Source: Lycium barbarum
Taxonomy: Eukaryota > Streptophyta > Magnoliopsida > Solanales > Solanaceae
Length of the DNA stretch: 64,000 nt
Assembly: GCF_019175385.1 (NCBI RefSeq)
Contig: NC_083338.1
Location: forward strand, 67,116,884 to 67,180,883
Direction: 5' to 3'
Shown here: positions 1 through 64,000 of the stretch, piece by piece
Layout: each line of letters begins with the position of its first letter
How positions within the stretch are numbered: the first letter of the stretch is position 1
The notes under the pieces: model-generated
Database searches by the model: none
What the model saw: only the letters and a program-made list of their open reading frames with translations
What the model was told of the DNA's origin: nothing
Made by a program: the position numbers and the translations under genes

Positions 1-1742
1 ACTGGAAATGAACTACCTTTTTCTAACAATCAACATTAGCATAACAAGAGGCTAACCAATCCATACCCATAATAACGTTGAATTCCATCATATCTAATTC
101 TACCAAATCGGCCTTGGTGCAACGGCCACATATAATCACAGAACAATCCTTATATACCTGCCTCGCTATAATAAAATCCCCAACCGGCGTAGCTACCTCG
201 AACGACTCTATAGGTTCAGTTGTTATCCCAATTTTACTAGCAACGAGGGGAGAAATATATGATAAAGTAGAACCTAGGTCAATCAATGCATATATAGCTC
301 GAGAGAAAACCAATAATGTACCTGTAACTACATTTGGCGACGCTTCCTGATCCTGTCGGCTAGCCAAGGCATATAGGATGTTCGAAGGACCGCTAGAATC
401 AGAAACCCCACCACGGTCTCTACCGCGGCCCGCTGGTGCTGGCATACCCCGCCCCGCAGGGCGCATAGCTGAAGGAGTGGAAGACGAACCAGCAGCTGAT
501 CCCGTCGGCTGAGCTACACCAGCAGAACCACCCGCCAACGGACAATCTCTCATAATGTGGCCCTGGCGGCCACAAGAAAAACAGGCACCTGTAGCTCGAT
601 AGCACTCTCCTGGGTGAGACCTCCCACAATAAGAACATCGAGGCATAGGTGGCCTCGCCTGGCTGGAACCTCGGCTCACCTGCGAACCTGAAGCCCTGGA
701 GCTCTGGCCCGCTCCTGAGTGCCCTGCACCGTCAAATCGTCTGCCTGTAGACTGTGGACGTGTACTCCGGCCTGACTGAGGGGGATATCTGCTATACTGC
801 TGCTGAGGCTGCCCGCCTCGAGACTCCCCTGAATAACTGGCTGATCTAGCCCTCTTGGGCTGCCTCCTGTCACGATCTCTATCAGGCTGGCGCCCTCTGT
901 GCCCGTCCTCCATACCCTGTGCGTAGGCCTGTAATCGGGCAATGTCCATACCAGTCTGCGACGCTATCGTTATACAGCGATCCACCAAATAATGATCCAG
1001 CCATATCACATACCGATGCATCCGGTCAGCCATATCAGCTACTATGGTAGGTGCATATCTGGCTAGAGAATCAAACTCCAAGCTGTACTCTCGGACACTC
1101 CTGCCTCAACTGTAAAAATCTGTCAACTCTCGCCCGCCGCAACTCTGGGGGCAAAAAGTGGCTGAGAAAAGTTGCTGTAAACTCATCCCAGACGGCTGGG
1201 GGAGCATCCTCGCCTCTGGACAACTCCCAAGACTCGTACCAATTAGTCGCTACATCCCGCAATCTATGTGAAGCCAACTCGATAGACTCAGTCTCGGAAG
1301 CCCTGACCAGTCTCAGTGTGCACTGCATCTGTCGAATGAAATCCTGGGGGTCCTCTTCGGGCTTAGACCCGTAGAACTCTAGGGGATTACAGGTCAAGAA
1401 ATCATGGACCCTTAGATTGTCGCGTCTATCACCATCATCACCCCCTAGCCCACGTCTGCGAGCCTGTCCTGCTACTAATGTCGTCAATAACTGCACCGCC
1501 TCCCTCATCGCCCTGTCTTCCGCCCCTAGCTGAGGAGCTGGAGGCTCGGGTGCTGGAGCCTCTGGAGCTACTGGTGGAGCCGCTCCAGGCTCCTCTGATG
1601 GTGGGGTTGTAGCAGAACCCGCTGACTGGGGCGCAATATCGGGCATAGTCTGAGCACGAGCCCGAGTGACCCTCTGTATCTGGCTGGTCTCTCCTGCCAC
1701 TGCTTTTCCCTTCTGGGCAACCGTCGCCTTCTTCGGAGGCAT
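1..1742 (-). pseudogene. gag-pro: gag-protease of element J, frameshifted and truncated by the window edge
   Basis: Gag forms the virus-like particle and protease matures it. The start is taken at the ATG at 1742 (MPPKKAT...), the same start as in A and E and 1-2 bases after a TTTACAG splice-acceptor-like site. Gag runs to about 1090, where a small deletion shifts the frame; the reading continues from 1081 (EFDSLARYAP...). Two zinc knuckles follow (CSYC...HPGEC and CFSCGRQGHIMRDC, the latter C-X2-C-X4-H-X4-C). Protease shows [14 protein letters not shown], with D-L-G-S where most families have D-T/S-G. A TAG at 23-25 breaks the frame just after protease, and reading stays open beyond it to base 1. 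Non-functional as it stands. Confidence 0.88.
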
Positions 1743-1851
1743 CACTGTAAACATAGTAATCGGTCAGAAAGAAATCATCCTAATAGCACAGCTTTATCGC
1801 ACGATCTAAGATCCAAAGAAAGGTAACACCCTAAATGTCCTGTAGCCTCCT

Positions 1852-1885
1852 GTTTATAGATATGGTGCACAACACACAGATAAAC
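1852..1885 (-). other. Leader stem-loop of J with palindromic loop GTGCAC (dimer-initiation-like)
   Basis: Arms GTTTAT/ATAAAC close a hairpin; an inner GTGTG/CATAT stem uses G-T wobble pairs. The 8-nt loop ends in the self-complementary hexamer GTGCAC (1865-1870). It lies 34 bases inside the element from the primer site. Equivalent hairpins exist in A, C, D, E and F. Dimerisation is inferred, not shown. Confidence 0.6.
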
Positions 1886-1918
1886 AAGACTCTACTAGAC
1901 ACGGCCTGTAGACAAACC

Positions 1919-1930
1919 GCTCTGATACCA
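1919..1930 (-). promoter_or_regulatory. Primer-binding site of J (initiator-Met tRNA)
   Basis: The minus strand reads TGGTATCAGAGC four bases inside the LTR end. This is the classic plant complement of the initiator methionine tRNA 3' end, used to start minus-strand DNA synthesis. Confidence 0.92.
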
Positions 1931-1934
1931 CTTT

Positions 1935-4769
1935 TGTCACGACCCAGCCTCGTGGGCCGTGACTAGTGTCCTAATTGGACACCCAAACCCATTGGCTTAC
2001 CAAATCGACATATCAAAGGCTTATTCAAATTTTGCATACGTTATTTTGCACAGATACTGAGAACAAACGTCATCTTAAGCGGTCACCTGTAACAGAAATA
2101 TCATACAAAAGCCGGCAGGCTGGCGGAATACACATCGCCCAAACATATATACACAAACAAATGTATGGGCCGTTTTGGCCATAATAGCAGACGGGACCGC
2201 TTAAGGCACAAATCACGGACATAACCGAACAAACACGACCCATGACCCACATATATGTCTACAGGCCTCTACAAACCATAACAGAAACATATGACGGGAC
2301 AGAGCCCCGCCGTACCCCAAATAGTCATATATACAGAAACATGTATAACAAAAGATATGTACCAAAAATATGAGCTCCGGATCAAAGGAGTACTCCAAAT
2401 AGCAGAATAAGTGTCCTACACTGGCGGGTCACCAGAACGAACGTCTGTACCTGCGGGCATGAAATGCAGCCCTCGAAGAAAGGGGGTCAGTACGAAATAT
2501 GTACTGAGTATGTAAAGCATGAAATACAGTGATCCAAATCAGAACTGAAATAAGGGGTATGGAGAATGGATACAGAATTAGTATATCAAAACTTGTGCTG
2601 AAAACATAAATAATGCAAATAAAATCATGCATAGGGCTCAGGAACGTGGTCGCCACTCCGACGCTGGTGCCACAACACATCATACTCCAGAAGGTTTCAA
2701 ATCTCCGTACAATCCCCGAACATATCGTATCATCAAAACATATCACAACATCAGAACACATCATATGCCATATCACATCATCACGCCGTATATAAGCGGT
2801 ACCCGGCCCTATGGCGAGGAGCTCGGGAACCGTAACACATCATACTGCCGAATATAACATAGTGCGCACGATCACAAAACTGGCCCGGGACCCGGCGAAC
2901 GATGTAATAGTAGTATGCACGAGCGGAGTAGTGAGGAAACCATATGCATATAAATAAATAAATTTCCAAAACTCGATGGAAAAATATATTTACGACATCC
3001 GAACGCTCAGAAACAAGTGTCGGGTCGATCGGAATTAGTATACGAAAATTACGAGCTTTTGAAGTACAAAACGTCCTATAAGCGTTTCAGAAGCTATTTT
3101 TGGAAATTCTAGTAACATTCATATTAGGGAACTTTCAAATATCTCTATGGATTAAATCAAATGGAGCCTAAGAATCATATGTACATATCAAAATATATAT
3201 CCAAGACTTTAGCCATATCAAATATTTTTCGAACAACATTCGGAAACGTATCGACTAGAACTTCGAACATCATAAGTACGTATCAAACCATATGGGATAG
3301 CTTATGGAAGTCAAAGACATGGGCCATCCTAGTGTCTCCAAGAATAGGATTTTCTTTAAAAGCATACATGTACGTTATTTGTTCATTTCAAAAGGTCATG
3401 CCAAAAGAAGGAAAGGTAGGCTTTACATACCTCGATCGCTCGCTAACCAAATCCCGACTCAAGTCTCGGGCTCTCCAACTCTACAATAACGTTATCAATT
3501 ACCAAACATTAGCTACAAGTACTTTAGAAATTCAATTCTAACTAGTACTTGTCTACAGAAATTTCGGCAGCATCTCCCCTGTAAATTCAACATCCCCGAG
3601 AATTTAACTCGGCCAAATTCATCAACAACCATACCAACAATACCAACAACCATACTAATAACATCAGGAATCAATTTAAATTGCATTCTAACATTAGTAA
3701 ACTTCTCCTCTACATAGCTTATCACATTCAATTCAACTACGTACATTCAAGTCAATATCAACGCTCACATATTCATTTCTAATCCGAAATCATTCAAACA
3801 CAATTCAAGAACATTTCAAACAATCTACAAAATATTCACACAATTCCACCAACACCATATTCCACCCGAAATCTTCCAAATTCATCAACAACAACAACAA
3901 TTCACACTTTACAACTCCATTTCCACAATTACATAAAAACCATATTAAAATCACATAATTTCCTACAATAACCCACAACCAATTTCCATGCCAACTTGAA
4001 CCATTAGTCTTTCATTTACATCACAAAGGCCACAACAACACGACTAACATGCTAAATAAAATAAATTCGTCTTCCCTTCACCAACTACACCACACGGCCA
4101 CACACACACAACACACCCACAAGGCCCACACACAACACATAACATTTCCATGATTTTCATTCAATTCTGCTCACTACAACATATATAAATCTTCCATAAC
4201 ATGTAAAAGAATAGAATTTCTTACCTTTTCTCCAATTTTTCACTTGCCACCTAAGTGGTTTTCTTGCTTAAATAATTATACCAGGTCGAAGAGGGTCTTG
4301 AACTTAGTAAGAATTCAAGAAGAAAGGAATTTTTGGATCAAGGATGGATGGCTTAAATTTTTTTCTCCCTTTTTCTTTGTTGGCCGAATGGCCCCTTTTT
4401 GTGAGCTCTCAACTCTTCTTTTTTTGTTTCTTGAAAGTTCTTGGATGAGAATGAATAATAGGCCCTTTTTATCTATTTATTTGGTCTATTAAATTTGCTC
4501 CATGGGCCTTGGCCCATCCTCCACATAGCCGGCCCCCTTTGGGCCCCCTTTTTTTTTTTTTTCAAGCCCAACTTCTCATGACTAATATTTTGTAGTTCAT
4601 GAAACTATTTTTCAAAATTCCAATTTTTCCCTTAGCCTTCCTCAATATTTCCGCCTCAATATTTTTCACGAACAACATATATATTAAATAAAATCAAAAT
4701 ATTGCCTTATCTCTTACTAGTCACAATTATTTCGATTTATCCAAATGTGCGAAATTACGGGATATAACA
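1935..4769 (-). repeat. 5' LTR of element J (2835 bp)
   Basis: In plus orientation it starts TGTCACGACCC and ends GATATAACA, the same termini as A. On the minus strand U3 begins at 4769. Splice-donor-like GT sites lie near 4222 (AAAAG|GTAAGAA) and near 3430 (GAG|GTATGTAAAGCC). The three-hairpin module occupies 2451-2505. A CCGGGACCCGGC-type repeat lies near 2800-2910. The rest is A/T-rich with CAACAA-rich stretches. No gene lies within; the short frames inside are chance openings. Confidence 0.88.
2451..2505 (-). other. Three-hairpin module, J LTR copy
   Basis: Consecutive inverted repeats: CTGC...GCAG, CCC...GGG around GAAGAAA, and AGTAC...GTACT. The same trio is found in every LTR in this window. 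Its place, a few hundred bases from the LTR 3' end, suggests a role in the R/U5 RNA, but that is inference. Confidence 0.6.
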
Positions 4770-6460
4770 AAGGCAAACATGATGTCCCTACAAGTAAGAA
4801 GGGATACTTAGGGAATCCCAACGTAACCTTTCGGAGAAGTTAAAGGTGATGGATGAAAAGTCCGTTAAATGGAACTTCACCGTAGTCCTACAAAAGGAAG
4901 GTTCGACGGTTTCCCCTTGTACCGTCGAACAGGTCGACGCCCCGTCGATGGCGCCGTGAGACTGAGCTGGAACGAAGATCACTCGACGGACAGGTCGACA
5001 CTCCGTCGATCAGTTCGACGGACCGTCCTTCTCACCGTCGAAAGAGGAGAAATGACATATTGTTCACTGGAAATTTGATGATATCGACGATCAGATCGAC
5101 GCCCCGTCGATCCAATCGACGCTCCGTCGATCGCTCCGTACATCTTGATCGGGACTGATTTGATGAAATAATATAAGACCCCTCCCTCATTTAATTTCAT
5201 TTAATTTTCATTCTCTCCACACTCAAGAACCCTCTAGAACCTTCTCCACCATTCCTCCACAAGAAATCAAAGAAAAATCATGGTCAACTACACCAAATAC
5301 ATGAAATCAGGTTTGTGAAACCCATTAAAAGTTCATCTACACCAAGAAAACTCAAGAAGAGTGAGTTAGGGTTTTGAGGCAAGAAGAGGAATTCCCCTCA
5401 AAAGCTGTTCATCCATCATTAGGTGAGTTTTATGACTCTTTTTATATGGTTTGAGTGGTTGAAAGTTGAAACACTTGAAATGTGGAAAACCTAACAATTG
5501 GGTCATTAATGTGTGAATAGTAATTGGGTTGAATTATGAATGTTGATGTGTTGTGATTGTGAATACGTTATAAATGATGTTTGTATCATGAAATGAGTGT
5601 TATATACGCGAAAACGCAATAAGGAATTATAAGAATAAATGTGGGAAAAATGGAGAAAAATGGTGGATTGTGGTCAATGTATATAAGTGATGATTGTTGA
5701 CTACTATATTGTGGATGTTGTTATTAACGTTGGGAGTTGATATAGAATGTTGGAAAAGTAGTATAAACAAAGGAAGTGCTGCCCAATTTTCTTTAGAAAT
5801 AGTGAAATGTTCTTATAGCCGAGTAACTAATGTTAATGCGATCCCTCTCGAAGGTAGAGAAGCGAGCATCGAAGGAAGACGATCAAGTGATAAGATAGTT
5901 AAACGACAAAAGGTATGTGAGGCTAGTCCTTTCCTTCTATGGCATGAATCTTATGACGTAACTTTCTTTCTTCTTCATGAATCTCTTAAGTCTCGAAAAG
6001 ATACAAGTCGTTACCCCTATTTGCTACACAAGGTAGTTAGTTAGAGTACAGGAGTTATAAATGCTCGTAAAATGATGTCATTATTGCTACACTCACCTCG
6101 TATACTTTTCCCTTCAGGGTGAGGCAGGATGTTAATGAGTGCCCATAATGGAATCGGGGGATCACGACCTTACGTCACCCCGATATAGTGCAGTTGTCCT
6201 TGAGTCCTATGCATGTACTGTGATAAGCATACTATGATGAGCATGTGTGATGATGATGATATAACACCGCGCCTATTTGCCCGGGCAATCACCGCTAAGG
6301 CGGGTAGCTATACTACACACCATGGCCAACTGGCATGGGCAGACACCACTAGTGGGCGGCAGGAGATGATACCTCGGACGCGGGAGGCCTGGACGCAGGC
6401 TAATGCTACTGATTATCACACCGATCCAATATGGACGGGCAGCTTATATGAGTATATATA
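4770..6460 (+). repeat. LTR I, left visible part (plus-strand gypsy LTR)
   Basis: This is LTR sequence homologous to the LTRs of E in its R/U5 part: matching blocks around 5700-5960, and the GCCCGGGCA...CACCGCTAAGGCGGG stretch near 6270-6310. It holds a TATA-like ATATAAGA at 5171-5178 and splice-donor-like sites at 5424 (TAG|GTGAGT) and 5913 (AAAAG|GTATGTGAGG). The left end is lost to the insertion of J; the right part continues after element D at 15906. Whether I is a solo LTR or the 3' LTR of an element to the left cannot be told. The 116-aa frame at 5694-6044 is not matched to any protein. Confidence 0.8.
4901..5139 (+). repeat. U3 array of GTCGAC/CGTCGA palindromes in LTR I
   Basis: At least ten copies of CGTCGA or its complement occur in about 240 bases, several as TCGACGCCCCGTCGA or TCGACACTCCGTCGA inverted repeats. 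It ends about 30 bases before the TATA-like box, the place where E carries a different palindrome array. An enhancer-like or structural role is inferred. Confidence 0.7.
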
Positions 6461-9400
6461 TGTCACGACCCAACCCCGTGGGCTGCGACTGGTATCCTAA
6501 CTGGATACCCATACGTACCTACCTGACAGAATCGGCGTACCAGACAGAATATTTCAAATAGGTGTTTACAGATTCAAGCCAATTCAGATACGGCGCGCGC
6601 GAAAATATGTATACATATGCATACTGAAACTTTTGCATAAGCCGATGAGGCTAACATAACAGACCGAGTCACAAAATCGTACGCATCTACCTGAACAGAT
6701 GTAACCCGTAACCTACATACATATCAACAGGCCTCTACAGACATACAGAATCAGATGACGGGACAGGTCCCCGCCGTACCCCAAAATACCATACATACAG
6801 AGTCTACAGATGACAGAAGATATATACCAAAAGTATTTGCTCCGGATTAAAGGAGCTCTTCCAAAATAACAGAATCGATGCCCTAAACTGGCGGCGTATC
6901 TCCAGGTGCGTCTGTACCTGCGGGCATGTAACGCAGCCCCCGAAGAACCGGGGGTCAGTACGAAAAATGTACCGAGTATGCAAAGCAGAAACATAACAAA
7001 CATAATCATAGTCTGAACCGGAACCATGTATATATATAGCGGACAGAACCATAAATCGAACGGACGGAATCATAATCCCAACAGACGGACAGAATCATGG
7101 TTCAGACAGACAGATAGAACCGTAACCATACAGACGTACAGAATCAAAATCCATACAGACATACAGAATCAGAATCCATACGGACATACAGACAAAATCG
7201 TAATCCAGACGGACGGACAGAAGTATGCCGGACAGAATTATGCATGCAGAGTCATACAGAATCATACAAAATCATACAAAATCATACAGAGGCATGTGCT
7301 TATATAAATGCTGGTGGCACATGCATACATACATACAGATCCCGGCCCTGTCTGGGGGCGCGGTAACAGAACCCGGCCCTCTTAGTACGGGACGCGGTGG
7401 ACAGACAGAATCAGATCAGATCATATGCCATCCCGGCCGCCATCCCCATACACAGATCATAATATCATAGTCATACAGATATAACAGATCCCGGGCCGCA
7501 CGCCGAAGGACGCGGTGAACAATGCAGAGGAACATGCACGATAACAAAACCTGGCCCGGGACGCAGTGAAGGAATGCATTGAGACAGCCACGAACAGATT
7601 AATGAGAAACCACATACATACAAACTCAACATACAGACTCAATCAAACTGAAGGGTGCCAAACGGCGAGTCAAGTCAGAGTATCTGGATAGTATGCATAA
7701 TACGCGCCTATGTCCTACTTGGGAAGGCACGACAGATTATTATCAGGATTAGATTCTCAGATGTACAGATGTTTTCTGAGAAAATCTGACAGAACCAAAG
7801 TAATTAAGGTTATACAGAAGGAATCGAGCCTTGTGGGCCCGCCTCGGACCAACTCAGGGCGACATATGTAAATTACTGATAATAGACCTTATGAGATCAT
7901 CCATAATCATTTGAAAGTGTTCCGACTCCGTTTGGGAAGGTTTCGTGCAAAAGTTCACTTTGAAGGCATTTTATAAGGAAATGGTTTCAATTGTACTGAA
8001 GGAATTGGAACGGATTTCCATCTCGAATTCCGAGAAACGGAGTCATACTTAAGGCTCGCGGCCGAGCCTATTACATCCAGAACATGCCTAAGAATAAAGG
8101 GGAAGGCTTTACATACCTCGATTGCGCCTTACGCTCGCTTGGCTTCAATTCCAATTTCGTCCAAAATCTAGAAATGGTCAAGTTTACCAATTGTTAATTT
8201 CAAACTTTAAGACTCCAAACTTAATACATACTTGCCTACCGAAATTTCGGCAGCATTTCCCCTATATATATAACATCCCCGAGACTTAGCTCGGCTCGGT
8301 TCATCAACACAGCAACCTAGAAACAACATCAATAACAACAACAAGCATAACATAATACACGATATGGCTTTACTAGCCGTCTTTCCGGCATAACGAAACA
8401 TCTTTCATTTCAACCTTACACTTCCAAACCAATCCTACCATTTTCATATTCAACACTTATCAAGATCATTACAACATATTTCAGGGGCATATCATACCAT
8501 TTTCACAATATATACATAAGATATACGCAATATACAAGTTTCCTACTAAGGGCAGATTTCGCCCACAACTTCCAATCGTTTAGCATAAACATCCATAACA
8601 TATTCTTACCTTCCAACTCCATCAATGAAAACCATAATTTGCATCTTCCTACTTTCATTTCCACATTTACATAAACCATAATAAAGTTAAATAATTTCCT
8701 TCAACAACTTAATAACCATTCTTCCATAACAACAAAAACGATTATTATTTCATTCACTTCACAATTAACACAATTAACATGCTAACAAAATTTAGTTCAC
8801 CTTCCAACATCAACACACACCACACGGCCACATACTATATTCTCCAACTTCCATTAAATCATTCAACTTTCATTTCTAATACAATTCCCACATTAACAAC
8901 AACTAGATTTCAACATAAATTCAAGTCACCATTAACATGCAATGCAAGCATATATACGGCCAACATGCATACAACCCCAACACACAAAATTTTTATGCTT
9001 TTCATTCATTTACACACACTACATCATACATACATCTCCCATAACATAACAAAAGCATAAAATTCTTACCTTTCCTTCAAGTTCTTCACTTGCTACAAAA
9101 ATCACTTTCTTGCCAAGATACTTATACCACCTTGTAGAGGACCTTGCACTTAGTAGTATTACACCAAAATTACAATTTTTGGGTTCAAGATTGAAGGGCT
9201 AGAATTTTTTCTTTTTCTTTCCTTTCTTTCTCTCCCTCACCCGAAACCTCCTCCTCTTTTTGTTCTTGCTTTGCTTTTTTTTTTCTTGCTTTCTCTTGAA
9301 GCTTATACAAGATATAGATGACTTAATAGATAATTGTCACATGGAAAAATAATTCCATGGACTTGGGTCAATGCTTGGCCGGTTGGGCCTCTCCTAATTG

Positions 9401-9628
9401 GGCCTCATTTTCTCTTATTTTTTATTTGAGTCCAATAGGCTAGATTTCTTGTAATTCATGGCACAAGTTTCCAAAATTCCAACTTTTCCCTTGGCCTCCT
9501 TTCGTAATTCCACACCAATGTATTCATAGCCAACACATTCATACCAAGTAAGGTCCAATTATGGCCTTATTCATTACAAGTCAAGTTATCTCAAATTTTT
9601 CGAATATGCAAAAATGCCGGATGTAACA
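6461..9628 (-). repeat. 3' LTR of element D
   Basis: Plus-orientation ends are TGTCACGACCC and GGATGTAACA. A run of degenerate CATACAGAATCA units (about 7030-7300) is followed by CCCGGCCC...GGGACGCGGT units (7330-7560). Splice-donor-like sites on the minus strand are near 9068 and 8118, and the hairpin module is at 6918-6973. No coding capacity is seen. Confidence 0.9.
6918..6973 (-). other. Three-hairpin module, D 3' LTR copy
   Basis: Stems CTGCG...CGCAG, CCCCC...GGGGG and AGTAC...GTAC(C). Compared with the plus-strand LTRs, the middle stem uses different base pairs but still pairs. Confidence 0.6.
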
Positions 9629-9665
9629 TCCTCCCCCCCCTTTAAAACATTCATCCTCGAATGTT
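9629..9665 (-). promoter_or_regulatory. Polypurine tract and adjacent hairpin of D
   Basis: The minus strand reads AAAGGGGGGGGAGGA directly before the 3' LTR, the expected plus-strand primer. Next to it is the AACATTCG-AGGA-type inverted repeat (9646-9665), with one arm altered by a C-to-T change. The same pair occurs in A, C, E and F. Confidence 0.85.
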
Positions 9666-9960
9666 AAATCGACTTCATGGGGCGTCATACTATTTCGGGA
9701 GGGTTCTTTTATAATCGTCCTTTGTTGACTTTCCGATACGGATTCTTTACCATTACGAGGGAGTGATTTTTCACATTACTGATTCAAGTGCTTTCATAAC
9801 GTATTTTCTCACATCCCACATAATCACTGGGTCATGAGCTACATTCTAATAACAGAGGAATGCTTTTCAGACATCATAATCAATATCATTTCTTGTTACA
9901 CTCCTCGAGTCTTTGCCACGTTATCACAATCCCACTTCATACCAAACACTTCACACCAAA
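9666..9960. other. D interior, no gene
   Basis: Non-coding stretch after the hairpin. It resembles the start of the C and F interiors (a stretch of the type TTCGGGAGGGT...ATAGTTGTCCTTT). No usable reading frame is seen. Confidence 0.6.
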
Positions 9961-9962
9961 CA

Positions 9963-10475
9963 GATTCATAACTGGGATCGGACACATAGAAGCGTATTGA
10001 ACAGATTCGTAATCAGAGGCAAACGTATTAAACCATGGCGGACAGATTCGTAGTCGAAGTCCGATGTACGGGAGTATGTCAGACAGATCCGTGATCAAGG
10101 TCAGACGTACAGAGAGGTATCAGACAGATTCGAAATCAAAGTCAGGCATACGGAAGCGTATTAGACGGATTCGTAATAAGAATCAGACATACGGAGATGT
10201 ATCAGAAAGATTCATAATCAGAGTCAGACGTACAAAATTATATCGGACAGATTCGTACCAGGGTCAGATATACGGAGATGTATCAGATAGACGCGTGATC
10301 AAAATCAGACGTACAGAGGTGTGTCAGACAAATTTGTATCCAGAGTTAATTGTACAGAGGTATATCAGACAGTAACATAATCGGATCCAGAAGTACGGAG
10401 GCGTAATGGGCAGAGCCTTATCAGAATCAGAAGTGCAGAAGTATAACAGATAGAATCTGGTTTAGAATCAGATCA
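9963..10475. repeat. Degenerate tandem array of about 45-bp units in D
   Basis: About ten to twelve diverged units share the cores CAGACAGATTCGTAATCAGA and GTCAGACGTACGGAGGTGTA. The plus-strand frame at 10064-10375 is a product of this repeat (RRTE/YGDVSDR-type repeats), not a likely protein. Such arrays in the interior are not part of the coding elements here. Confidence 0.75.
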
Positions 10476-11144
10476 CTCCTATTGAGGCTCCGGTGATTTA
10501 CGAAAATTTCCTTTTTATCGATATCTCATTATTCATTCCGACCATTGCATCACAGGTTATTACATCAAAACCTGTTCACTCATTCATAAACTTGTTCGTC
10601 AAGTTGTCATACAAATCGTCTTACGTGTTGCTTATCGACTTTTTCAAAGCTTCCGCTTCTTCACGTTTCTTATCCTTCATCTTTCCTACTATCCCTACTC
10701 ATTTTCTTTTTTAGATATCGTTGCACCAGACTAAGTTATAATGTAATAAGGGTTTTTTTTCTTTTATTCCTTGACAACCTTCGTGTCCTCACCCCCACTT
10801 CATTTTATCTATTCGGTTTAATAAAACCTTTCGTCTATCACAACATTAGTCGCCGGGACTCGTCTCTTGACCTATATGGGCACCAGACGAAAATCATACA
10901 CATACACACACACATATACAGTTGCTAATATCTTACTGGCGAACACCTCCGACCGTTATTCAAATTCGCTCAATTTTCGAGCGGTATTGCGCTTTTGTTA
11001 TTTATTTTTTCGCCCATTTAGTCCGCATCAGTCTGCGCGACTTCTGTAAGGGCACTAGTTATTCCACACATTCTCTTTTCCCTTAGGTTACCCCAAATTT
11101 CCGTTTATATCTATCATACTTACACTTGTGAAAAGTTTTGCATT
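10476..11144. other. D interior, no gene
   Basis: Pyrimidine-rich non-coding DNA including a short CA/TA run near 10895-10920. Parts resemble the F interior (TTCTTTTTTAGATATCGTTGCA near 10705). No function is seen. Confidence 0.55.
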
Positions 11145-11250
11145 ACTTCCTAGGGGGGTCACCCATCCCAGATTTGCTTTGGCCTTAGCACGCTTAACCT
11201 CGAAACTTTCATGCATTTTGGCGCGTTACGGCTAATATAATTTCGTCGAT
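11145..11250 (-). pseudogene. 5S rRNA-derived segment in element D
   Basis: The minus strand aligns to plant 5S rRNA as I remember it. The A-box region reads GGTTAAGCGTGCTAAGG and the C-box region GGGATGGGTGACC, followed by CCTAGGAAGT. The 5' half is more diverged. It is in the same sense as the element and about 1.5 kb downstream of its primer site. C and F hold better-kept copies, with shared differences from true 5S (for example GTTTCGAGG and GCTAAG), so they descend from one captured copy. Confidence 0.8.
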
Positions 11251-12078
11251 TGCCCCGCACGACCTTGTCAAGTAATTTAGGGCAGATCGGGGTCTTAGTA
11301 AATTTTTAGAAAATTCTCGTAGTGGGTCCCACCCCGGGCTAAGCCATACAATTACCATATTGCCTTTATGAACCTCCGATATTCACTTTCATGCACATAT
11401 ACATACGATTTTTGACAGCCCACAGATTTACATCTTCATCCCACGAATCCCATCTCCAATTAGTCGATGCAATCTGATAAAATATCATCGTAAGGTGCTC
11501 TTCACCCACCAACAGAGGAAAACTAGATTCTGACAAGTATCGCGGAACCTTTTAGTACTTAATTTACATATTTATCTCCATATTTCTAGAAATATTTGGG
11601 CAGAGGTTCCTCTGTATTTCTCGCTATCCTAAACCTGTACACCAGAAATACCAACCATGCCTCACAGGGCCGATAACTTCAAATAAAATTTTTAACAATG
11701 TCGAAACTTACCTCACATGCCCAACTCAAATGGCATCGGAGGCACTTTCCTGTTCACTTTCATCTGGGTTTCTAGATTCACACTGATGGTGGGGACATCT
11801 CAGTCGCCCTTGCCTTTAGTCACTAGGTCTCTAATCCTTTCTAAATTTCCGTCGTAATCATTGAATAAAATTTTTCAGATATCATACACACATCGGAAAT
11901 TCTAGGAAACTTACATACTCATAAATGATCAATCTCGGGTCTAACCTGGGGAGCTACCGTGGGAACTGTGTCCCTCATCATCATCATCTGTCTGACCCGC
12001 ACTCGCCTGGCCCCCGCTATTACCTGCATCTGAATCGGAGGAGTGTAGGTAGCCCGGGAATTCCTGGTTCACTGATGG
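11251..12078. other. D interior between 5S-like segment and short ORF
   Basis: The part nearest the 5S-like segment is homologous to C and F (for example GGGGTCTTAGTAAATTTTTAG against the C stretch AAGTCTTACAGATTCCGAG). No open frame with a recognisable product is seen. Confidence 0.55.
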
Positions 12079-12464
12079 CTAGGACAAAGGACTGGAGTAG
12101 GGCGTAACACTCTCCGGAGAAGCCTGTCTAACATAATGCTCCACTACAGGAGCTGCTGGCATGTCCTCGGGGACCTCCTCCTCCGGCATCCCAGAGGAAT
12201 GCTCTAGTGGCTTAGCATCGGGGCTATCCTCCTCCCTGGGGGTTCTGGAGGTATCGTCGCTGGGTCCTCCGAGTGGTCAGTATCATAACTATCTTCTCTG
12301 GGATCCGCTGCTCTGGGAATCAGAAACTCGGGAGGAATTGTCTCTGGATCCTCCGAAGGGTCTGTCTCAATCGAGTAGCTGGGGATCTGCCTACTCGGTC
12401 CTGGTGACGTCCTATGGGCCTTCTTAGCACCCCTATCCCCATCATCAGAAGGACTCCTCTTCAT
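12079..12464 (-). pseudogene. Short acidic proline-rich ORF of element D, one frameshift; unrecognised
   Basis: It starts at ATG 12464 (MKRSPSDDGDRGAKKAHRTS...), about 270 bases inside the primer-site LTR end, where gag would begin. Reading is open to a C-run at about 12237-12241, where one missing base shifts frame. In the next frame it stays open to a TAG at 12079-12081, about 128 codons in all. It contains a 13-residue repeat (TDPSEDPETIPPE and TDHSEDPATIPPE) and is rich in P, E, D and S after a basic start. It does not resemble the gag of A, J or E beyond a general proline/acid bias. I do not recognise it. Chance opening is possible but the internal repeat argues against it. Confidence 0.45.
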
Positions 12465-12651
12465 TCTTTGTCAATCCGCAATCACCTGCAGGAAGAGGGT
12501 CAGAAACATTTTTCCCAAATACTGACACTTCTGCTCTTCTGGAGCCTCGCTGCAGATACAGCAATTCGTAGGAAACATCCTAACCATACAGCTTTATCGC
12601 ACGATCTAAGATCCGAAGAAGGGTAACATCCTAGATGTCCTGTAGCCTCCT

Positions 12652-12685
12652 GTTTATAGATGTGGTGCACAACACACCGATAAAC
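12652..12685 (-). other. Leader stem-loop of D with palindromic loop GTGCAC
   Basis: Arms GTTTAT/ATAAAC (one arm reads GTTTATAG on the plus strand), inner GTGTG/CACAT stem, loop hexamer GTGCAC at 12665-12670. It is retained in an element with no gag, as expected for a packaging or dimerisation signal. Confidence 0.62.
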
Positions 12686-12729
12686 AAGACTCTACTAGAC
12701 ACGGCCTGTAGACATACCGAGGACTAACC

Positions 12730-12741
12730 GCTCTGATACCA
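12730..12741 (-). promoter_or_regulatory. Primer-binding site of D (initiator-Met tRNA)
   Basis: TGGTATCAGAGC on the minus strand, four bases from the LTR. It sets the element orientation. Confidence 0.92.
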
Positions 12742-12745
12742 CTTC

Positions 12746-15700
12746 TGTCACGACCCAACCCCGTGGGCCGCGACTGGTATCCTAACTGGATACCCATACG
12801 TACCTACCTGACAGAATCGGCGTACCAGACAGAATATTTCAAATAGGTGTTTACAGATTCAAGCCAATTCAGATACGGCGCGCGCGAAAATATATATACA
12901 TATGCATACTGAAACTTTTGCATAAGCCGATGAGGGTAACATAACAGACCGAGTCACAAAATCGTACGCATCTACCTGAACAGATATAACCCGTAACCCA
13001 CATACATATCTACAGGCCTCTACAGACATACAGAATCAGATGACGGGACAGGGCCCCGCCGTACCCCAAAATACCATACATACAGAGTCTACAGATGACA
13101 GAAGATATATACCAAAAGTATTTGCTCCGGATTAAAGGAGCTCTTCCAAAATAGCAGAATCGATGCCCTAAACTGGCGGCGTATCTCCAGGTGCGTCTGT
13201 ACCTGCGGGCATGTAACGCAGCCCCCGAAGAATCGGGGGTCAGTACGAAAAATGTACCGAGTATGCAAAGCAGAAACATAACAAACATAATCATAGTCTG
13301 AACCGGAATCATGTATATATATAGCGGACAGAACCATAAATCGAACGGACGGACGGAATCATAATCCCAACAGACGGACAGAATCATGGTTCAGACAGAC
13401 AGATAGAACCGTAACCATACAGACGTACAGAATCAGAATCCATACGGACATACAGAATCAGAATCCATACGGACATACAGACAAAATCGTAATCCAGACG
13501 GACGGACAGAAGTATGCCGGACAGAATTATGCATGCAGAGTCATACAGAATCGTACAGAATCATACAGAATCATACAGAGGCATGTGCTTATATAAATGC
13601 TGGTGGCACATGCATACATACATACAGATCCCGGCCCTGTCTGGGGGCGCGGTAATAGAACCCGGCCCTTTTAGTACGGGACGCGGTGGACAGACAGAAT
13701 CAGATCAGATCATATGCCATCCCGGCCGCCATCCCCATACACAGATCATAATATCATAGTCATACAGATATAACAGATCCCGTCCCGCACGCCGAAGGAC
13801 GCGGTGAACAATGCAGAGGAACATGCACGATAACAGAACCTGGCCCGGGACGCAGTGAAGGAATGCATTGAGACAGCCACGAACAGATTAATGAGAAACC
13901 ACATACATACATACTCAACATACAGACTCAATCAAACTGAAGGGTGCCAAACAGCGAGTCAAGTCAGAGTATCTGGATAGTATGCATAATACGCGCCTAT
14001 GTGCTACTTGGAAGGCACGACAGATTTTTATCAGGATCAGATTCTCAGATGTCCAGATGTTTTCTGAGAAAATCTGATAGAACCAAAGTAATTAAGGTTA
14101 TACAGAAGGCATCGGGCCTTGTGGGCCCGCCTCGGACCAACTCGGGGCGACATATGTAAATTACTGATAATAGACCTTATGAGGTCATCCATAATCATTT
14201 GGAAGTGTTCCGACTCCGTTTGGGAAGGTTTCGTGCAAAAGTTTAGTTTGAAGGCATTTTATAAGGAAATGGTTTCAATTGTACTGAAGGAATTGGAACG
14301 GATTTCCATCTCGAATTCCGAGAAACGGAGTCGTACTTAAGGCTCGCGGCCGAGCCTATTACATCCAGAACATGCCTAAGAATCAAGGGGAAGGCTTTAC
14401 ATTCCTCGAGTGCGCCTTACGCTCGCTTGGCTTCAATTCCAATTTCGTCCAAAATCTAGAAATGGTCAAGTTTACCAATTGTTAATTTCAGACTTTAAGA
14501 CTCCAAACTTCATACATACTTGCCTACCGAAATTTCGACAGCATTTCCCCTATATATATAACAGCCCCGAGACTTAGCTCGGCTTGGTTCATCAACACAG
14601 CAACCAAGAAACAACATCAATAACAACAACAAGCATAACATAATACACGATATGGCTTTACTAGCCGTCTTTCCGGCATAACGAAACATCTTTCGTTTCA
14701 ACCTTACACATCCAAACCAATCCTACCATTTTCATATTCAACACTTATCAAGATCATTACAACATATTTCAGGGGCATATCATACCATTTTCACAAGATA
14801 TACACAAGATATACGCAATATACAAGTTTCCTACTAAGGGCAGATTTCGCCCACAACTTCCAATCTTTTAGCATAAACATCCATAACATATTCTTACCTT
14901 CCAACTCCATAAATGATAACCATAATTTGCATCTTCCTACTTTCATTTACACATTTATATAAACCATAATAAAGTTAAATAATTTCCTTCAACAACTTAA
15001 TAACCATTCTTCCATAACAACAAAAACGATTATTCTTTCATTCACTTCACAATTAACACAATTAACATGCTAACAAAATTTAGTTCACCTTCCAACATCA
15101 ACACACCACACCGCCACATACTATATTCTCCAACTTCCATTAATTCATTCAACTTTCATTTCTAATACAATTCCCACATTAACAACAACTAGATTTCAAC
15201 ATAAATTCAAGTCACCATTAACATGCAATGCAAGCATATATACGGCCAACATGCATACAACCCCAACACACAAAATTTTTATGCTTTTCATTCATTTACA
15301 CACACTACATCATACATACATCTCCCATAACAGAACAAAAGCATAAAATTCTTACCTTTCCTTCAAGTTCTTCACTTGCTACAAAAATCACTTTCTTGCC
15401 AAGATACTTATACCACCTTGTAGAGGACCTTGCACTTAGTAGTATTACACCAAAATTACAATTTTTGGGTTCAAGATTGAAGGGCTAGAATTTTTTTCTT
15501 TTTCTTTCCTTTCTTTCTCTCCCTCACCCGAAACCTCCTCCTCTTTTTGTTCTTGCTTTGCTTTTTTTTTTCTTGCTTTCTCTTGAAGCTTCTACAAGAT
15601 ATAGATGACTTAATAGATAATTGTCACATGGAAAAATAATTCCATGGACTTGGGTCAATGCTTGGCCGGTTGGGCCTCTCCTAATTGGGCCTCATTTTTT

Positions 15701-15905
15701 TTTTGAGTCCAATAGGCTAGATTTCTTGTAATTCATGGCACAAGTTTCCAAAATTACAACTTTGCCCTTGGCGTCCTTTCATAATTCCACACCAATGTAT
15801 TCATAGCCAACACATTCATACCAAGTAAGGTCCAATTATGGCCTTATTCATTACAAGTCAAGTTATCTCAAATTTTTCGAATATGCAAAAATGCCGGATG
15901 TAACA
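12746..15905 (-). repeat. 5' LTR of element D
   Basis: Pair of 6461-9628 with the same order of blocks; hairpin module at 13203-13258. Small differences include a shorter T-run near 15690 and scattered substitutions. No gene lies within. Confidence 0.9.
13203..13258 (-). other. Three-hairpin module, D 5' LTR copy
   Basis: Same stems as the 3' LTR copy; the middle stem loop reads GAAGAAT instead of GAAGAAC. Confidence 0.6.
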
Positions 15906-16516
15906 ATATACATATTTATGCATTTATGATATGATGATAATTGTAAGTAAGTCAGCATGCATCACCTCCTTTTCTATGTAACAGTCAGATACAGATGTTC
16001 CTCATTGATGTGATATTATTGCTTATGCCTCTCATACTTAGTACAATGTTCGTACTGACGTCCCTTTTCTTTGGACGCTGTGTTCATGCCCACAGGTAGA
16101 CAGGGAGGCGATCTTGCCCCAGATTCGTAGGAGCTGTCAGCAGTTGAGAGCACTCCATTGTCCCGGAGGTGCTTATGATTTTTTTTCCTTTCCTGTTCAT
16201 ATATGTTTCGGGCACGACGGGGTCCTGTCCCGTCCATATGTCTAGTACTCTAGTAGAGGCTCGTAGGTACGTAGTGTGGGTGTTATGGTCTCACAGGATT
16301 GCTATTATGTGTATATATGCATATGGGTATATTTTATGTTAATGACCAAAAAGGGTTGTGCATATTAAAGTATTTATGTTTTCGAAGAAAAATGACTTTC
16401 TTGTAACCTGAGTATAGTATGGGTAAAGGCATTAGACGGGAGTGATAGGCAGTAGAATGAGGGGTGCTCGGTGGTTAGCCCCGGGTACTCGTCGCGGCCC
16501 TGGTCGGGTCGTGATA
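15906..16516 (+). repeat. LTR I, right part
   Basis: Continues LTR I after the D insertion (its first five bases are the second ATATA copy). It holds the module at 16040-16095 and a GACGGGGTCCTGTCCCGTC inverted repeat at about 16216-16235. It ends GGTCGTGATA, against GGTCGTGACA in E. No primer site follows, so the DNA to the right is the target, not the interior of I. Confidence 0.8.
16040..16095 (+). other. Three-hairpin module, LTR I copy
   Basis: AGTAC-N7-GTACT, then GACGTCC...GGACGC around a TTTTCTTT loop, then CTGTG...CACAG. Each stem matches one in the minus-strand LTRs with changed pairs. Confidence 0.6.
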
Positions 16517-16690
16517 GAATCAGCCTCTTCTGTTTTGGGAAGGAGAAGAAGTATCTAGTATTTGCATCCCCTACTTTAATCCAATTCACCTTACTTCTTT
16601 GAATCAGGAATTCCTCAGCCAGTTTGGATGATTGCCTATGCTTCACCCTAAGCCTCTTTTCTTTTTGTTGCAGGGTCATGTCAAGCATAG
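16517..16690 (-). pseudogene. LINE ORF2 fragment (endonuclease-RT linker)
   Basis: The minus-strand translation contains EEFLIQRSKVNWIKVGDANT followed by RYFF. This matches the plant LINE-1 motif of the type RQKSRxxWLKxGDxNTKFFH, just upstream of the RT domain. Only this short piece is readable; the LTR I end cuts it on one side and decayed DNA lies on the other. No catalytic residues are present. Confidence 0.65.
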
Positions 16691-16899
16691 GAGCGATGCC
16701 TTATGGAGACTGCTCTGATCTTTTCTTTGAATCGGGAATTCTTCTTGACATCTTAGCATTTCATCTCTATCCTCTTCTGCCTCATTTATTATATTTTTAA
16801 AATTCTATGGTGCTGTCTCTTCAATTTTTGTTTCAACATCTTAAGCTTCCTTACAATCTGGAACATCTTGTAGCTCACGATTTTGCTTGATATCTTTGC

Positions 16900-17427
16900 C
16901 ATGGTTTCTTCTCTTCAGAGATTTATCACTTCTTCAAATCAATCTTTGAAACCGGCGAGTGAGATACTCCATTTCTGATTCTTCAGCGTAGATTGAATCT
17001 CTTCTACTCTCATTAGCCAGAGCATTTCTTTTCTCTTCCTTTGCCTCCTTTTCTTCCAAATCTGACTTTCTCGTAAGCTCATGTATCTTGAGGTAGCTAA
17101 TGAGTACTCAATTATCAGATTTTAGAGATCCTTTGTTTCAGTGATGATATTCACCTGGTTTAACCAAGATTCTGGAAGTACATCAAATAGTTTGTGAACC
17201 AAAAGCCTTGTCTCAATGATTGACCCTAGAGAGTGAAGTTCATTTACGATTGAGCTAAATTTAGTATGCATGTCATGAATTGATTCGCCAACGTTCATTA
17301 TGAAAAAGTCATATTTTGAGGAGAGCATTTGACGGGCATCCCAGATTTCCTTTGCAGAAACACATTTGCTCCTAAGGCTTGATGATGCTGAGCTGGATTG
17401 TCCTTCTTCGTTTGATAAGACAGCCAT
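16900..17427 (-). pseudogene. gag: Ty1/copia-type gag fragment (UBN2-like), decayed
   Basis: The frame at 17122-17427 reads KEIWDARQMLSSKYDFFIMN, then ESIHDMHTKFSSIVNELHSLG and LPESWLNQVNIITETKDL. This is the core of copia gag proteins of the UBN2 type (KxxWDxL...E..EFxxRFxxIVNxLxxLG...LPxxW...I.E..DL). After a stop at 17122, frameshifted pieces (a lysine/glutamate-rich stretch, then EMEYLTRRFQ) can be followed to about 16930. The zinc knuckle is not seen. A separate family from the gypsy elements. Confidence 0.68.
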
Positions 17428-18480
17428 TAGAATGAACCTTTCTAGGTGATAACCTTTCAGAAAAGGCCTTCTCTAATAAAATTTTGTGTAGGTTGTGCGT
17501 CCACTAAACATAATACGGAGAGACCTGGTTGTGTACCAGTTCTTTTATGCAGTGTAGTAAGTAAAGAAGGAACGATTTTATCATGGAAAACTCCTTGCTC
17601 AAGGGATTAAAAACCATGACCTATGCTAGTAAGATTTTAACTCCACTAACCGAGCAACTTCAGATTACAACTCTATCGTAAGCTAGGAACTAACTCCTAT
17701 AATCCCTCACCCTTACAATAACGCATATGTAACCTAGGAACTAACTCCCTTAGTCCCTCAACCCTTGCAATACTCTGATTGCAAGCAACTACACTTAGCT
17801 AACTCTAGCTAAGGACACTAATACACTTAGACTAATCCTAGCCTAATATACCACTCAACAGCTTGAGGAAACACACTTCCAACAAGCACCCTTTGAGACT
17901 TTAAAATAGCTACAAACATGTTCTAAACAAGAAGAGTAGGTTTACAGTTTAAGCACAAACAAACAAAGATTTAAAACAACCTAAAAAACATAGACTAAAC
18001 TCATATCAGGATCTTGTTCTTCAGCTTGAAAGTAACTTTGTTCTGGCGATCACTTGAATTCTTGCGGCAGTAGTTTTTGCACAAATTAGATTAGGTTTTT
18101 TAAGTGATACACAATATGTTGCAACATGTTGTATATATAGTGGGAAGCATGTGGGATGGATAGAGACCACTTATTCAATATTTGACCTAAAGCATGGGCC
18201 AACTGTTGTACTTGTGTGCAGTGAGTAGCTCAGCTTTACAGCTGTCTCTTCTTACCATGTAAGATGCATAGAGAGCACATCACAGACTAAGTCTTTATCT
18301 GGTGCTGAATTAGTTTGACAATCATCAAAACACGAATGTGCTTGAGCTTATCAGGATGTGTGTAAGAGAATTCATGAGAATTTCACTATAAGAAAAGGTC
18401 GACATAAAAAATTCAAGTGAAGGTCGCTTGTAGTTAAGTTTTTTCTAAATTGTTTTGAACAAGGCCCAACTTCCAGTGAG
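17428..18480. other. Unassigned stretch; perhaps copia leader/LTR remnant
   Basis: No open frame. It lies 5' of the copia gag on the minus strand, where leader and 5' LTR would be. It contains a TATATATAG box-like run near 18132 and paired short repeats (CTAGGAACTAACTCC twice, about 17690 and 17736). LTR ends could not be fixed. Confidence 0.4.
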
Positions 18481-19170
18481 TGTAACGATCGGTTTATTTG
18501 GAGTTAGGGGGTGATCTATCTATGAAATTAAATTCTATGAGTCTAGTTTCCAACTCCGCAAACCGTTCGTCTATAGGACGTCAGAGTAAAGAGATATGAT
18601 CATTCTTCGAGGACTGTCAGGTCCAGTAAGGACCTCGTGATGCGAGCTCTATAGCGACCATGTTGGTCACAATGGAGGTCACCACGTGAGGTAAGGGGGG
18701 AAGTGGTTTTTATATAATAATATCAAATCATTTTAAGTTCATTTCACTTAGCTCTTTAATGATAATCAGTCCCAAAACCTCTCTAAAGTTCCTCCCAATG
18801 TCAAGGTGTGCATAGGTAAGTTATTCCAACTTCAAGATGATGATTTCCTCCATGATTTCATGATTATAACCTCAGGTTCTTCCGAATCATAACAAGACGG
18901 AGATTACTTCATGGTGAAGTAAGGTCTCGGCAAGCTTTTAGGAAGGCGACCCAAGTTCGATTCGTCATCTATGACCTTCTACGAGATCGTGTGAACATCT
19001 AAGGTATGTATTTGTTAAGAACTCATGGGATGGTGATTGGAAGCCGTGAGATCGGGTCTAATAGTTTTGTAAACTAATTAAGAGATGTTTTATGTGGTAT
19101 AGAGACCGAGATGAGGTTAAATAGCTCATGTACAGCTTGGTAGTTATTAAAGGCGGTGGGATGTGGAGTA
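18481..19170 (+). repeat. LTR H, left part (plus-strand gypsy LTR)
   Basis: Begins TGTAACGATCGG and has splice-donor-like sites near 18815 (CATAG|GTAAGT) and 19004 (TAAG|GTATGTATTTG), the same two-donor layout as the other LTRs. It is cut at GAGTA (19166-19170) by element C and resumes at 27099. The left boundary is tentative, because no target duplication matching the right end was found. Confidence 0.5.
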
Positions 19171-19578
19171 TGTCACACCCAAACCTTGGTAGGGCATGAT
19201 GGGCACCGGACTCTCTTTAGAGTCGAGCGAACCCTAAGACATTCGCTCTTATTAAAACCTGTCATTTCAAAAATCTTTAAAACATGAAACTTTTCAAAGT
19301 AAAGATCACAGTTCTTATACAGATCATGAAAACTTTCAATCAATTATGTACTTCTTACCAACAGAAATTATATGAAAATGCATACTCTTTTAACACATAT
19401 ACATGATTTGCACTCCTCGACACCCTATCCACAGGACGCTGTCTGCAAAGTCTCTAGCATAGGCGAAATACCAAGATCATGAGTGCTCAGACTCGGCAAC
19501 ACTCCGGAAAGAAATGGAGCTCGCCAATCCCAATGGAACATCTTCTTCTAGTAATGTCTTCTACTCATCTGGGTGTAC

Positions 19579-19634
19579 CTGCGTGGCATGAAACGCAGCC
19601 CTCGAAGAAACGGGGTCAGTACGGAATATGTACT
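19579..19634 (-). other. Three-hairpin module, C 3' LTR copy
   Basis: CTGCGT...ACGCAG, a CCCTCG...CGGGG middle stem, and AGTAC...GTACT. Confidence 0.6.
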
Positions 19635-19856
19635 GAATATGTAAAGCGGTAATAAATTATAACCATCGCATAATTTAGGAAAGAAGAAGTCATAACCAAA
19701 CCCAATACCTACAGCCTTCGCTGGAAGAAACATAAATGTGTACACACAGTCTCAAAACAACCTTTAAGTAAATAATTCAGTCCAACCAACATCTTCAAAA
19801 TAAGTAATGCAATCTAACACACCTCCTTTAAGTAAATAATGCAATACCACACACGT

Positions 19857-20345
19857 GCCGCTTCCGGCATAGTAATGATAGCTCCTTCGGGCAGCCTCTT
19901 CCGGCTCAATATCAATAATAGCCCCTTCGGGCAGCCGCTTCCGGCTCAATATCAATAATAGCCCCTTCGGGCAGCCGCTTCCGGCTCAATATCAATAAGA
20001 GCCCCTTCGGGCAACCGCTTCCGGCTCAATATCAATAATAGCCCCTTCGGGCATAATAATAATTATAATGTAAACGTAACTAGTAAATGAAATGAAATAG
20101 TAAAACCTCGCACCCCTTTCGGAGTGGTTTTGAAAATATCACACTCAGACGTAAGCTGAGGCCGTAGCACACTCAGACGTAAGCTGAGGCCATAGCCCAC
20201 TCAGGCATAAGCTGAGACCATCGCACCCCCTTCAGAGTGGTTTTAGAAAGTTTAAATATTAAAATCTCACACCCCCGTCGGAGTGGTTTTGGAAAGTTTA
20301 AATAATAAAATCTCACACCCCCGTCGGAGTGGTTTTGGAAAGTGG
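19857..20345 (-). repeat. Mini-hairpin tandem array, C 3' LTR
   Basis: Five units of about 40 bp combine GCCGCTTCCGGC and GCCCCTTCGGGC, each a 4-bp stem with a 4-base loop. They are followed by CTCAG...CTGAG units and CACCCC...GGAGTGG units. On the transcribed strand the first two loops read GAAG. A regular series of more than ten small hairpins results. Confidence 0.75.
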
Positions 20346-21565
20346 CTTTATGTTTCCTTTAATACAAAACAAACTTTCTTGAAATCATTAATAAACCACA
20401 AACACGTTTCAAGAAAATCCGAGTTAGCATTAAGGGTTAACAACCGCACGCACAAGCCAAGCGGTGAGAAACTAAATGCCTTTCAAGTATCGTATGGACA
20501 TCATTCGTTATAAAACCTCTATGACCATTTTCAGGCAATTCGAGACCGTCTACAGAAGTTAGGGACATTGGCCAAAGGTTTCCTTTAATTATCGTACAAA
20601 AATAAATCAAATAGAGCAATACAAAAGGTCTCAGGAATTTGCGGGACCACCTCAGGTCAAGTCGAGGTGGCGTACATGAATTATGAACATTAGGCCTTGT
20701 GAGGTCATCTATGAAAGTTTCAGGGCAATCTAGTTCCATTTGTGAAAGTTACGGATGTTTAAACTATTTTTCCATCAAAATATAAAGTACCTAATTCAAT
20801 TACATTGAATGAATAAGGATCAAAATTAGGCTCAGATTTCTAGAAATAGAGTTTTCTCCGAGGCTTGTATCATAACCTATTATGTCTAGGACATGCCAAA
20901 AGAAAGAAAGGTAAGGCTTTACATACCTGTTCAACCTCTTATCAGCTACACTTATTCGCCCAAGCTCGTAAATCTACATTTGAGAGGATTCACACTAATG
21001 TTAGTCCTCTTATCACACACTTATCCCAAGTTTCAAATCATACTATTCTATATTCTGCCGAAAATCGGGCAGCATCTCCCTTGTTTATATGCCTAGCCCG
21101 AATTCTTAATTCAGCAACCAACAACAACAATTACAGTACCAACATCATTTATAATGTTTCCAAGTCCAAAATATCTCATAAAACAGCCCACACGCTATTT
21201 TCCAACTTTCATAGTTAATTAACTCAGTATACAATCATTTAATCAGGCTTTCATCGCGACTAAACCGGTATTAGCACAAATACAAAGAGATTCATACCTT
21301 TCTCCCTTTAATATTGTTGTATCTTCACCTTTTTACGCTAATTTTAGGCCACCACGCCCGATATATGATTCTGCAATGAAAACTATACGCTATCCGGACT
21401 GGAATTGGGAAATTATACCTGGTTTGGGTTAAAAATGGGTGTAAGAAGGTTGGGGAATTTTCTAGAGAAATTGGGGTGTTTTTTGGGTGCTTTGGCTCAG
21501 AAATAGGGGGCCTCCCCTTTTATAGAACGGTCCAGGTTCTGCCTGGACCGACTTAGTTTTCCTTC

Positions 21566-21600
21566 TGCGCGTTCGCGCCCCCTTTGGGCGCGTTCGCGCA
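21566..21600 (-). repeat. GCGCGTTCGCGC palindrome pair, C 3' LTR
   Basis: Two copies of the near-palindrome GCGCGTTCGCGC lie around CCCCTTTGGG. More copies are at 22074-22164. On the minus strand these lie in U3. Confidence 0.7.
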
Positions 21601-22073
21601 GCTCTGGTTTTTCTACCTGGACCTTTGTTCAGTAAAACGGTCATAACTCTTGATTATGATATCGTGTGAGGGCTCACGACCTATGGTTGGAAAGATATTT
21701 CAATTATCTACAACTTTTATTGCTGGGTGTTTTCCCAAATTTCAAACTTATAATGCCGTTTTTGCCCCTCCAAGTCATATCATCCGAAAACGTTTCCGTA
21801 AATCATCCTTTTGGAGGGCTTATGCCCATTTTTGGCTTATGGGTCCTTCTTAGGATTTGCTCAACTTTCCATATACTATTCGTACGTGTCTTCATATGTC
21901 CTTTATAAAACTCTGACGTGTGGGCCCCGCTTAGCTTGTAGCAACGAGGGCTTTTTGTCAAATAACATATGAACTAATTTACACCACATTGTCTCCAAAT
22001 GTCATATATATGTTATTATTACCTTCTTATAACACAACCTTCATTCCGAACTTAATTTTCAATCTTTTTGTTC

Positions 22074-22164
22074 AGCGCGTTCGCGCCACGTGGGGGAGCG
22101 TTCGCGCTTTATTGGCCCTTTGTCCTTCTGCGCATTCGCGCCACTCGCTGGCGCGTTCGCGCAG
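22074..22164 (-). repeat. GCGCGTTCGCGC palindromes, second cluster, C 3' LTR
   Basis: Four copies or near-copies (GCGCGTTCGCGC, GAGCGTTCGCGC, GCGCATTCGCGC, GCGCGTTCGCGC) in 90 bases. It is the counterpart of the U3 arrays in B, E and I but with an unrelated motif. Confidence 0.7.
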
Positions 22165-22528
22165 ACCATTGTCCTGGCTTGCCAGTCCAGCTTGTTTCGT
22201 CCATATCTCCTTATCCCGATGTCCGATTGAGGAGCGGTTTGTTGCGTTGGAATCTAAACTTCCCGAATTTCACTTTGGACTTCTTCTTTACTTCAAAAAT
22301 CTTAATATACTAAAACATATTATTCCTTTTCTATCCCTAACCTTTCCTCAATTTTACCATGAACCGCCTTGTGAATTTTCCTTTTTACCCTTAGCCTTTC
22401 TCAATATTTTCACATCAAAATTTTTATAAACAACTTGTGTATTAAACAAGATCAAAAATATGGCCTTGCCCTTAACTTCCCGCAATTATTTCAGATTTTC
22501 CGAATATGCAAAATTACGGGATATAACA

Positions 22529-22572
22529 TCCTCCCCCCCCCCCCCCTTTAGAACATTCGTCCTCGAATGTTC
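22529..22572 (-). promoter_or_regulatory. Polypurine tract and hairpin of C
   Basis: A G-run with A-rich start (minus strand) directly abuts the 3' LTR. It is followed by GAACATTCG-AGGA-CGAATGTTC, a perfect 9-bp stem (22551-22572). Confidence 0.88.
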
Positions 22573-22819
22573 AACTGATCTTATGGGGGTGTTTTAGTGC
22601 TTCGAGAGGGTCCCTTTTATAGCTGTCCTTTTCTCGTACTCATTCCTTGTATTTTACCCTATTTCCTTTATGATCGAACTCCTGGGTCTTCACATAAATC
22701 CTCATTCCGTGTCATGGGTTTTCTAATCAATTGTGCCAACTCATTATTCTTGTCCTTCGTACTCCCACATGTCCTTCCTATATTTGCCTCTTATATCCAC
22801 ATTTATGGAATTTTGGTAT
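22573..22819. other. C interior, no gene
   Basis: Aligns by eye with F from about 53664, including CCTCATTCCGTGTCATGGGT. No coding signal. Confidence 0.6.
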
Positions 22820-22918
22820 ACTTCCTAGGGGGTCACCCATCCCAAAATTACTTTTATCTTAGCACCCTTAACCTCGAAACTTCGATGAAATCCGGTGCCT
22901 TAATGTTGATATAATCGT
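22820..22918 (-). pseudogene. 5S rRNA-derived segment in element C
   Basis: The minus strand runs the length of plant 5S rRNA without gaps from CGATTATATCA to CCTAGGAAGT. The C-box part GGGATGGGTGACCCCC is intact and the A-box part reads GGTTAAGGGTGCTAAG with one extra change. It is about 900 bases downstream of the primer site, as in F. Confidence 0.83.
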
Positions 22919-23726
22919 GTTCACTTCCTTGTATGACCTTTATTACATAATCTGGAACAAGTCAAAGTCTTACAGATTCCGAGACATTCTCGTAACACGC
23001 CTTTCTCTTGGCAATTACTAATTTACCCTTTTCAATTCCCAATGTTCACCTTCTACCAGTGTGTATGACTACTTCCTGTCCTGGGCTTCCAAATTCCTGA
23101 TGGTAGCGAACATACCTTCATCGCCGTTACTTATGCATACTCGATTATCAGCCCGTTCGGACTTCCACTCACCATGCTTACCTAAAAATCCACAGCAAAA
23201 CTGATTGTCGACTTTCTCTGAATCCTTCAACAGACCTTGCTCCTACTAAACCTCGAACGTTATCCATTTTAATCCTTCGGACTACTAACCGTCTTCCTCA
23301 CTATTATTCTTCATGCCATGCCAAATCCGTAAAATATCACATCCCACTTATCGTCTGTTTACGGTATTTCCTTTCCACGTCTCTTCCTGTTAGGCATTCC
23401 TTACTAAATGACCTGATTTTTTTCAAAAGATTTCTGGTAGAGTCTTCTTTTACAATTCCCACTATTCAAAATCTGTACGCAGCAAATATCAACAATGCCT
23501 CACAGGGCATACGGTTATATGACACATTCCAGCCATCCAGGGCTTCCTGTTTCAGGTAACAGAACAAAATATCAATACTTACCCCTGTGACTTTCCATAT
23601 CACCACTCACCTCCTTCCGTCGTATGTAAGGCTTATATAAGGAATTTCATTCCCTATGACTTGGCTCTATCACACGATCTAAGACAGAAAGAAGGTCAAC
23701 AATCCCTAGATTCCCTGTAGCCTCCT
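22919..23726. other. C interior between 5S-like segment and leader, no gene
   Basis: Closely matches F from 56082 on (TTACAGATTCCGAGACATTC, then CTACTTCCTGTCCTGG). No open frame with a recognisable product. Confidence 0.6.
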
Positions 23727-23760
23727 ATTTATAAATGTGGCCGGCTTCACACCCATAAAC
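23727..23760 (-). other. Leader stem-loop of C with palindromic loop GCCGGC
   Basis: Same stem (GTTTAT/ATAAAT, inner GTGTG/CACAT) as in A, D and J, but the loop hexamer is GCCGGC (23740-23745), again self-complementary. Confidence 0.62.
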
Positions 23761-23807
23761 AGGACTCTACTGGACACGACTTTGCAGACAACCCCTAGGA
23801 CAGACCT

Positions 23808-23819
23808 GCTCTGATACCA
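23808..23819 (-). promoter_or_regulatory. Primer-binding site of C (initiator-Met tRNA)
   Basis: TGGTATCAGAGC on the minus strand, three bases from the LTR. Confidence 0.92.
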
Positions 23820-24230
23820 CTTTGTCACACCCTAACCTTGGTAGGGCATGATGGGCACCCGACTCACTTTAGAGTCGAGCGAACCCTAAGACATTCGCTC
23901 TTATTAAAACCTGTCATTTCAAAAATCTTTAAAACATGAAACTTTTCAAAGTAAAGATCACAGTTCTTATACAGATCATGAAAACTTTCAATCAATTATG
24001 TACTTCTTACCAACAGAAATTATATGAAAATGCATACTCTTTTAACACATATACATGATTTACACTCCTCGACACCCTATCCACAGGATGTTGTCTGCAA
24101 AGTCTCTAGCATAGACGAAATACCAAGATCATGAGTGCTCAGACTCGGCAACACTCCGGAAAGAAATAGAGCTCGCCAATCCCAATGGAACATCTTCTTC
24201 TAGTAATGTCTTCTACTCATCTGGGTGTAC

Positions 24231-24285
24231 CTGCGTGGCATGAAACGCAGCCCCCGAAGAAACGGGGCAGTACGGAATATGTACT
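24231..24285 (-). other. Three-hairpin module, C 5' LTR copy
   Basis: The middle stem here is CCCCCG...CGGGG, better paired than in the 3' LTR copy. Confidence 0.6.
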
Positions 24286-24507
24286 GAATATGTAAAGCGG
24301 TAATAAATTATAACCATCGCATAATTTAGGAAAGAAGAAGTCATAACCAAACCCAATACCTACAGCCTTCGCTGGAAGAAACATAAATGTGTACACATAG
24401 TCTCAAAACAGCCTTTAAGTAAATAATTCAGTCCAACCAACATCTTCAAAATAAGTAATGCAATCTAACACACCTCCTTTAAGTAAATAATGCAATACCA
24501 CACACGT

Positions 24508-24905
24508 GCCGCTTCCGGCATAGTAATGATAGCTCCTTCAGGCAGCCGCTTCCGGCATAGTAATGATAGCTCCTTCAGGCAGCCGCTTCCGGCTCAATAT
24601 CAATAATAGCCCCTTCGGGCAGCCGCTTCCGGCTCAATATCAATAATAGCCCCTTCGGGCATAATAATAATTATAATGTAAACGTAAGTAGTAAATGAAA
24701 TGAAATAGTAAAACCTCGCACCCCTTTCGGAGTGGTTTTGAAAATATCACACTCAGACGTAAGCTGAGGCCGTAGCGCACTCAGACGTAAGCTGAGGCCA
24801 TAGCCCACTCAGGCATAAGCTGAGACCATCGCAGCCCCTTCAGAGTGGTTTTAGAAAGTTTAAATATTAAAATCTCACACCCCCGTCGGAGTGGTTTTGG
24901 AAAGT
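24508..24905 (-). repeat. Mini-hairpin tandem array, C 5' LTR
   Basis: Four GCCGCTTCCGGC units instead of five, and fewer CACCCC...GGAGTGG units than in the other LTR. Unit gain or loss happened after insertion or during the last reverse transcription. Confidence 0.72.
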
Positions 24906-26130
24906 GGCTTTATGTTTCCTTTAATACAAAACAAACTTTCTTGAAATCATTAATAAACCACAAACACGTTTCAAGTAAATCCGAGTTAGCATTAAGGGTT
25001 AACAACCGCACGCACAAGCCAAGCGGTGAGAAACTAAATGCCTTTCAAGTATCGTATGGACATCATTCGTTATAAAACCTCTATGACCATTTTCAGGCAA
25101 TTCGAGACCGTCTACAGAAGTTAGGGACATTGGCCAAAAGTTTCCTTTAATTATCGTACAAAAATAAATCAAATGGAGCAATACAAAAGGTCTCAGGAAT
25201 TTGCGGGACCACCTCAGGTCAAGTCGAGGTGGCGTACATGAATTACGAACATTAGGCCTTGTGAGGTCATCTATGAAAGTTTCAGGGCAATCTAGTTCCA
25301 TTTGTGAAAGTTACGGATGTTTAAACTATTTTTCCATCAAAATATAAAGTACCTAATTCAATTACATTGAATGAATAAGGATCAAAATTAGGCTCAGATT
25401 TCTAGAAATAGAGTTTTCTCCGAGGCTTGTATCATAACCTATTATGTCTAGGACATGCCAAAAGAAAGAAAGGTAAGGCTTTACATACCTGTTCAACCTC
25501 TTATCAGCTACACTTATTCGCCCAAGCTCGTAAATCTACATTTGAGAGGATTCACACTAATGTTAGTCCTCTTATCACACACTTATCCCAAGTTTCAAAT
25601 CATACTATTCTATATTCTGCCGAAAATCGGGCAGCATCTCCCTTGTTTATATGCCTAGCCCGAATTCTTAATTCAGCAACCAACAACAACAATAACAGTA
25701 CCAACATCATTTATAATGTTTCCAAGTCCAAAATATCTCATAAAACAGCCCACACGCTATTTTCCAACTTTCATAGTTAATTAACTCAGTATACAATCAT
25801 TTAATCACGCTTTCATCGCGACTAAACCGGTATTAGCACAAATAGAAAGAGATTCATACCTTTCTCCCTTTAATATTGCTGTATCTTCACCTTTGTACGC
25901 TAATTTTAGGCCACCACACGCCCGATATATGATTCTGCAATGAAAACTATACGCTACCCGGACTGGAATTGGGAAATTATACCTGGTTTGGGTTAAAAAT
26001 GGGTGTAGGAAGGTTGGGGAATTTTCTAGAGAAATTGGGGTGTTTTTTGGGTGCTTTGGCTCAGAAATAGGGGGCCTCCCCCTTTTATAGAACGGTCCAG
26101 GTTCTGCCTGGACCGACTTAGTTTTCCTTC

Positions 26131-26164
26131 TGCGCGTTCGCGCCCCCTTTGGGCGCGTTCGCGC
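26131..26164 (-). repeat. GCGCGTTCGCGC palindrome pair, C 5' LTR
   Basis: Same pair as 21566-21600. Confidence 0.7.
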
Positions 26165-26638
26165 AGCTCTGGTTTTTCTACCTGGACCTTTGTTCAGTAA
26201 AACGGTCATAACTCTTGATTATGATATCGTGTGAGGGCTCACGACCTATGGTTGGAAAGATATTTCAATTATCTACAACCGTTATTTCTGGGTGTTTTCC
26301 CAAATTCCAAACTTATAATGCCGTGTTTGCCCCTCCAAGTCAGATCATCCGAAAACGTTTCCGTAAATCATCCTTTTGGAGTGCTTATGCCCATTTTTGG
26401 CTTATGGGTCCTTCTTAGGACTTGCTCAACTTTCCATATACTATTCGTACGTGTCTTCATATGTCCTTTATAAAACTCTGATGTGTGGGCCCCGCTTAGC
26501 TTGCAGCAACGAGGGCTTTTTGTCAAATAACATATGAACTAATTTACACCACATGGTCTCCAAATGTCATATATATGTTATTATTACCTTCTTATAACAC
26601 AACCTTCATTCCGAACTTAATTTTCAATCTTTTTGTTC

Positions 26639-26727
26639 AGCGCGTTCGCGCCACGTGGGGGCGCGTTCGCACTTTATTGGCCCTTTGGCCTTCTGCGCAT
26701 TCGCGCCACTCGCTGGCGCGTTCGCGT
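26639..26727 (-). repeat. GCGCGTTCGCGC second cluster, C 5' LTR
   Basis: Same cluster as 22074-22164 with small changes (for example GCGCGTTCGCAC). Confidence 0.7.
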
Positions 26728-27098
26728 AGACCCTTGTCCTGGCTTGCCAGTCCAGCTTGTTTCGTCCATATCTCCTTATCCCGATGTCCGATTGAGGAGC
26801 GGTTTGTTGCGTTGGAATCTAAACTTCCCGAATTTCACTTTTGACTTCTTCTTTACTTCAAAAATCTTAATATACTAAAACATATTATTCCTTTTCTATC
26901 CCTAACCTTTCCTCAATTTTACCATGAACCGCCTTGTGAATTTTCCTTTTTACCCTTAGCCTTTCTCAATATTTTCACATCAAAATTTTTATAAAAAACT
27001 TGTGTATTAAACAAGATCAAAAATATGGCCTTGCCCTTAACTTCCCGCAATTATTTCAGATTTTCCGAATATGCAAAATTACGGAATATAACAGAGTA

Positions 27099-29441
27099 CA
27101 CCATTGTATTGTATCCTTGGGAGCTCGTCACTCTTTTATTGCTTGACGATTTTGTTGGTATAGCTGTAGAATGCGGTTGGGTCTATATTTCTAGTGATAT
27201 TAGCCCGTCCTTACTTGTCGTAGTCATTCAAAAGTCAAACTAATATATGTAAGGCTATTCCTTCTTTCGCCGTTACGGCATGACTTCCAGTTTATTGTTT
27301 CTCGTGTATGAGCTGTAGGGTCTAAGAGTCATAGAAGTATTCCAATTCCATATTATTGGTTTCACGAATCAAATCCAAGTTATGCCATGTGTTTATGTAT
27401 CGATACTCCATTCGGTCCTTCCACTCTTAAGATCGAGCTTCTAGAGCACAGTTACGATGTTGTAGTGCCCTCTGTAAGACGAATCATATCAGATGACTGT
27501 TGATGGGTTATAGTTCTTATTTAATTTAAACTATATCGAGCTTCCAAAATTATCATCGTTGGGTCACAGTGCTTCACTAAAATGGATCGTAACGAAGTAG
27601 TCGTTCCAAGTCATCTGTGAGAATGTGATCATTCAGGTGATAGTGTGAAATGTCATAGGCTTTCTATTCGTACAAAGGATTGTTCGACTCTTATCATTAT
27701 AGAGGTTCCTTATGTATTAGGTCCCCAAGGTCAAGTCTTTTTATAAGCATTATGCTCTTGTATTAAAGAGCCTTTTAAAACTAGTGTACTTCATTGGTTA
27801 TCGAGTTTGTATAAGTAGTTCAGCTTCTGTAGTCATTGAGTTCAGGTGTTCCAAAATGTAAGCCTCAATGTCTCGGGTTGATTCGTTTAACAGTATGTGC
27901 ATATAAGTGAATCCTTGCACCAAATTGTAACAACCATAACATTTTTTCGTATGTTCACTGAATATAGAAGGTAGCACTAAGGGTGTAAGAAGAGAACTAG
28001 TGTACAGATTCTGAAAGTCATGAATTAAGAATCATAAGAGCTATAAGTATGTAACGTCTATATCGTATTAGTCTCTTTTGACAAAAAATCCTTTATATGT
28101 ATTCTTTCCCAGTGAGATCCAAAGAACGAAATTTCACGACTCTCCTATTTGTATACTTGAGGTTCATTTGCTCCTTTCATGTGAAGTGGTGTCCGTGTCA
28201 AGTGTTCATATGGCGTTATAGAGTTCCATATGGTTGTCAAGAATTTTAGGATCTTTTCATAAGAAATCCATATCTCACATACACATAAACATGTTCACAA
28301 TTTAATGGCCTTATCAAATCATGTCTACTGTTTCTATAAGGTTTTGAATAAAGATACACATAGGGCTAACCGTATTACTCTATATATATACGTGGTTATA
28401 TTCACATATGTCATGCCCTGTGGATGGTCTGATTGAAACGCATAGGCGCACATTGCTCATTTTCATATTCATACATTAAATGCCTTATGGACGGTCTGAT
28501 TAAAACATGTAGGTGCACAATAGAGGTTGACTATGGTTGGACTAATGAAACGCATAATTCAACGTAGGTAATGGTGTGCCCTATGGACAGGTTGATTGAA
28601 ACACATGGGTGGTACCCTCATTGTCTTTCACAGGTGCATGCTTGCATTCATATTATGTAATGTATCCCATGCATGACCTACATGGCTCACTTGTTCTAGA
28701 AGAGGTAAATAAGGAATCTAAATACGAAGATCCCAAGTGTTACAGTTAACAATACCAGAACATTGTTACATATAGTAATCCAAAATTATCATCAGAATAA
28801 TTCAAAGAATGTTCTAACGACTTAAGCACTATAAGATGTGATATGTGATCCTGCAGGTTGTTTCTCAGCGCTACTATACATTGTTGGTTTCCGTTTCATT
28901 TCTCTTATATGAATTTCAGTATTTGCATATGCTATCATGTCCGCCTTACATATGAGTACAATTCTTTCTGTACTTGCGTTCCTTTTGTTGGGGGTGCTAT
29001 GTTCATATTGCAGCTTTAGATGCACATATTGGCACATTTCCTCGCTAGGTTTTGTGGGCATTCAACTGTTGAGTGGTGAGCTCTATTTCTATTGAAGCCG
29101 AGATGAGTCTAGTACTCTTATAGAAGATATAGTGATTAAGGGTAGGTCGAGGCCCTGCCCCAACTGTATGATAGTTCTATAGTTCCAATCGTCATAGAGG
29201 CTTCATAGACATGCATTGATAGTCATTTGTATACACTTGTATATCATTCATATGTTTCAGGTTCGATGGCCCATTTACAGATATAGATGTGCCAGTGGCA
29301 CCTTTCATTTGTTTATTTAGAACGCTATATCATTTGATTCAGGTGCATAAGTATTTGCATAAGTTCTCATCTAGATGGTTTGCTCAGTTAGGTTAAGGCA
29401 CCGAGTGTCAGTCTGCGTCACCAAGGTTTTGGGGATTGACA
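27099..29441 (+). repeat. LTR H, right part (old, decayed)
   Basis: A decayed gypsy LTR body. Signs are AGTAC...GTACT and the rest of the module at 28955-29013, CGAGGCCCTGCCCC near 29150 (compare GACGGGGTCCTGTCCCGTC in I and E), and an end of the type CACCGAGTGTCAGTC...GGGGATTGACA (29410-29441). It resumes LTR H after C. Protease sequence of G begins directly after it, so H is probably a solo LTR inserted in G, but without a clear target duplication. No gene lies within. Confidence 0.6.
28955..29013 (+). other. Three-hairpin module, decayed LTR H copy
   Basis: The AGTAC/GTACT arms are intact (28955-28959, 28970-28974) although the rest of the LTR is decayed. The last stem is reduced to GCTAT...ATTGCAG. 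Confidence 0.5.
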
Positions 29442-29556
29442 TTATCATTCTGCTATGCAACTGTAGATTGCCGAGTCAAAATAGTTAAGTTCTAGTTTCC
29501 TAATAAACAACACTTAGAATGGATGGCTTGTATAACATTTCCCGTGAGTAGTTTTA
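29442..29556 (+). pseudogene. pol: Element G, protease-end fragment of an old gypsy pol
   Basis: Translates to CYATVDCRVKIVKF, a stop, then FPN..HLEWMACITFPVSS, matching [17 protein letters not shown] in A. It joins in frame to 43412 once solo LTR B and one TTTTA copy are removed. Old and degenerate. Confidence 0.75.
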
Positions 29557-29701
29557 TGTCACACCTCGGAAAATTTTCCGTTGGAGCGCAAATAAATGAA
29601 CTAGTAATGCATGCAAATGGATGTGGACGATTAAAATGAGAAGTCTAAGAGATACAAAAAGTTACAGATTTGAAATCTGCCAAGTGGTCATAGAGTGCAA
29701 A

Positions 29702-29943
29702 TACGGACCGTAAATTGGTATACGGTCCGTAAACTGGCAGTCGTAAATTGCCATGCAAGGTTTCAACTTTCTGCCTAGTTGAGAAATGGTAGAATACGAC
29801 CAGGAGGACGGACCGTAAAGTGATTTACGGCCCGTAAACCATGGTCGTAAATCATCATGCAAGCAGCCAAAGTTTCTGGTTCTGGAAATGGTTAAAGACG
29901 ATCGCGAGGGATGGTACGTAAACTGCAATACGGGCCGTAAACC
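29702..29943 (+). repeat. U3 array of TACGGACCGTAAA palindromes in LTR B
   Basis: Five copies with variable centres (TACGGACCGTAAA, TACGGTCCGTAAA, CGGACCGTAAAG, TTTACGGCCCGTAAA, TACGGGCCGTAAA), plus partial GTCGTAAAT copies. It is followed about 45 bases on by a TTAAATAAG TATA-like box. Confidence 0.72.
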
Positions 29944-30227
29944 ATGGTGGACGACAACTGTTCACCTCAGCACAGATTTTCCAAGTCATTAAATAAGAGG
30001 ACCAGCACTTGTTTTATTTCATTTCAACATTACACCACTTGTCACGACCCAACCCCGTAGGCCGTGACTAGTGCCCGAGTTGGACACTCATGTTATCTGT
30101 TAACTGTAGTCATTTGCAATTAGCATGTCATGATCTCATTTGTACATAAAACGGGTAGGACGTTATTTTAAAGCTGTCAAGCTTTGTATGTCTTAGACAC
30201 CTGTCTCCTGAGGAGTTGCACTTTTTA

Positions 30228-30233
<6 letters not shown>

Positions 30234-30278
<45 letters not shown>
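30234..30278. repeat. (TA)n microsatellite, A 3' LTR
   Basis: About 22 TA units; the other LTR has about 12 (38597-38620). Slippage has changed it since insertion. Confidence 0.9.
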
Positions 30279-30279
<1 letters not shown>

Positions 30280-30617
30280 CTACGCAAGCCGACAAGGCTG
30301 CCACGATATACAAAATAATAAACATACATATATATGCAAGTCGACAAGGCTGCCATTACGAATGGGTACGCCCCAAACATAAGTCATAGACATAAAACGC
30401 ATCAACAACTACAAACAAACCCACACCGATGTCCACAGACCTCTAACAGTAATGACCGTATCATATGGCGGGACAGGGCCCCGCCGTACCCAAACAAACA
30501 CATATGAATACAACATAAGGGAGTTATACCACAAGCTAGGCTCCGGAACAAGGGAGCAGTCCAAAATAGCTTAATAGGTATCCTAAGCTGGCGGATCTCC
30601 GAAACGAGCGTCTGTAC

Positions 30618-30672
30618 CTGCGGGCATGAACGCAGCCCCCCGAAGAAAGGGGGTCAGTACGGAATATGTACT
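30618..30672 (-). other. Three-hairpin module, A 3' LTR copy
   Basis: CTGCGGG...CGCAG, CCCCCCG...GGGGG, AGTAC...GTACT. It lies about 580 bases from the LTR 3' end. Confidence 0.6.
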
Positions 30673-30857
30673 GAGCATGTAAAGCTTGAAACATAGTAAT
30701 AGACTTATATTGAGACAAGGTATATAGGACTCAGTGCAACAACCAGAATTTCTTAAAAACATGCCTTTGAACACATTTCGTCTGTATCATTCTCATATCA
30801 GTGTTATTATAGAGTTTTGTAATCAAAGCTGCATAATCATTCCGTATATAACATATA

Positions 30858-31135
30858 TAACGTGTCCCGGCCCTTTAATGAGGGACTCGGTAATTAAAAT
30901 CATAGCACCATAAACATAAACATATACGTGTCCCGGCCCTTTAATGAGGGACTCGGTAATAAGGAATATATGCCCTCCTGGCCACCGTTTCCATGTCATC
31001 ATATCATTATATCACCATATCATCATGTCATCATATATATATATAACGTGTCCCGGCCCTTTAATGAGGGACTCGGTAATAATATAGTAAACATGCGCAC
31101 GAAAACGTATCCTGGCCCGGGACTCAGTGAAGGAT
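30858..31135 (-). repeat. CCCGGCCC...GGGACTCGG dispersed units, A 3' LTR
   Basis: Three near-identical 30-base units (about 30862, 30931, 31049) and a fourth variant (31112), each with a CCC/GGG stem. D and F LTRs hold related CCCGGCCC...GGGACGCGG units. Confidence 0.7.
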
Positions 31136-32789
31136 ATAACGGTAAGCACGAGCAGAATAATAAGCAACCACATATATACAATTCATCTTTTTGGACTCAA
31201 TGGATAAGCAACTAACCAGCTCTAAAGTGTTAAAATAATATTCATTTTCAGTTCATTTCAAGTCTCATAACAACCTATTACAAGAAACGTTTCAGATTTC
31301 ATGTACATATATCACTTTAATTTGGTGTAGCTTTTGAAAGTCAAGAATGTCTCTAATGGTGCAATCCTTTAGGAATAGGAACTTTCATACATTATTCATT
31401 AGTCACTCATATTGTAGGCACATGACAATGGCCTTAATGAAATATAGAATCATAAGTCATGCATGGAACTAGAGAATAGAATTTACCCCAAGGTTCATAT
31501 CGTTTCATACTTACGTCTAGGACATGCCAAAAGAAAGAAGGAATGGGCTTTACATACCTTTAGCATTTAGTTGTATTCTAACTCGTACTTGCTGCCCAAA
31601 AACACTTATCCTATATCAAGATATGAAGAACTACAATTAGTCTACAAGGGAATTCAATACGTATTTTGACGCTCACAATTCCTTTCTAACATTTAAACGA
31701 CGTTTCGTTCGCATTCGAACCAACTAGCGTTACAAGCTAACATTGCTAATCGTTCTTTCATATATTAATCAAAACTTGTTTAAACATGACTTAGGGAGCT
31801 TGGGCAGTCCCTACACCATTCAAACTGTTTCATACACACGGCTAAACAACACACATAGCATTTCCATTCTCACTTAGCAATTTTCCAGTTTTAACTTGCA
31901 ACAACAACAACACGTTTAATGACATTACTTTCATGATTCTTGGAACTGTTTTAACCTCGTTTTCATTCCTACAACAGCCCACCATCATTTCAGTTTCAAC
32001 TTGAATCAATGCACTTTACTTTCACTAAACGTTTGCAACAAGAATCAACATTCAACACACACAAATTCACTTCTAACATCAAAACTGTCCACGGTTTTGG
32101 ACTGCCTATACACTTCAACATAATTCATTTCTTTAACACCTCAATTCACATATTCAACATGCATACAATACACCACAATGTCCATTACAACAACAATCCA
32201 AATGTGACACAAAACAGTCCCTAAATCTCCCCTAAAACAGTCCCTTTTTCACGGCTACAACCCCCTTCCCACGATTTCATGATTTTTATCCGTTTATCCA
32301 ACTACAATACATTCAATCCATTCCCACTACATGTTCAAGAAGATAAAGCATGACTTCATTAGAACCTTCAACACACGGCTCATTTTCAATTCAAGAAAAA
32401 CAGCCCAATATCCAACATGCAACATCACAACCAACTTCTACAATCTTTGTTCATTTACCTATGTTGGTACATATTCAATTCATCAACAATACATGCAAAA
32501 TGAAATCAATCATGACTTCACCTCACTCACGGCTCACTCTCTACTTCAACTACAACAACAATCCAACAACAACATGCATGAACTATACATTCAAATCATC
32601 ATACAACACAAGAACAATAAGCATTCTTACCTTTCAATCTTGTTCTTCACCTTGGCCGAAACTTCAACTCTATTGAGGTGCTACACTTCCTTGTTTCTTT
32701 TCAACAACTACTACCTATTCTTGTACACTAAATGAGGAGTTGATTTGAGGAAGAAAGCTGATTTTTTTTGGATTGAACTCACCTCACCA

Positions 32790-32813
32790 CTCTCGGCTAG
32801 CTCTAGCCGAGAG
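32790..32813 (-). other. 11-bp-arm palindrome in A 3' LTR
   Basis: CTCTCGGCTAG and CTAGCCGAGAG around CT: a perfect inverted repeat in U3 (repeated at 41133-41156). Confidence 0.75.
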
Positions 32814-33221
32814 CTTCTCTTTCTCTCACTATGTATTTCTAACTTGTAAGTGTTGAAATGAGTTGTGGAATGTGGAGTGAATCAGATTTTTCACATTATG
32901 TATTCACTCCATATTTTGGCCATGTGTACTACACTAACTTGGGTCAAGAATCTTTGACCACTCCATTATTCTACACGGCCAAACATGGCTTTAAATAATG
33001 GGCTGATTTTTTTGTTCCCAATCCCACTTATTAATCTAACCATGGTTAATTTAATCCCCATTTTCCATTAATACTTTCATGCCAACGAAATTGTAGGTGA
33101 ATTGTGACTCGAAACGAAACCGGAAGTTAAAATCTCTACTTCGTATCTTAAGATAGTCTTGTATTTAACTTGTCGCGTTTATTTTAAAACGTCCCAATGT
33201 ATGAAAATATGGGATATAACA

Positions 33222-33255
33222 TCCTCACCCCTTTATAACATTCGTCCTCGAATGT
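33222..33255 (-). promoter_or_regulatory. Polypurine tract and hairpin of A
   Basis: The minus strand reads AAAGGGGTGAGGA against the 3' LTR, with the hairpin ACATTCG-AGGA-CGAATGT at 33238-33255. Confidence 0.88.
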
Positions 33256-33341
33256 CGATTTTATCCCGTTGGATTCGATAAGAGTTTTGGGGAGGGTTTT
33301 CCTTATTGCTAACATATAAATTGAGCAGACAATTAACACAA

Positions 33342-36300
33342 TCAAGCAAGGGAGTTTAAATTACCTGTAGATGTGGAAAACAAGTGAAGATATTTCTTTT
33401 TCATCTCCTCCTCAGCCTCCCAAGTCATCTCCTCCCTATTATTGTTCCGCCACAACACTTTAACCGACGCCACATCTTTTGTTCGTAACCTCCTGATTTA
33501 TCGATCAAGTATGGTAATAGGTTGTTCTTCGTATGATAGCTCCTCAGTTACCTGAATATAATCTGTAGGGAACACCCTGGAAGGATCGCCTATATACTTC
33601 CGAAGCATTGACACATGGAAGACCGGATGTACTGCTTCTAAATCTGTTGGTAGATCTAACTCGTAGGCAACTTGGCCTACCTTACGGATAACCTGGTAAG
33701 GTCCAATGTATCTCGGGCTCAACTTCCCTTTCTTTCCGAATCTCATAACACCCTTCATGGGTGACACTTTCAAGAACACCCAATCGCCAACCTGAAATTC
33801 CAAGTGTCGACGTTGATTATCTGCATATGCCTTCTGCCGACTCTGAGCTGTCAGTAATCTTTCCTGAATAAGTTTCACCTTATCAACAGCCTGCTGAACC
33901 ATATCTGGTCCTATCAGCTTAGTCTCGCCAACATCAAACCAGCCTATAGGGGATCTGCCTTTCCTGCCATACAGGGCTTCGTACGGTGCCATCTGAATGC
34001 TAGAGTGGTAACTGTTATTATAAGAAAACTCGATAAGTGGCAAGTGATCATCCCAGCTGCCCCTAAAATCAATGACACAGGCCCGTAACATATCCTGTAG
34101 CGTCTGGATGGTACGCTCGGCCTGCCCGTCAGTCTGAGGATGAAATACGGTGCTGAGACTCACCTGCGTCCCCAATCCCTCCTGGAAGGATCTCCAGAAG
34201 TTAGCTGTAAACTGGGCCCCTCTATCCGAGATAATCGCTGTGGGAACTCCATGAAGTCTCACTATCTCCTTAAGATACAATCGGGCATAATCCTCAGCTG
34301 AGTACGTAGTCCTGACTGGAAGAAAGTGGGATGATTTTGTCAATCTATCAACAATAACCCAGATAGAGTCATACTTCCGCGGGGTGCGAGGGAAACCTGT
34401 GACGAAATCCATATTAATTACCTCCCATTTCCAGGTTGGAATTTCCATCTCGTGCAATAGCCCTCCAGGTTTCTGGTGCTCTATCTTGACCTGCTGGCAA
34501 TTCGGACACTGAGCCACGAATTCTGCTATGTCCTTTTTCATACCATCCCACCAGTACAAACACCTAAGATCATGATACATTGTTGTCGATCCCGGGTGAA
34601 TAGAATAACGAGCACAGTGTGCTTCCCCCATTACCTGCTGCCGTAACCCAGCAACCTCAGGTACACATAATCTGTCTCTGTATCGTAGTACTCCATTGGC
34701 TGACATCTTAAATGGGGTCTCCTCCTTCTGAAGTGCTGTATCTCTATAATGTACCAGAACAGGGTCCTCATATTGACGCTTCTTTACCTCTTCTACAATA
34801 GAGGACTCAGCAACACCTCGCACCAAAACGCTACCATTATCAGAATCAGCCAAACGAACTCCAAGACTAGCTAGCTGGTGAATCTCACGGACTACCTCTT
34901 TCCTTCCTGGTTGTACGCCTGCCAAACTAGCCATAGATTTACGGCTGAGTGCATCTGCTACAACATTAGCCTTCCCTGGGTGATATAGAATATCGACATC
35001 ATAATCTTTCACCAACTCCAGCCATCTCCTTTGCCACAAATTCAGCTCCTTCTGCTTAAAGATATACTGGAGACTTTTATGATCTGTATAAATATCAACA
35101 TGCACGCCATATAGGTAATGTCTCCATATCTTCAAAGCATGTATCACCGCTGCCAACTCCAGGTCATGTGTAGGATAATTTCTTTCATGCTTCCCGAGCT
35201 GTCGGGAGGCATAGGCTATAACTCTGCCGTGCTGCATCAACACGCAACCCAACCCAACACCGGAAGCATCACAATAAACAACATAGCCATCTGGCCCTTC
35301 AGGAAGAGTTAGGACTGTAGTCAACTCATCTTTCAATAATTGGAAACTCCGTTCACAAGCATCGGTCCACTGGAATTTAGCTGCTTTCTGTGTTAGCCTT
35401 GTCAAAGGCGCTGAAATAGAAGCAAACTTTTCTACAAATCTCCTGTAATACCCTGCCAGCCCTAGAAAGCTACGTACCTCAGTAGGCGTCGTCGGTCTAG
35501 GCCAAGTTTTGACGGCCTCAATTTTCTGCGAGTTTACCCGAATACTATCTGCTCCAACAATATGCCCCAGAAATGCTACCGAAGTCAACCAGAATTCACA
35601 TTTAGAAACCTTAGCATATAATTTCTGGTGCTGGAGTATCCTGAGTACCGTCCTCAAGTGATCTGCATGCTCTTCTTCCGATTGTGAATAGACCAGAATA
35701 TCATCAATAAATACAATCACGAACAAGTCAAGGAATGGCTTAAACACCCTGTTCATCAAGTCCATAAACACTGCTGGAGCATTGGTCAGCCCAAAAGACA
35801 TCACTTTAAACTCATAATGCCCGTATCGGGTCCTGAACGTAGTCTTTGGAATGTCTGCTTCCTTTACCCGCACCTGGTGATAACCTGACCGCAAGTCTAT
35901 CTTTGAAAAACACTTAGCACCCTGCAACTGGTCAAATAAATCATCAATCCTGGGGAGGGGATATCTATTCTTTATTGTTACTTTGTTCAGCTGCCTATAA
36001 TCAATACACATCCGCAGCGACCCATCCTTCTTTCTTACAAATAATACCGGTGCGCCCCAAGGTGATGTACTGGGTCTAATGAAGCCCTTCTCTAATAGAT
36101 CTCTCAGTTGCTCCTTCAACTCTTTCAATTCTGCCGGTGCCATCCTGTAAGGAGGAATAGATATGGGTTGAGTGTCTGGCAATACGTCTATAGTGAACTC
36201 TATCTCACGCTCAGGAGGAAGACCTGGAAGTTCCTTTGGAAACACATCTGGAAATTCATTAACCACTGGGACAGATTGAAGAGTCGATGTTTCTGCTTTT

Positions 36301-38191
36301 AAGTTATGCACACGAACCAGATGATAAATATAGCCCTTTCTAACCATTTTCCTTGCCTTGAGGTATGAAATAAACTTACCCCTCGGCGATGCTGTATTCC
36401 CCCTCCATTCTATAATTGGTTCCCCTGGGAACTGAAACCGAACTACTTTGCCTCTGCAATCAACGTTAGCATAGCACGAAGCCAACCAATCCATCCCCAT
36501 AATAACATCGAACTCAGTCATATCTAGCTCTATCAAATCCGCTTTGGTGCAGCGATTACATATGACCACCGAACAATCTTTATATACTAGCTTTGCTAAG
36601 ACAAAATCCCCTACTGGTGTAGCCACCTCAAATGGTTCTATAGATTCAGATTTTATCCCAATTTTACTAGCAACAAAAGGGGAAATATATGATAATGTGG
36701 AGCCTGGATCTATCAATGCATAAACGTCTCGGGAGAAAATCGATAGTATACCTGTGACCACATTTGGCGACACTTCCTGATCCTGCCTGCTGGCTAAAGC
36801 ATATAGGCGGTTTGAAGGACCGCCAGAACTGGAAGCCCCTCCACGGCCTCTGCCACGGCCTGCTGGTGTCGGAATACCTTGCCCCATAGGGCGCATAGCA
36901 ACTGAAGAAGAAGAAGAACCCGCGATAGACCCCGTAGGCTGAGCTGGGCCACCTGCACCACCTCTAAATCGACACTCCCTCATAGTATGGCCCTGACGGC
37001 CACAAGTGAAACAAGCACCAGTCATGAAACGGCATTCCCCTGGATGGCATCTGCCACATCGAGGACACGGGGGTATAGGTGGTCTCATCTGGCCTGAATT
37101 CCTGTGCGTCTGGAACCCTGAAGTCATGGAGCTTTGACCGGCTCCCAAATACCCCGTGCTATCAAACCTCCTACCAGTAAATCGTGAAGGTGCACTCCGT
37201 GCCGGCTGGGAAGGATATCTACTATACTGCTGTTGGGGTTGCCTGCCCCGAAAGTCGCCAGAAGAGTACCCCGCTGATCTAGCCCTCTTATGCTGACCCC
37301 TTTCCTGCTCCCTATCAAATCGGCGCCCTCTCTGTCGATCCTCAACCCCCTGTGCATATGCCTACACTCGGGCGATATCTATACCGGGCTGGGAAGCCAT
37401 TGCCATACAACTATCAATCAAGTAATTATCTAGCCCCATTACGTAACGATGTACCCTATCTGCCATGTCAGCTACCATAGCGGGCGCGTACCTAGCCAGT
37501 GAATCAAACTCGAGGATATAATCTCGAACACTTCTACCATTCTGCTTCAGGTGTATAAATCTGTCAACTCTGGAGGTAGGAAATGACCCAGAAAAGCCTC
37601 TACGAACTCGTTCCATACTGCTGGTGGAGCATCCTCACCCCTGGCCAACTCCCAGGACTCATACCAATTTACTGCTATATCACGCAACTGATATGAAGCC
37701 AATTCAACCGACTCAGTTTCGGAAGCCTTAGTCACCCGCAACGTACGCAGCATCTGTCGAATAAACTCCTGTGGATCCTCTGCGGGCTTTGACCCATAGA
37801 ACTCTGGGGGTTTACAAGTCAGAAAATCACGGACCCTCAAACTGTCGTGTCTATCCGCATAACCACCTTCTAACTCGCGTCTGCGAGCCTGTCCCGATAC
37901 CAACCTGGTCAATAACTGTACTGCGTCACGCATAGCCCTATCTTCCGCCCCTGGCTGGGGAGCTGGAGGCTCGGGTGCTGGAGCCTCAGGAGCTGGTGGT
38001 AATTCTGTCTCCTGATCCGCAGCTGCTGCTGCCCTAGGCTCCTCTGATAATGATGGTGTAGCGGAGCTCGCTGACTGAAGCCTAATCTCAGGCACATATT
38101 TGGAATAAGCTCTAGTGACCCTCCGGGTCCCACTGGTCTCTCCAACTACCGCCTTGCCCTTCTGGGCAGCCGTCGCCTTCTTTGGAGGCAT
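33342..38191 (-). pseudogene. gag-pol: gag-pol of element A (gag, PR, RT, RNase H, IN, chromodomain-like tail); three lesions
   Basis: One polyprotein frame starting at ATG 38191 (MPPKKAT), just after a TTTACAG acceptor-like site. Lesion 1: a 16-bp deletion near 37565-37571 shifts the gag frame. Lesion 2: CAG-to-TAG at 37362-37364. Lesion 3: CAA-to-TAA at 33498-33500, before the chromodomain-like tail (VKVLWRNN...EEMTWEAEEEM), which stays readable to TGA 33342. The open part (33498-37148, 1216 codons) has, by residue: zinc knuckle [14 protein letters not shown] 46-59; protease IDPGS at 146-150; RT with FIDDILVYS 480-488; RNase H D627, E664, D689; integrase H/C zinc residues (H844, C881, C884) and D914, D975, E1011; GPY-type module near 1135. 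All catalytic residues are kept, so the damage is recent. Confidence 0.93.
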
Positions 38192-38302
38192 CGCTGTAAA
38201 CATAACGATCTGTTAGGGAAAGATTTATCCTGATAATACAGCTCTATCGCACGATCTAGAATGAGAAGGAAAGATGACATCCTAAATGTCCTGTAGCTTC
38301 CT

Positions 38303-38336
38303 GTTTATAAATGTGGTGCACAACACATCGATAAAC
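38303..38336 (-). other. Leader stem-loop of A with palindromic loop GTGCAC
   Basis: Arms GTTTAT/ATAAAC with a perfect inner ATGTG/CACAT stem; loop hexamer GTGCAC at 38316-38321. Confidence 0.65.
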
Positions 38337-38381
38337 AAGACTCTACTCGACACGGTCTGTAGACACTCCGAGGATTGAACC

Positions 38382-38393
38382 GCTCTGATACCA
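38382..38393 (-). promoter_or_regulatory. Primer-binding site of A (initiator-Met tRNA)
   Basis: TGGTATCAGAGC on the minus strand, four bases from the LTR. Confidence 0.93.
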
Positions 38394-38585
38394 CTTCTGT
38401 CACGACCCAACCCCGTAGGCCGTGACTAGTGCCCGAGTTGGACACTCATGTTATCTGTTAACTGTAGTCATTTGCAATTAGCATGTCATGATCTCATTTG
38501 TACATAAAATGGGTAGGACGTTATTTTAAAGATGTCAAGCTTTGTATGTCTTAGACACCTGTCTCCTGAGGAGTTGCACTTTTTA

Positions 38586-38620
<35 letters not shown>

Positions 38621-38960
38621 TCCTACGCAAGCCGACAAGGCTGCCACGATATACAAAATAATAAACATACATATATATGCAAGCCGACAAGGCTGCCATT
38701 ACGAATGGGTACGCCCCAAACATAAGTCATAGACATAAAACGCATCAACAACTACAAACAGACCCACACCGATGTCCACAGACCTCTAAGAGTAATGATC
38801 GTATCATATGGCGGGACAGGGCCCCGCCGTACCCAAACAAACACATATGAATACAACATAAGGGAGTTATACCACAAGCTAGGCTCCGGAACAAGGGAGC
38901 AGTCCAAAATAGCTGAATAGGTATCCTAAGCTGGCGGATCTCCGAAACGAGCGTCTGTAC

Positions 38961-39015
38961 CTGCGGGCATGAACGCAGCCTCCCGAAGAAAGGGGGTCAG
39001 TACGGAATATGTACT
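38961..39015 (-). other. Three-hairpin module, A 5' LTR copy
   Basis: Same as the 3' LTR copy except that one C of the middle stem is T. Confidence 0.6.
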
Positions 39016-41132
39016 GAGCATGTAAAGCTTGAAACATAGTAATATACTTATATTGAGACAAGGTATATAGGACTCAGTGCAACAACCAGAATTTCTTAAA
39101 AACTTGCCTTTGAACACATTTCGTCTGTATCATTCTCATATCAGTGTTATTATAGAGTTTTGTAATCAAAGCTGCATAATCGTTCCGTATATAACATATA
39201 TAACGTGTCCCGGCCCTTTAATGAGGGACTCGGTAATTAAAATCATAGCACCATAAACAAAAACATATACGTGTCCCGGCCCTTTAATGAGGGACTCGGT
39301 AATAAGGAATATATGCCCTCCTGGCCACCGTTTCCATGTCATCATATCATTATATCACCATATCATCATGTCATCATATATATATATAACGTGTCCCGAC
39401 CCTTTAATGAGGGACTCGGTAATAATATAGTAAACATGCGCACGAAAACGTATCCTGGCCCGGGACTCAGTGAAGGATATAACGGTAAGCACGAGCAGAA
39501 TAATAAGCAACCACATATATGCAATTCATCTTTTTGGACTCAATGGATAAGCAACTAACCAGCTCTAAAGTGTTAAAATAATATTCATTTTCAGTTCATT
39601 TCAAGTCTCATAACAACCTATTACAAGAAACGTTTCAGATTTCATGTACATATATCACTTTAATTTGGTGTAGCTTTTGAAAGTCAAGAATGTCTCTAAT
39701 GGTGCAATCCTTTAGGAATAGGAACTTTCATACATTATTCATTAGTCACTCATATTGTAGGCACATGACAATGGCCTTAATGAAATATAGAATCATAAGT
39801 CATGCATGGAACTAGAGAATAGAATTTACCCCAAGGTTCATATCGTTTCATACTTACGTCTAGAACATGCCAAAAGAAAGAAGGAATGGGCTTTACATAC
39901 CTTTAGCATTTAGTTGTATTCTAACTCGTACTTGCTGCCCAAAAACACTTATCCTATATCAAGATATGAAGAACTACAATTAGTCTACAAGGGAATTCAA
40001 TACGTATTTTGACGCTCACAATTCCTTTCTAACATTTAAACGACGTTTCGTTCGCATTCGAACCAACTAGCGTTACAAGCTAACATTGCTAATCGTTCTT
40101 TCATATATTAATCAAAACTTGTTTAAACATGACTTAGGGAGCTTGGGCAGTCCCTACACCATTCAAACTGTTTCATACACACGGCTAAACAACACACATA
40201 GCATTTCCATTCTCACTTAGCAATTTTCCAGTTTTAACTTGCAACAACAACAACACGTTTAATGACATTACTTTCATGATTCTTGGAACTGTTTTAACCT
40301 CGTTTTCATTCCTACAACAGCCCACCATCATTTCAGTTTCAACTTGAATCAATGCACTTTACTTTCACTAAACGTTTGCAACAAGAATCAACATTCAACA
40401 CACACAAATTCACTTCTAACATCAAAACCGTCCACGGTTTTGGACTGCCTATACACTTCAACATAATTCATTTCTTTAACACCTCAATTCACATATTCAA
40501 CATGCATACAATACACCACAATGTCCATAACAACAACAATCCAAATGTGACACAAAACAGTCCCTAGATCTCCCCTAAAACAGTCCCTTTTTCACGGCTA
40601 CAACCCCCTTCCCATGATTTCATGATTTTTATCCGTTTATCCAACTACAATACATTCAATCCATTCCCAATACATGTTCAAGAAGATAAAGCATGACTTC
40701 ATTAGAACCTTCAACACACGGCTCATTTTCAATTCAAGAAAAACAGCCCAATATCCAACATGCAACATCACAACCAACTTCTACAATCTTTGTTCATTTA
40801 CCTATGTTGGTACATATTCAATTCATCAACAATACATGCAAAATGAAATCAATCATGACTTCACCTCACTCACGGCTCACTCTCTACTTCAACTACAACA
40901 ACAATCCAACAACAACATGCATGAACTATACATTCAAATCATCATACAACACAAGAACAATAAGCATTCTTACCTTTCAATCTTGTTCTTCACCTTGGCC
41001 GAAACTTCAACTCTATTGAGGTGCTACACTTCCTTGTTTCTTTTCAACAACTACTACCTATTCTTGTACACTAAATGAGGAGTTGATTTGAGGAAGAAAG
41101 CTGATTTTTTTTGGATTGAACTCACCTCACCA

Positions 41133-41156
41133 CTCTCGGCTAGCTCTAGCCGAGAG
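41133..41156 (-). other. 11-bp-arm palindrome in A 5' LTR
   Basis: Identical to 32790-32813. Confidence 0.75.
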
Positions 41157-42905
41157 CTTCTCTTTCTCTCACTATGTATTTCCAACTTGTAAGTGTTGAA
41201 ATGAGTTGTGGAATGTGGAGTGAATCAGATTTTTCACATTATGTATTCACTCCATATTTTGGCCATGTGTACTACACTAACTTGGGTCAAGAATCTTTGA
41301 CCACTCCATTATTCTACACGGCCAAACATGGCTTTAAATAATGGGCTGATTTTTTTTTTCCCAATCCCACTTATTAATCTAACCATGGTTAATTTAATCC
41401 CCATTTTCCATTAATACTTTCATGCCAACGAAATTGTAGCTGAATTGTGACTCGAAACGAAACCGGAAGTTAAAATCTCTACTTCGTATCTTAAGATAGT
41501 CTTGTATTTAACTTGTCGCGTTTATTTTAAAACGTACCAATGTATGAAAATATGGGATATAACACCACTTCTCTCTAAAACCTCTCTCTACATTTACTAT
41601 ACAAGTTTTCAAGGATATTTGAGGATCAATAACATGAAACAAGGTGAATCAAGAGTAACAACATCATCAAAGATCATCCAAGTCAAGAAATCCAAATGAA
41701 GAAAAACTAGGGTTTTGCTCAAAGTGGAGTATTATCAACCAAGGCTTCTTCCTACAACTTCTAAGGTAAGATTCATGATTTTTACACAATGTTTACGGTA
41801 TTAAAGAGTTGAAATACATGGATTGTAGAAAATATGGTCAAGTAAGTCATGAATGATGAATAGTGACATTTTGGGGAATAGTTTGAATTGAATCACGAAT
41901 GTGGTTGTGTTGTGATATGAATGTATTATAATGGTACTAAGATCATGAACTAGACACTTTAGGCGAATGAACGAAGTTGGGTGTTATAACCATGAATGTG
42001 GGTGAATTAGAGGCAAATTTAGGAATCTAGATAATGTGGATGATGTGAATGACTAATGGCCATTGTTATGATATTAATGAAGGTATAGACGCTAGCATTG
42101 GAAGGGAACGTGCAAGTGTAGAATAGTCCGACGAAGAGGTATGTAAGGCTAACCCTTCTTTCATGAGGCATGGTTCTTAGCCAAATTCCTAATTCCTCAA
42201 TATGAGTATGTTGTATTCAAATTATTGACATTCCGAGCTCATAAGCTCACGATCCTTAGCATGTACTACGATCGTACTACGCTCCTCATATGACGAGTAA
42301 GCCTAAGATATAGATGTAGCGATAATGATGATGATAGTGATGACGATGATAATAATAATAATGATGTTAAAGGTGCCTACGGGCTATTATACTTATATGT
42401 GCCTATGAAGGGCTATAATGATGCCTTGAGCTTATAACGCCGGGTAGGATATATGTATATGAATATGTATAAAGTATGTATACGATTTCTAAATGTGCGC
42501 ACACCTCTGCAGATGGTACGGATAACCTTGAAGCCTTGGTAGGGCCAGGTATGATTAACCTTGAGCCTTGGTTGGCCAAGTATGTATGAAACACCGAACC
42601 TGAGGGGTCGGGTATGATATGTAAATGCTATATATATATATACATATATACACGAAATGACTATGCATATAATATGAATATGAATGTGATAAGACTATGT
42701 ATATGAATACGAGCACAAGTATGGTACGAGTAATATTATGGACTACGGATGATGATGTAAGTATACGAGTACGTATGAGAAATGGATATTTCCTATGAAA
42801 TGCAAGTAAGTGCAATGGCGAGCATATTATTGTCTCCCCTCCTAGAGTATTTCATATGTTGTTCATTATGCTTATATATCGATGTTGATCATGCTTTACA
42901 TACTC

Positions 42906-42961
42906 ACTACATTCTTCGTACTGACGTCCTTTTGTTTGTGGACGCTGCGTCATGCCCGCAG
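42906..42961 (+). other. Three-hairpin module, solo LTR B copy
   Basis: GACGTCC...GGACGC and CTGCG...CGCAG are kept; the first stem is weaker here. Confidence 0.55.
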
Positions 42962-43411
42962 GTGCACAAGGAGACAGACTTGATCCATAGCTGCTTATTC
43001 AGAGGTTGCATAGCAGAGCTCCATTTCTTTCGGAGCCATAGCTTTTGGGTACTTATTCTTTTGTGTATATAATTATGGGCATAGCGGGGTCTTGTCCCGC
43101 TCATGTGATATGTTATACTCTTCTTAGAGGCTCGTAGTCACGTGTATATGGTTAGATATGTCCGGCCTTGTCGGCCTATATTTTGTATGTCATTTTGTTG
43201 GCCTCGTCGGCCCATGTACATTGTTGTGGCACAGATGCCTATGATGATTAAAGATGTTGTCGTCTAACGGGACTAGTATGATTGATGCTTAGAGATGTAT
43301 GATTAATGATGTGGCTCACCTAGGTACAGGCATAAGTGTAAGCTAAGGGGTGCCCGGGTGGGCTAGCACCGGGTGCCCGTCGCGGCCCCCTTGTCGGGTC
43401 GTGACAGTTTA

Positions 43412-44526
43412 TTTCTTACCTTAAGGCGAAGAAAGTGATAAGCAAATGGTGTTTAGCCTATCTTTCCCATGTCACTAACCCATAATTAAAAACACCAGAA
43501 CTCCAATTCGTACTAATTGTTAAAGAATTCCCAGAAGATTTTTCTAATGACCTACTCAGTCTTCCTCCATCACGAATAGCATATTTTGGCATAGAGGTGC
43601 AGCCAAGCGCTCAACCCATATCCATTTTTTCTTATAGAATGTCCCCTATAATTGAAAGAATTAAAGGAACAGTTGAATCTTCTTGACAAGGGAATTATAA
43701 GGCGAAGTGTGTCACCTTGTGGTGCCCCATCTCACTTGTAGAAAATAAAGATGTTTTGCTCTAACTGTGTATTGACTATGGATAACTGGGAAAAGTCATG
43801 AATTAAAAAAAATTACCCTCTGTCAGAATTGATGATTTTTGTATTAGCTTCAGGGAGCAAAATATTTTCAAAGATAGATTTAAGGTCTAAGTATGATCAA
43901 CCCAATATTAGAAAAGAGGATATCCCAAATTGGCCTTTAGAACACGCTACGGTCAGTACAAATTTTTAAGTGGTGTCTTTTGGGTTGACCAATGCTCCAA
44001 TTACAGTTATGGAACTCATGAATCAGTTATTCAAACCATTTTTGGACACTTTCATCATCTTTTTGATAGATGATATTATGGTATACTCTTGAAGTGAGGA
44101 AGAACACCTCTGGATAGCATTGCAGGTTTTGAAAGATAATGAATCATACACCAAATTTACTAAGTGTGGATTTCGATTTCAACCAGTGGAACTCCTAGGC
44201 CATGTGGTATCAAGTTTAGGGATAAAAGTTGACTCTAAAAGATAGAAATGGTCAAGAGTTGGCCAAGGCCGCCGACACACACAAAGATCGGGATTTTTTT
44301 ATAGCTAACAACTATAGAAGCTTTGTAGAAAGAGTTTCTACGCTAGTAGCACCGTTGACAAAGGTGACTCAGAAAGCTAGTAAATTTTAGTGTGTTCGAT
44401 GCATGTGAGCAAAGTTTCAAAGAATTAAAGAAGATATTGACTATTTCACCAATTCTAACCATGTCAATAGGTTCGGGGAGATATATAATATATTAAAAGG
44501 CTTCTCGAGTAGGACGTGGTTGTGTC
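43412..44526 (+). pseudogene. pol: Element G, decayed RT and RNase H start of an old gypsy pol
   Basis: Begins ISYLKAKKVISKWC, then [63 protein letters not shown], a DSES** stretch and GRGCV. The order matches A and E. Many stops and frameshifts are present and the RT motif is altered from FIDDILVYS. It is cut at GTGTC (44522-44526) by E; the frame resumes at 63902. This is the oldest readable element and the host for B, E and probably H. Confidence 0.85.
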
Positions 44527-44896
44527 TGTTACACCTTGGAAATTTCATGTCGTCGTGCAGTGATTGAACCACTGCAAGCTTAAGGATTACAGGAAGCTCT
44601 TAAGACTATAAGATGGATGATTAGTGGTCTGAGAATGCATACGTTAAGATTTTGAAGTCATATGGATTGACAAGAATAAGGATTAGTAAGGGCAAGTGGA
44701 GTATAAGTGGGGTTTAGGAAAGGTTTCATAAATTATTGCGTTAAGAATTGTTTGGCAAGGCCTTGAGGGCGAGTTATAGGAAATTTTAGATCATTAATGA
44801 GGTATTAAATAAGTGTTAAGAAGGTTGCACAAGGATTGGAGATCAAACGAAAAGACGAGGATAACTTTGGAAAAACTGTGAGTTACACGACCACAT

Positions 44897-45037
44897 TATA
44901 CGGCCCGTGGAATGTAATATGGATCATATAATGGTCTGTATAATTCAACATCAACGAAGTGTTCCATGGTAGTGAACCACGGACACTTATACGGACCGTA
45001 TAATGTTATACAGACCGTATAAGTGGTCCGTATAAGT
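44897..45037 (+). repeat. U3 array of TTATACGGACCGTATAA palindromes, E 5' LTR
   Basis: Several copies end about 25 bases before the TATA-like box. Some CpGs present in the 3' LTR copy have become TpG or CpA here. Confidence 0.75.
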
Positions 45038-46546
45038 CCCGACGGGCTGAGTTATTCCAAGTATTTAAATGTGATCCAACTTCATTATATTCATTCTCCT
45101 CACTTCACCCCTTCTCTCCAAGCTTCTAGAGGGTTCCACACACACTTCATATACAAGAATACAAAGGAAAGCAAAGATCAATATCAAGAATTCAAGTGAA
45201 TCAAGTGCAAGGAGCTCACTAGGGTTCCTCCAAGTCAAGAATTCTCTTGGGAGTGAAGCTAGGGTTTTCTCCAAGTGAAGTATTACCAACCAAAACCCAT
45301 TCTTACGCATTCAAAGGTGAGTTTCATGATTATTCCATGTCGTTTAAGGTAAGAAAAAGTTGAAACACTTGGATTATGGAAGAAAATGGAAAATGGATTA
45401 CAAAAGATGAGATTAGTGGCAATTGTGAATAGTAGATTAATATGAATCATGAATCTTGATATGTTGAGATTGTAATCACGTTATGAACGATGTTAGGAGT
45501 ATGAGAGAAACATTAGATGAGAATGAATGTAACGTTGTAGTATGATTATGACTATGGATGACCTTGAGAGGAAATTGTAGGAATTGGATAATGATGAATT
45601 TGACTAAAGTCATTGCTTGTGATATTGTGAATGTCATTATCAATGTTTGGGAGTTGATATAGAATATGGGGAAATTAGTATAAACAAAGGAAATACTGCC
45701 CAATTTTCCCAAGAAATAGTAACACGTTCTTATGGTCGATTAACTAATGTTGATGCAAATTCTCTTGAAGGTAAAAACGTGGGCATTGAAGGAGAACAAG
45801 CAAGCGATAAATTAGTTAGATGAAAAAGGTATGTGAGGATAGTCCTTTCTTTCTAATGGCATGAATCCTATAGCATGACTTTTCCTTCCTCTTCAAAGAA
45901 TTTCCTACATTCTGGAAAACCATGAATCTATGTTCATGAATAGAGCTATATGAGATAAGAGATATGTTACAAGCCCAATAATAATAATGATGATGAGCTT
46001 GAATCTAAAGATTCTAGAGTTCATGATACGATGTTCCTATAAAGTTAATGATGTCGTTTATTGTATACACTCACCTTATATACTATTTCCTTCAAGGTGA
46101 GGCAGAATACTTATAAATGCTCCATAATGGAATCGGGGGTTCACGACCTTATGTCACCCCGATAAAGTATAGTTATCTTTGAGTTATTATGCATGCATTA
46201 TGATGAGTACATGTTGATGATATTACACCGCGTCTATATGGCCGGGCAGACACCGCTAAGGCAGGCAGCGTATACACCATGTCCAGATGGCATGGGCAGA
46301 CACCACTAGTGGGCGGCATGAGATGGTACCCCGGACGCGGGAGGCCTGAACGCAGGCTAATGATTATCACACCGAACCTATATGGTCGGGCAGCTTGTAC
46401 ATTTATGCATACATGATATGATGATGATTATGAGTAAGCCAGTATGTGTTATTTTTTTTTATAAGTGACAGTCAGATACAGATGTTCCTTATTGATGCTT
46501 CCTTAATATCATTGACGTATTATTATTGTTTATGTCTCTCATACTC

Positions 46547-46602
46547 GGTACAATGTTCGTACTGACGTCTGTTTTCTTTGGACGCTGTGATCATGCCCAC
46601 AG
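46547..46602 (+). other. Three-hairpin module, E 5' LTR copy
   Basis: GTACAATGTTCGTAC, GACGTCTG...TGGACGC, CTGTG...CACAG. Confidence 0.6.
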
Positions 46603-46999
46603 GTAGACTGGGAGGTGAGCTTAATCTAGACTCGTGCTGGTTTGAGAGCACTCCATTGTTCTGGAGGTGCCTTTGATTATTATTTTGTGTACATATGCAT
46701 ATTTTGGGCACGACGGGGTCCTGTCCCGTCCTTATGTCTAGCACTCTAGTATAGGCTGGTAGATACGCAGTTGTGGGTCATATGGTCTCACGATGTTACT
46801 ACTGTATATATTATTTTGATAGCCGAAAGGCTTATGCATATAAAGGTATCTGTGTTCTCAAATGAAATATGATTTTCTTACGAATGAGTATGAATTTGAT
46901 AAAAGAACGCTTAATGAGTATGATGAGTAGTAGAACGAGTGGTGCTCGGTGGTTATCCCCGGGTACCCATCACGGTCCCTAGTCGGGTCGTGACAAAAG

Positions 47000-47011
47000 T
47001 GGTATCTGAGC
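47000..47011 (+). promoter_or_regulatory. Primer-binding site of E (initiator-Met type, one change)
   Basis: TGGTATCTGAGC, four bases after the LTR; A-to-T at the eighth base compared with the other elements here. Confidence 0.88.
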
Positions 47012-47057
47012 AGTTCAGTCCTAGGAAGTGTCTACGATCTGTGTCTAGTAGAGTCTT

Positions 47058-47090
47058 GTTTATGGTGTGTTGCGCGCCACACTAATAAAC
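47058..47090 (+). other. Leader stem-loop of E with palindromic loop GCGCGC
   Basis: Arms GTTTAT/ATAAAC, inner GTGTG/CACAC stem, loop hexamer GCGCGC at 47072-47077. It is the counterpart of the GTGCAC loops in A, D and J. Confidence 0.65.
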
Positions 47091-47201
47091 AGGAGGCTAC
47101 AGAGCATTTAGGAAAAATGACCATCTTTGATCTTAAGAGATCGTGCGGTAGAGCTGTGTTATAAGATTTTCTCCTCTTAATAGTGTGTTGTGATTTCAGA
47201 A

Positions 47202-50200
47202 ATGCCGCCAAAGGGAAACGCTACAGCCGCCCAGAAGGGCAAGACTACAATGAAATGGTGGGTAGAAAGAGAGTCGCCAATGAATGTAGAAGAGGGCGAG
47301 TTACATAATGAAGCTCCATCTAGTACTTCCTCCACCCCGCCCAATGTAGAAGAACAAGGAGGAGCTTCAACTCCAATTCCTCCACCGGTTGCTTCGGGTC
47401 AACAAGTGACCGAGGCCATTAATCTATTGACACAGTTGGTTGCCGCCCAGGCACAGCGGCAGAATGTGAGTTCAAGTGATCGGGAAGCTAGTACCAGAGC
47501 CCGTGATTTTATGAGTCTGAATCCTTCGGAGTTTTTCGGGTCAAAGCCAGATGAAGACCCGCAGGGTTTTATTGATGAGATGCTGAGAACATTGAGGATT
47601 ATCCATGCCTCTGATACTGAATCGGTGGAGTTGGCATCTTATAGACTCCGAGATCTGGTGGTATTGTGGTACAATAATTGCCTAGCATCAAGAAAAGAAA
47701 ATGCGTCTCCTCCCGTGTGGCAAGAATTTGTAGATGCTTTCATCCGCCACTATTTTCCACCCGAGGTCCGCCAAGCTAGGGCGGATAGGTTCTTAAATCT
47801 AAAGCAAGGGAATATGAGTGCTCGGGAATATAGCCTTCAATTTAATTCGTTGGCTAGATATGCCCCGACTATGGTGGCCGACATGGGAGATAGAGTGCAT
47901 CGCTTTGTGAGCAGCTTGGGGCCATATTTGTTCAAGGATTATTTGACTGCTTCGTTGCAAGATGGGATGGATATTTCCCGTATTCAAGCTCATGCCCAGA
48001 ATTTGAATGGACAACAACCTCTGCAAAGGAGTGATCATGATATCGATAGAAGGCAAAGCAAGCGGGCCAGATCTATGGGGGCAGGCAGTGATTATAGAGG
48101 GGGATCAAGGCAGATACATTCTAGACACTCAGGCCAGTCGGTGACTAGTGCACCTCTACGGTTTGCAGGTAGGAGATTTGATCGCTCCTTTCATTCAGGA
48201 CAGGGTCAGAGTTCGAGGGCCTCAAATTCTCAGTTCAGGGAAGATTATAGTCAGAAGAGACCCCAGTACCACGGTGCAGCTAGTGCGGTAGACTACATTC
48301 CGGACAGTGTCGCCAAGGTTCAGATGCTTGCTATGCTTGTAGCCAGGTTGGGCATATGATGCGAGATTTCCCATCGGTGATTGGTAGAGTTGGGGTTCAG
48401 CCCACAGAATCAGCGGCTGGTTCCTCTTCAGTACGCTCGGCAGGGCAGACTCCCCAGATACCAGCAGGTCGAGGTAGAGGCAGAGGGATAGCATCTACTT
48501 CAGGTGCCACTTAGCCCTGTGTGTATGCTTTAGCCGGACGACAGGATCTTGAGTCCTCCCCGGATGTGGTTATAGGTACATTGTCCATATTTTCCCATGA
48601 TGTATATGCATTGATAGATCCGGGTTCTACCCTATCTTATATTACTCCGTATGTTGCTGGTCATATCGAGGTAAAACCTGAGCCAATTAAACCTTTTGAG
48701 GTATCTACTCCGGTTGGTGATCCCGTGATAGCTAGACAAGCATATAAAAATTGTGTACTTGTGATATGCAATCGCCAGACCAAAGCTGATTTAATTGAGC
48801 TGGAAATGCTAGATTTCGATGTGATTATGGGTATGGATTGGTTGGCTTCATGTTATGCCAATGTTGATTGCCGAATGAAAGTAGTTCGATTTTAGTTTCC
48901 CGGAGAGCCCGTGCTTGAATAGAAGGGTAATACAGCCTCTCCAAAAGGTAGGTTTATTTCCTACCTTAAATCAAGGAAGATGATAGCTAAGGGCTATACT
49001 TATCATCTAGTCCGAGTTCACGATACCACAGCAGAGTCGCCAACTTTCCAATCCATTCCGGTAGTGAATGAATTTCTGGACGTATTTCCAGATGAACTTC
49101 CAGGCCTTCCTCCAGAAAGAGAGATTGATTTCACCATTGATGTGTTGCCGGACACCAAGCCTATTTCCGTTCCTCCTTATCGAATGGCTCCGGCAGAATT
49201 GAAAGAGCTAAAGGCACAGTTGAAAGATTTGCTTGAGAAGGGGTTTATTAGACCCAGTTCATCACCGTGGGGAGCACCAGTCTTGTTCGTGAGAAAGAAA
49301 GATAGTTCCCTATGAATGTGCATCGATTATAGGCAGCTGAATAAGGTGACGATAAAGAATAAACATCCTCTCCCAAGAATTGATGATTTATTTGATCAAC
49401 TACAGGGTGCCAAGTGGTTTTATAAAACAGACTTGAGGTCAAGTTATCATCAAGTGAGAGTTAAAGAAGAAGATATTCCCAAAACAGCCTTCAGGACGAG
49501 ATATGGCCACTATGAGTTCCGGGTGATGTCGTTTGGGTTGACTAATGCTCCGGCAGTGTTCATGAATTTGATGAATAATGTATTCAGGCCACTCTTGGAT
49601 TTATTCGTGATAGTATTCATTGATGATATTCTGGTATACTCTCGCACAGAATCAGAACATGCAGATTATTTACGTATTGTTCTTGGAATTCTTCGAACCC
49701 GAGAATTATATGCAAAATTTTCAAAGTGCAAGTTTTGGCTGAATTCTGTAACATTTTTGGGCCATGTTATTTCAGATAATGGCATTCGAGTTGATACTCA
49801 GAAAATTTAAGCTATGAAGACTTGGCCAAGGCCTACGACGCCCACTGAGGTCCGTACTTTTCTAGGATTGGCAGGGTACTATAAAAGTTTCGTAGAAGGG
49901 TTTTCATCTATTTCGGCTCCATTGACGAAGCTAACCTAAAAGTCAGCTAAGTTCCAGTGGAGTGATGCCTGTGAACATAGTTTCCAAGAGTTGAAGGATA
50001 GACTAACCTCAGCCCCAGTCCTGACGCTCCCAGAAGGGCCGGATGGTTACGTTGTATATGGTGATGCTTCCGGTGTTGGGTTAGAATGTGTGTTAATGCA
50101 GCATGGTAAAGTCACTGCTTATGCTTCGAGACAACTGCGGAAACATGAAAGGAACTACCCAACTCATGACCTCGAATTAGCTGCAGTTATTCATGCATTA

Positions 50201-50775
50201 AAGGTGTGGAGACATTACTTGTATGGTGTGCATGTTGATATCTATACAGATCACAAGAGTCTTCGATACATTTTCAAACAGAAGGAGTTAAATCTGCGGC
50301 AGAGGCGGTGGTTAGAGTTATTGAAAGATTAAAATGTGGATATTTTATACCACCCCGGAAAAGCAAATGTAGTGGCTGATGCGCTTAGCCGCCGATTAAT
50401 GGGCAGCTTATGTGAAGTTCCTCCGGAAAAGAAATAGATAATTCATGAGCTCTACCAATTAGCTAATCTTGGAGTGCGTGTAATTGATTCGGGTAGTGCA
50501 GGGATTGGTATTAATGATCCCACAGTTTCATCCCTCAATATAGAAGTGAAAGAGAGTCAGTATGAAGATCCTCACTTGTGCCATCACAGAGACACATCTT
50601 CTGGAAAAGAGAAGTCCCCATTTGATGTTTCCATGGATGGAATTCATAGATACCGAGGCAGGCTATGTGTGCCGAATGTTGCAGAATTGCGCCGACGAAT
50701 TCTAGAAGAAGCCCATTATTCTCGATATTCTATTCATCCGGGTGCAACCAAGATGTATCATGATCTCAATCTAAT
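47202..50775 (+). pseudogene. gag-pol: gag-pol of element E, 5' part (gag, PR, RT, RNase H, start of IN), broken
   Basis: Starts at ATG 47202 directly after a GATTTCAG acceptor-like site. Gag is open to about 48265-48283, where the frame shifts. The knuckle then reads CYACSQVGHMMRDF, with the last cysteine changed to F. A TAG stops it at about 48512. Protease has [16 protein letters not shown] (FIDDILVYS) and RNase H ([10 protein letters not shown]) follow. In-frame stops lie near 48893, 48919, 49313, 49808, 49937, 50330 and 50436; several are C-to-T changes at CAG, CAA or CGA codons. Integrase begins with the H/C domain (EAHYSRYSIHPGATKMYHDL) and is interrupted by F within LIYWWDGMK. Confidence 0.92.
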
Positions 50776-50780
50776 ATATT

Positions 50781-53626
50781 TGTCATACCCTAATTTCCCT
50801 AGGGTGTGATGGGCACCCAACCCTTACTTAGGGCCGAGCGAACACTCTGACCCTTAGTGCACACATAATCTTTTGGACTTTTTAAATCCAATAAAAATGA
50901 AATACATAGTACAACTTTCAGAAATATTCCTTCTCGTTGTTCTCAAGTCAAGCAAAATCTGTAATCATATTGAATTCATATCATAACACAAAATGACACA
51001 TCGGCTGATGGAGCCGCTTACAGAACTGACATTCTATACCCACAACTCTGTCTGCAAAGTCTCTAACTTCGAACAAAACATCATAGCATAATACTCTGAC
51101 CTGGCAACACTCCAGAGGCAAATGGAGCTTGCCAACTTCGCTGGAACATCTTCTATAGTGACTGTCACTCATCTAGGCGTACCTGCGTGGCATGAAACGC
51201 AGCACCCGAAGAAAGGGGGTCAGTACGGAATATGTACTGAGTATGTAAGGCATGGAATACAGAAAACAGAACCATAATCGAAACAAACAGAATGGAAAGT
51301 AAGTACATTATTCAGAATTCCCAAAATGTTTATTTTTCAAAACGCAAATCGTGTATGCTGATGTCATGTGTCAGAAGAAGTACAGAAAGTAGGTAAATCA
51401 TCCAGAATATCAAAATGCTTGTTTTCCAAACACAGATCATGTATGCCGACATCAGATATCATATGTGCATATAACAGATCCCGGCCCTTTAGTGAGGGAC
51501 GCGGTGAATCAGAATCATGCATGTCAAATCATATATCATATATGCATATAACAGATCCCGGCCCTCTATTGCGGGACGCGGTAAACAGAATCATCATATG
51601 CCATCCTGGTCGCCATCCCCGTATCGTCATATATACATATAACAGAACCCGGTCCGCAAGGGAGAGGGACGCGGTGAACAATGCAGAGGAAGACGCACGA
51701 TAACAGAACTGGGCCCGGGGCGCAGTAAAGGTCCTACTAAGGCTTGCACGAACAGAGTAGTGCGGAATCATATGCACATAAATCAAGACTCGATATATAC
51801 ATACACTTACCGACATCTGAAGGCTCAGAAACAAGTTTCGGGTCAATCCGACTTAGTATAAGAAAGTTATGAGCGTTTGAAGTACAGAACCTTCTACGAA
51901 CGTTTCCGAAGCCCTTTTTTGGAAAATCAAAGCAACAATCATATCAAGTACCTTTCGGATATCGTTACGGATCAAATCAAATAGAGCTTTTGGAGCCATG
52001 TTTACGTAGCAAAATATATCAAAGACTCAACGGAATAATCAAACGTGCTATCATTTGAAAATCCGAACATTAGTCATATTAATTATCTCTCGGATGCCAT
52101 TCGGAAACGTATCAAATAGAACTTCGTACATCATAGGTACGTATCAAAACCATATGAAATAGCTTATAGAACTCTCTTGAAAACATATCGAAGGTGCATA
52201 AGAATCATAAACAGACTCGGAATCCAAGAATAGAGTAACCCCGAGATGCATATCATACCTTATTTGGCTCTAAGACATGCCAAAAGAAAGAAAGGGTAAG
52301 CCTTACATACCTGTCCCACGTCCAATTAGCTACGCTTATTTGTCCAAACTTGCTAGTCTACATTCAAGAGAATTGACATAATCATTAGACTCATCGACAT
52401 ATACTTGTCTTAGTCTTTCAAATGAATTCATTCATATTCTGCCGAAATTTCGGCAGCATTTTCCCTGTAAATACACCATCCCCGAGAATCTAACTCGGCC
52501 AATTTTATCAACAACAATCCGAGAATTCAACTTGGCCAAATTATCAACAACAATACCAACAATTATATCTCCAACTTCAACAATCATCCCAAAATATATT
52601 CTAACATTAACAACTCTTGTCACACAATTCAATGGCATTTCATTTGTATTCAATTTACTCACATATATTCAAGCTAACACCAATGATTCCACATTCAAGT
52701 ATTAATCCAAAATCATTCTAACATGATTCAAGAATACTTCAAACAATTCACATAATATTCACAACAACCCAATCAACATACAACTTCACCCGAAATCTTC
52801 CAAATTCCACAAGAACACTAACAACACATTTCCTTTCTTCCAAATTCATAAACTACACCAACAATCTATACTTTAGCAATATCATTCATACAAATGTAAG
52901 AAACCATACTAGTGTCACCCATGTTCACATATTTCATGAATTTCATTCATATCCATATGCTACAACATACACAAACCATTCATCACACATGAAAAAGGAG
53001 ATTAAACCTTACCTTCCTCCACTTGTCTTCTCACTCGGCTAGAGTTTACAACTTGCACAACGAATGCTTTGCTCACTCCAACAATTACTCCATGTTAAAG
53101 AGGACCTTCCAATTAGTTGGAATACTAGAAGAAATAAATTTTTTGATCAATTTCCATAGAGCCAAATTTGGCCAACCATGGCTGAATGTGAAGCTCTTTT
53201 GTTTTTTCTCCTCTAAGTTTCTCAAGTCATAAAAGATGAAATTGTCTAGAATTTCTTCCACTTGCTCATATATATATTTAGTCCCATCAAATAGAATGTG
53301 GACACATGTCCTCTTTCTTGAAGCTTCTCAAATTTTCTTAAATTAAAAAGATGACTTAATCTTGGTTAGTCATCACTCTTTTCTTTTTTTTTTTTTGTTC
53401 AAGACTTATAAGTTTCCATAATTCACTTCTAACCCCAAATTTTTCCTTAATATTTCCATGAGCCACCTTATGAATTTTCCTTTTTACCCCTAGCCTTTCT
53501 TAATATTTCCACATCAATAATGTTCATAAGCAACTTGTATATTAAACAAGATCAAAATATGGCCTTGCCCTTAACTTTTCGCAATTATCTTGAATTATCC
53601 GAACGTACAAAATACGGGCCATAACA
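50781..53626 (-). repeat. 3' LTR of element F
   Basis: Plus-orientation ends are TGTCATACCC and GGGCCATAACA. It lacks 152 bp found in the 5' LTR (junction at 52918/52919). Module 51183-51238; CCCGGCCC...GGGACGCGG units 51477-51735; donor-like sites near 52307 and 53010. No gene lies within. Confidence 0.92.
51183..51238 (-). other. Three-hairpin module, F 3' LTR copy
   Basis: CTGCGT...ACGCAG, a CACCCG...GGGGG middle stem, AGTAC...GTACT. Confidence 0.6.
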
Positions 53627-53663
53627 TCATCCCCCCCTTTAGAACATTCGTCCTCGAATGTTC
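53627..53663 (-). promoter_or_regulatory. Polypurine tract and hairpin of F
   Basis: AAAGGGGGGGATGA on the minus strand against the LTR; hairpin GAACATTCG-AGGA-CGAATGTTC at 53642-53663. Confidence 0.88.
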
Positions 53664-55694
53664 GACTGATCTCATAGGGTGTTATAATACTTCGGGAGGG
53701 TCCTTCATATAGTTGTCCTTTTCTTCATGCACATTCCTTATATTTTACCCTATTTTCCTTTGTAATCGAACTTCTCAGTCTTTACCTGAATCCTCATTCC
53801 GTGTCATGGGTTTTCTAACCCACTGTACCAAGTTAGTATCCTTGTCCTTCCCAGGTTACCGCTTCTTTGTTATTGTTTCGTCACAACACCTTAACAGAAG
53901 CCACGTCTTTGGTACGCAATCTTCACTTGATGATCCAATATGGACACAGGCTATTCCTTGCTCTCATTTATCTACAGTATTGCAGTCCAGTTACTCTTAT
54001 GGTAACCTATGATCCGAGTTCGCTTATCTTCTTAGTTCGCAACATCTTAAGTTCTTGCTACAACTTTTTCTTTACCTCTTTCCCTCACATTTCTCGACAC
54101 AAGTATACTTGTCTTTGATTTCTTTGTACTGGCGTTCGTTTCGCCCATCGTTATTCCTTGTTGACCCTCCGATATGGACTTCTTATAATCACAATTGGAT
54201 ATAACTTCACGTTGATGGTTCATATAATTTCATAACGTATATTCTCATGCTCCGTATAATTAATGGTCCATGAACTATTTTCTTGTATCCGATGAACTCT
54301 TTCATTTCATTCATAGACACTGCGTTCTTTCTGTCTTTCAAAAAAAATTTCCCAGACTACCAATTGTTGACACTTTTGTTATAATAGTCGTTATCATCCG
54401 AAATATCCTTTGAATCCTATCCTCCTTTCTGTTCGTGTCGGCCTCACGGTACACTCATTGTCAATTCGTTTTTACTTCTTTCATGTATCCTCCTGATGTG
54501 CCGATATATTTTGAGCTCTGGCCCCGAGCTAATAAGTTTTCCTCCTCTGGAGCTTGAAAGTGTTGCGATTCCTTTAGAGTCTGATATAATATGTTCTCCC
54601 CCCCCCCCCCCTTTTAAGGGGCTCCTTATACGCCAACAGTCCTTTTGTGAAATCTTCGTTTATACCTTACTCCTCATCTTTCTCTCCGTCTCTGTGCATA
54701 ACATATCGAAACTCCTTACCACGAGTTTTTCTTCCATTTTGCGCCTATATCATCATTCTTGTCAATATTCCTATATCTTCCTATCCACTATTAGTCCTTT
54801 GTTCATTTAGCTCACTTACTCGTAATTCCTCTTAACTACATGTTGGTGTTGCAGTTGTGCGTCCATATTTCCCAAGCGTCCCGCTACCTTTGCTTGCAGC
54901 ACAGAATCCTTACAGCTCACACTCTCTTTATCCTTACTCATCGAATCTTTAACTATGTTTATGATGCCACGACCGAGTGGTCTCTAATGCATGTTCCTTG
55001 CACTTCATTCCATTTTCTCTAAGATCAAATCTCTCTTAGACCTTACATGAATTCTCATTCCATACCATTAATTTCCCAATCAGCAGTGTCGACTCATCAT
55101 CCTTTCAGGAAAGCATTTCCATGTCCGAGGCAACCACATTAATATAGCTGCACATTTTATTCCTTTATATACCTTTCAAGGACCTAAATCTCCTAGCATC
55201 GTCGCAAGGCCTAATCATTCTTTTTCTTATTTCACATCCCTCATCATAGTGACTATTCCTTTAGCCCCACTTATTGGAATCGGTTCTCCAGCCTCACACA
55301 TTCCTCTTTTGTTCTATATTACCACTCTTTATCCTCTTCGCATGCCTACTTTGAGTTCTTACCCAAATAGTCTCGTGCTTTGCTGGTAGTTTCTATCGGG
55401 AGCTTCACTCACCGAGGTTTCTTACCTTTCATTTTCTTCCGACACTTTGATCTCTTTATTTCCCATCTACTCACTCACTTTCTTTTCCAAATATCGTTGT
55501 ATTAGAACTTTCCAATCTTAGCCTGTAGTGAAAATAATAGCAGCTTAGCTTATAACACTTGCACCATTTATTTTTGTTGTCACTTGAGCTTCGGTACCCT
55601 TACTTGATTAATGCCTTCTTCACCGTAGCACCGGTCGCTGGGACACACATCACATGCCCACCGATACATTCACATGTGGGATATCGTATGCATT

Positions 55695-55771
<77 letters not shown>

Positions 55772-55982
55772 TATCAACTAGCCCACAAAATACCTCCAAA
55801 CGCTATTCAAGCCTACCCTAATTCCAGAACTATGATGCACTCTCTGTCTTTTCACCAATCCAGTCTGCCTCGTCCTACGCGACCTCTTATGGTCTCCAAC
55901 CATCCCGTATATTTTAGTTTCCCTTGGGATACCCTAGCTTCCCATTTGTCTCTTATGTCTGGATTTATAGAATTTCTTGCAC
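53664..55982. other. F interior, long non-coding part
   Basis: Pyrimidine-rich on the plus strand, with a run of about 16 C (54598-54613). The stretch near the polypurine tract matches C. The 99- to 104-codon plus-strand frames here are antisense to the element and show no motif. I see no gene. Confidence 0.6.
55696..55770. repeat. (CA)n(TA)n microsatellite in F interior
   Basis: About 9 CA units followed by about 28 TA units. It gives rise to the HTHTYIYIYI stretch in the 172-codon frame at 55559-56077, which is therefore not a gene. Confidence 0.92.
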
Positions 55983-56081
55983 ACTTCCCAGGGGGTCACC
56001 CATCCCAACATTTTTCTCACCTTAGCACGCTTAACCTCAAAACTTTGATGAAATTCGGTGCATTAATGCTGATATAATCGC
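55983..56081 (-). pseudogene. 5S rRNA-derived segment in element F
   Basis: Best copy of the three. The minus strand aligns without gaps over 99 positions to plant 5S rRNA as I recall it, with about three quarters matching. Kept blocks include TTAATGCACCG, GTTAAGCGTGCT (A-box region) and GGGATGGGTGACC plus CCTGGGAAGT (C-box region). Most differences are transitions. Same sense as the element, about 900 bases downstream of the primer site. Too diverged to be a working rRNA gene. Confidence 0.86.
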
Positions 56082-56896
56082 GTCCACTTCCTCGCATGAC
56101 ATTTATTACATGATCTGGAGCGAATCGAAGTCTTACAGATTCCGAGACATTCTCGTAACACGTCCTTTCCTTTACAATTACTATTTTACCCTTTTCAATT
56201 CCCAGTGTTCAGTTTTCACTTATGTGTATGACTACTTCCTGTCCTGGACTTCCAGATTCCCGATGGTAGCGAACATACCTTCGTCGCCGTTACTTATGCA
56301 TACTCGATTATTAGCCAGTTCGGACTTCCACTCACCATCCTTACCTAATAATCCACAGCAAAACTGATTGTCGACTTTCTCTGATTCCTTCAACAGACCT
56401 TGCTCCTACTAAGCCTCGAATGTCATCCATTTTAATCCTTCAGACTACTAACCGTCTTCCTCACAATCATTTTTCACGCCATACCCAAATCCATAACCCT
56501 TCTGAAATAACACTCCTCACTTGTTGTCTATTTACGATATTTCCTTTCCACACTTCTTCCTGTTAGGCGTTTCTTACTAAATGACCTGATTTTGAAAGAT
56601 TTTTGGCAGAATCTCCTTTACAATTCTTACTATTCAAAATTTGTACGCAACAAATATCAACAATGCCTCACAGAACATGCGGCCATATGACACATTCCAG
56701 TCATCCAGTGCCCCCAGTTCCAGGTAACAGAACAAATATATCAAGACTTACTTTTATGACTTTCCATATCATCATTCACCTCCTTCCGTCGTATGTAAGT
56801 CTTATATAAGGGATTTCATTTTCCTATGACTTAGCTCTATCGCACGATCTAAGACAGAAAGAAGGTCAACAATCCCTAGATGCCCCGTAGCCTCCT
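56082..56896. other. F interior between 5S-like segment and leader, no gene
   Basis: Matches C closely from TTACAGATTCCGAGACATTC on. No coding signal. It ends in the conserved leader (GCTCTATCGCACGATCTAAG near 56837). Confidence 0.6.
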
Positions 56897-56930
56897 GTTT
56901 ATAAATGCGGTCGGCTTCACACCCATAAAC
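56897..56930 (-). other. Leader stem-loop of F, loop palindrome broken
   Basis: Same stem as C, but the hexamer reads GTCGGC on the plus strand (56910-56915) instead of GCCGGC, so self-pairing loses its symmetry. Confidence 0.55.
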
Positions 56931-56976
56931 AGGACTCTACTGGACACGACTTTGCCGACAACCCCTAGGACAACCT

Positions 56977-56988
56977 GCTCTGATACCA
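56977..56988 (-). promoter_or_regulatory. Primer-binding site of F (initiator-Met tRNA)
   Basis: TGGTATCAGAGC on the minus strand, three bases from the LTR. Confidence 0.92.
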
Positions 56989-56991
56989 CTT

Positions 56992-59988
56992 TGTCACAAC
57001 CTAATTTCCCTAGGGTGTGATGGGCACCCGACCCTTACTTAGGGCCGAGCGAACCCTCTGACCCTTAGTGCACACATAATATTTTGGACTTTTTAAATCC
57101 AATAAAAATGAAATACATAGTACAACTTTCAGAAATATTCCTTCTCGTTGTTTCAAGTCAAACAAAATCTGTAATCATATGGAATTCATATCATAACACA
57201 AAATGACACATCGGCTGATGGAGCCACTTACAGAACTAACATTCTATATCCACAACTCTGTCTGCAAAGTCTCTAACTTCGAACAAAACATCATAGCACA
57301 ACACTCTGACCTGGCAACACTCCAGAGACAAATGGAGCTTGCCAACTTCGCTGGAACATCTTCTATAGTGACTGCCACTCATCTGGGCGTACCTGCGTGG
57401 CATGAAACGCAGCCCCCAAAGAAAGGGGGTCAGTACGGAATATGTACTGAGTATGTAAGGCATGGAGTACAGAAAACAGAACCATAATCGAAACAAACAG
57501 AACGGAAAGTAAGTACATTATTCAGAATTCCCAAAATGTTTATTTTTCAAAACGCAAATCGTGTATGCTGATGTCATGTGTCAGAAGAAGTACAGAAAGT
57601 AGGTAAATCATCCAGAATATCAAAATGCTTGTTTTCCAAACACAGATCATGTATGCCGACATCAGATATCATATGTGCATATAACAGATCCCGGCCCTTT
57701 AGTGAGTGACGCGGTGAATCAGAATCATGCATGTCAAATCATATATCATATATGCATATAACAGATCCCGGCCCTCTATTGCGGGACGCGGTGAATAGAA
57801 TCATCATATGCCATCCTGGCCGCCATCCCCGTATCATCATATATACATATAACAGAACCCGATCCGCAAGGGAGAGGGACACGGTGAACAATGCAGAGGA
57901 AGACGCACGATAACAGAACCTGGCCCGGGGCGCAGTGAAGGTCATACTGAGGCTTGCACGAACAGAGTAGTGCGGAACCAGATGCACATAAATCAAGACT
58001 CCATAGATACGTACACTTACCGACATCTTAAGGCTCATAAACAAGTTTCGGGTCAATCCGACTTAGTATAAGAAAGTTATGAGCGTTTGAAGTACAGAAC
58101 CTTCTACGAACGTTTCAGAAGCCTTTTTTTGGAAAATCAAAGCAACGATCATATCAAGTTCCTTTCGGATATCGTTACGGATCAAATCAAATAGAGCTTT
58201 TGGAGCCATGTTTACATAGCAAAATATATCAAAGACTCAACGGAATAATCAAACGTGCTATCATTTGAAAATCCGAACATTAGTCATATTAATTATCTCT
58301 CGGATGCTATTCGGAAACGTATCAAATAGAACTTCGGACATCATAGGTACGCATCAAAACCATATGAAATAACTTATAGAACTCTCTTGAAAACATATCG
58401 AAGGTGCATAAGAATCATAAATAGACTCGGAATCCAAGAATAGAGTAACCCCGAGATGCATATCATACCTTATTTGGCTCTAAGACATGCCAAAAGAAAG
58501 AAAGGGTAAGCCTTATATACCTGTCCCACGTCCAATTAGCTACGCTTATTTGTCCAAACTTGCTAGTCTACATTCAAGAGAATTGACATAATCATTAGAC
58601 TCATCGACATATACTTGTCTTAGTCTTTCAAATGAATTCATTCATATTCTGCTGAAATTTCGGCAGCATTTCCCCTGTAAATACACCATCCCCGAGAATC
58701 TAACTCGGACAATTTTATCAACAACAATCCGAGAATTCAACTCGGCCAAATTATCAACAACAATACCAACAATTATATCTCCAACTTCAACAATCATCCC
58801 AAAATATATTCTAACATTAACAACTCTTGTCACACAATTCAATGGCATTTCATTTGTATTCAATTTACTCACATATATTCAAGCTAACACCAATGATTCC
58901 ACATTCAAGTATTAATCCAAAATCATTCTAACATGATTCAAGAATACTTCAAACAATTCACATAATATTCACAACAACCCAATCAACATACAACTTCACC
59001 CGAAATCTTCCAAATTCCACAAGAACACTAACAACACATTTCCTTTCTTCCAAATTCATAAACTACACCAACAATCTATACTTTAGCAATATCATTCATA
59101 CAAATGTAAGAAACCATACTAGTGTCACATTATCTTCTTCAACATTCCCATAATGATCACAACTTCATTTCAAGTTATCAAACCTTCATTTTCATCATGA
59201 AATCCACAACTACAACAATCAAAATACTAACTAAAATCAATTCATCTTTTCTACACAACACTATGCCATTCGGCCACCACCCATGTTCACATATTTCATG
59301 AATTTCATTCATTTCCACATGCTACAACATACACAAACCATTCATAACACATGAAAGAGGAGATTAAACCTTACCTTCCTCCACTTGTCTTCTCACTCGG
59401 CTAGAGTTTACAACTTGCACAACGAATGCTTTGCTCACTCCAACAATTACTCCTTGTTAAAGAGGACCTTCCAATTAGTTGGAATACTAGAAGAAATAAT
59501 TTTTTTGATCAATTTCCATAGAGCCAAATTTGACCAACCATGACCGAATGTGGAGCTCTTTTTTTTTTCTCCTCTAAGTTTCTTAAGTCATAAAAGATGA
59601 AATTGTCTAGAATTTCTTCCACTTGCTCATATATATATTTAGTCCCATCAAATAGAATGTGGACACATGTCCTCTTTCTTGAAGCTTCTCAAATTTTCTT
59701 AAATTAAAAAGATGACTTAATCTTGGTTAGTCATCACTCTTTTCTTTCTTTTTTTTTTGTTCAAGACTTATAAGTTTCCATAATTCACTTCTAACCCCAA
59801 ATGTTTCCTTAATATTTCCATGAGCCACCTTGTGAATTTTCCTTTTTACCCCTAGCCTTTCTTAATATTTCCACATCAATAATGTTCATAAGCAACTTGT
59901 ATATTAAACAAGATCAAAATATGGCCTTGCCCTTAAATTTTCGCAATTATCTTGAATTATCCGAATGTACAAAATACGGGCCATAACA
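56992..59988 (-). repeat. 5' LTR of element F
   Basis: Pair of 50781-53626 with the extra 152 bp (59129-59280). Module 57393-57448. Otherwise very similar by eye. Confidence 0.92.
57393..57448 (-). other. Three-hairpin module, F 5' LTR copy
   Basis: As in the 3' LTR copy, with a longer C-run in the middle stem. Confidence 0.6.
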
Positions 59989-59993
59989 ATATT

Positions 59994-61208
59994 GGTGGGA
60001 TGGCATGAAGAGAGACATAGCGGAATTTGTAGCTCAATGTCCAAATTGCCAGGAAGTGAAAATCGAACATCAAAAGCCAGGAGGATTATTGCAAGCAATG
60101 GAAATCCCTACTTGGAAATGGGAAGTTATCAACATGGATTTTATTGTGGGTTACCTCGTTCCCGAGGCAAGTATGATTTTATATGGGTGATCGTGGATAG
60201 ACTCACGAAAGTAGTTCATTTCCTTCCAGTCCGAACCTCATACTTGGCAGAAGATTATGCGAGGTTGTATCTCAAAGAAATTGTGCGACTCCATGGTATT
60301 CCACTATCTATTATCACAGATAGAGGAGCGCAATTTACAGCCAAGTTCTGGAAGTCTTTCCAAGAAGGTCTAGGTACCCAAGTGAAGCTTAGCACGGCAT
60401 TCCATCCGCAGACTGATGGGCACGCTGAACGTACTATTCAGACTTTGGAAGATATGCTACGAGCATGTGTGTTAGATTTTGGTGGTAGCTGGGATGACCA
60501 CCTATCTCTGATTGAGTTTTCATACAACAATAGTTATCATTCCAGTATCCAAATGGCTCTGTATGAAGCTTTATATGGAAGGAAGTGTAGATCCCCAATT
60601 GGATGGTTTGAAATAGGAGAAGTGCAGCTAATAGGCCCCGAATTGATTCAGCAAGCGGTAGAAAAAGTCAAGGTGATCTGAGATCGATTGTTGATAGCCC
60701 AAAGTCACCAAAAATCTTATGCGGACAACCGTCAGCGAGACTTGAAATTTCAGGTTGATGATTGGGCCTTTTTGAAAGTGTCACCAATGAAAGGGGTGAT
60801 GAGATTTGGCAAGAAAGGGAAGTTAAGTCCTCGATACATTGGACCCTATAAAATTATCCGCAAGGTGGGTCATGTAGCCTATGAATTGGAATTGCCTTCA
60901 GAGCTTGAATCGGTCCATCTAGTTTTTCATGTCTCAATGCTCCGCAAGTGTGTTGGAGATCCCACGAAGATTGTTCCAATAGATGATGTTCAAGTGACAC
61001 AAAAGCTAGCGTATGAAGAAGTGCCTATTGCCATCTTAGATCGGCAAGTACGAAGACTTCGAAATAAGGAAGTAGCTTCAGTCAAAGTTTTGTGCCAAAC
61101 AACAACCGAGAAGAAATGACTTGGGAGGCGGAAGAGAAAATGAAATCCACGTATCCGCACTTATTCCAACCCCCAGGAGTGATTCAAGATGAAACACTAA
61201 CAATATGA
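59994..61208 (+). pseudogene. pol: gag-pol of element E, 3' part (integrase and chromodomain-like tail), broken
   Basis: Resumes within [20 protein letters not shown], the end of the H/C zinc domain. A one-base deletion near 60152 shifts frame. The DDE core follows ([36 protein letters not shown]). A TGA lies near 60679, then the GPY module ([20 protein letters not shown]). A second one-base shift near 61094 falls in the chromodomain-like tail (VKVL, then NREEMTWEAEEKM and YPHLF), which ends at TGA 61206-61208. The tail is what marks the element as a chromovirus. Confidence 0.92.
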
Positions 61209-61378
61209 GGTATGTGTACTTTCTTTTCATGCATATTGGTCGTGTGTGGCTGAATTATATTGCTATTGTATTGTGTGGCCCTGTGAGGCAAATATTATTA
61301 TGGGTTGTTGTGACAGGATGGTAGTGTCATATTACAGGGGAAACTCTGACGAAATTTTCATAGAATTCCCGAGTGTTT
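61209..61378. other. E 3' non-coding stretch
   Basis: Between pol and the polypurine-tract hairpin. GT-rich; nothing recognisable. Confidence 0.6.
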
Positions 61379-61415
61379 AACATTCGAGGACGAATGTTCC
61401 AAAAGGGGGGAAGAG
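61379..61415 (+). promoter_or_regulatory. Hairpin and polypurine tract of E
   Basis: AACATTCG-AGGA-CGAATGTT (61379-61398), then AAAAGGGGGGAAGAG up to the 3' LTR. Confidence 0.9.
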
Positions 61416-61784
61416 TGTTACACCTTAAAAATTTCTTGTCGTCGTGCAGTGAATGAACCACCGCGAGCTTAAGGATAACAGGAAGTTCTTAAGACTATCA
61501 GACTGATGATTAGTGGTCTGAGAATGCATACGTTAAGATTTTGAAGTCATATGGATTGACAAGAATAAGGATTAGTAAGGGTAAGTGGAGTATAAGTGGG
61601 GTTTAGGAAAGGTTTCATAAATTATTGCGTTAAGAATTGTTTGGAAAGGCCTTGAAGGCGAGTTATAGGAATGTTTAGATCATTAATAAAGTATTAAACA
61701 AGTATTAAGAAGGTTGCATAAGGATTGAAGATCAAACGAAACGATGAGGACAACTTCGGAAAAACTGTGAGTTACACGACCACA

Positions 61785-61907
61785 TTATACAGCCCGTGGA
61801 ATATTATACGGATCGTATAATCGTCCGTATAACCCAGCAGCAACGAAGTGTTCCATGGTAGTGAACCACGGACAATTATACGGACCGTATAAGTGGTCCG
61901 TATAAGT
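61785..61907 (+). repeat. U3 array of TTATACGGACCGTATAA palindromes, E 3' LTR
   Basis: Copies here keep CpG (TATACGGATCGTATAATCG) where the 5' LTR has TG or CA. One unit present in the 5' LTR is missing. Confidence 0.75.
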
Positions 61908-63407
61908 CCCGACGGGCTGAGTTATTCCAAGTATTTAAATGTGATCCCACTTCATTATATTCATTCTCCTCACTTCACCACTTCTCTCTAAGCTTCTAGA
62001 AGGTTCCACACACACTTCATATACAAGAATACAAAGGAAAGCAAAGATCAATATCAAGAATTCAAGTGAATCAAGTGCAAGGAGCTCACTAGGGTTCCTC
62101 CAAGTCAAGAATTCTCTTGGGAGTGAAGCTAGGGTTTTCTCCAAGTGAAGTATTACCAATCAAAACCCGTTCCTACGCATTCAAAGGTGAGTTTCATGAT
62201 TATTCCATGTCGTTTAATGTAAGAAAAAGTTGAAACACTTGGATTATGGAAGAAAATGGATTACAAAAGATGAGATTAGTGGCAATTGTGAATAGTAGAT
62301 TAATATGAATCATGAATCTTGATATGTTGAGATTGTAATCAAGTTATGAATGATGTTAGGAGTATGAGAGAAATATTAGATGAGAATGAATGTAACGTTG
62401 TAGTATGATTATGACTATGGATGACCTTGAGAGGAAATTGTAGGAATTGGATAATGATGAATTTGACTAAAGTCATTGCTTGTGATATTGTGAATGTCGT
62501 TATCAATGTTTGGGAGTTGATATAGAATATGGGGAAAGTAGTATAAACAAAGGAAATTCTGCCCAATTTTTCCTAGAAATAGTAACACGTTCTTATAGTC
62601 AATTAACTAATGTTGATGCGAATTCTCTTGAAAGTAAAAACGTGGGCATTGAAGGAGAACAAGCAAGTGATAAATTAGTTAAACGAAAACGGTATGTGAG
62701 GCTAGTCCTTTCTTTCTAATGGAATGAATCCTATAGCATGACTTTTCCTTCCTCTTCAAAGAATTTCCTACATTCCGAAAAACCATGAGTCTATGTTCAT
62801 GAATAGAGCTATATGAGATAAGAGATATGCTACGAGCCCAATAATAATGATGATGATGAGCTTGAGTCTAAAGATTCTAGAGTTCATGATATGATGTTCC
62901 TATAAAGTTAATGATGTCGTTTATTGTATACACTCACCTTATATACTATTTCCTTCAAGGTGAGGTAGAATACTTATAAATGCTCCATAATGGAATCGGG
63001 AGTTCACGACCTTATGTCACCCCTATAAAGTATAGTTATCTTTGAGTTATTATGCATGCATTATGATAATTACATGTTGATGATATTGCACCGCGCCTAT
63101 ATGGTCGAGAAGACACCGCTAAGGCGGGCAGCGTATACACCATGTCCAGATGGCATGGGCAGACACTACTAGTTGGCGGCATGAGATGGTACCCCGGACG
63201 TGGGAGGCCTGGACGCAGGCTAATGATTATCACACCGAACCTATATGGTCGGGCAGCTTGTACATTTATCCATACATGATATGATGATGATTATGAGTAA
63301 GCCAGCATGTGTTTTTTTTTTATAAGTGACAGTCAGATACAGATGTTCCTTATTGATGTTTCCTTTATCTCATTGACGTATTATTATTGTTTATGCCTCT
63401 CATACTC

Positions 63408-63463
63408 AGTACAATGTTCGTACTGACGTCCGTTTTCTTTGGAAGCTGTGATCATGCCTACAG
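63408..63463 (+). other. Three-hairpin module, E 3' LTR copy
   Basis: AGTAC...GTACT intact; the middle stem has a GGAAGC mismatch instead of GGACGC. Confidence 0.58.
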
Positions 63464-63668
63464 GTAAACAGGGAGGTGAGCTGGATCCAGACTCGTAGGA
63501 GCTGTTAGCTGGTTTGAGAGCACTCCATTGTTCCGGAGGTGCCTTTGATTATTCTTTTGTGTACATATGCATATTTTGGGCACGACGGGGTCCTGTCCCT
63601 ATGTCTAGCACTCTAGTAAAGGCTGGTAGATACGCAGTTGTGGGTCATATGGTCTCACGATGTTACTA

Positions 63669-63724
<56 letters not shown>
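63669..63724. repeat. (TA)n microsatellite, E 3' LTR
   Basis: About 27 TA units. The 5' LTR has only a short TATATATTA here, so it expanded after insertion. Confidence 0.92.
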
Positions 63725-63728
<4 letters not shown>

Positions 63729-63901
63729 TTGATAGCCGAAAGACTTATGCATATAAAGGTATCTATGTTCTCAAATGAAATATGATTCTTACGAATGAGT
63801 ATAAAAGAACGCTTAATGAGTATGATGAGTAGTAGAACGAGTGGTGCTCGATAGTTAGCCCCGGTACCCGTCACGGCCCCTAGTCGGGTCGTGACAGTGT
63901 C

Positions 63902-64000
63902 CTAATGCAAAATGAGAAGGTCATTTCTTATTCCTCAAGATAGTTAAACAATCATGGGAAGAACCATCCCACTCACGATCTTGAGCTTGTAGCAGTTGTG
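63902..64000 (+). pseudogene. pol: Element G, RNase H fragment continuing past the window
   Basis: LMQNEKVISYSSR, a stop, then HPTHDLELVAVV. It joins in frame to GRGCV at 44526, so E inserted into this RNase H domain. Matches [15 protein letters not shown] and [12 protein letters not shown] in E. Confidence 0.85.

Follow-up and report, generated by a model that had tools for sequence, protein, structure and literature searches.

In 5S genes, boxes A and C bind TFIIIA, which in turn brings TFIIIC, TFIIIB, and Pol III, and an internal 5S-like segment, the plant 5S rRNA mimic (P5SM), is also found in the Pol II transcript of plant TFIIIA genes. Among LTR elements, the LARDs (for example, Sukkula of barley) combine long LTRs with a non-coding interior, a primer-binding site (PBS), and a polypurine tract (PPT), while the TR-GAG class consists of gag-bearing elements without pol. 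We know of no 5S promoter in a LARD, and none was found in the literature searched.

In the literature consulted, the LTR elements with a Pol III promoter are miniature ones that have it within their LTRs, and this small size has been attributed to Pol III processivity (PMC10886601). The best known of these is Cassandra, given as 565–860 bp in length (PMC10886601) or up to ~900 bp (PMC10853983), whose 5S-derived boxes have been presented by Kalendar and colleagues as RGTTAAGYRHGY, 18 nt, RRRATRGGTRACY (PMC7215508); the length of Helenus and Ajax is likewise said to be limited by Pol III processivity (PMC10886601). Here we describe a 5S-derived segment that lies in the interior of large non-autonomous elements. 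Such an arrangement is not named in the titles and abstract openings of the open-access literature searched, and we regard the novelty of an internal 5S module as provisional. We think it fairly probable that the segment is a DNA-level type-1 Pol III promoter or TFIIIA docking module that was captured from the host 5S and has been retained by non-autonomous elements.

The 5S-derived segment and the elements that carry it

In the 64,000-nucleotide stretch of Lycium barbarum DNA that was analysed (the window), positions 55983–56081, read on the minus strand, align without gaps to positions 5–103 of a plant 5S reference, with 76 of 99 sites identical; compared with the host's own 5S (taken from locus L001), 75 of 96 sites are equal. 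The top local score of this segment is 53, and the maximum reached anywhere in the window by 200 dinucleotide-shuffled 5S queries is 18. At the gathering threshold, Rfam returns a single match in the whole window, RF00001 at 55970–56079 on the minus strand, with 38.0 bits (E 2.9e-4), a score that lies exactly at the 38-bit cut-off of that model. Box A (GGTTAAGCGTGC, 56025–56036, minus strand) and box C (GGGATGGGTGACC, 55994–56006, minus strand), recognised by the Cassandra box pattern, are separated by 18 nt. When this pattern was sought across the window with up to three mismatches, three matches were found where 0.01 would be expected, in the segments of the elements we call F, B, and C; all three have the 18-nt spacing, with no mismatch to the full pattern of box A, spacer, and box C in F and B and one in C. 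Chance similarity to 5S is rejected on the shuffled-query maximum and on this expectation.

The segment at 55983–56081 belongs to element F, a non-autonomous Ty3/gypsy element of 9.2 kb (50781–59988, minus strand) that is delimited by an LTR pair with the TSD ATATT on both sides and has pol of another element, E, which is on the plus strand, around it. The LTRs of F, ~97.5% identical to each other, were placed by self-comparison, TSD, and PBS/PPT at 56992–59988 (5′, with the sense strand being minus) and 50781–53626 (3′). The PBS, TGGTATCAGAGC (56977–56988, minus strand), is identical to the Cassandra PBS as printed in PMC7215508, and the approximate PPT from the element annotation lies at 53631–53640 (minus strand); because these two features place the sense of F on the minus strand, the 5S segment is in sense orientation, ~900 nt past the PBS. 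A preliminary description of this DNA had proposed a 5S-derived segment, internal and on the sense strand of an element of ~9 kb with ~3-kb LTRs. The identities, the shuffled-query controls, the box pattern, and the threshold-level covariance match on the minus strand bear out the derivation, and the LTRs, TSD, PBS, and PPT of F bear out the setting and the size.

That description had placed the segment in F, which is correct, but as a single element this understated the matter, as there is a large group of carriers. Besides F, two complete non-autonomous elements were delimited in the window; these, named B and C, both carry the segment on the same strand as F, and with these and the many genome copies described below, the segment being a one-off passenger of F is rejected. 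Element B (9.4 kb; 6461–15905, minus strand; TSD ATATA) has LTRs at 6461–9628 and 12746–15905 and its 5S-derived segment at 11145–11241 (minus strand; boxes at 11157–11199), identified by the box pattern and by nhmmer with the plant 5S reference (E 5.3e-8); RF00001 gave no 5S match to this segment even at E up to 10. Element C (7.9 kb; 19171–27093, minus strand; TSD GAGTA) has LTRs at 19171–22528 and 23823–27093, an interior of only ~1.3 kb, and its segment at 22820–22917 (minus strand; boxes at 22831–22873, one mismatch), identified by alignment, the box pattern, and RF00001, to which it scores 31.6 bits, below the cut-off of 38 (E 1.1e-4 on a 501-base stretch). One LTR of C also contains a tandem array of 40-bp repeats (19817–20053). 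These three are the only 5S-like sites in the window, and each lies between LTRs; a tRNA scan returned no match.

A coding relative, element D (30040–41564, minus strand), has in common with B, C, and F the leader and the PPT region. Its pol and gag ORFs (33498–37148, 1,216 aa, and 37547–38203, 218 aa, respectively) are separated by a gap, so this copy may be non-intact; Pfam recognises RT and integrase-end pieces in it, and the gag match is below cut-off. Neither self-comparison nor 5S alignment over the window revealed a 5S segment in D, which is rejected as a carrier of the module. Searched by tblastn with the gag and pol of D, the interior of F yielded nothing and those of B and C only matches of 9–29 residues with E above 0.3. 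Elements B, C, and F each have an LTR pair with TSD, a PBS, and a PPT, and gag and pol are absent from their interiors, an organization that is LARD-like.

Origin and spread of the module

Twelve changes from the host 5S are common to B, C, and F and therefore indicate one capture for these three, whose common origin is, at the level of the sequences compared, established. Two of the 12, a C-to-T and an A-to-G located at box A and directly ahead of it, are shared (as judged by eye) by two copies elsewhere in the genome, L099 and L100, making a single origin of all copies likely and a second capture less so. These same two copies match the host 5S from position 1 onward at 93 of 103 and 96 of 104 sites, respectively, which suggests that the capture began at 5S +1 and ended near position 104.

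The core pattern AAGCRTGC-N19-RGATGGGT has 9,788 exact matches in the 1.67-Gb assembly (5,012 + 4,776), a count that includes true 5S genes (47 scored), and the same pattern reversed has none. About 100 of these places were listed, all on contig C1, and four of them have a host-like middle when inspected by eye. Two 5S gene groups were seen, a regular array on C6 and, separate from it, a second and irregular group on C11 at 94.07 Mb (the L001 locus) with truncated 5S pieces between the genes. The segment is present in thousands of genome copies, and those examined sit in large non-autonomous elements. Outside the host, two patterns had no match in viral contigs, where 110 stretches matched an RT piece and none was confirmed, and prokaryote genome contigs likewise gave no match.

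Eight further copies (L099–L106) were picked by eye from the ~100 places listed of the 9,788, so as to span different middles. Among them the segment stands behind several types of leader and LTR, at a distance from the PBS of 553 nt (L106), 1,340 nt (L103), 1,599 nt (L102), 1,993 nt (L105), or 2,227 nt (L100); no PBS was found in the stretches fetched for L099, L101, and L104. In L101 and L105 the 5S follows a gag-protease-like frame by ~290 nt and ~255 nt, and this frame is open for 420 aa and 432 aa, respectively, in the stretches fetched. Element L105 lies between two LTRs (93.3% identical over 2.6 kb) and has Pfam matches to gag and zinc knuckle, whereas its match to the protease family RVP_2 (E 0.34) does not reach the cut-off; residues 4–168 of the D pol ORF align to it, and the copy is broken near the start of gag, where a stop interrupts the region of gag similarity. 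No RT or integrase match lies downstream of the frame in L105, so that between its LTRs this element has a gag-protease frame and lacks RT and integrase, which is TR-GAG-like, while B, C, and F are without gag. In L101, too, the 3 kb downstream show no RT or integrase, and an LTR pair was not observed for this copy. The 3-kb LTR of this pol-less gag-protease element (L108/L105, C1:26602300–26609300) is apparently a mosaic, in part C-like and at its inner end resembling the LTR of E.

Given the known occurrence of 5S sequence in Cassandra, it is worth asking whether the module reached these elements through Cassandra, either in the form of its LTR or by a template switch with its RNA, rather than directly from 5S rDNA. 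The box pattern, the spacing, and the PBS are the same as those given for Cassandra (PMC7215508), and the homology that extends beyond the 5S between lineages, 287 nt in L099–L105, is roughly as long as the LTR of Cassandra. On the other hand, GATGGGTGACC followed by the PBS at 40–100 nt has no match in the genome, Cassandra being known here by description, and no LTR-like direct repeat containing the 5S was found among the best four self-matches of each of the eight sampled stretches. In one of these (L103), a 37-nt pair of simple sequence flanks the 5S on both sides. Overall, we consider a Cassandra origin very improbable and favour capture from the host 5S itself.

Box conservation and the RNA fold

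Copies of two lineages were collected with queries that contain no 5S. For the F lineage the query lay 270 nt away; 40 of 4,003 candidates were scored and 30 loci, F included, were fetched. The whole segment is present in 26 of the 30, a 31-nt part in one, and in three it is absent; the strict Cassandra box pattern occurs in 18 of the 30, all 18 being among the 26 complete ones, a proportion that counts against docking. In the 25 copies compared (L041, with the 31-nt part, L047, L057, and L063, where the segment is absent, and F itself being left out), diversity (pi) is.076 in box A,.053 in box C,.142 between them,.114 in the rest of the 5S, and.173 in the flanks. The boxes differ from the flank with p 1.2e-4 and the non-box 5S differs from it with p 2.9e-4; the difference between boxes and the rest of the 5S reaches only p.097, which likewise counts against docking. 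With CG/CHG sites excluded and the patch described next kept out of the flank, the box effect remains (p 3.6e-5). Also to be counted on the other side, values no higher than that of the whole A–C span occur in 66 of 679 flank spans, and a second patch directly upstream of the 5S (56116–56200, minus strand; pi.085, compared with.177 and.202 in the upstream and downstream flanks) is about as conserved as the 5S itself. This patch contains a small inverted repeat, CGAGA...TCTCG, and was not picked up in the blastn comparison of B and F.

For the B lineage, with a query ~105 nt away, 40 of 2,505 candidates were scored, and 20 of the 39 non-B matches were fetched. The segment is present in 19 of these loci and the strict box pattern in only 16, again a point against docking, and the diversity analysis took all 20, including the one without the segment (L084). 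Variable sites number 8 of 25 in the boxes, 51 of 75 in the non-box 5S, and 239 of 313 in the flank (boxes versus flank, p 9e-6); the non-box 5S and the flank are separated by a rank test (p.039) but not by Fisher's test (p.14). Across the eleven copies formed by B, C, F, and the eight picked ones, the search pattern leaves 9 box positions free, of which 1 varies, compared with 49 of 60 in the non-box 5S (p 7e-5), where the mean pairwise difference is.33; this comparison is to be read with the intact cores that the eight copies have by construction. In the window trio alone the figures are 1 of 25 and 23 of 71 (p.003). These copy sets overlap partly in B, C, and F and are not independent, and the low diversity of two further sets was not counted because their queries contained 5S and are biased. 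In the copies compared, variation in boxes A and C is demonstrably lower than in the flanks (two lineages) and than in the remaining 5S (eleven copies), so that their designation in the preliminary description as the best-kept parts stands. Decay as fast as that of the flanking DNA with no fold kept, which the same description named as counter-evidence, is borne out by half: a fold finds no support, as described below, and the non-box 5S of the B lineage changes at about the rate of its flanks, but the boxes change more slowly.

These data bear directly on the idea that the segment is a functionless 5S fragment, its box conservation arising from few lineages and from the choice of copies. Selfish elements often carry passengers, and the whole segment does decay at near the flank rate between C and F, where the 5S (93 of 110 sites) is no better kept than the upstream rest of the interior (800 of 918), as does the non-box part in the B lineage; in the block shared by B and F, too, the 5S (74 of 101) and the flank (102 of 159) differ with only p.14. 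But the boxes are slower in two lineages that were chosen without 5S, and across eleven copies whose non-box 5S has diverged as far as noted above. Furthermore, same-strand similarity between the interior of B and that of C is confined to the leader, a 53-nt block, the 5S, and the PPT region (with one additional 29-nt match on the opposite strand), and the shortened C still has its 5S. A passive passenger is, in our judgement, unlikely. No exact match shared by all three elements is longer than the 17 nt of box C (TGGGATGGGTGACCCCC); the one at the PBS measures 15 nt. A block of 53–73 nt also recurs in B and F, whose interiors can otherwise hardly be aligned, and in C (11595–11670 and 56601–56673, minus strand).

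A different function is that of an RNA mimic, in which a 5S-like fold in the genomic RNA would bind L5 or TFIIIA, in the manner of the P5SM of TFIIIA pre-mRNA, and affect splicing, export, or packaging. The RF00001 match and the sense orientation of the segment are in keeping with this, as is helix III, where all 8 pairs stand in F and C and two of those in F are kept via changes on both sides relative to the plant 5S reference. However, helix III is broken at two pairs in B, and the probability of retaining all pairs given the changes is.05 in C,.21 in F, and.38 in B. Pairing is not in excess in 29 sequences with the host 5S included (87.1% versus 87.3% when shuffled), nor clearly so in 12 divergent ones (79.9% versus 79.2%, a percentage reached by 137 of 500 shuffles), in which the covariation score is reached by 45 of 500. 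Folding z-scores of the three window copies, −0.28 to 0.74, say little because the value for the plant 5S reference is −0.10. In addition, conservation tracks the DNA boxes, which coincide only partly with the helices. The preliminary suggestion of L5 or TFIIIA binding and of a fold in the genomic RNA finds no support, as far as the fold is concerned, in either the 29 or the 12 sequences; RNA fold as the main constraint is rejected, and we regard an RNA mimic as quite improbable. Since the boxes change more slowly without support for a fold, a role at the level of DNA is indicated.

A putative docking module in light of known systems

How might such a module have come to be kept? We envisage that roughly positions 1–104 of a host 5S gene were captured by a non-autonomous Ty3/gypsy element and that the module was then inherited by a large group of elements, with exchange of leaders and LTRs, coming to lie after gag-protease where that frame was kept and within a non-coding interior elsewhere. 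It would act as DNA, with boxes A and C, 18 nt apart, being kept for TFIIIA/TFIIIC docking. Docking would be the constant part, providing open chromatin for LTR-driven synthesis of Pol II genomic RNA, a boundary, or protection from silencing. Because the module is located downstream of the 5′ LTR and PBS, it cannot itself make genomic RNA.

Binding of TFIIIA/TFIIIC and transcription by Pol III are inferred, and the least certain point is whether the outcome would be a short Pol III RNA or mainly open chromatin. A TTTT lies within the segment in 9 of the 29 sequences of one set (A2), in 16 of 30 in the first set, and in 2 of 11 across lineages, and since such terminators, which some sublineages tolerate, would stop Pol III early, we give docking more weight than a long Pol III RNA and lean to it. 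Where the segment is without TTTT, an RNA of ~300 nt is possible, as a TTTT lies 245–248 nt past box A in 17 copies of the F lineage, out of 25 (30 examined) where a script found that box.

More tentatively, these elements may follow a dual-polymerase design, in which the LTR drives synthesis of genomic RNA by Pol II and a selected internal 5S-type Pol III unit, sitting where pol once began, is passed among non-autonomous lineages with different LTRs and leaders. The separate function of this unit would be that of a TFIIIA/TFIIIC-docked anti-silencing or boundary element, or of a source of its own short RNA. If the docking reading is true, a selected internal module in thousands of copies, within elements of 7.9–9.4 kb where measured, would separate the benefit of a promoter from the synthesis of genomic RNA, and factor docking would be a way for non-autonomous elements to persist; the genome, for its part, would gain thousands of potential TFIIIA/TFIIIC sites.

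It is informative to set these elements beside the systems they most resemble. With P5SM they share a 5S-like segment located inside a Pol II transcript, if transcription of F by Pol II is assumed; they differ in that the fold is without support here and in that the segment of F lies between LTRs and not in a TFIIIA gene. A captured TFIIIA gene has no support, as three translated stretches of F gave no C2H2 Pfam match. Like TR-GAG elements, L101 and L105 have a gag-protease frame with no pol found downstream, and they differ in carrying a 5S module ~250–300 nt downstream of that frame. With the LARDs, B, C, and F share long LTRs, a non-coding interior, a PBS, and a PPT.

The closest likeness is to Cassandra, which is also a non-autonomous plant LTR element and has in common with B, C, and F the PBS TGGTATCAGAGC and 5S-derived boxes A and C with 18-nt spacing and variable bases between them (PMC7215508, PMC10853983). 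In contrast, the 5S of Cassandra lies in both LTRs, whereas here it is internal, between LTRs of ~3 kb; Cassandra is shorter than ~1 kb, whereas B, C, and F measure 7.9–9.4 kb; and a gag-protease reading frame survives in some relatives of the elements described here. Helenus and Ajax (‘TRIMp3’) are likewise presented as non-autonomous LTR elements with a captured promoter of a small-RNA gene, but that promoter lies in the LTRs of elements of 311–1263 bp (PMC10886601), whereas in the elements described here the putative promoter lies downstream of the 5′ LTR and the PBS.
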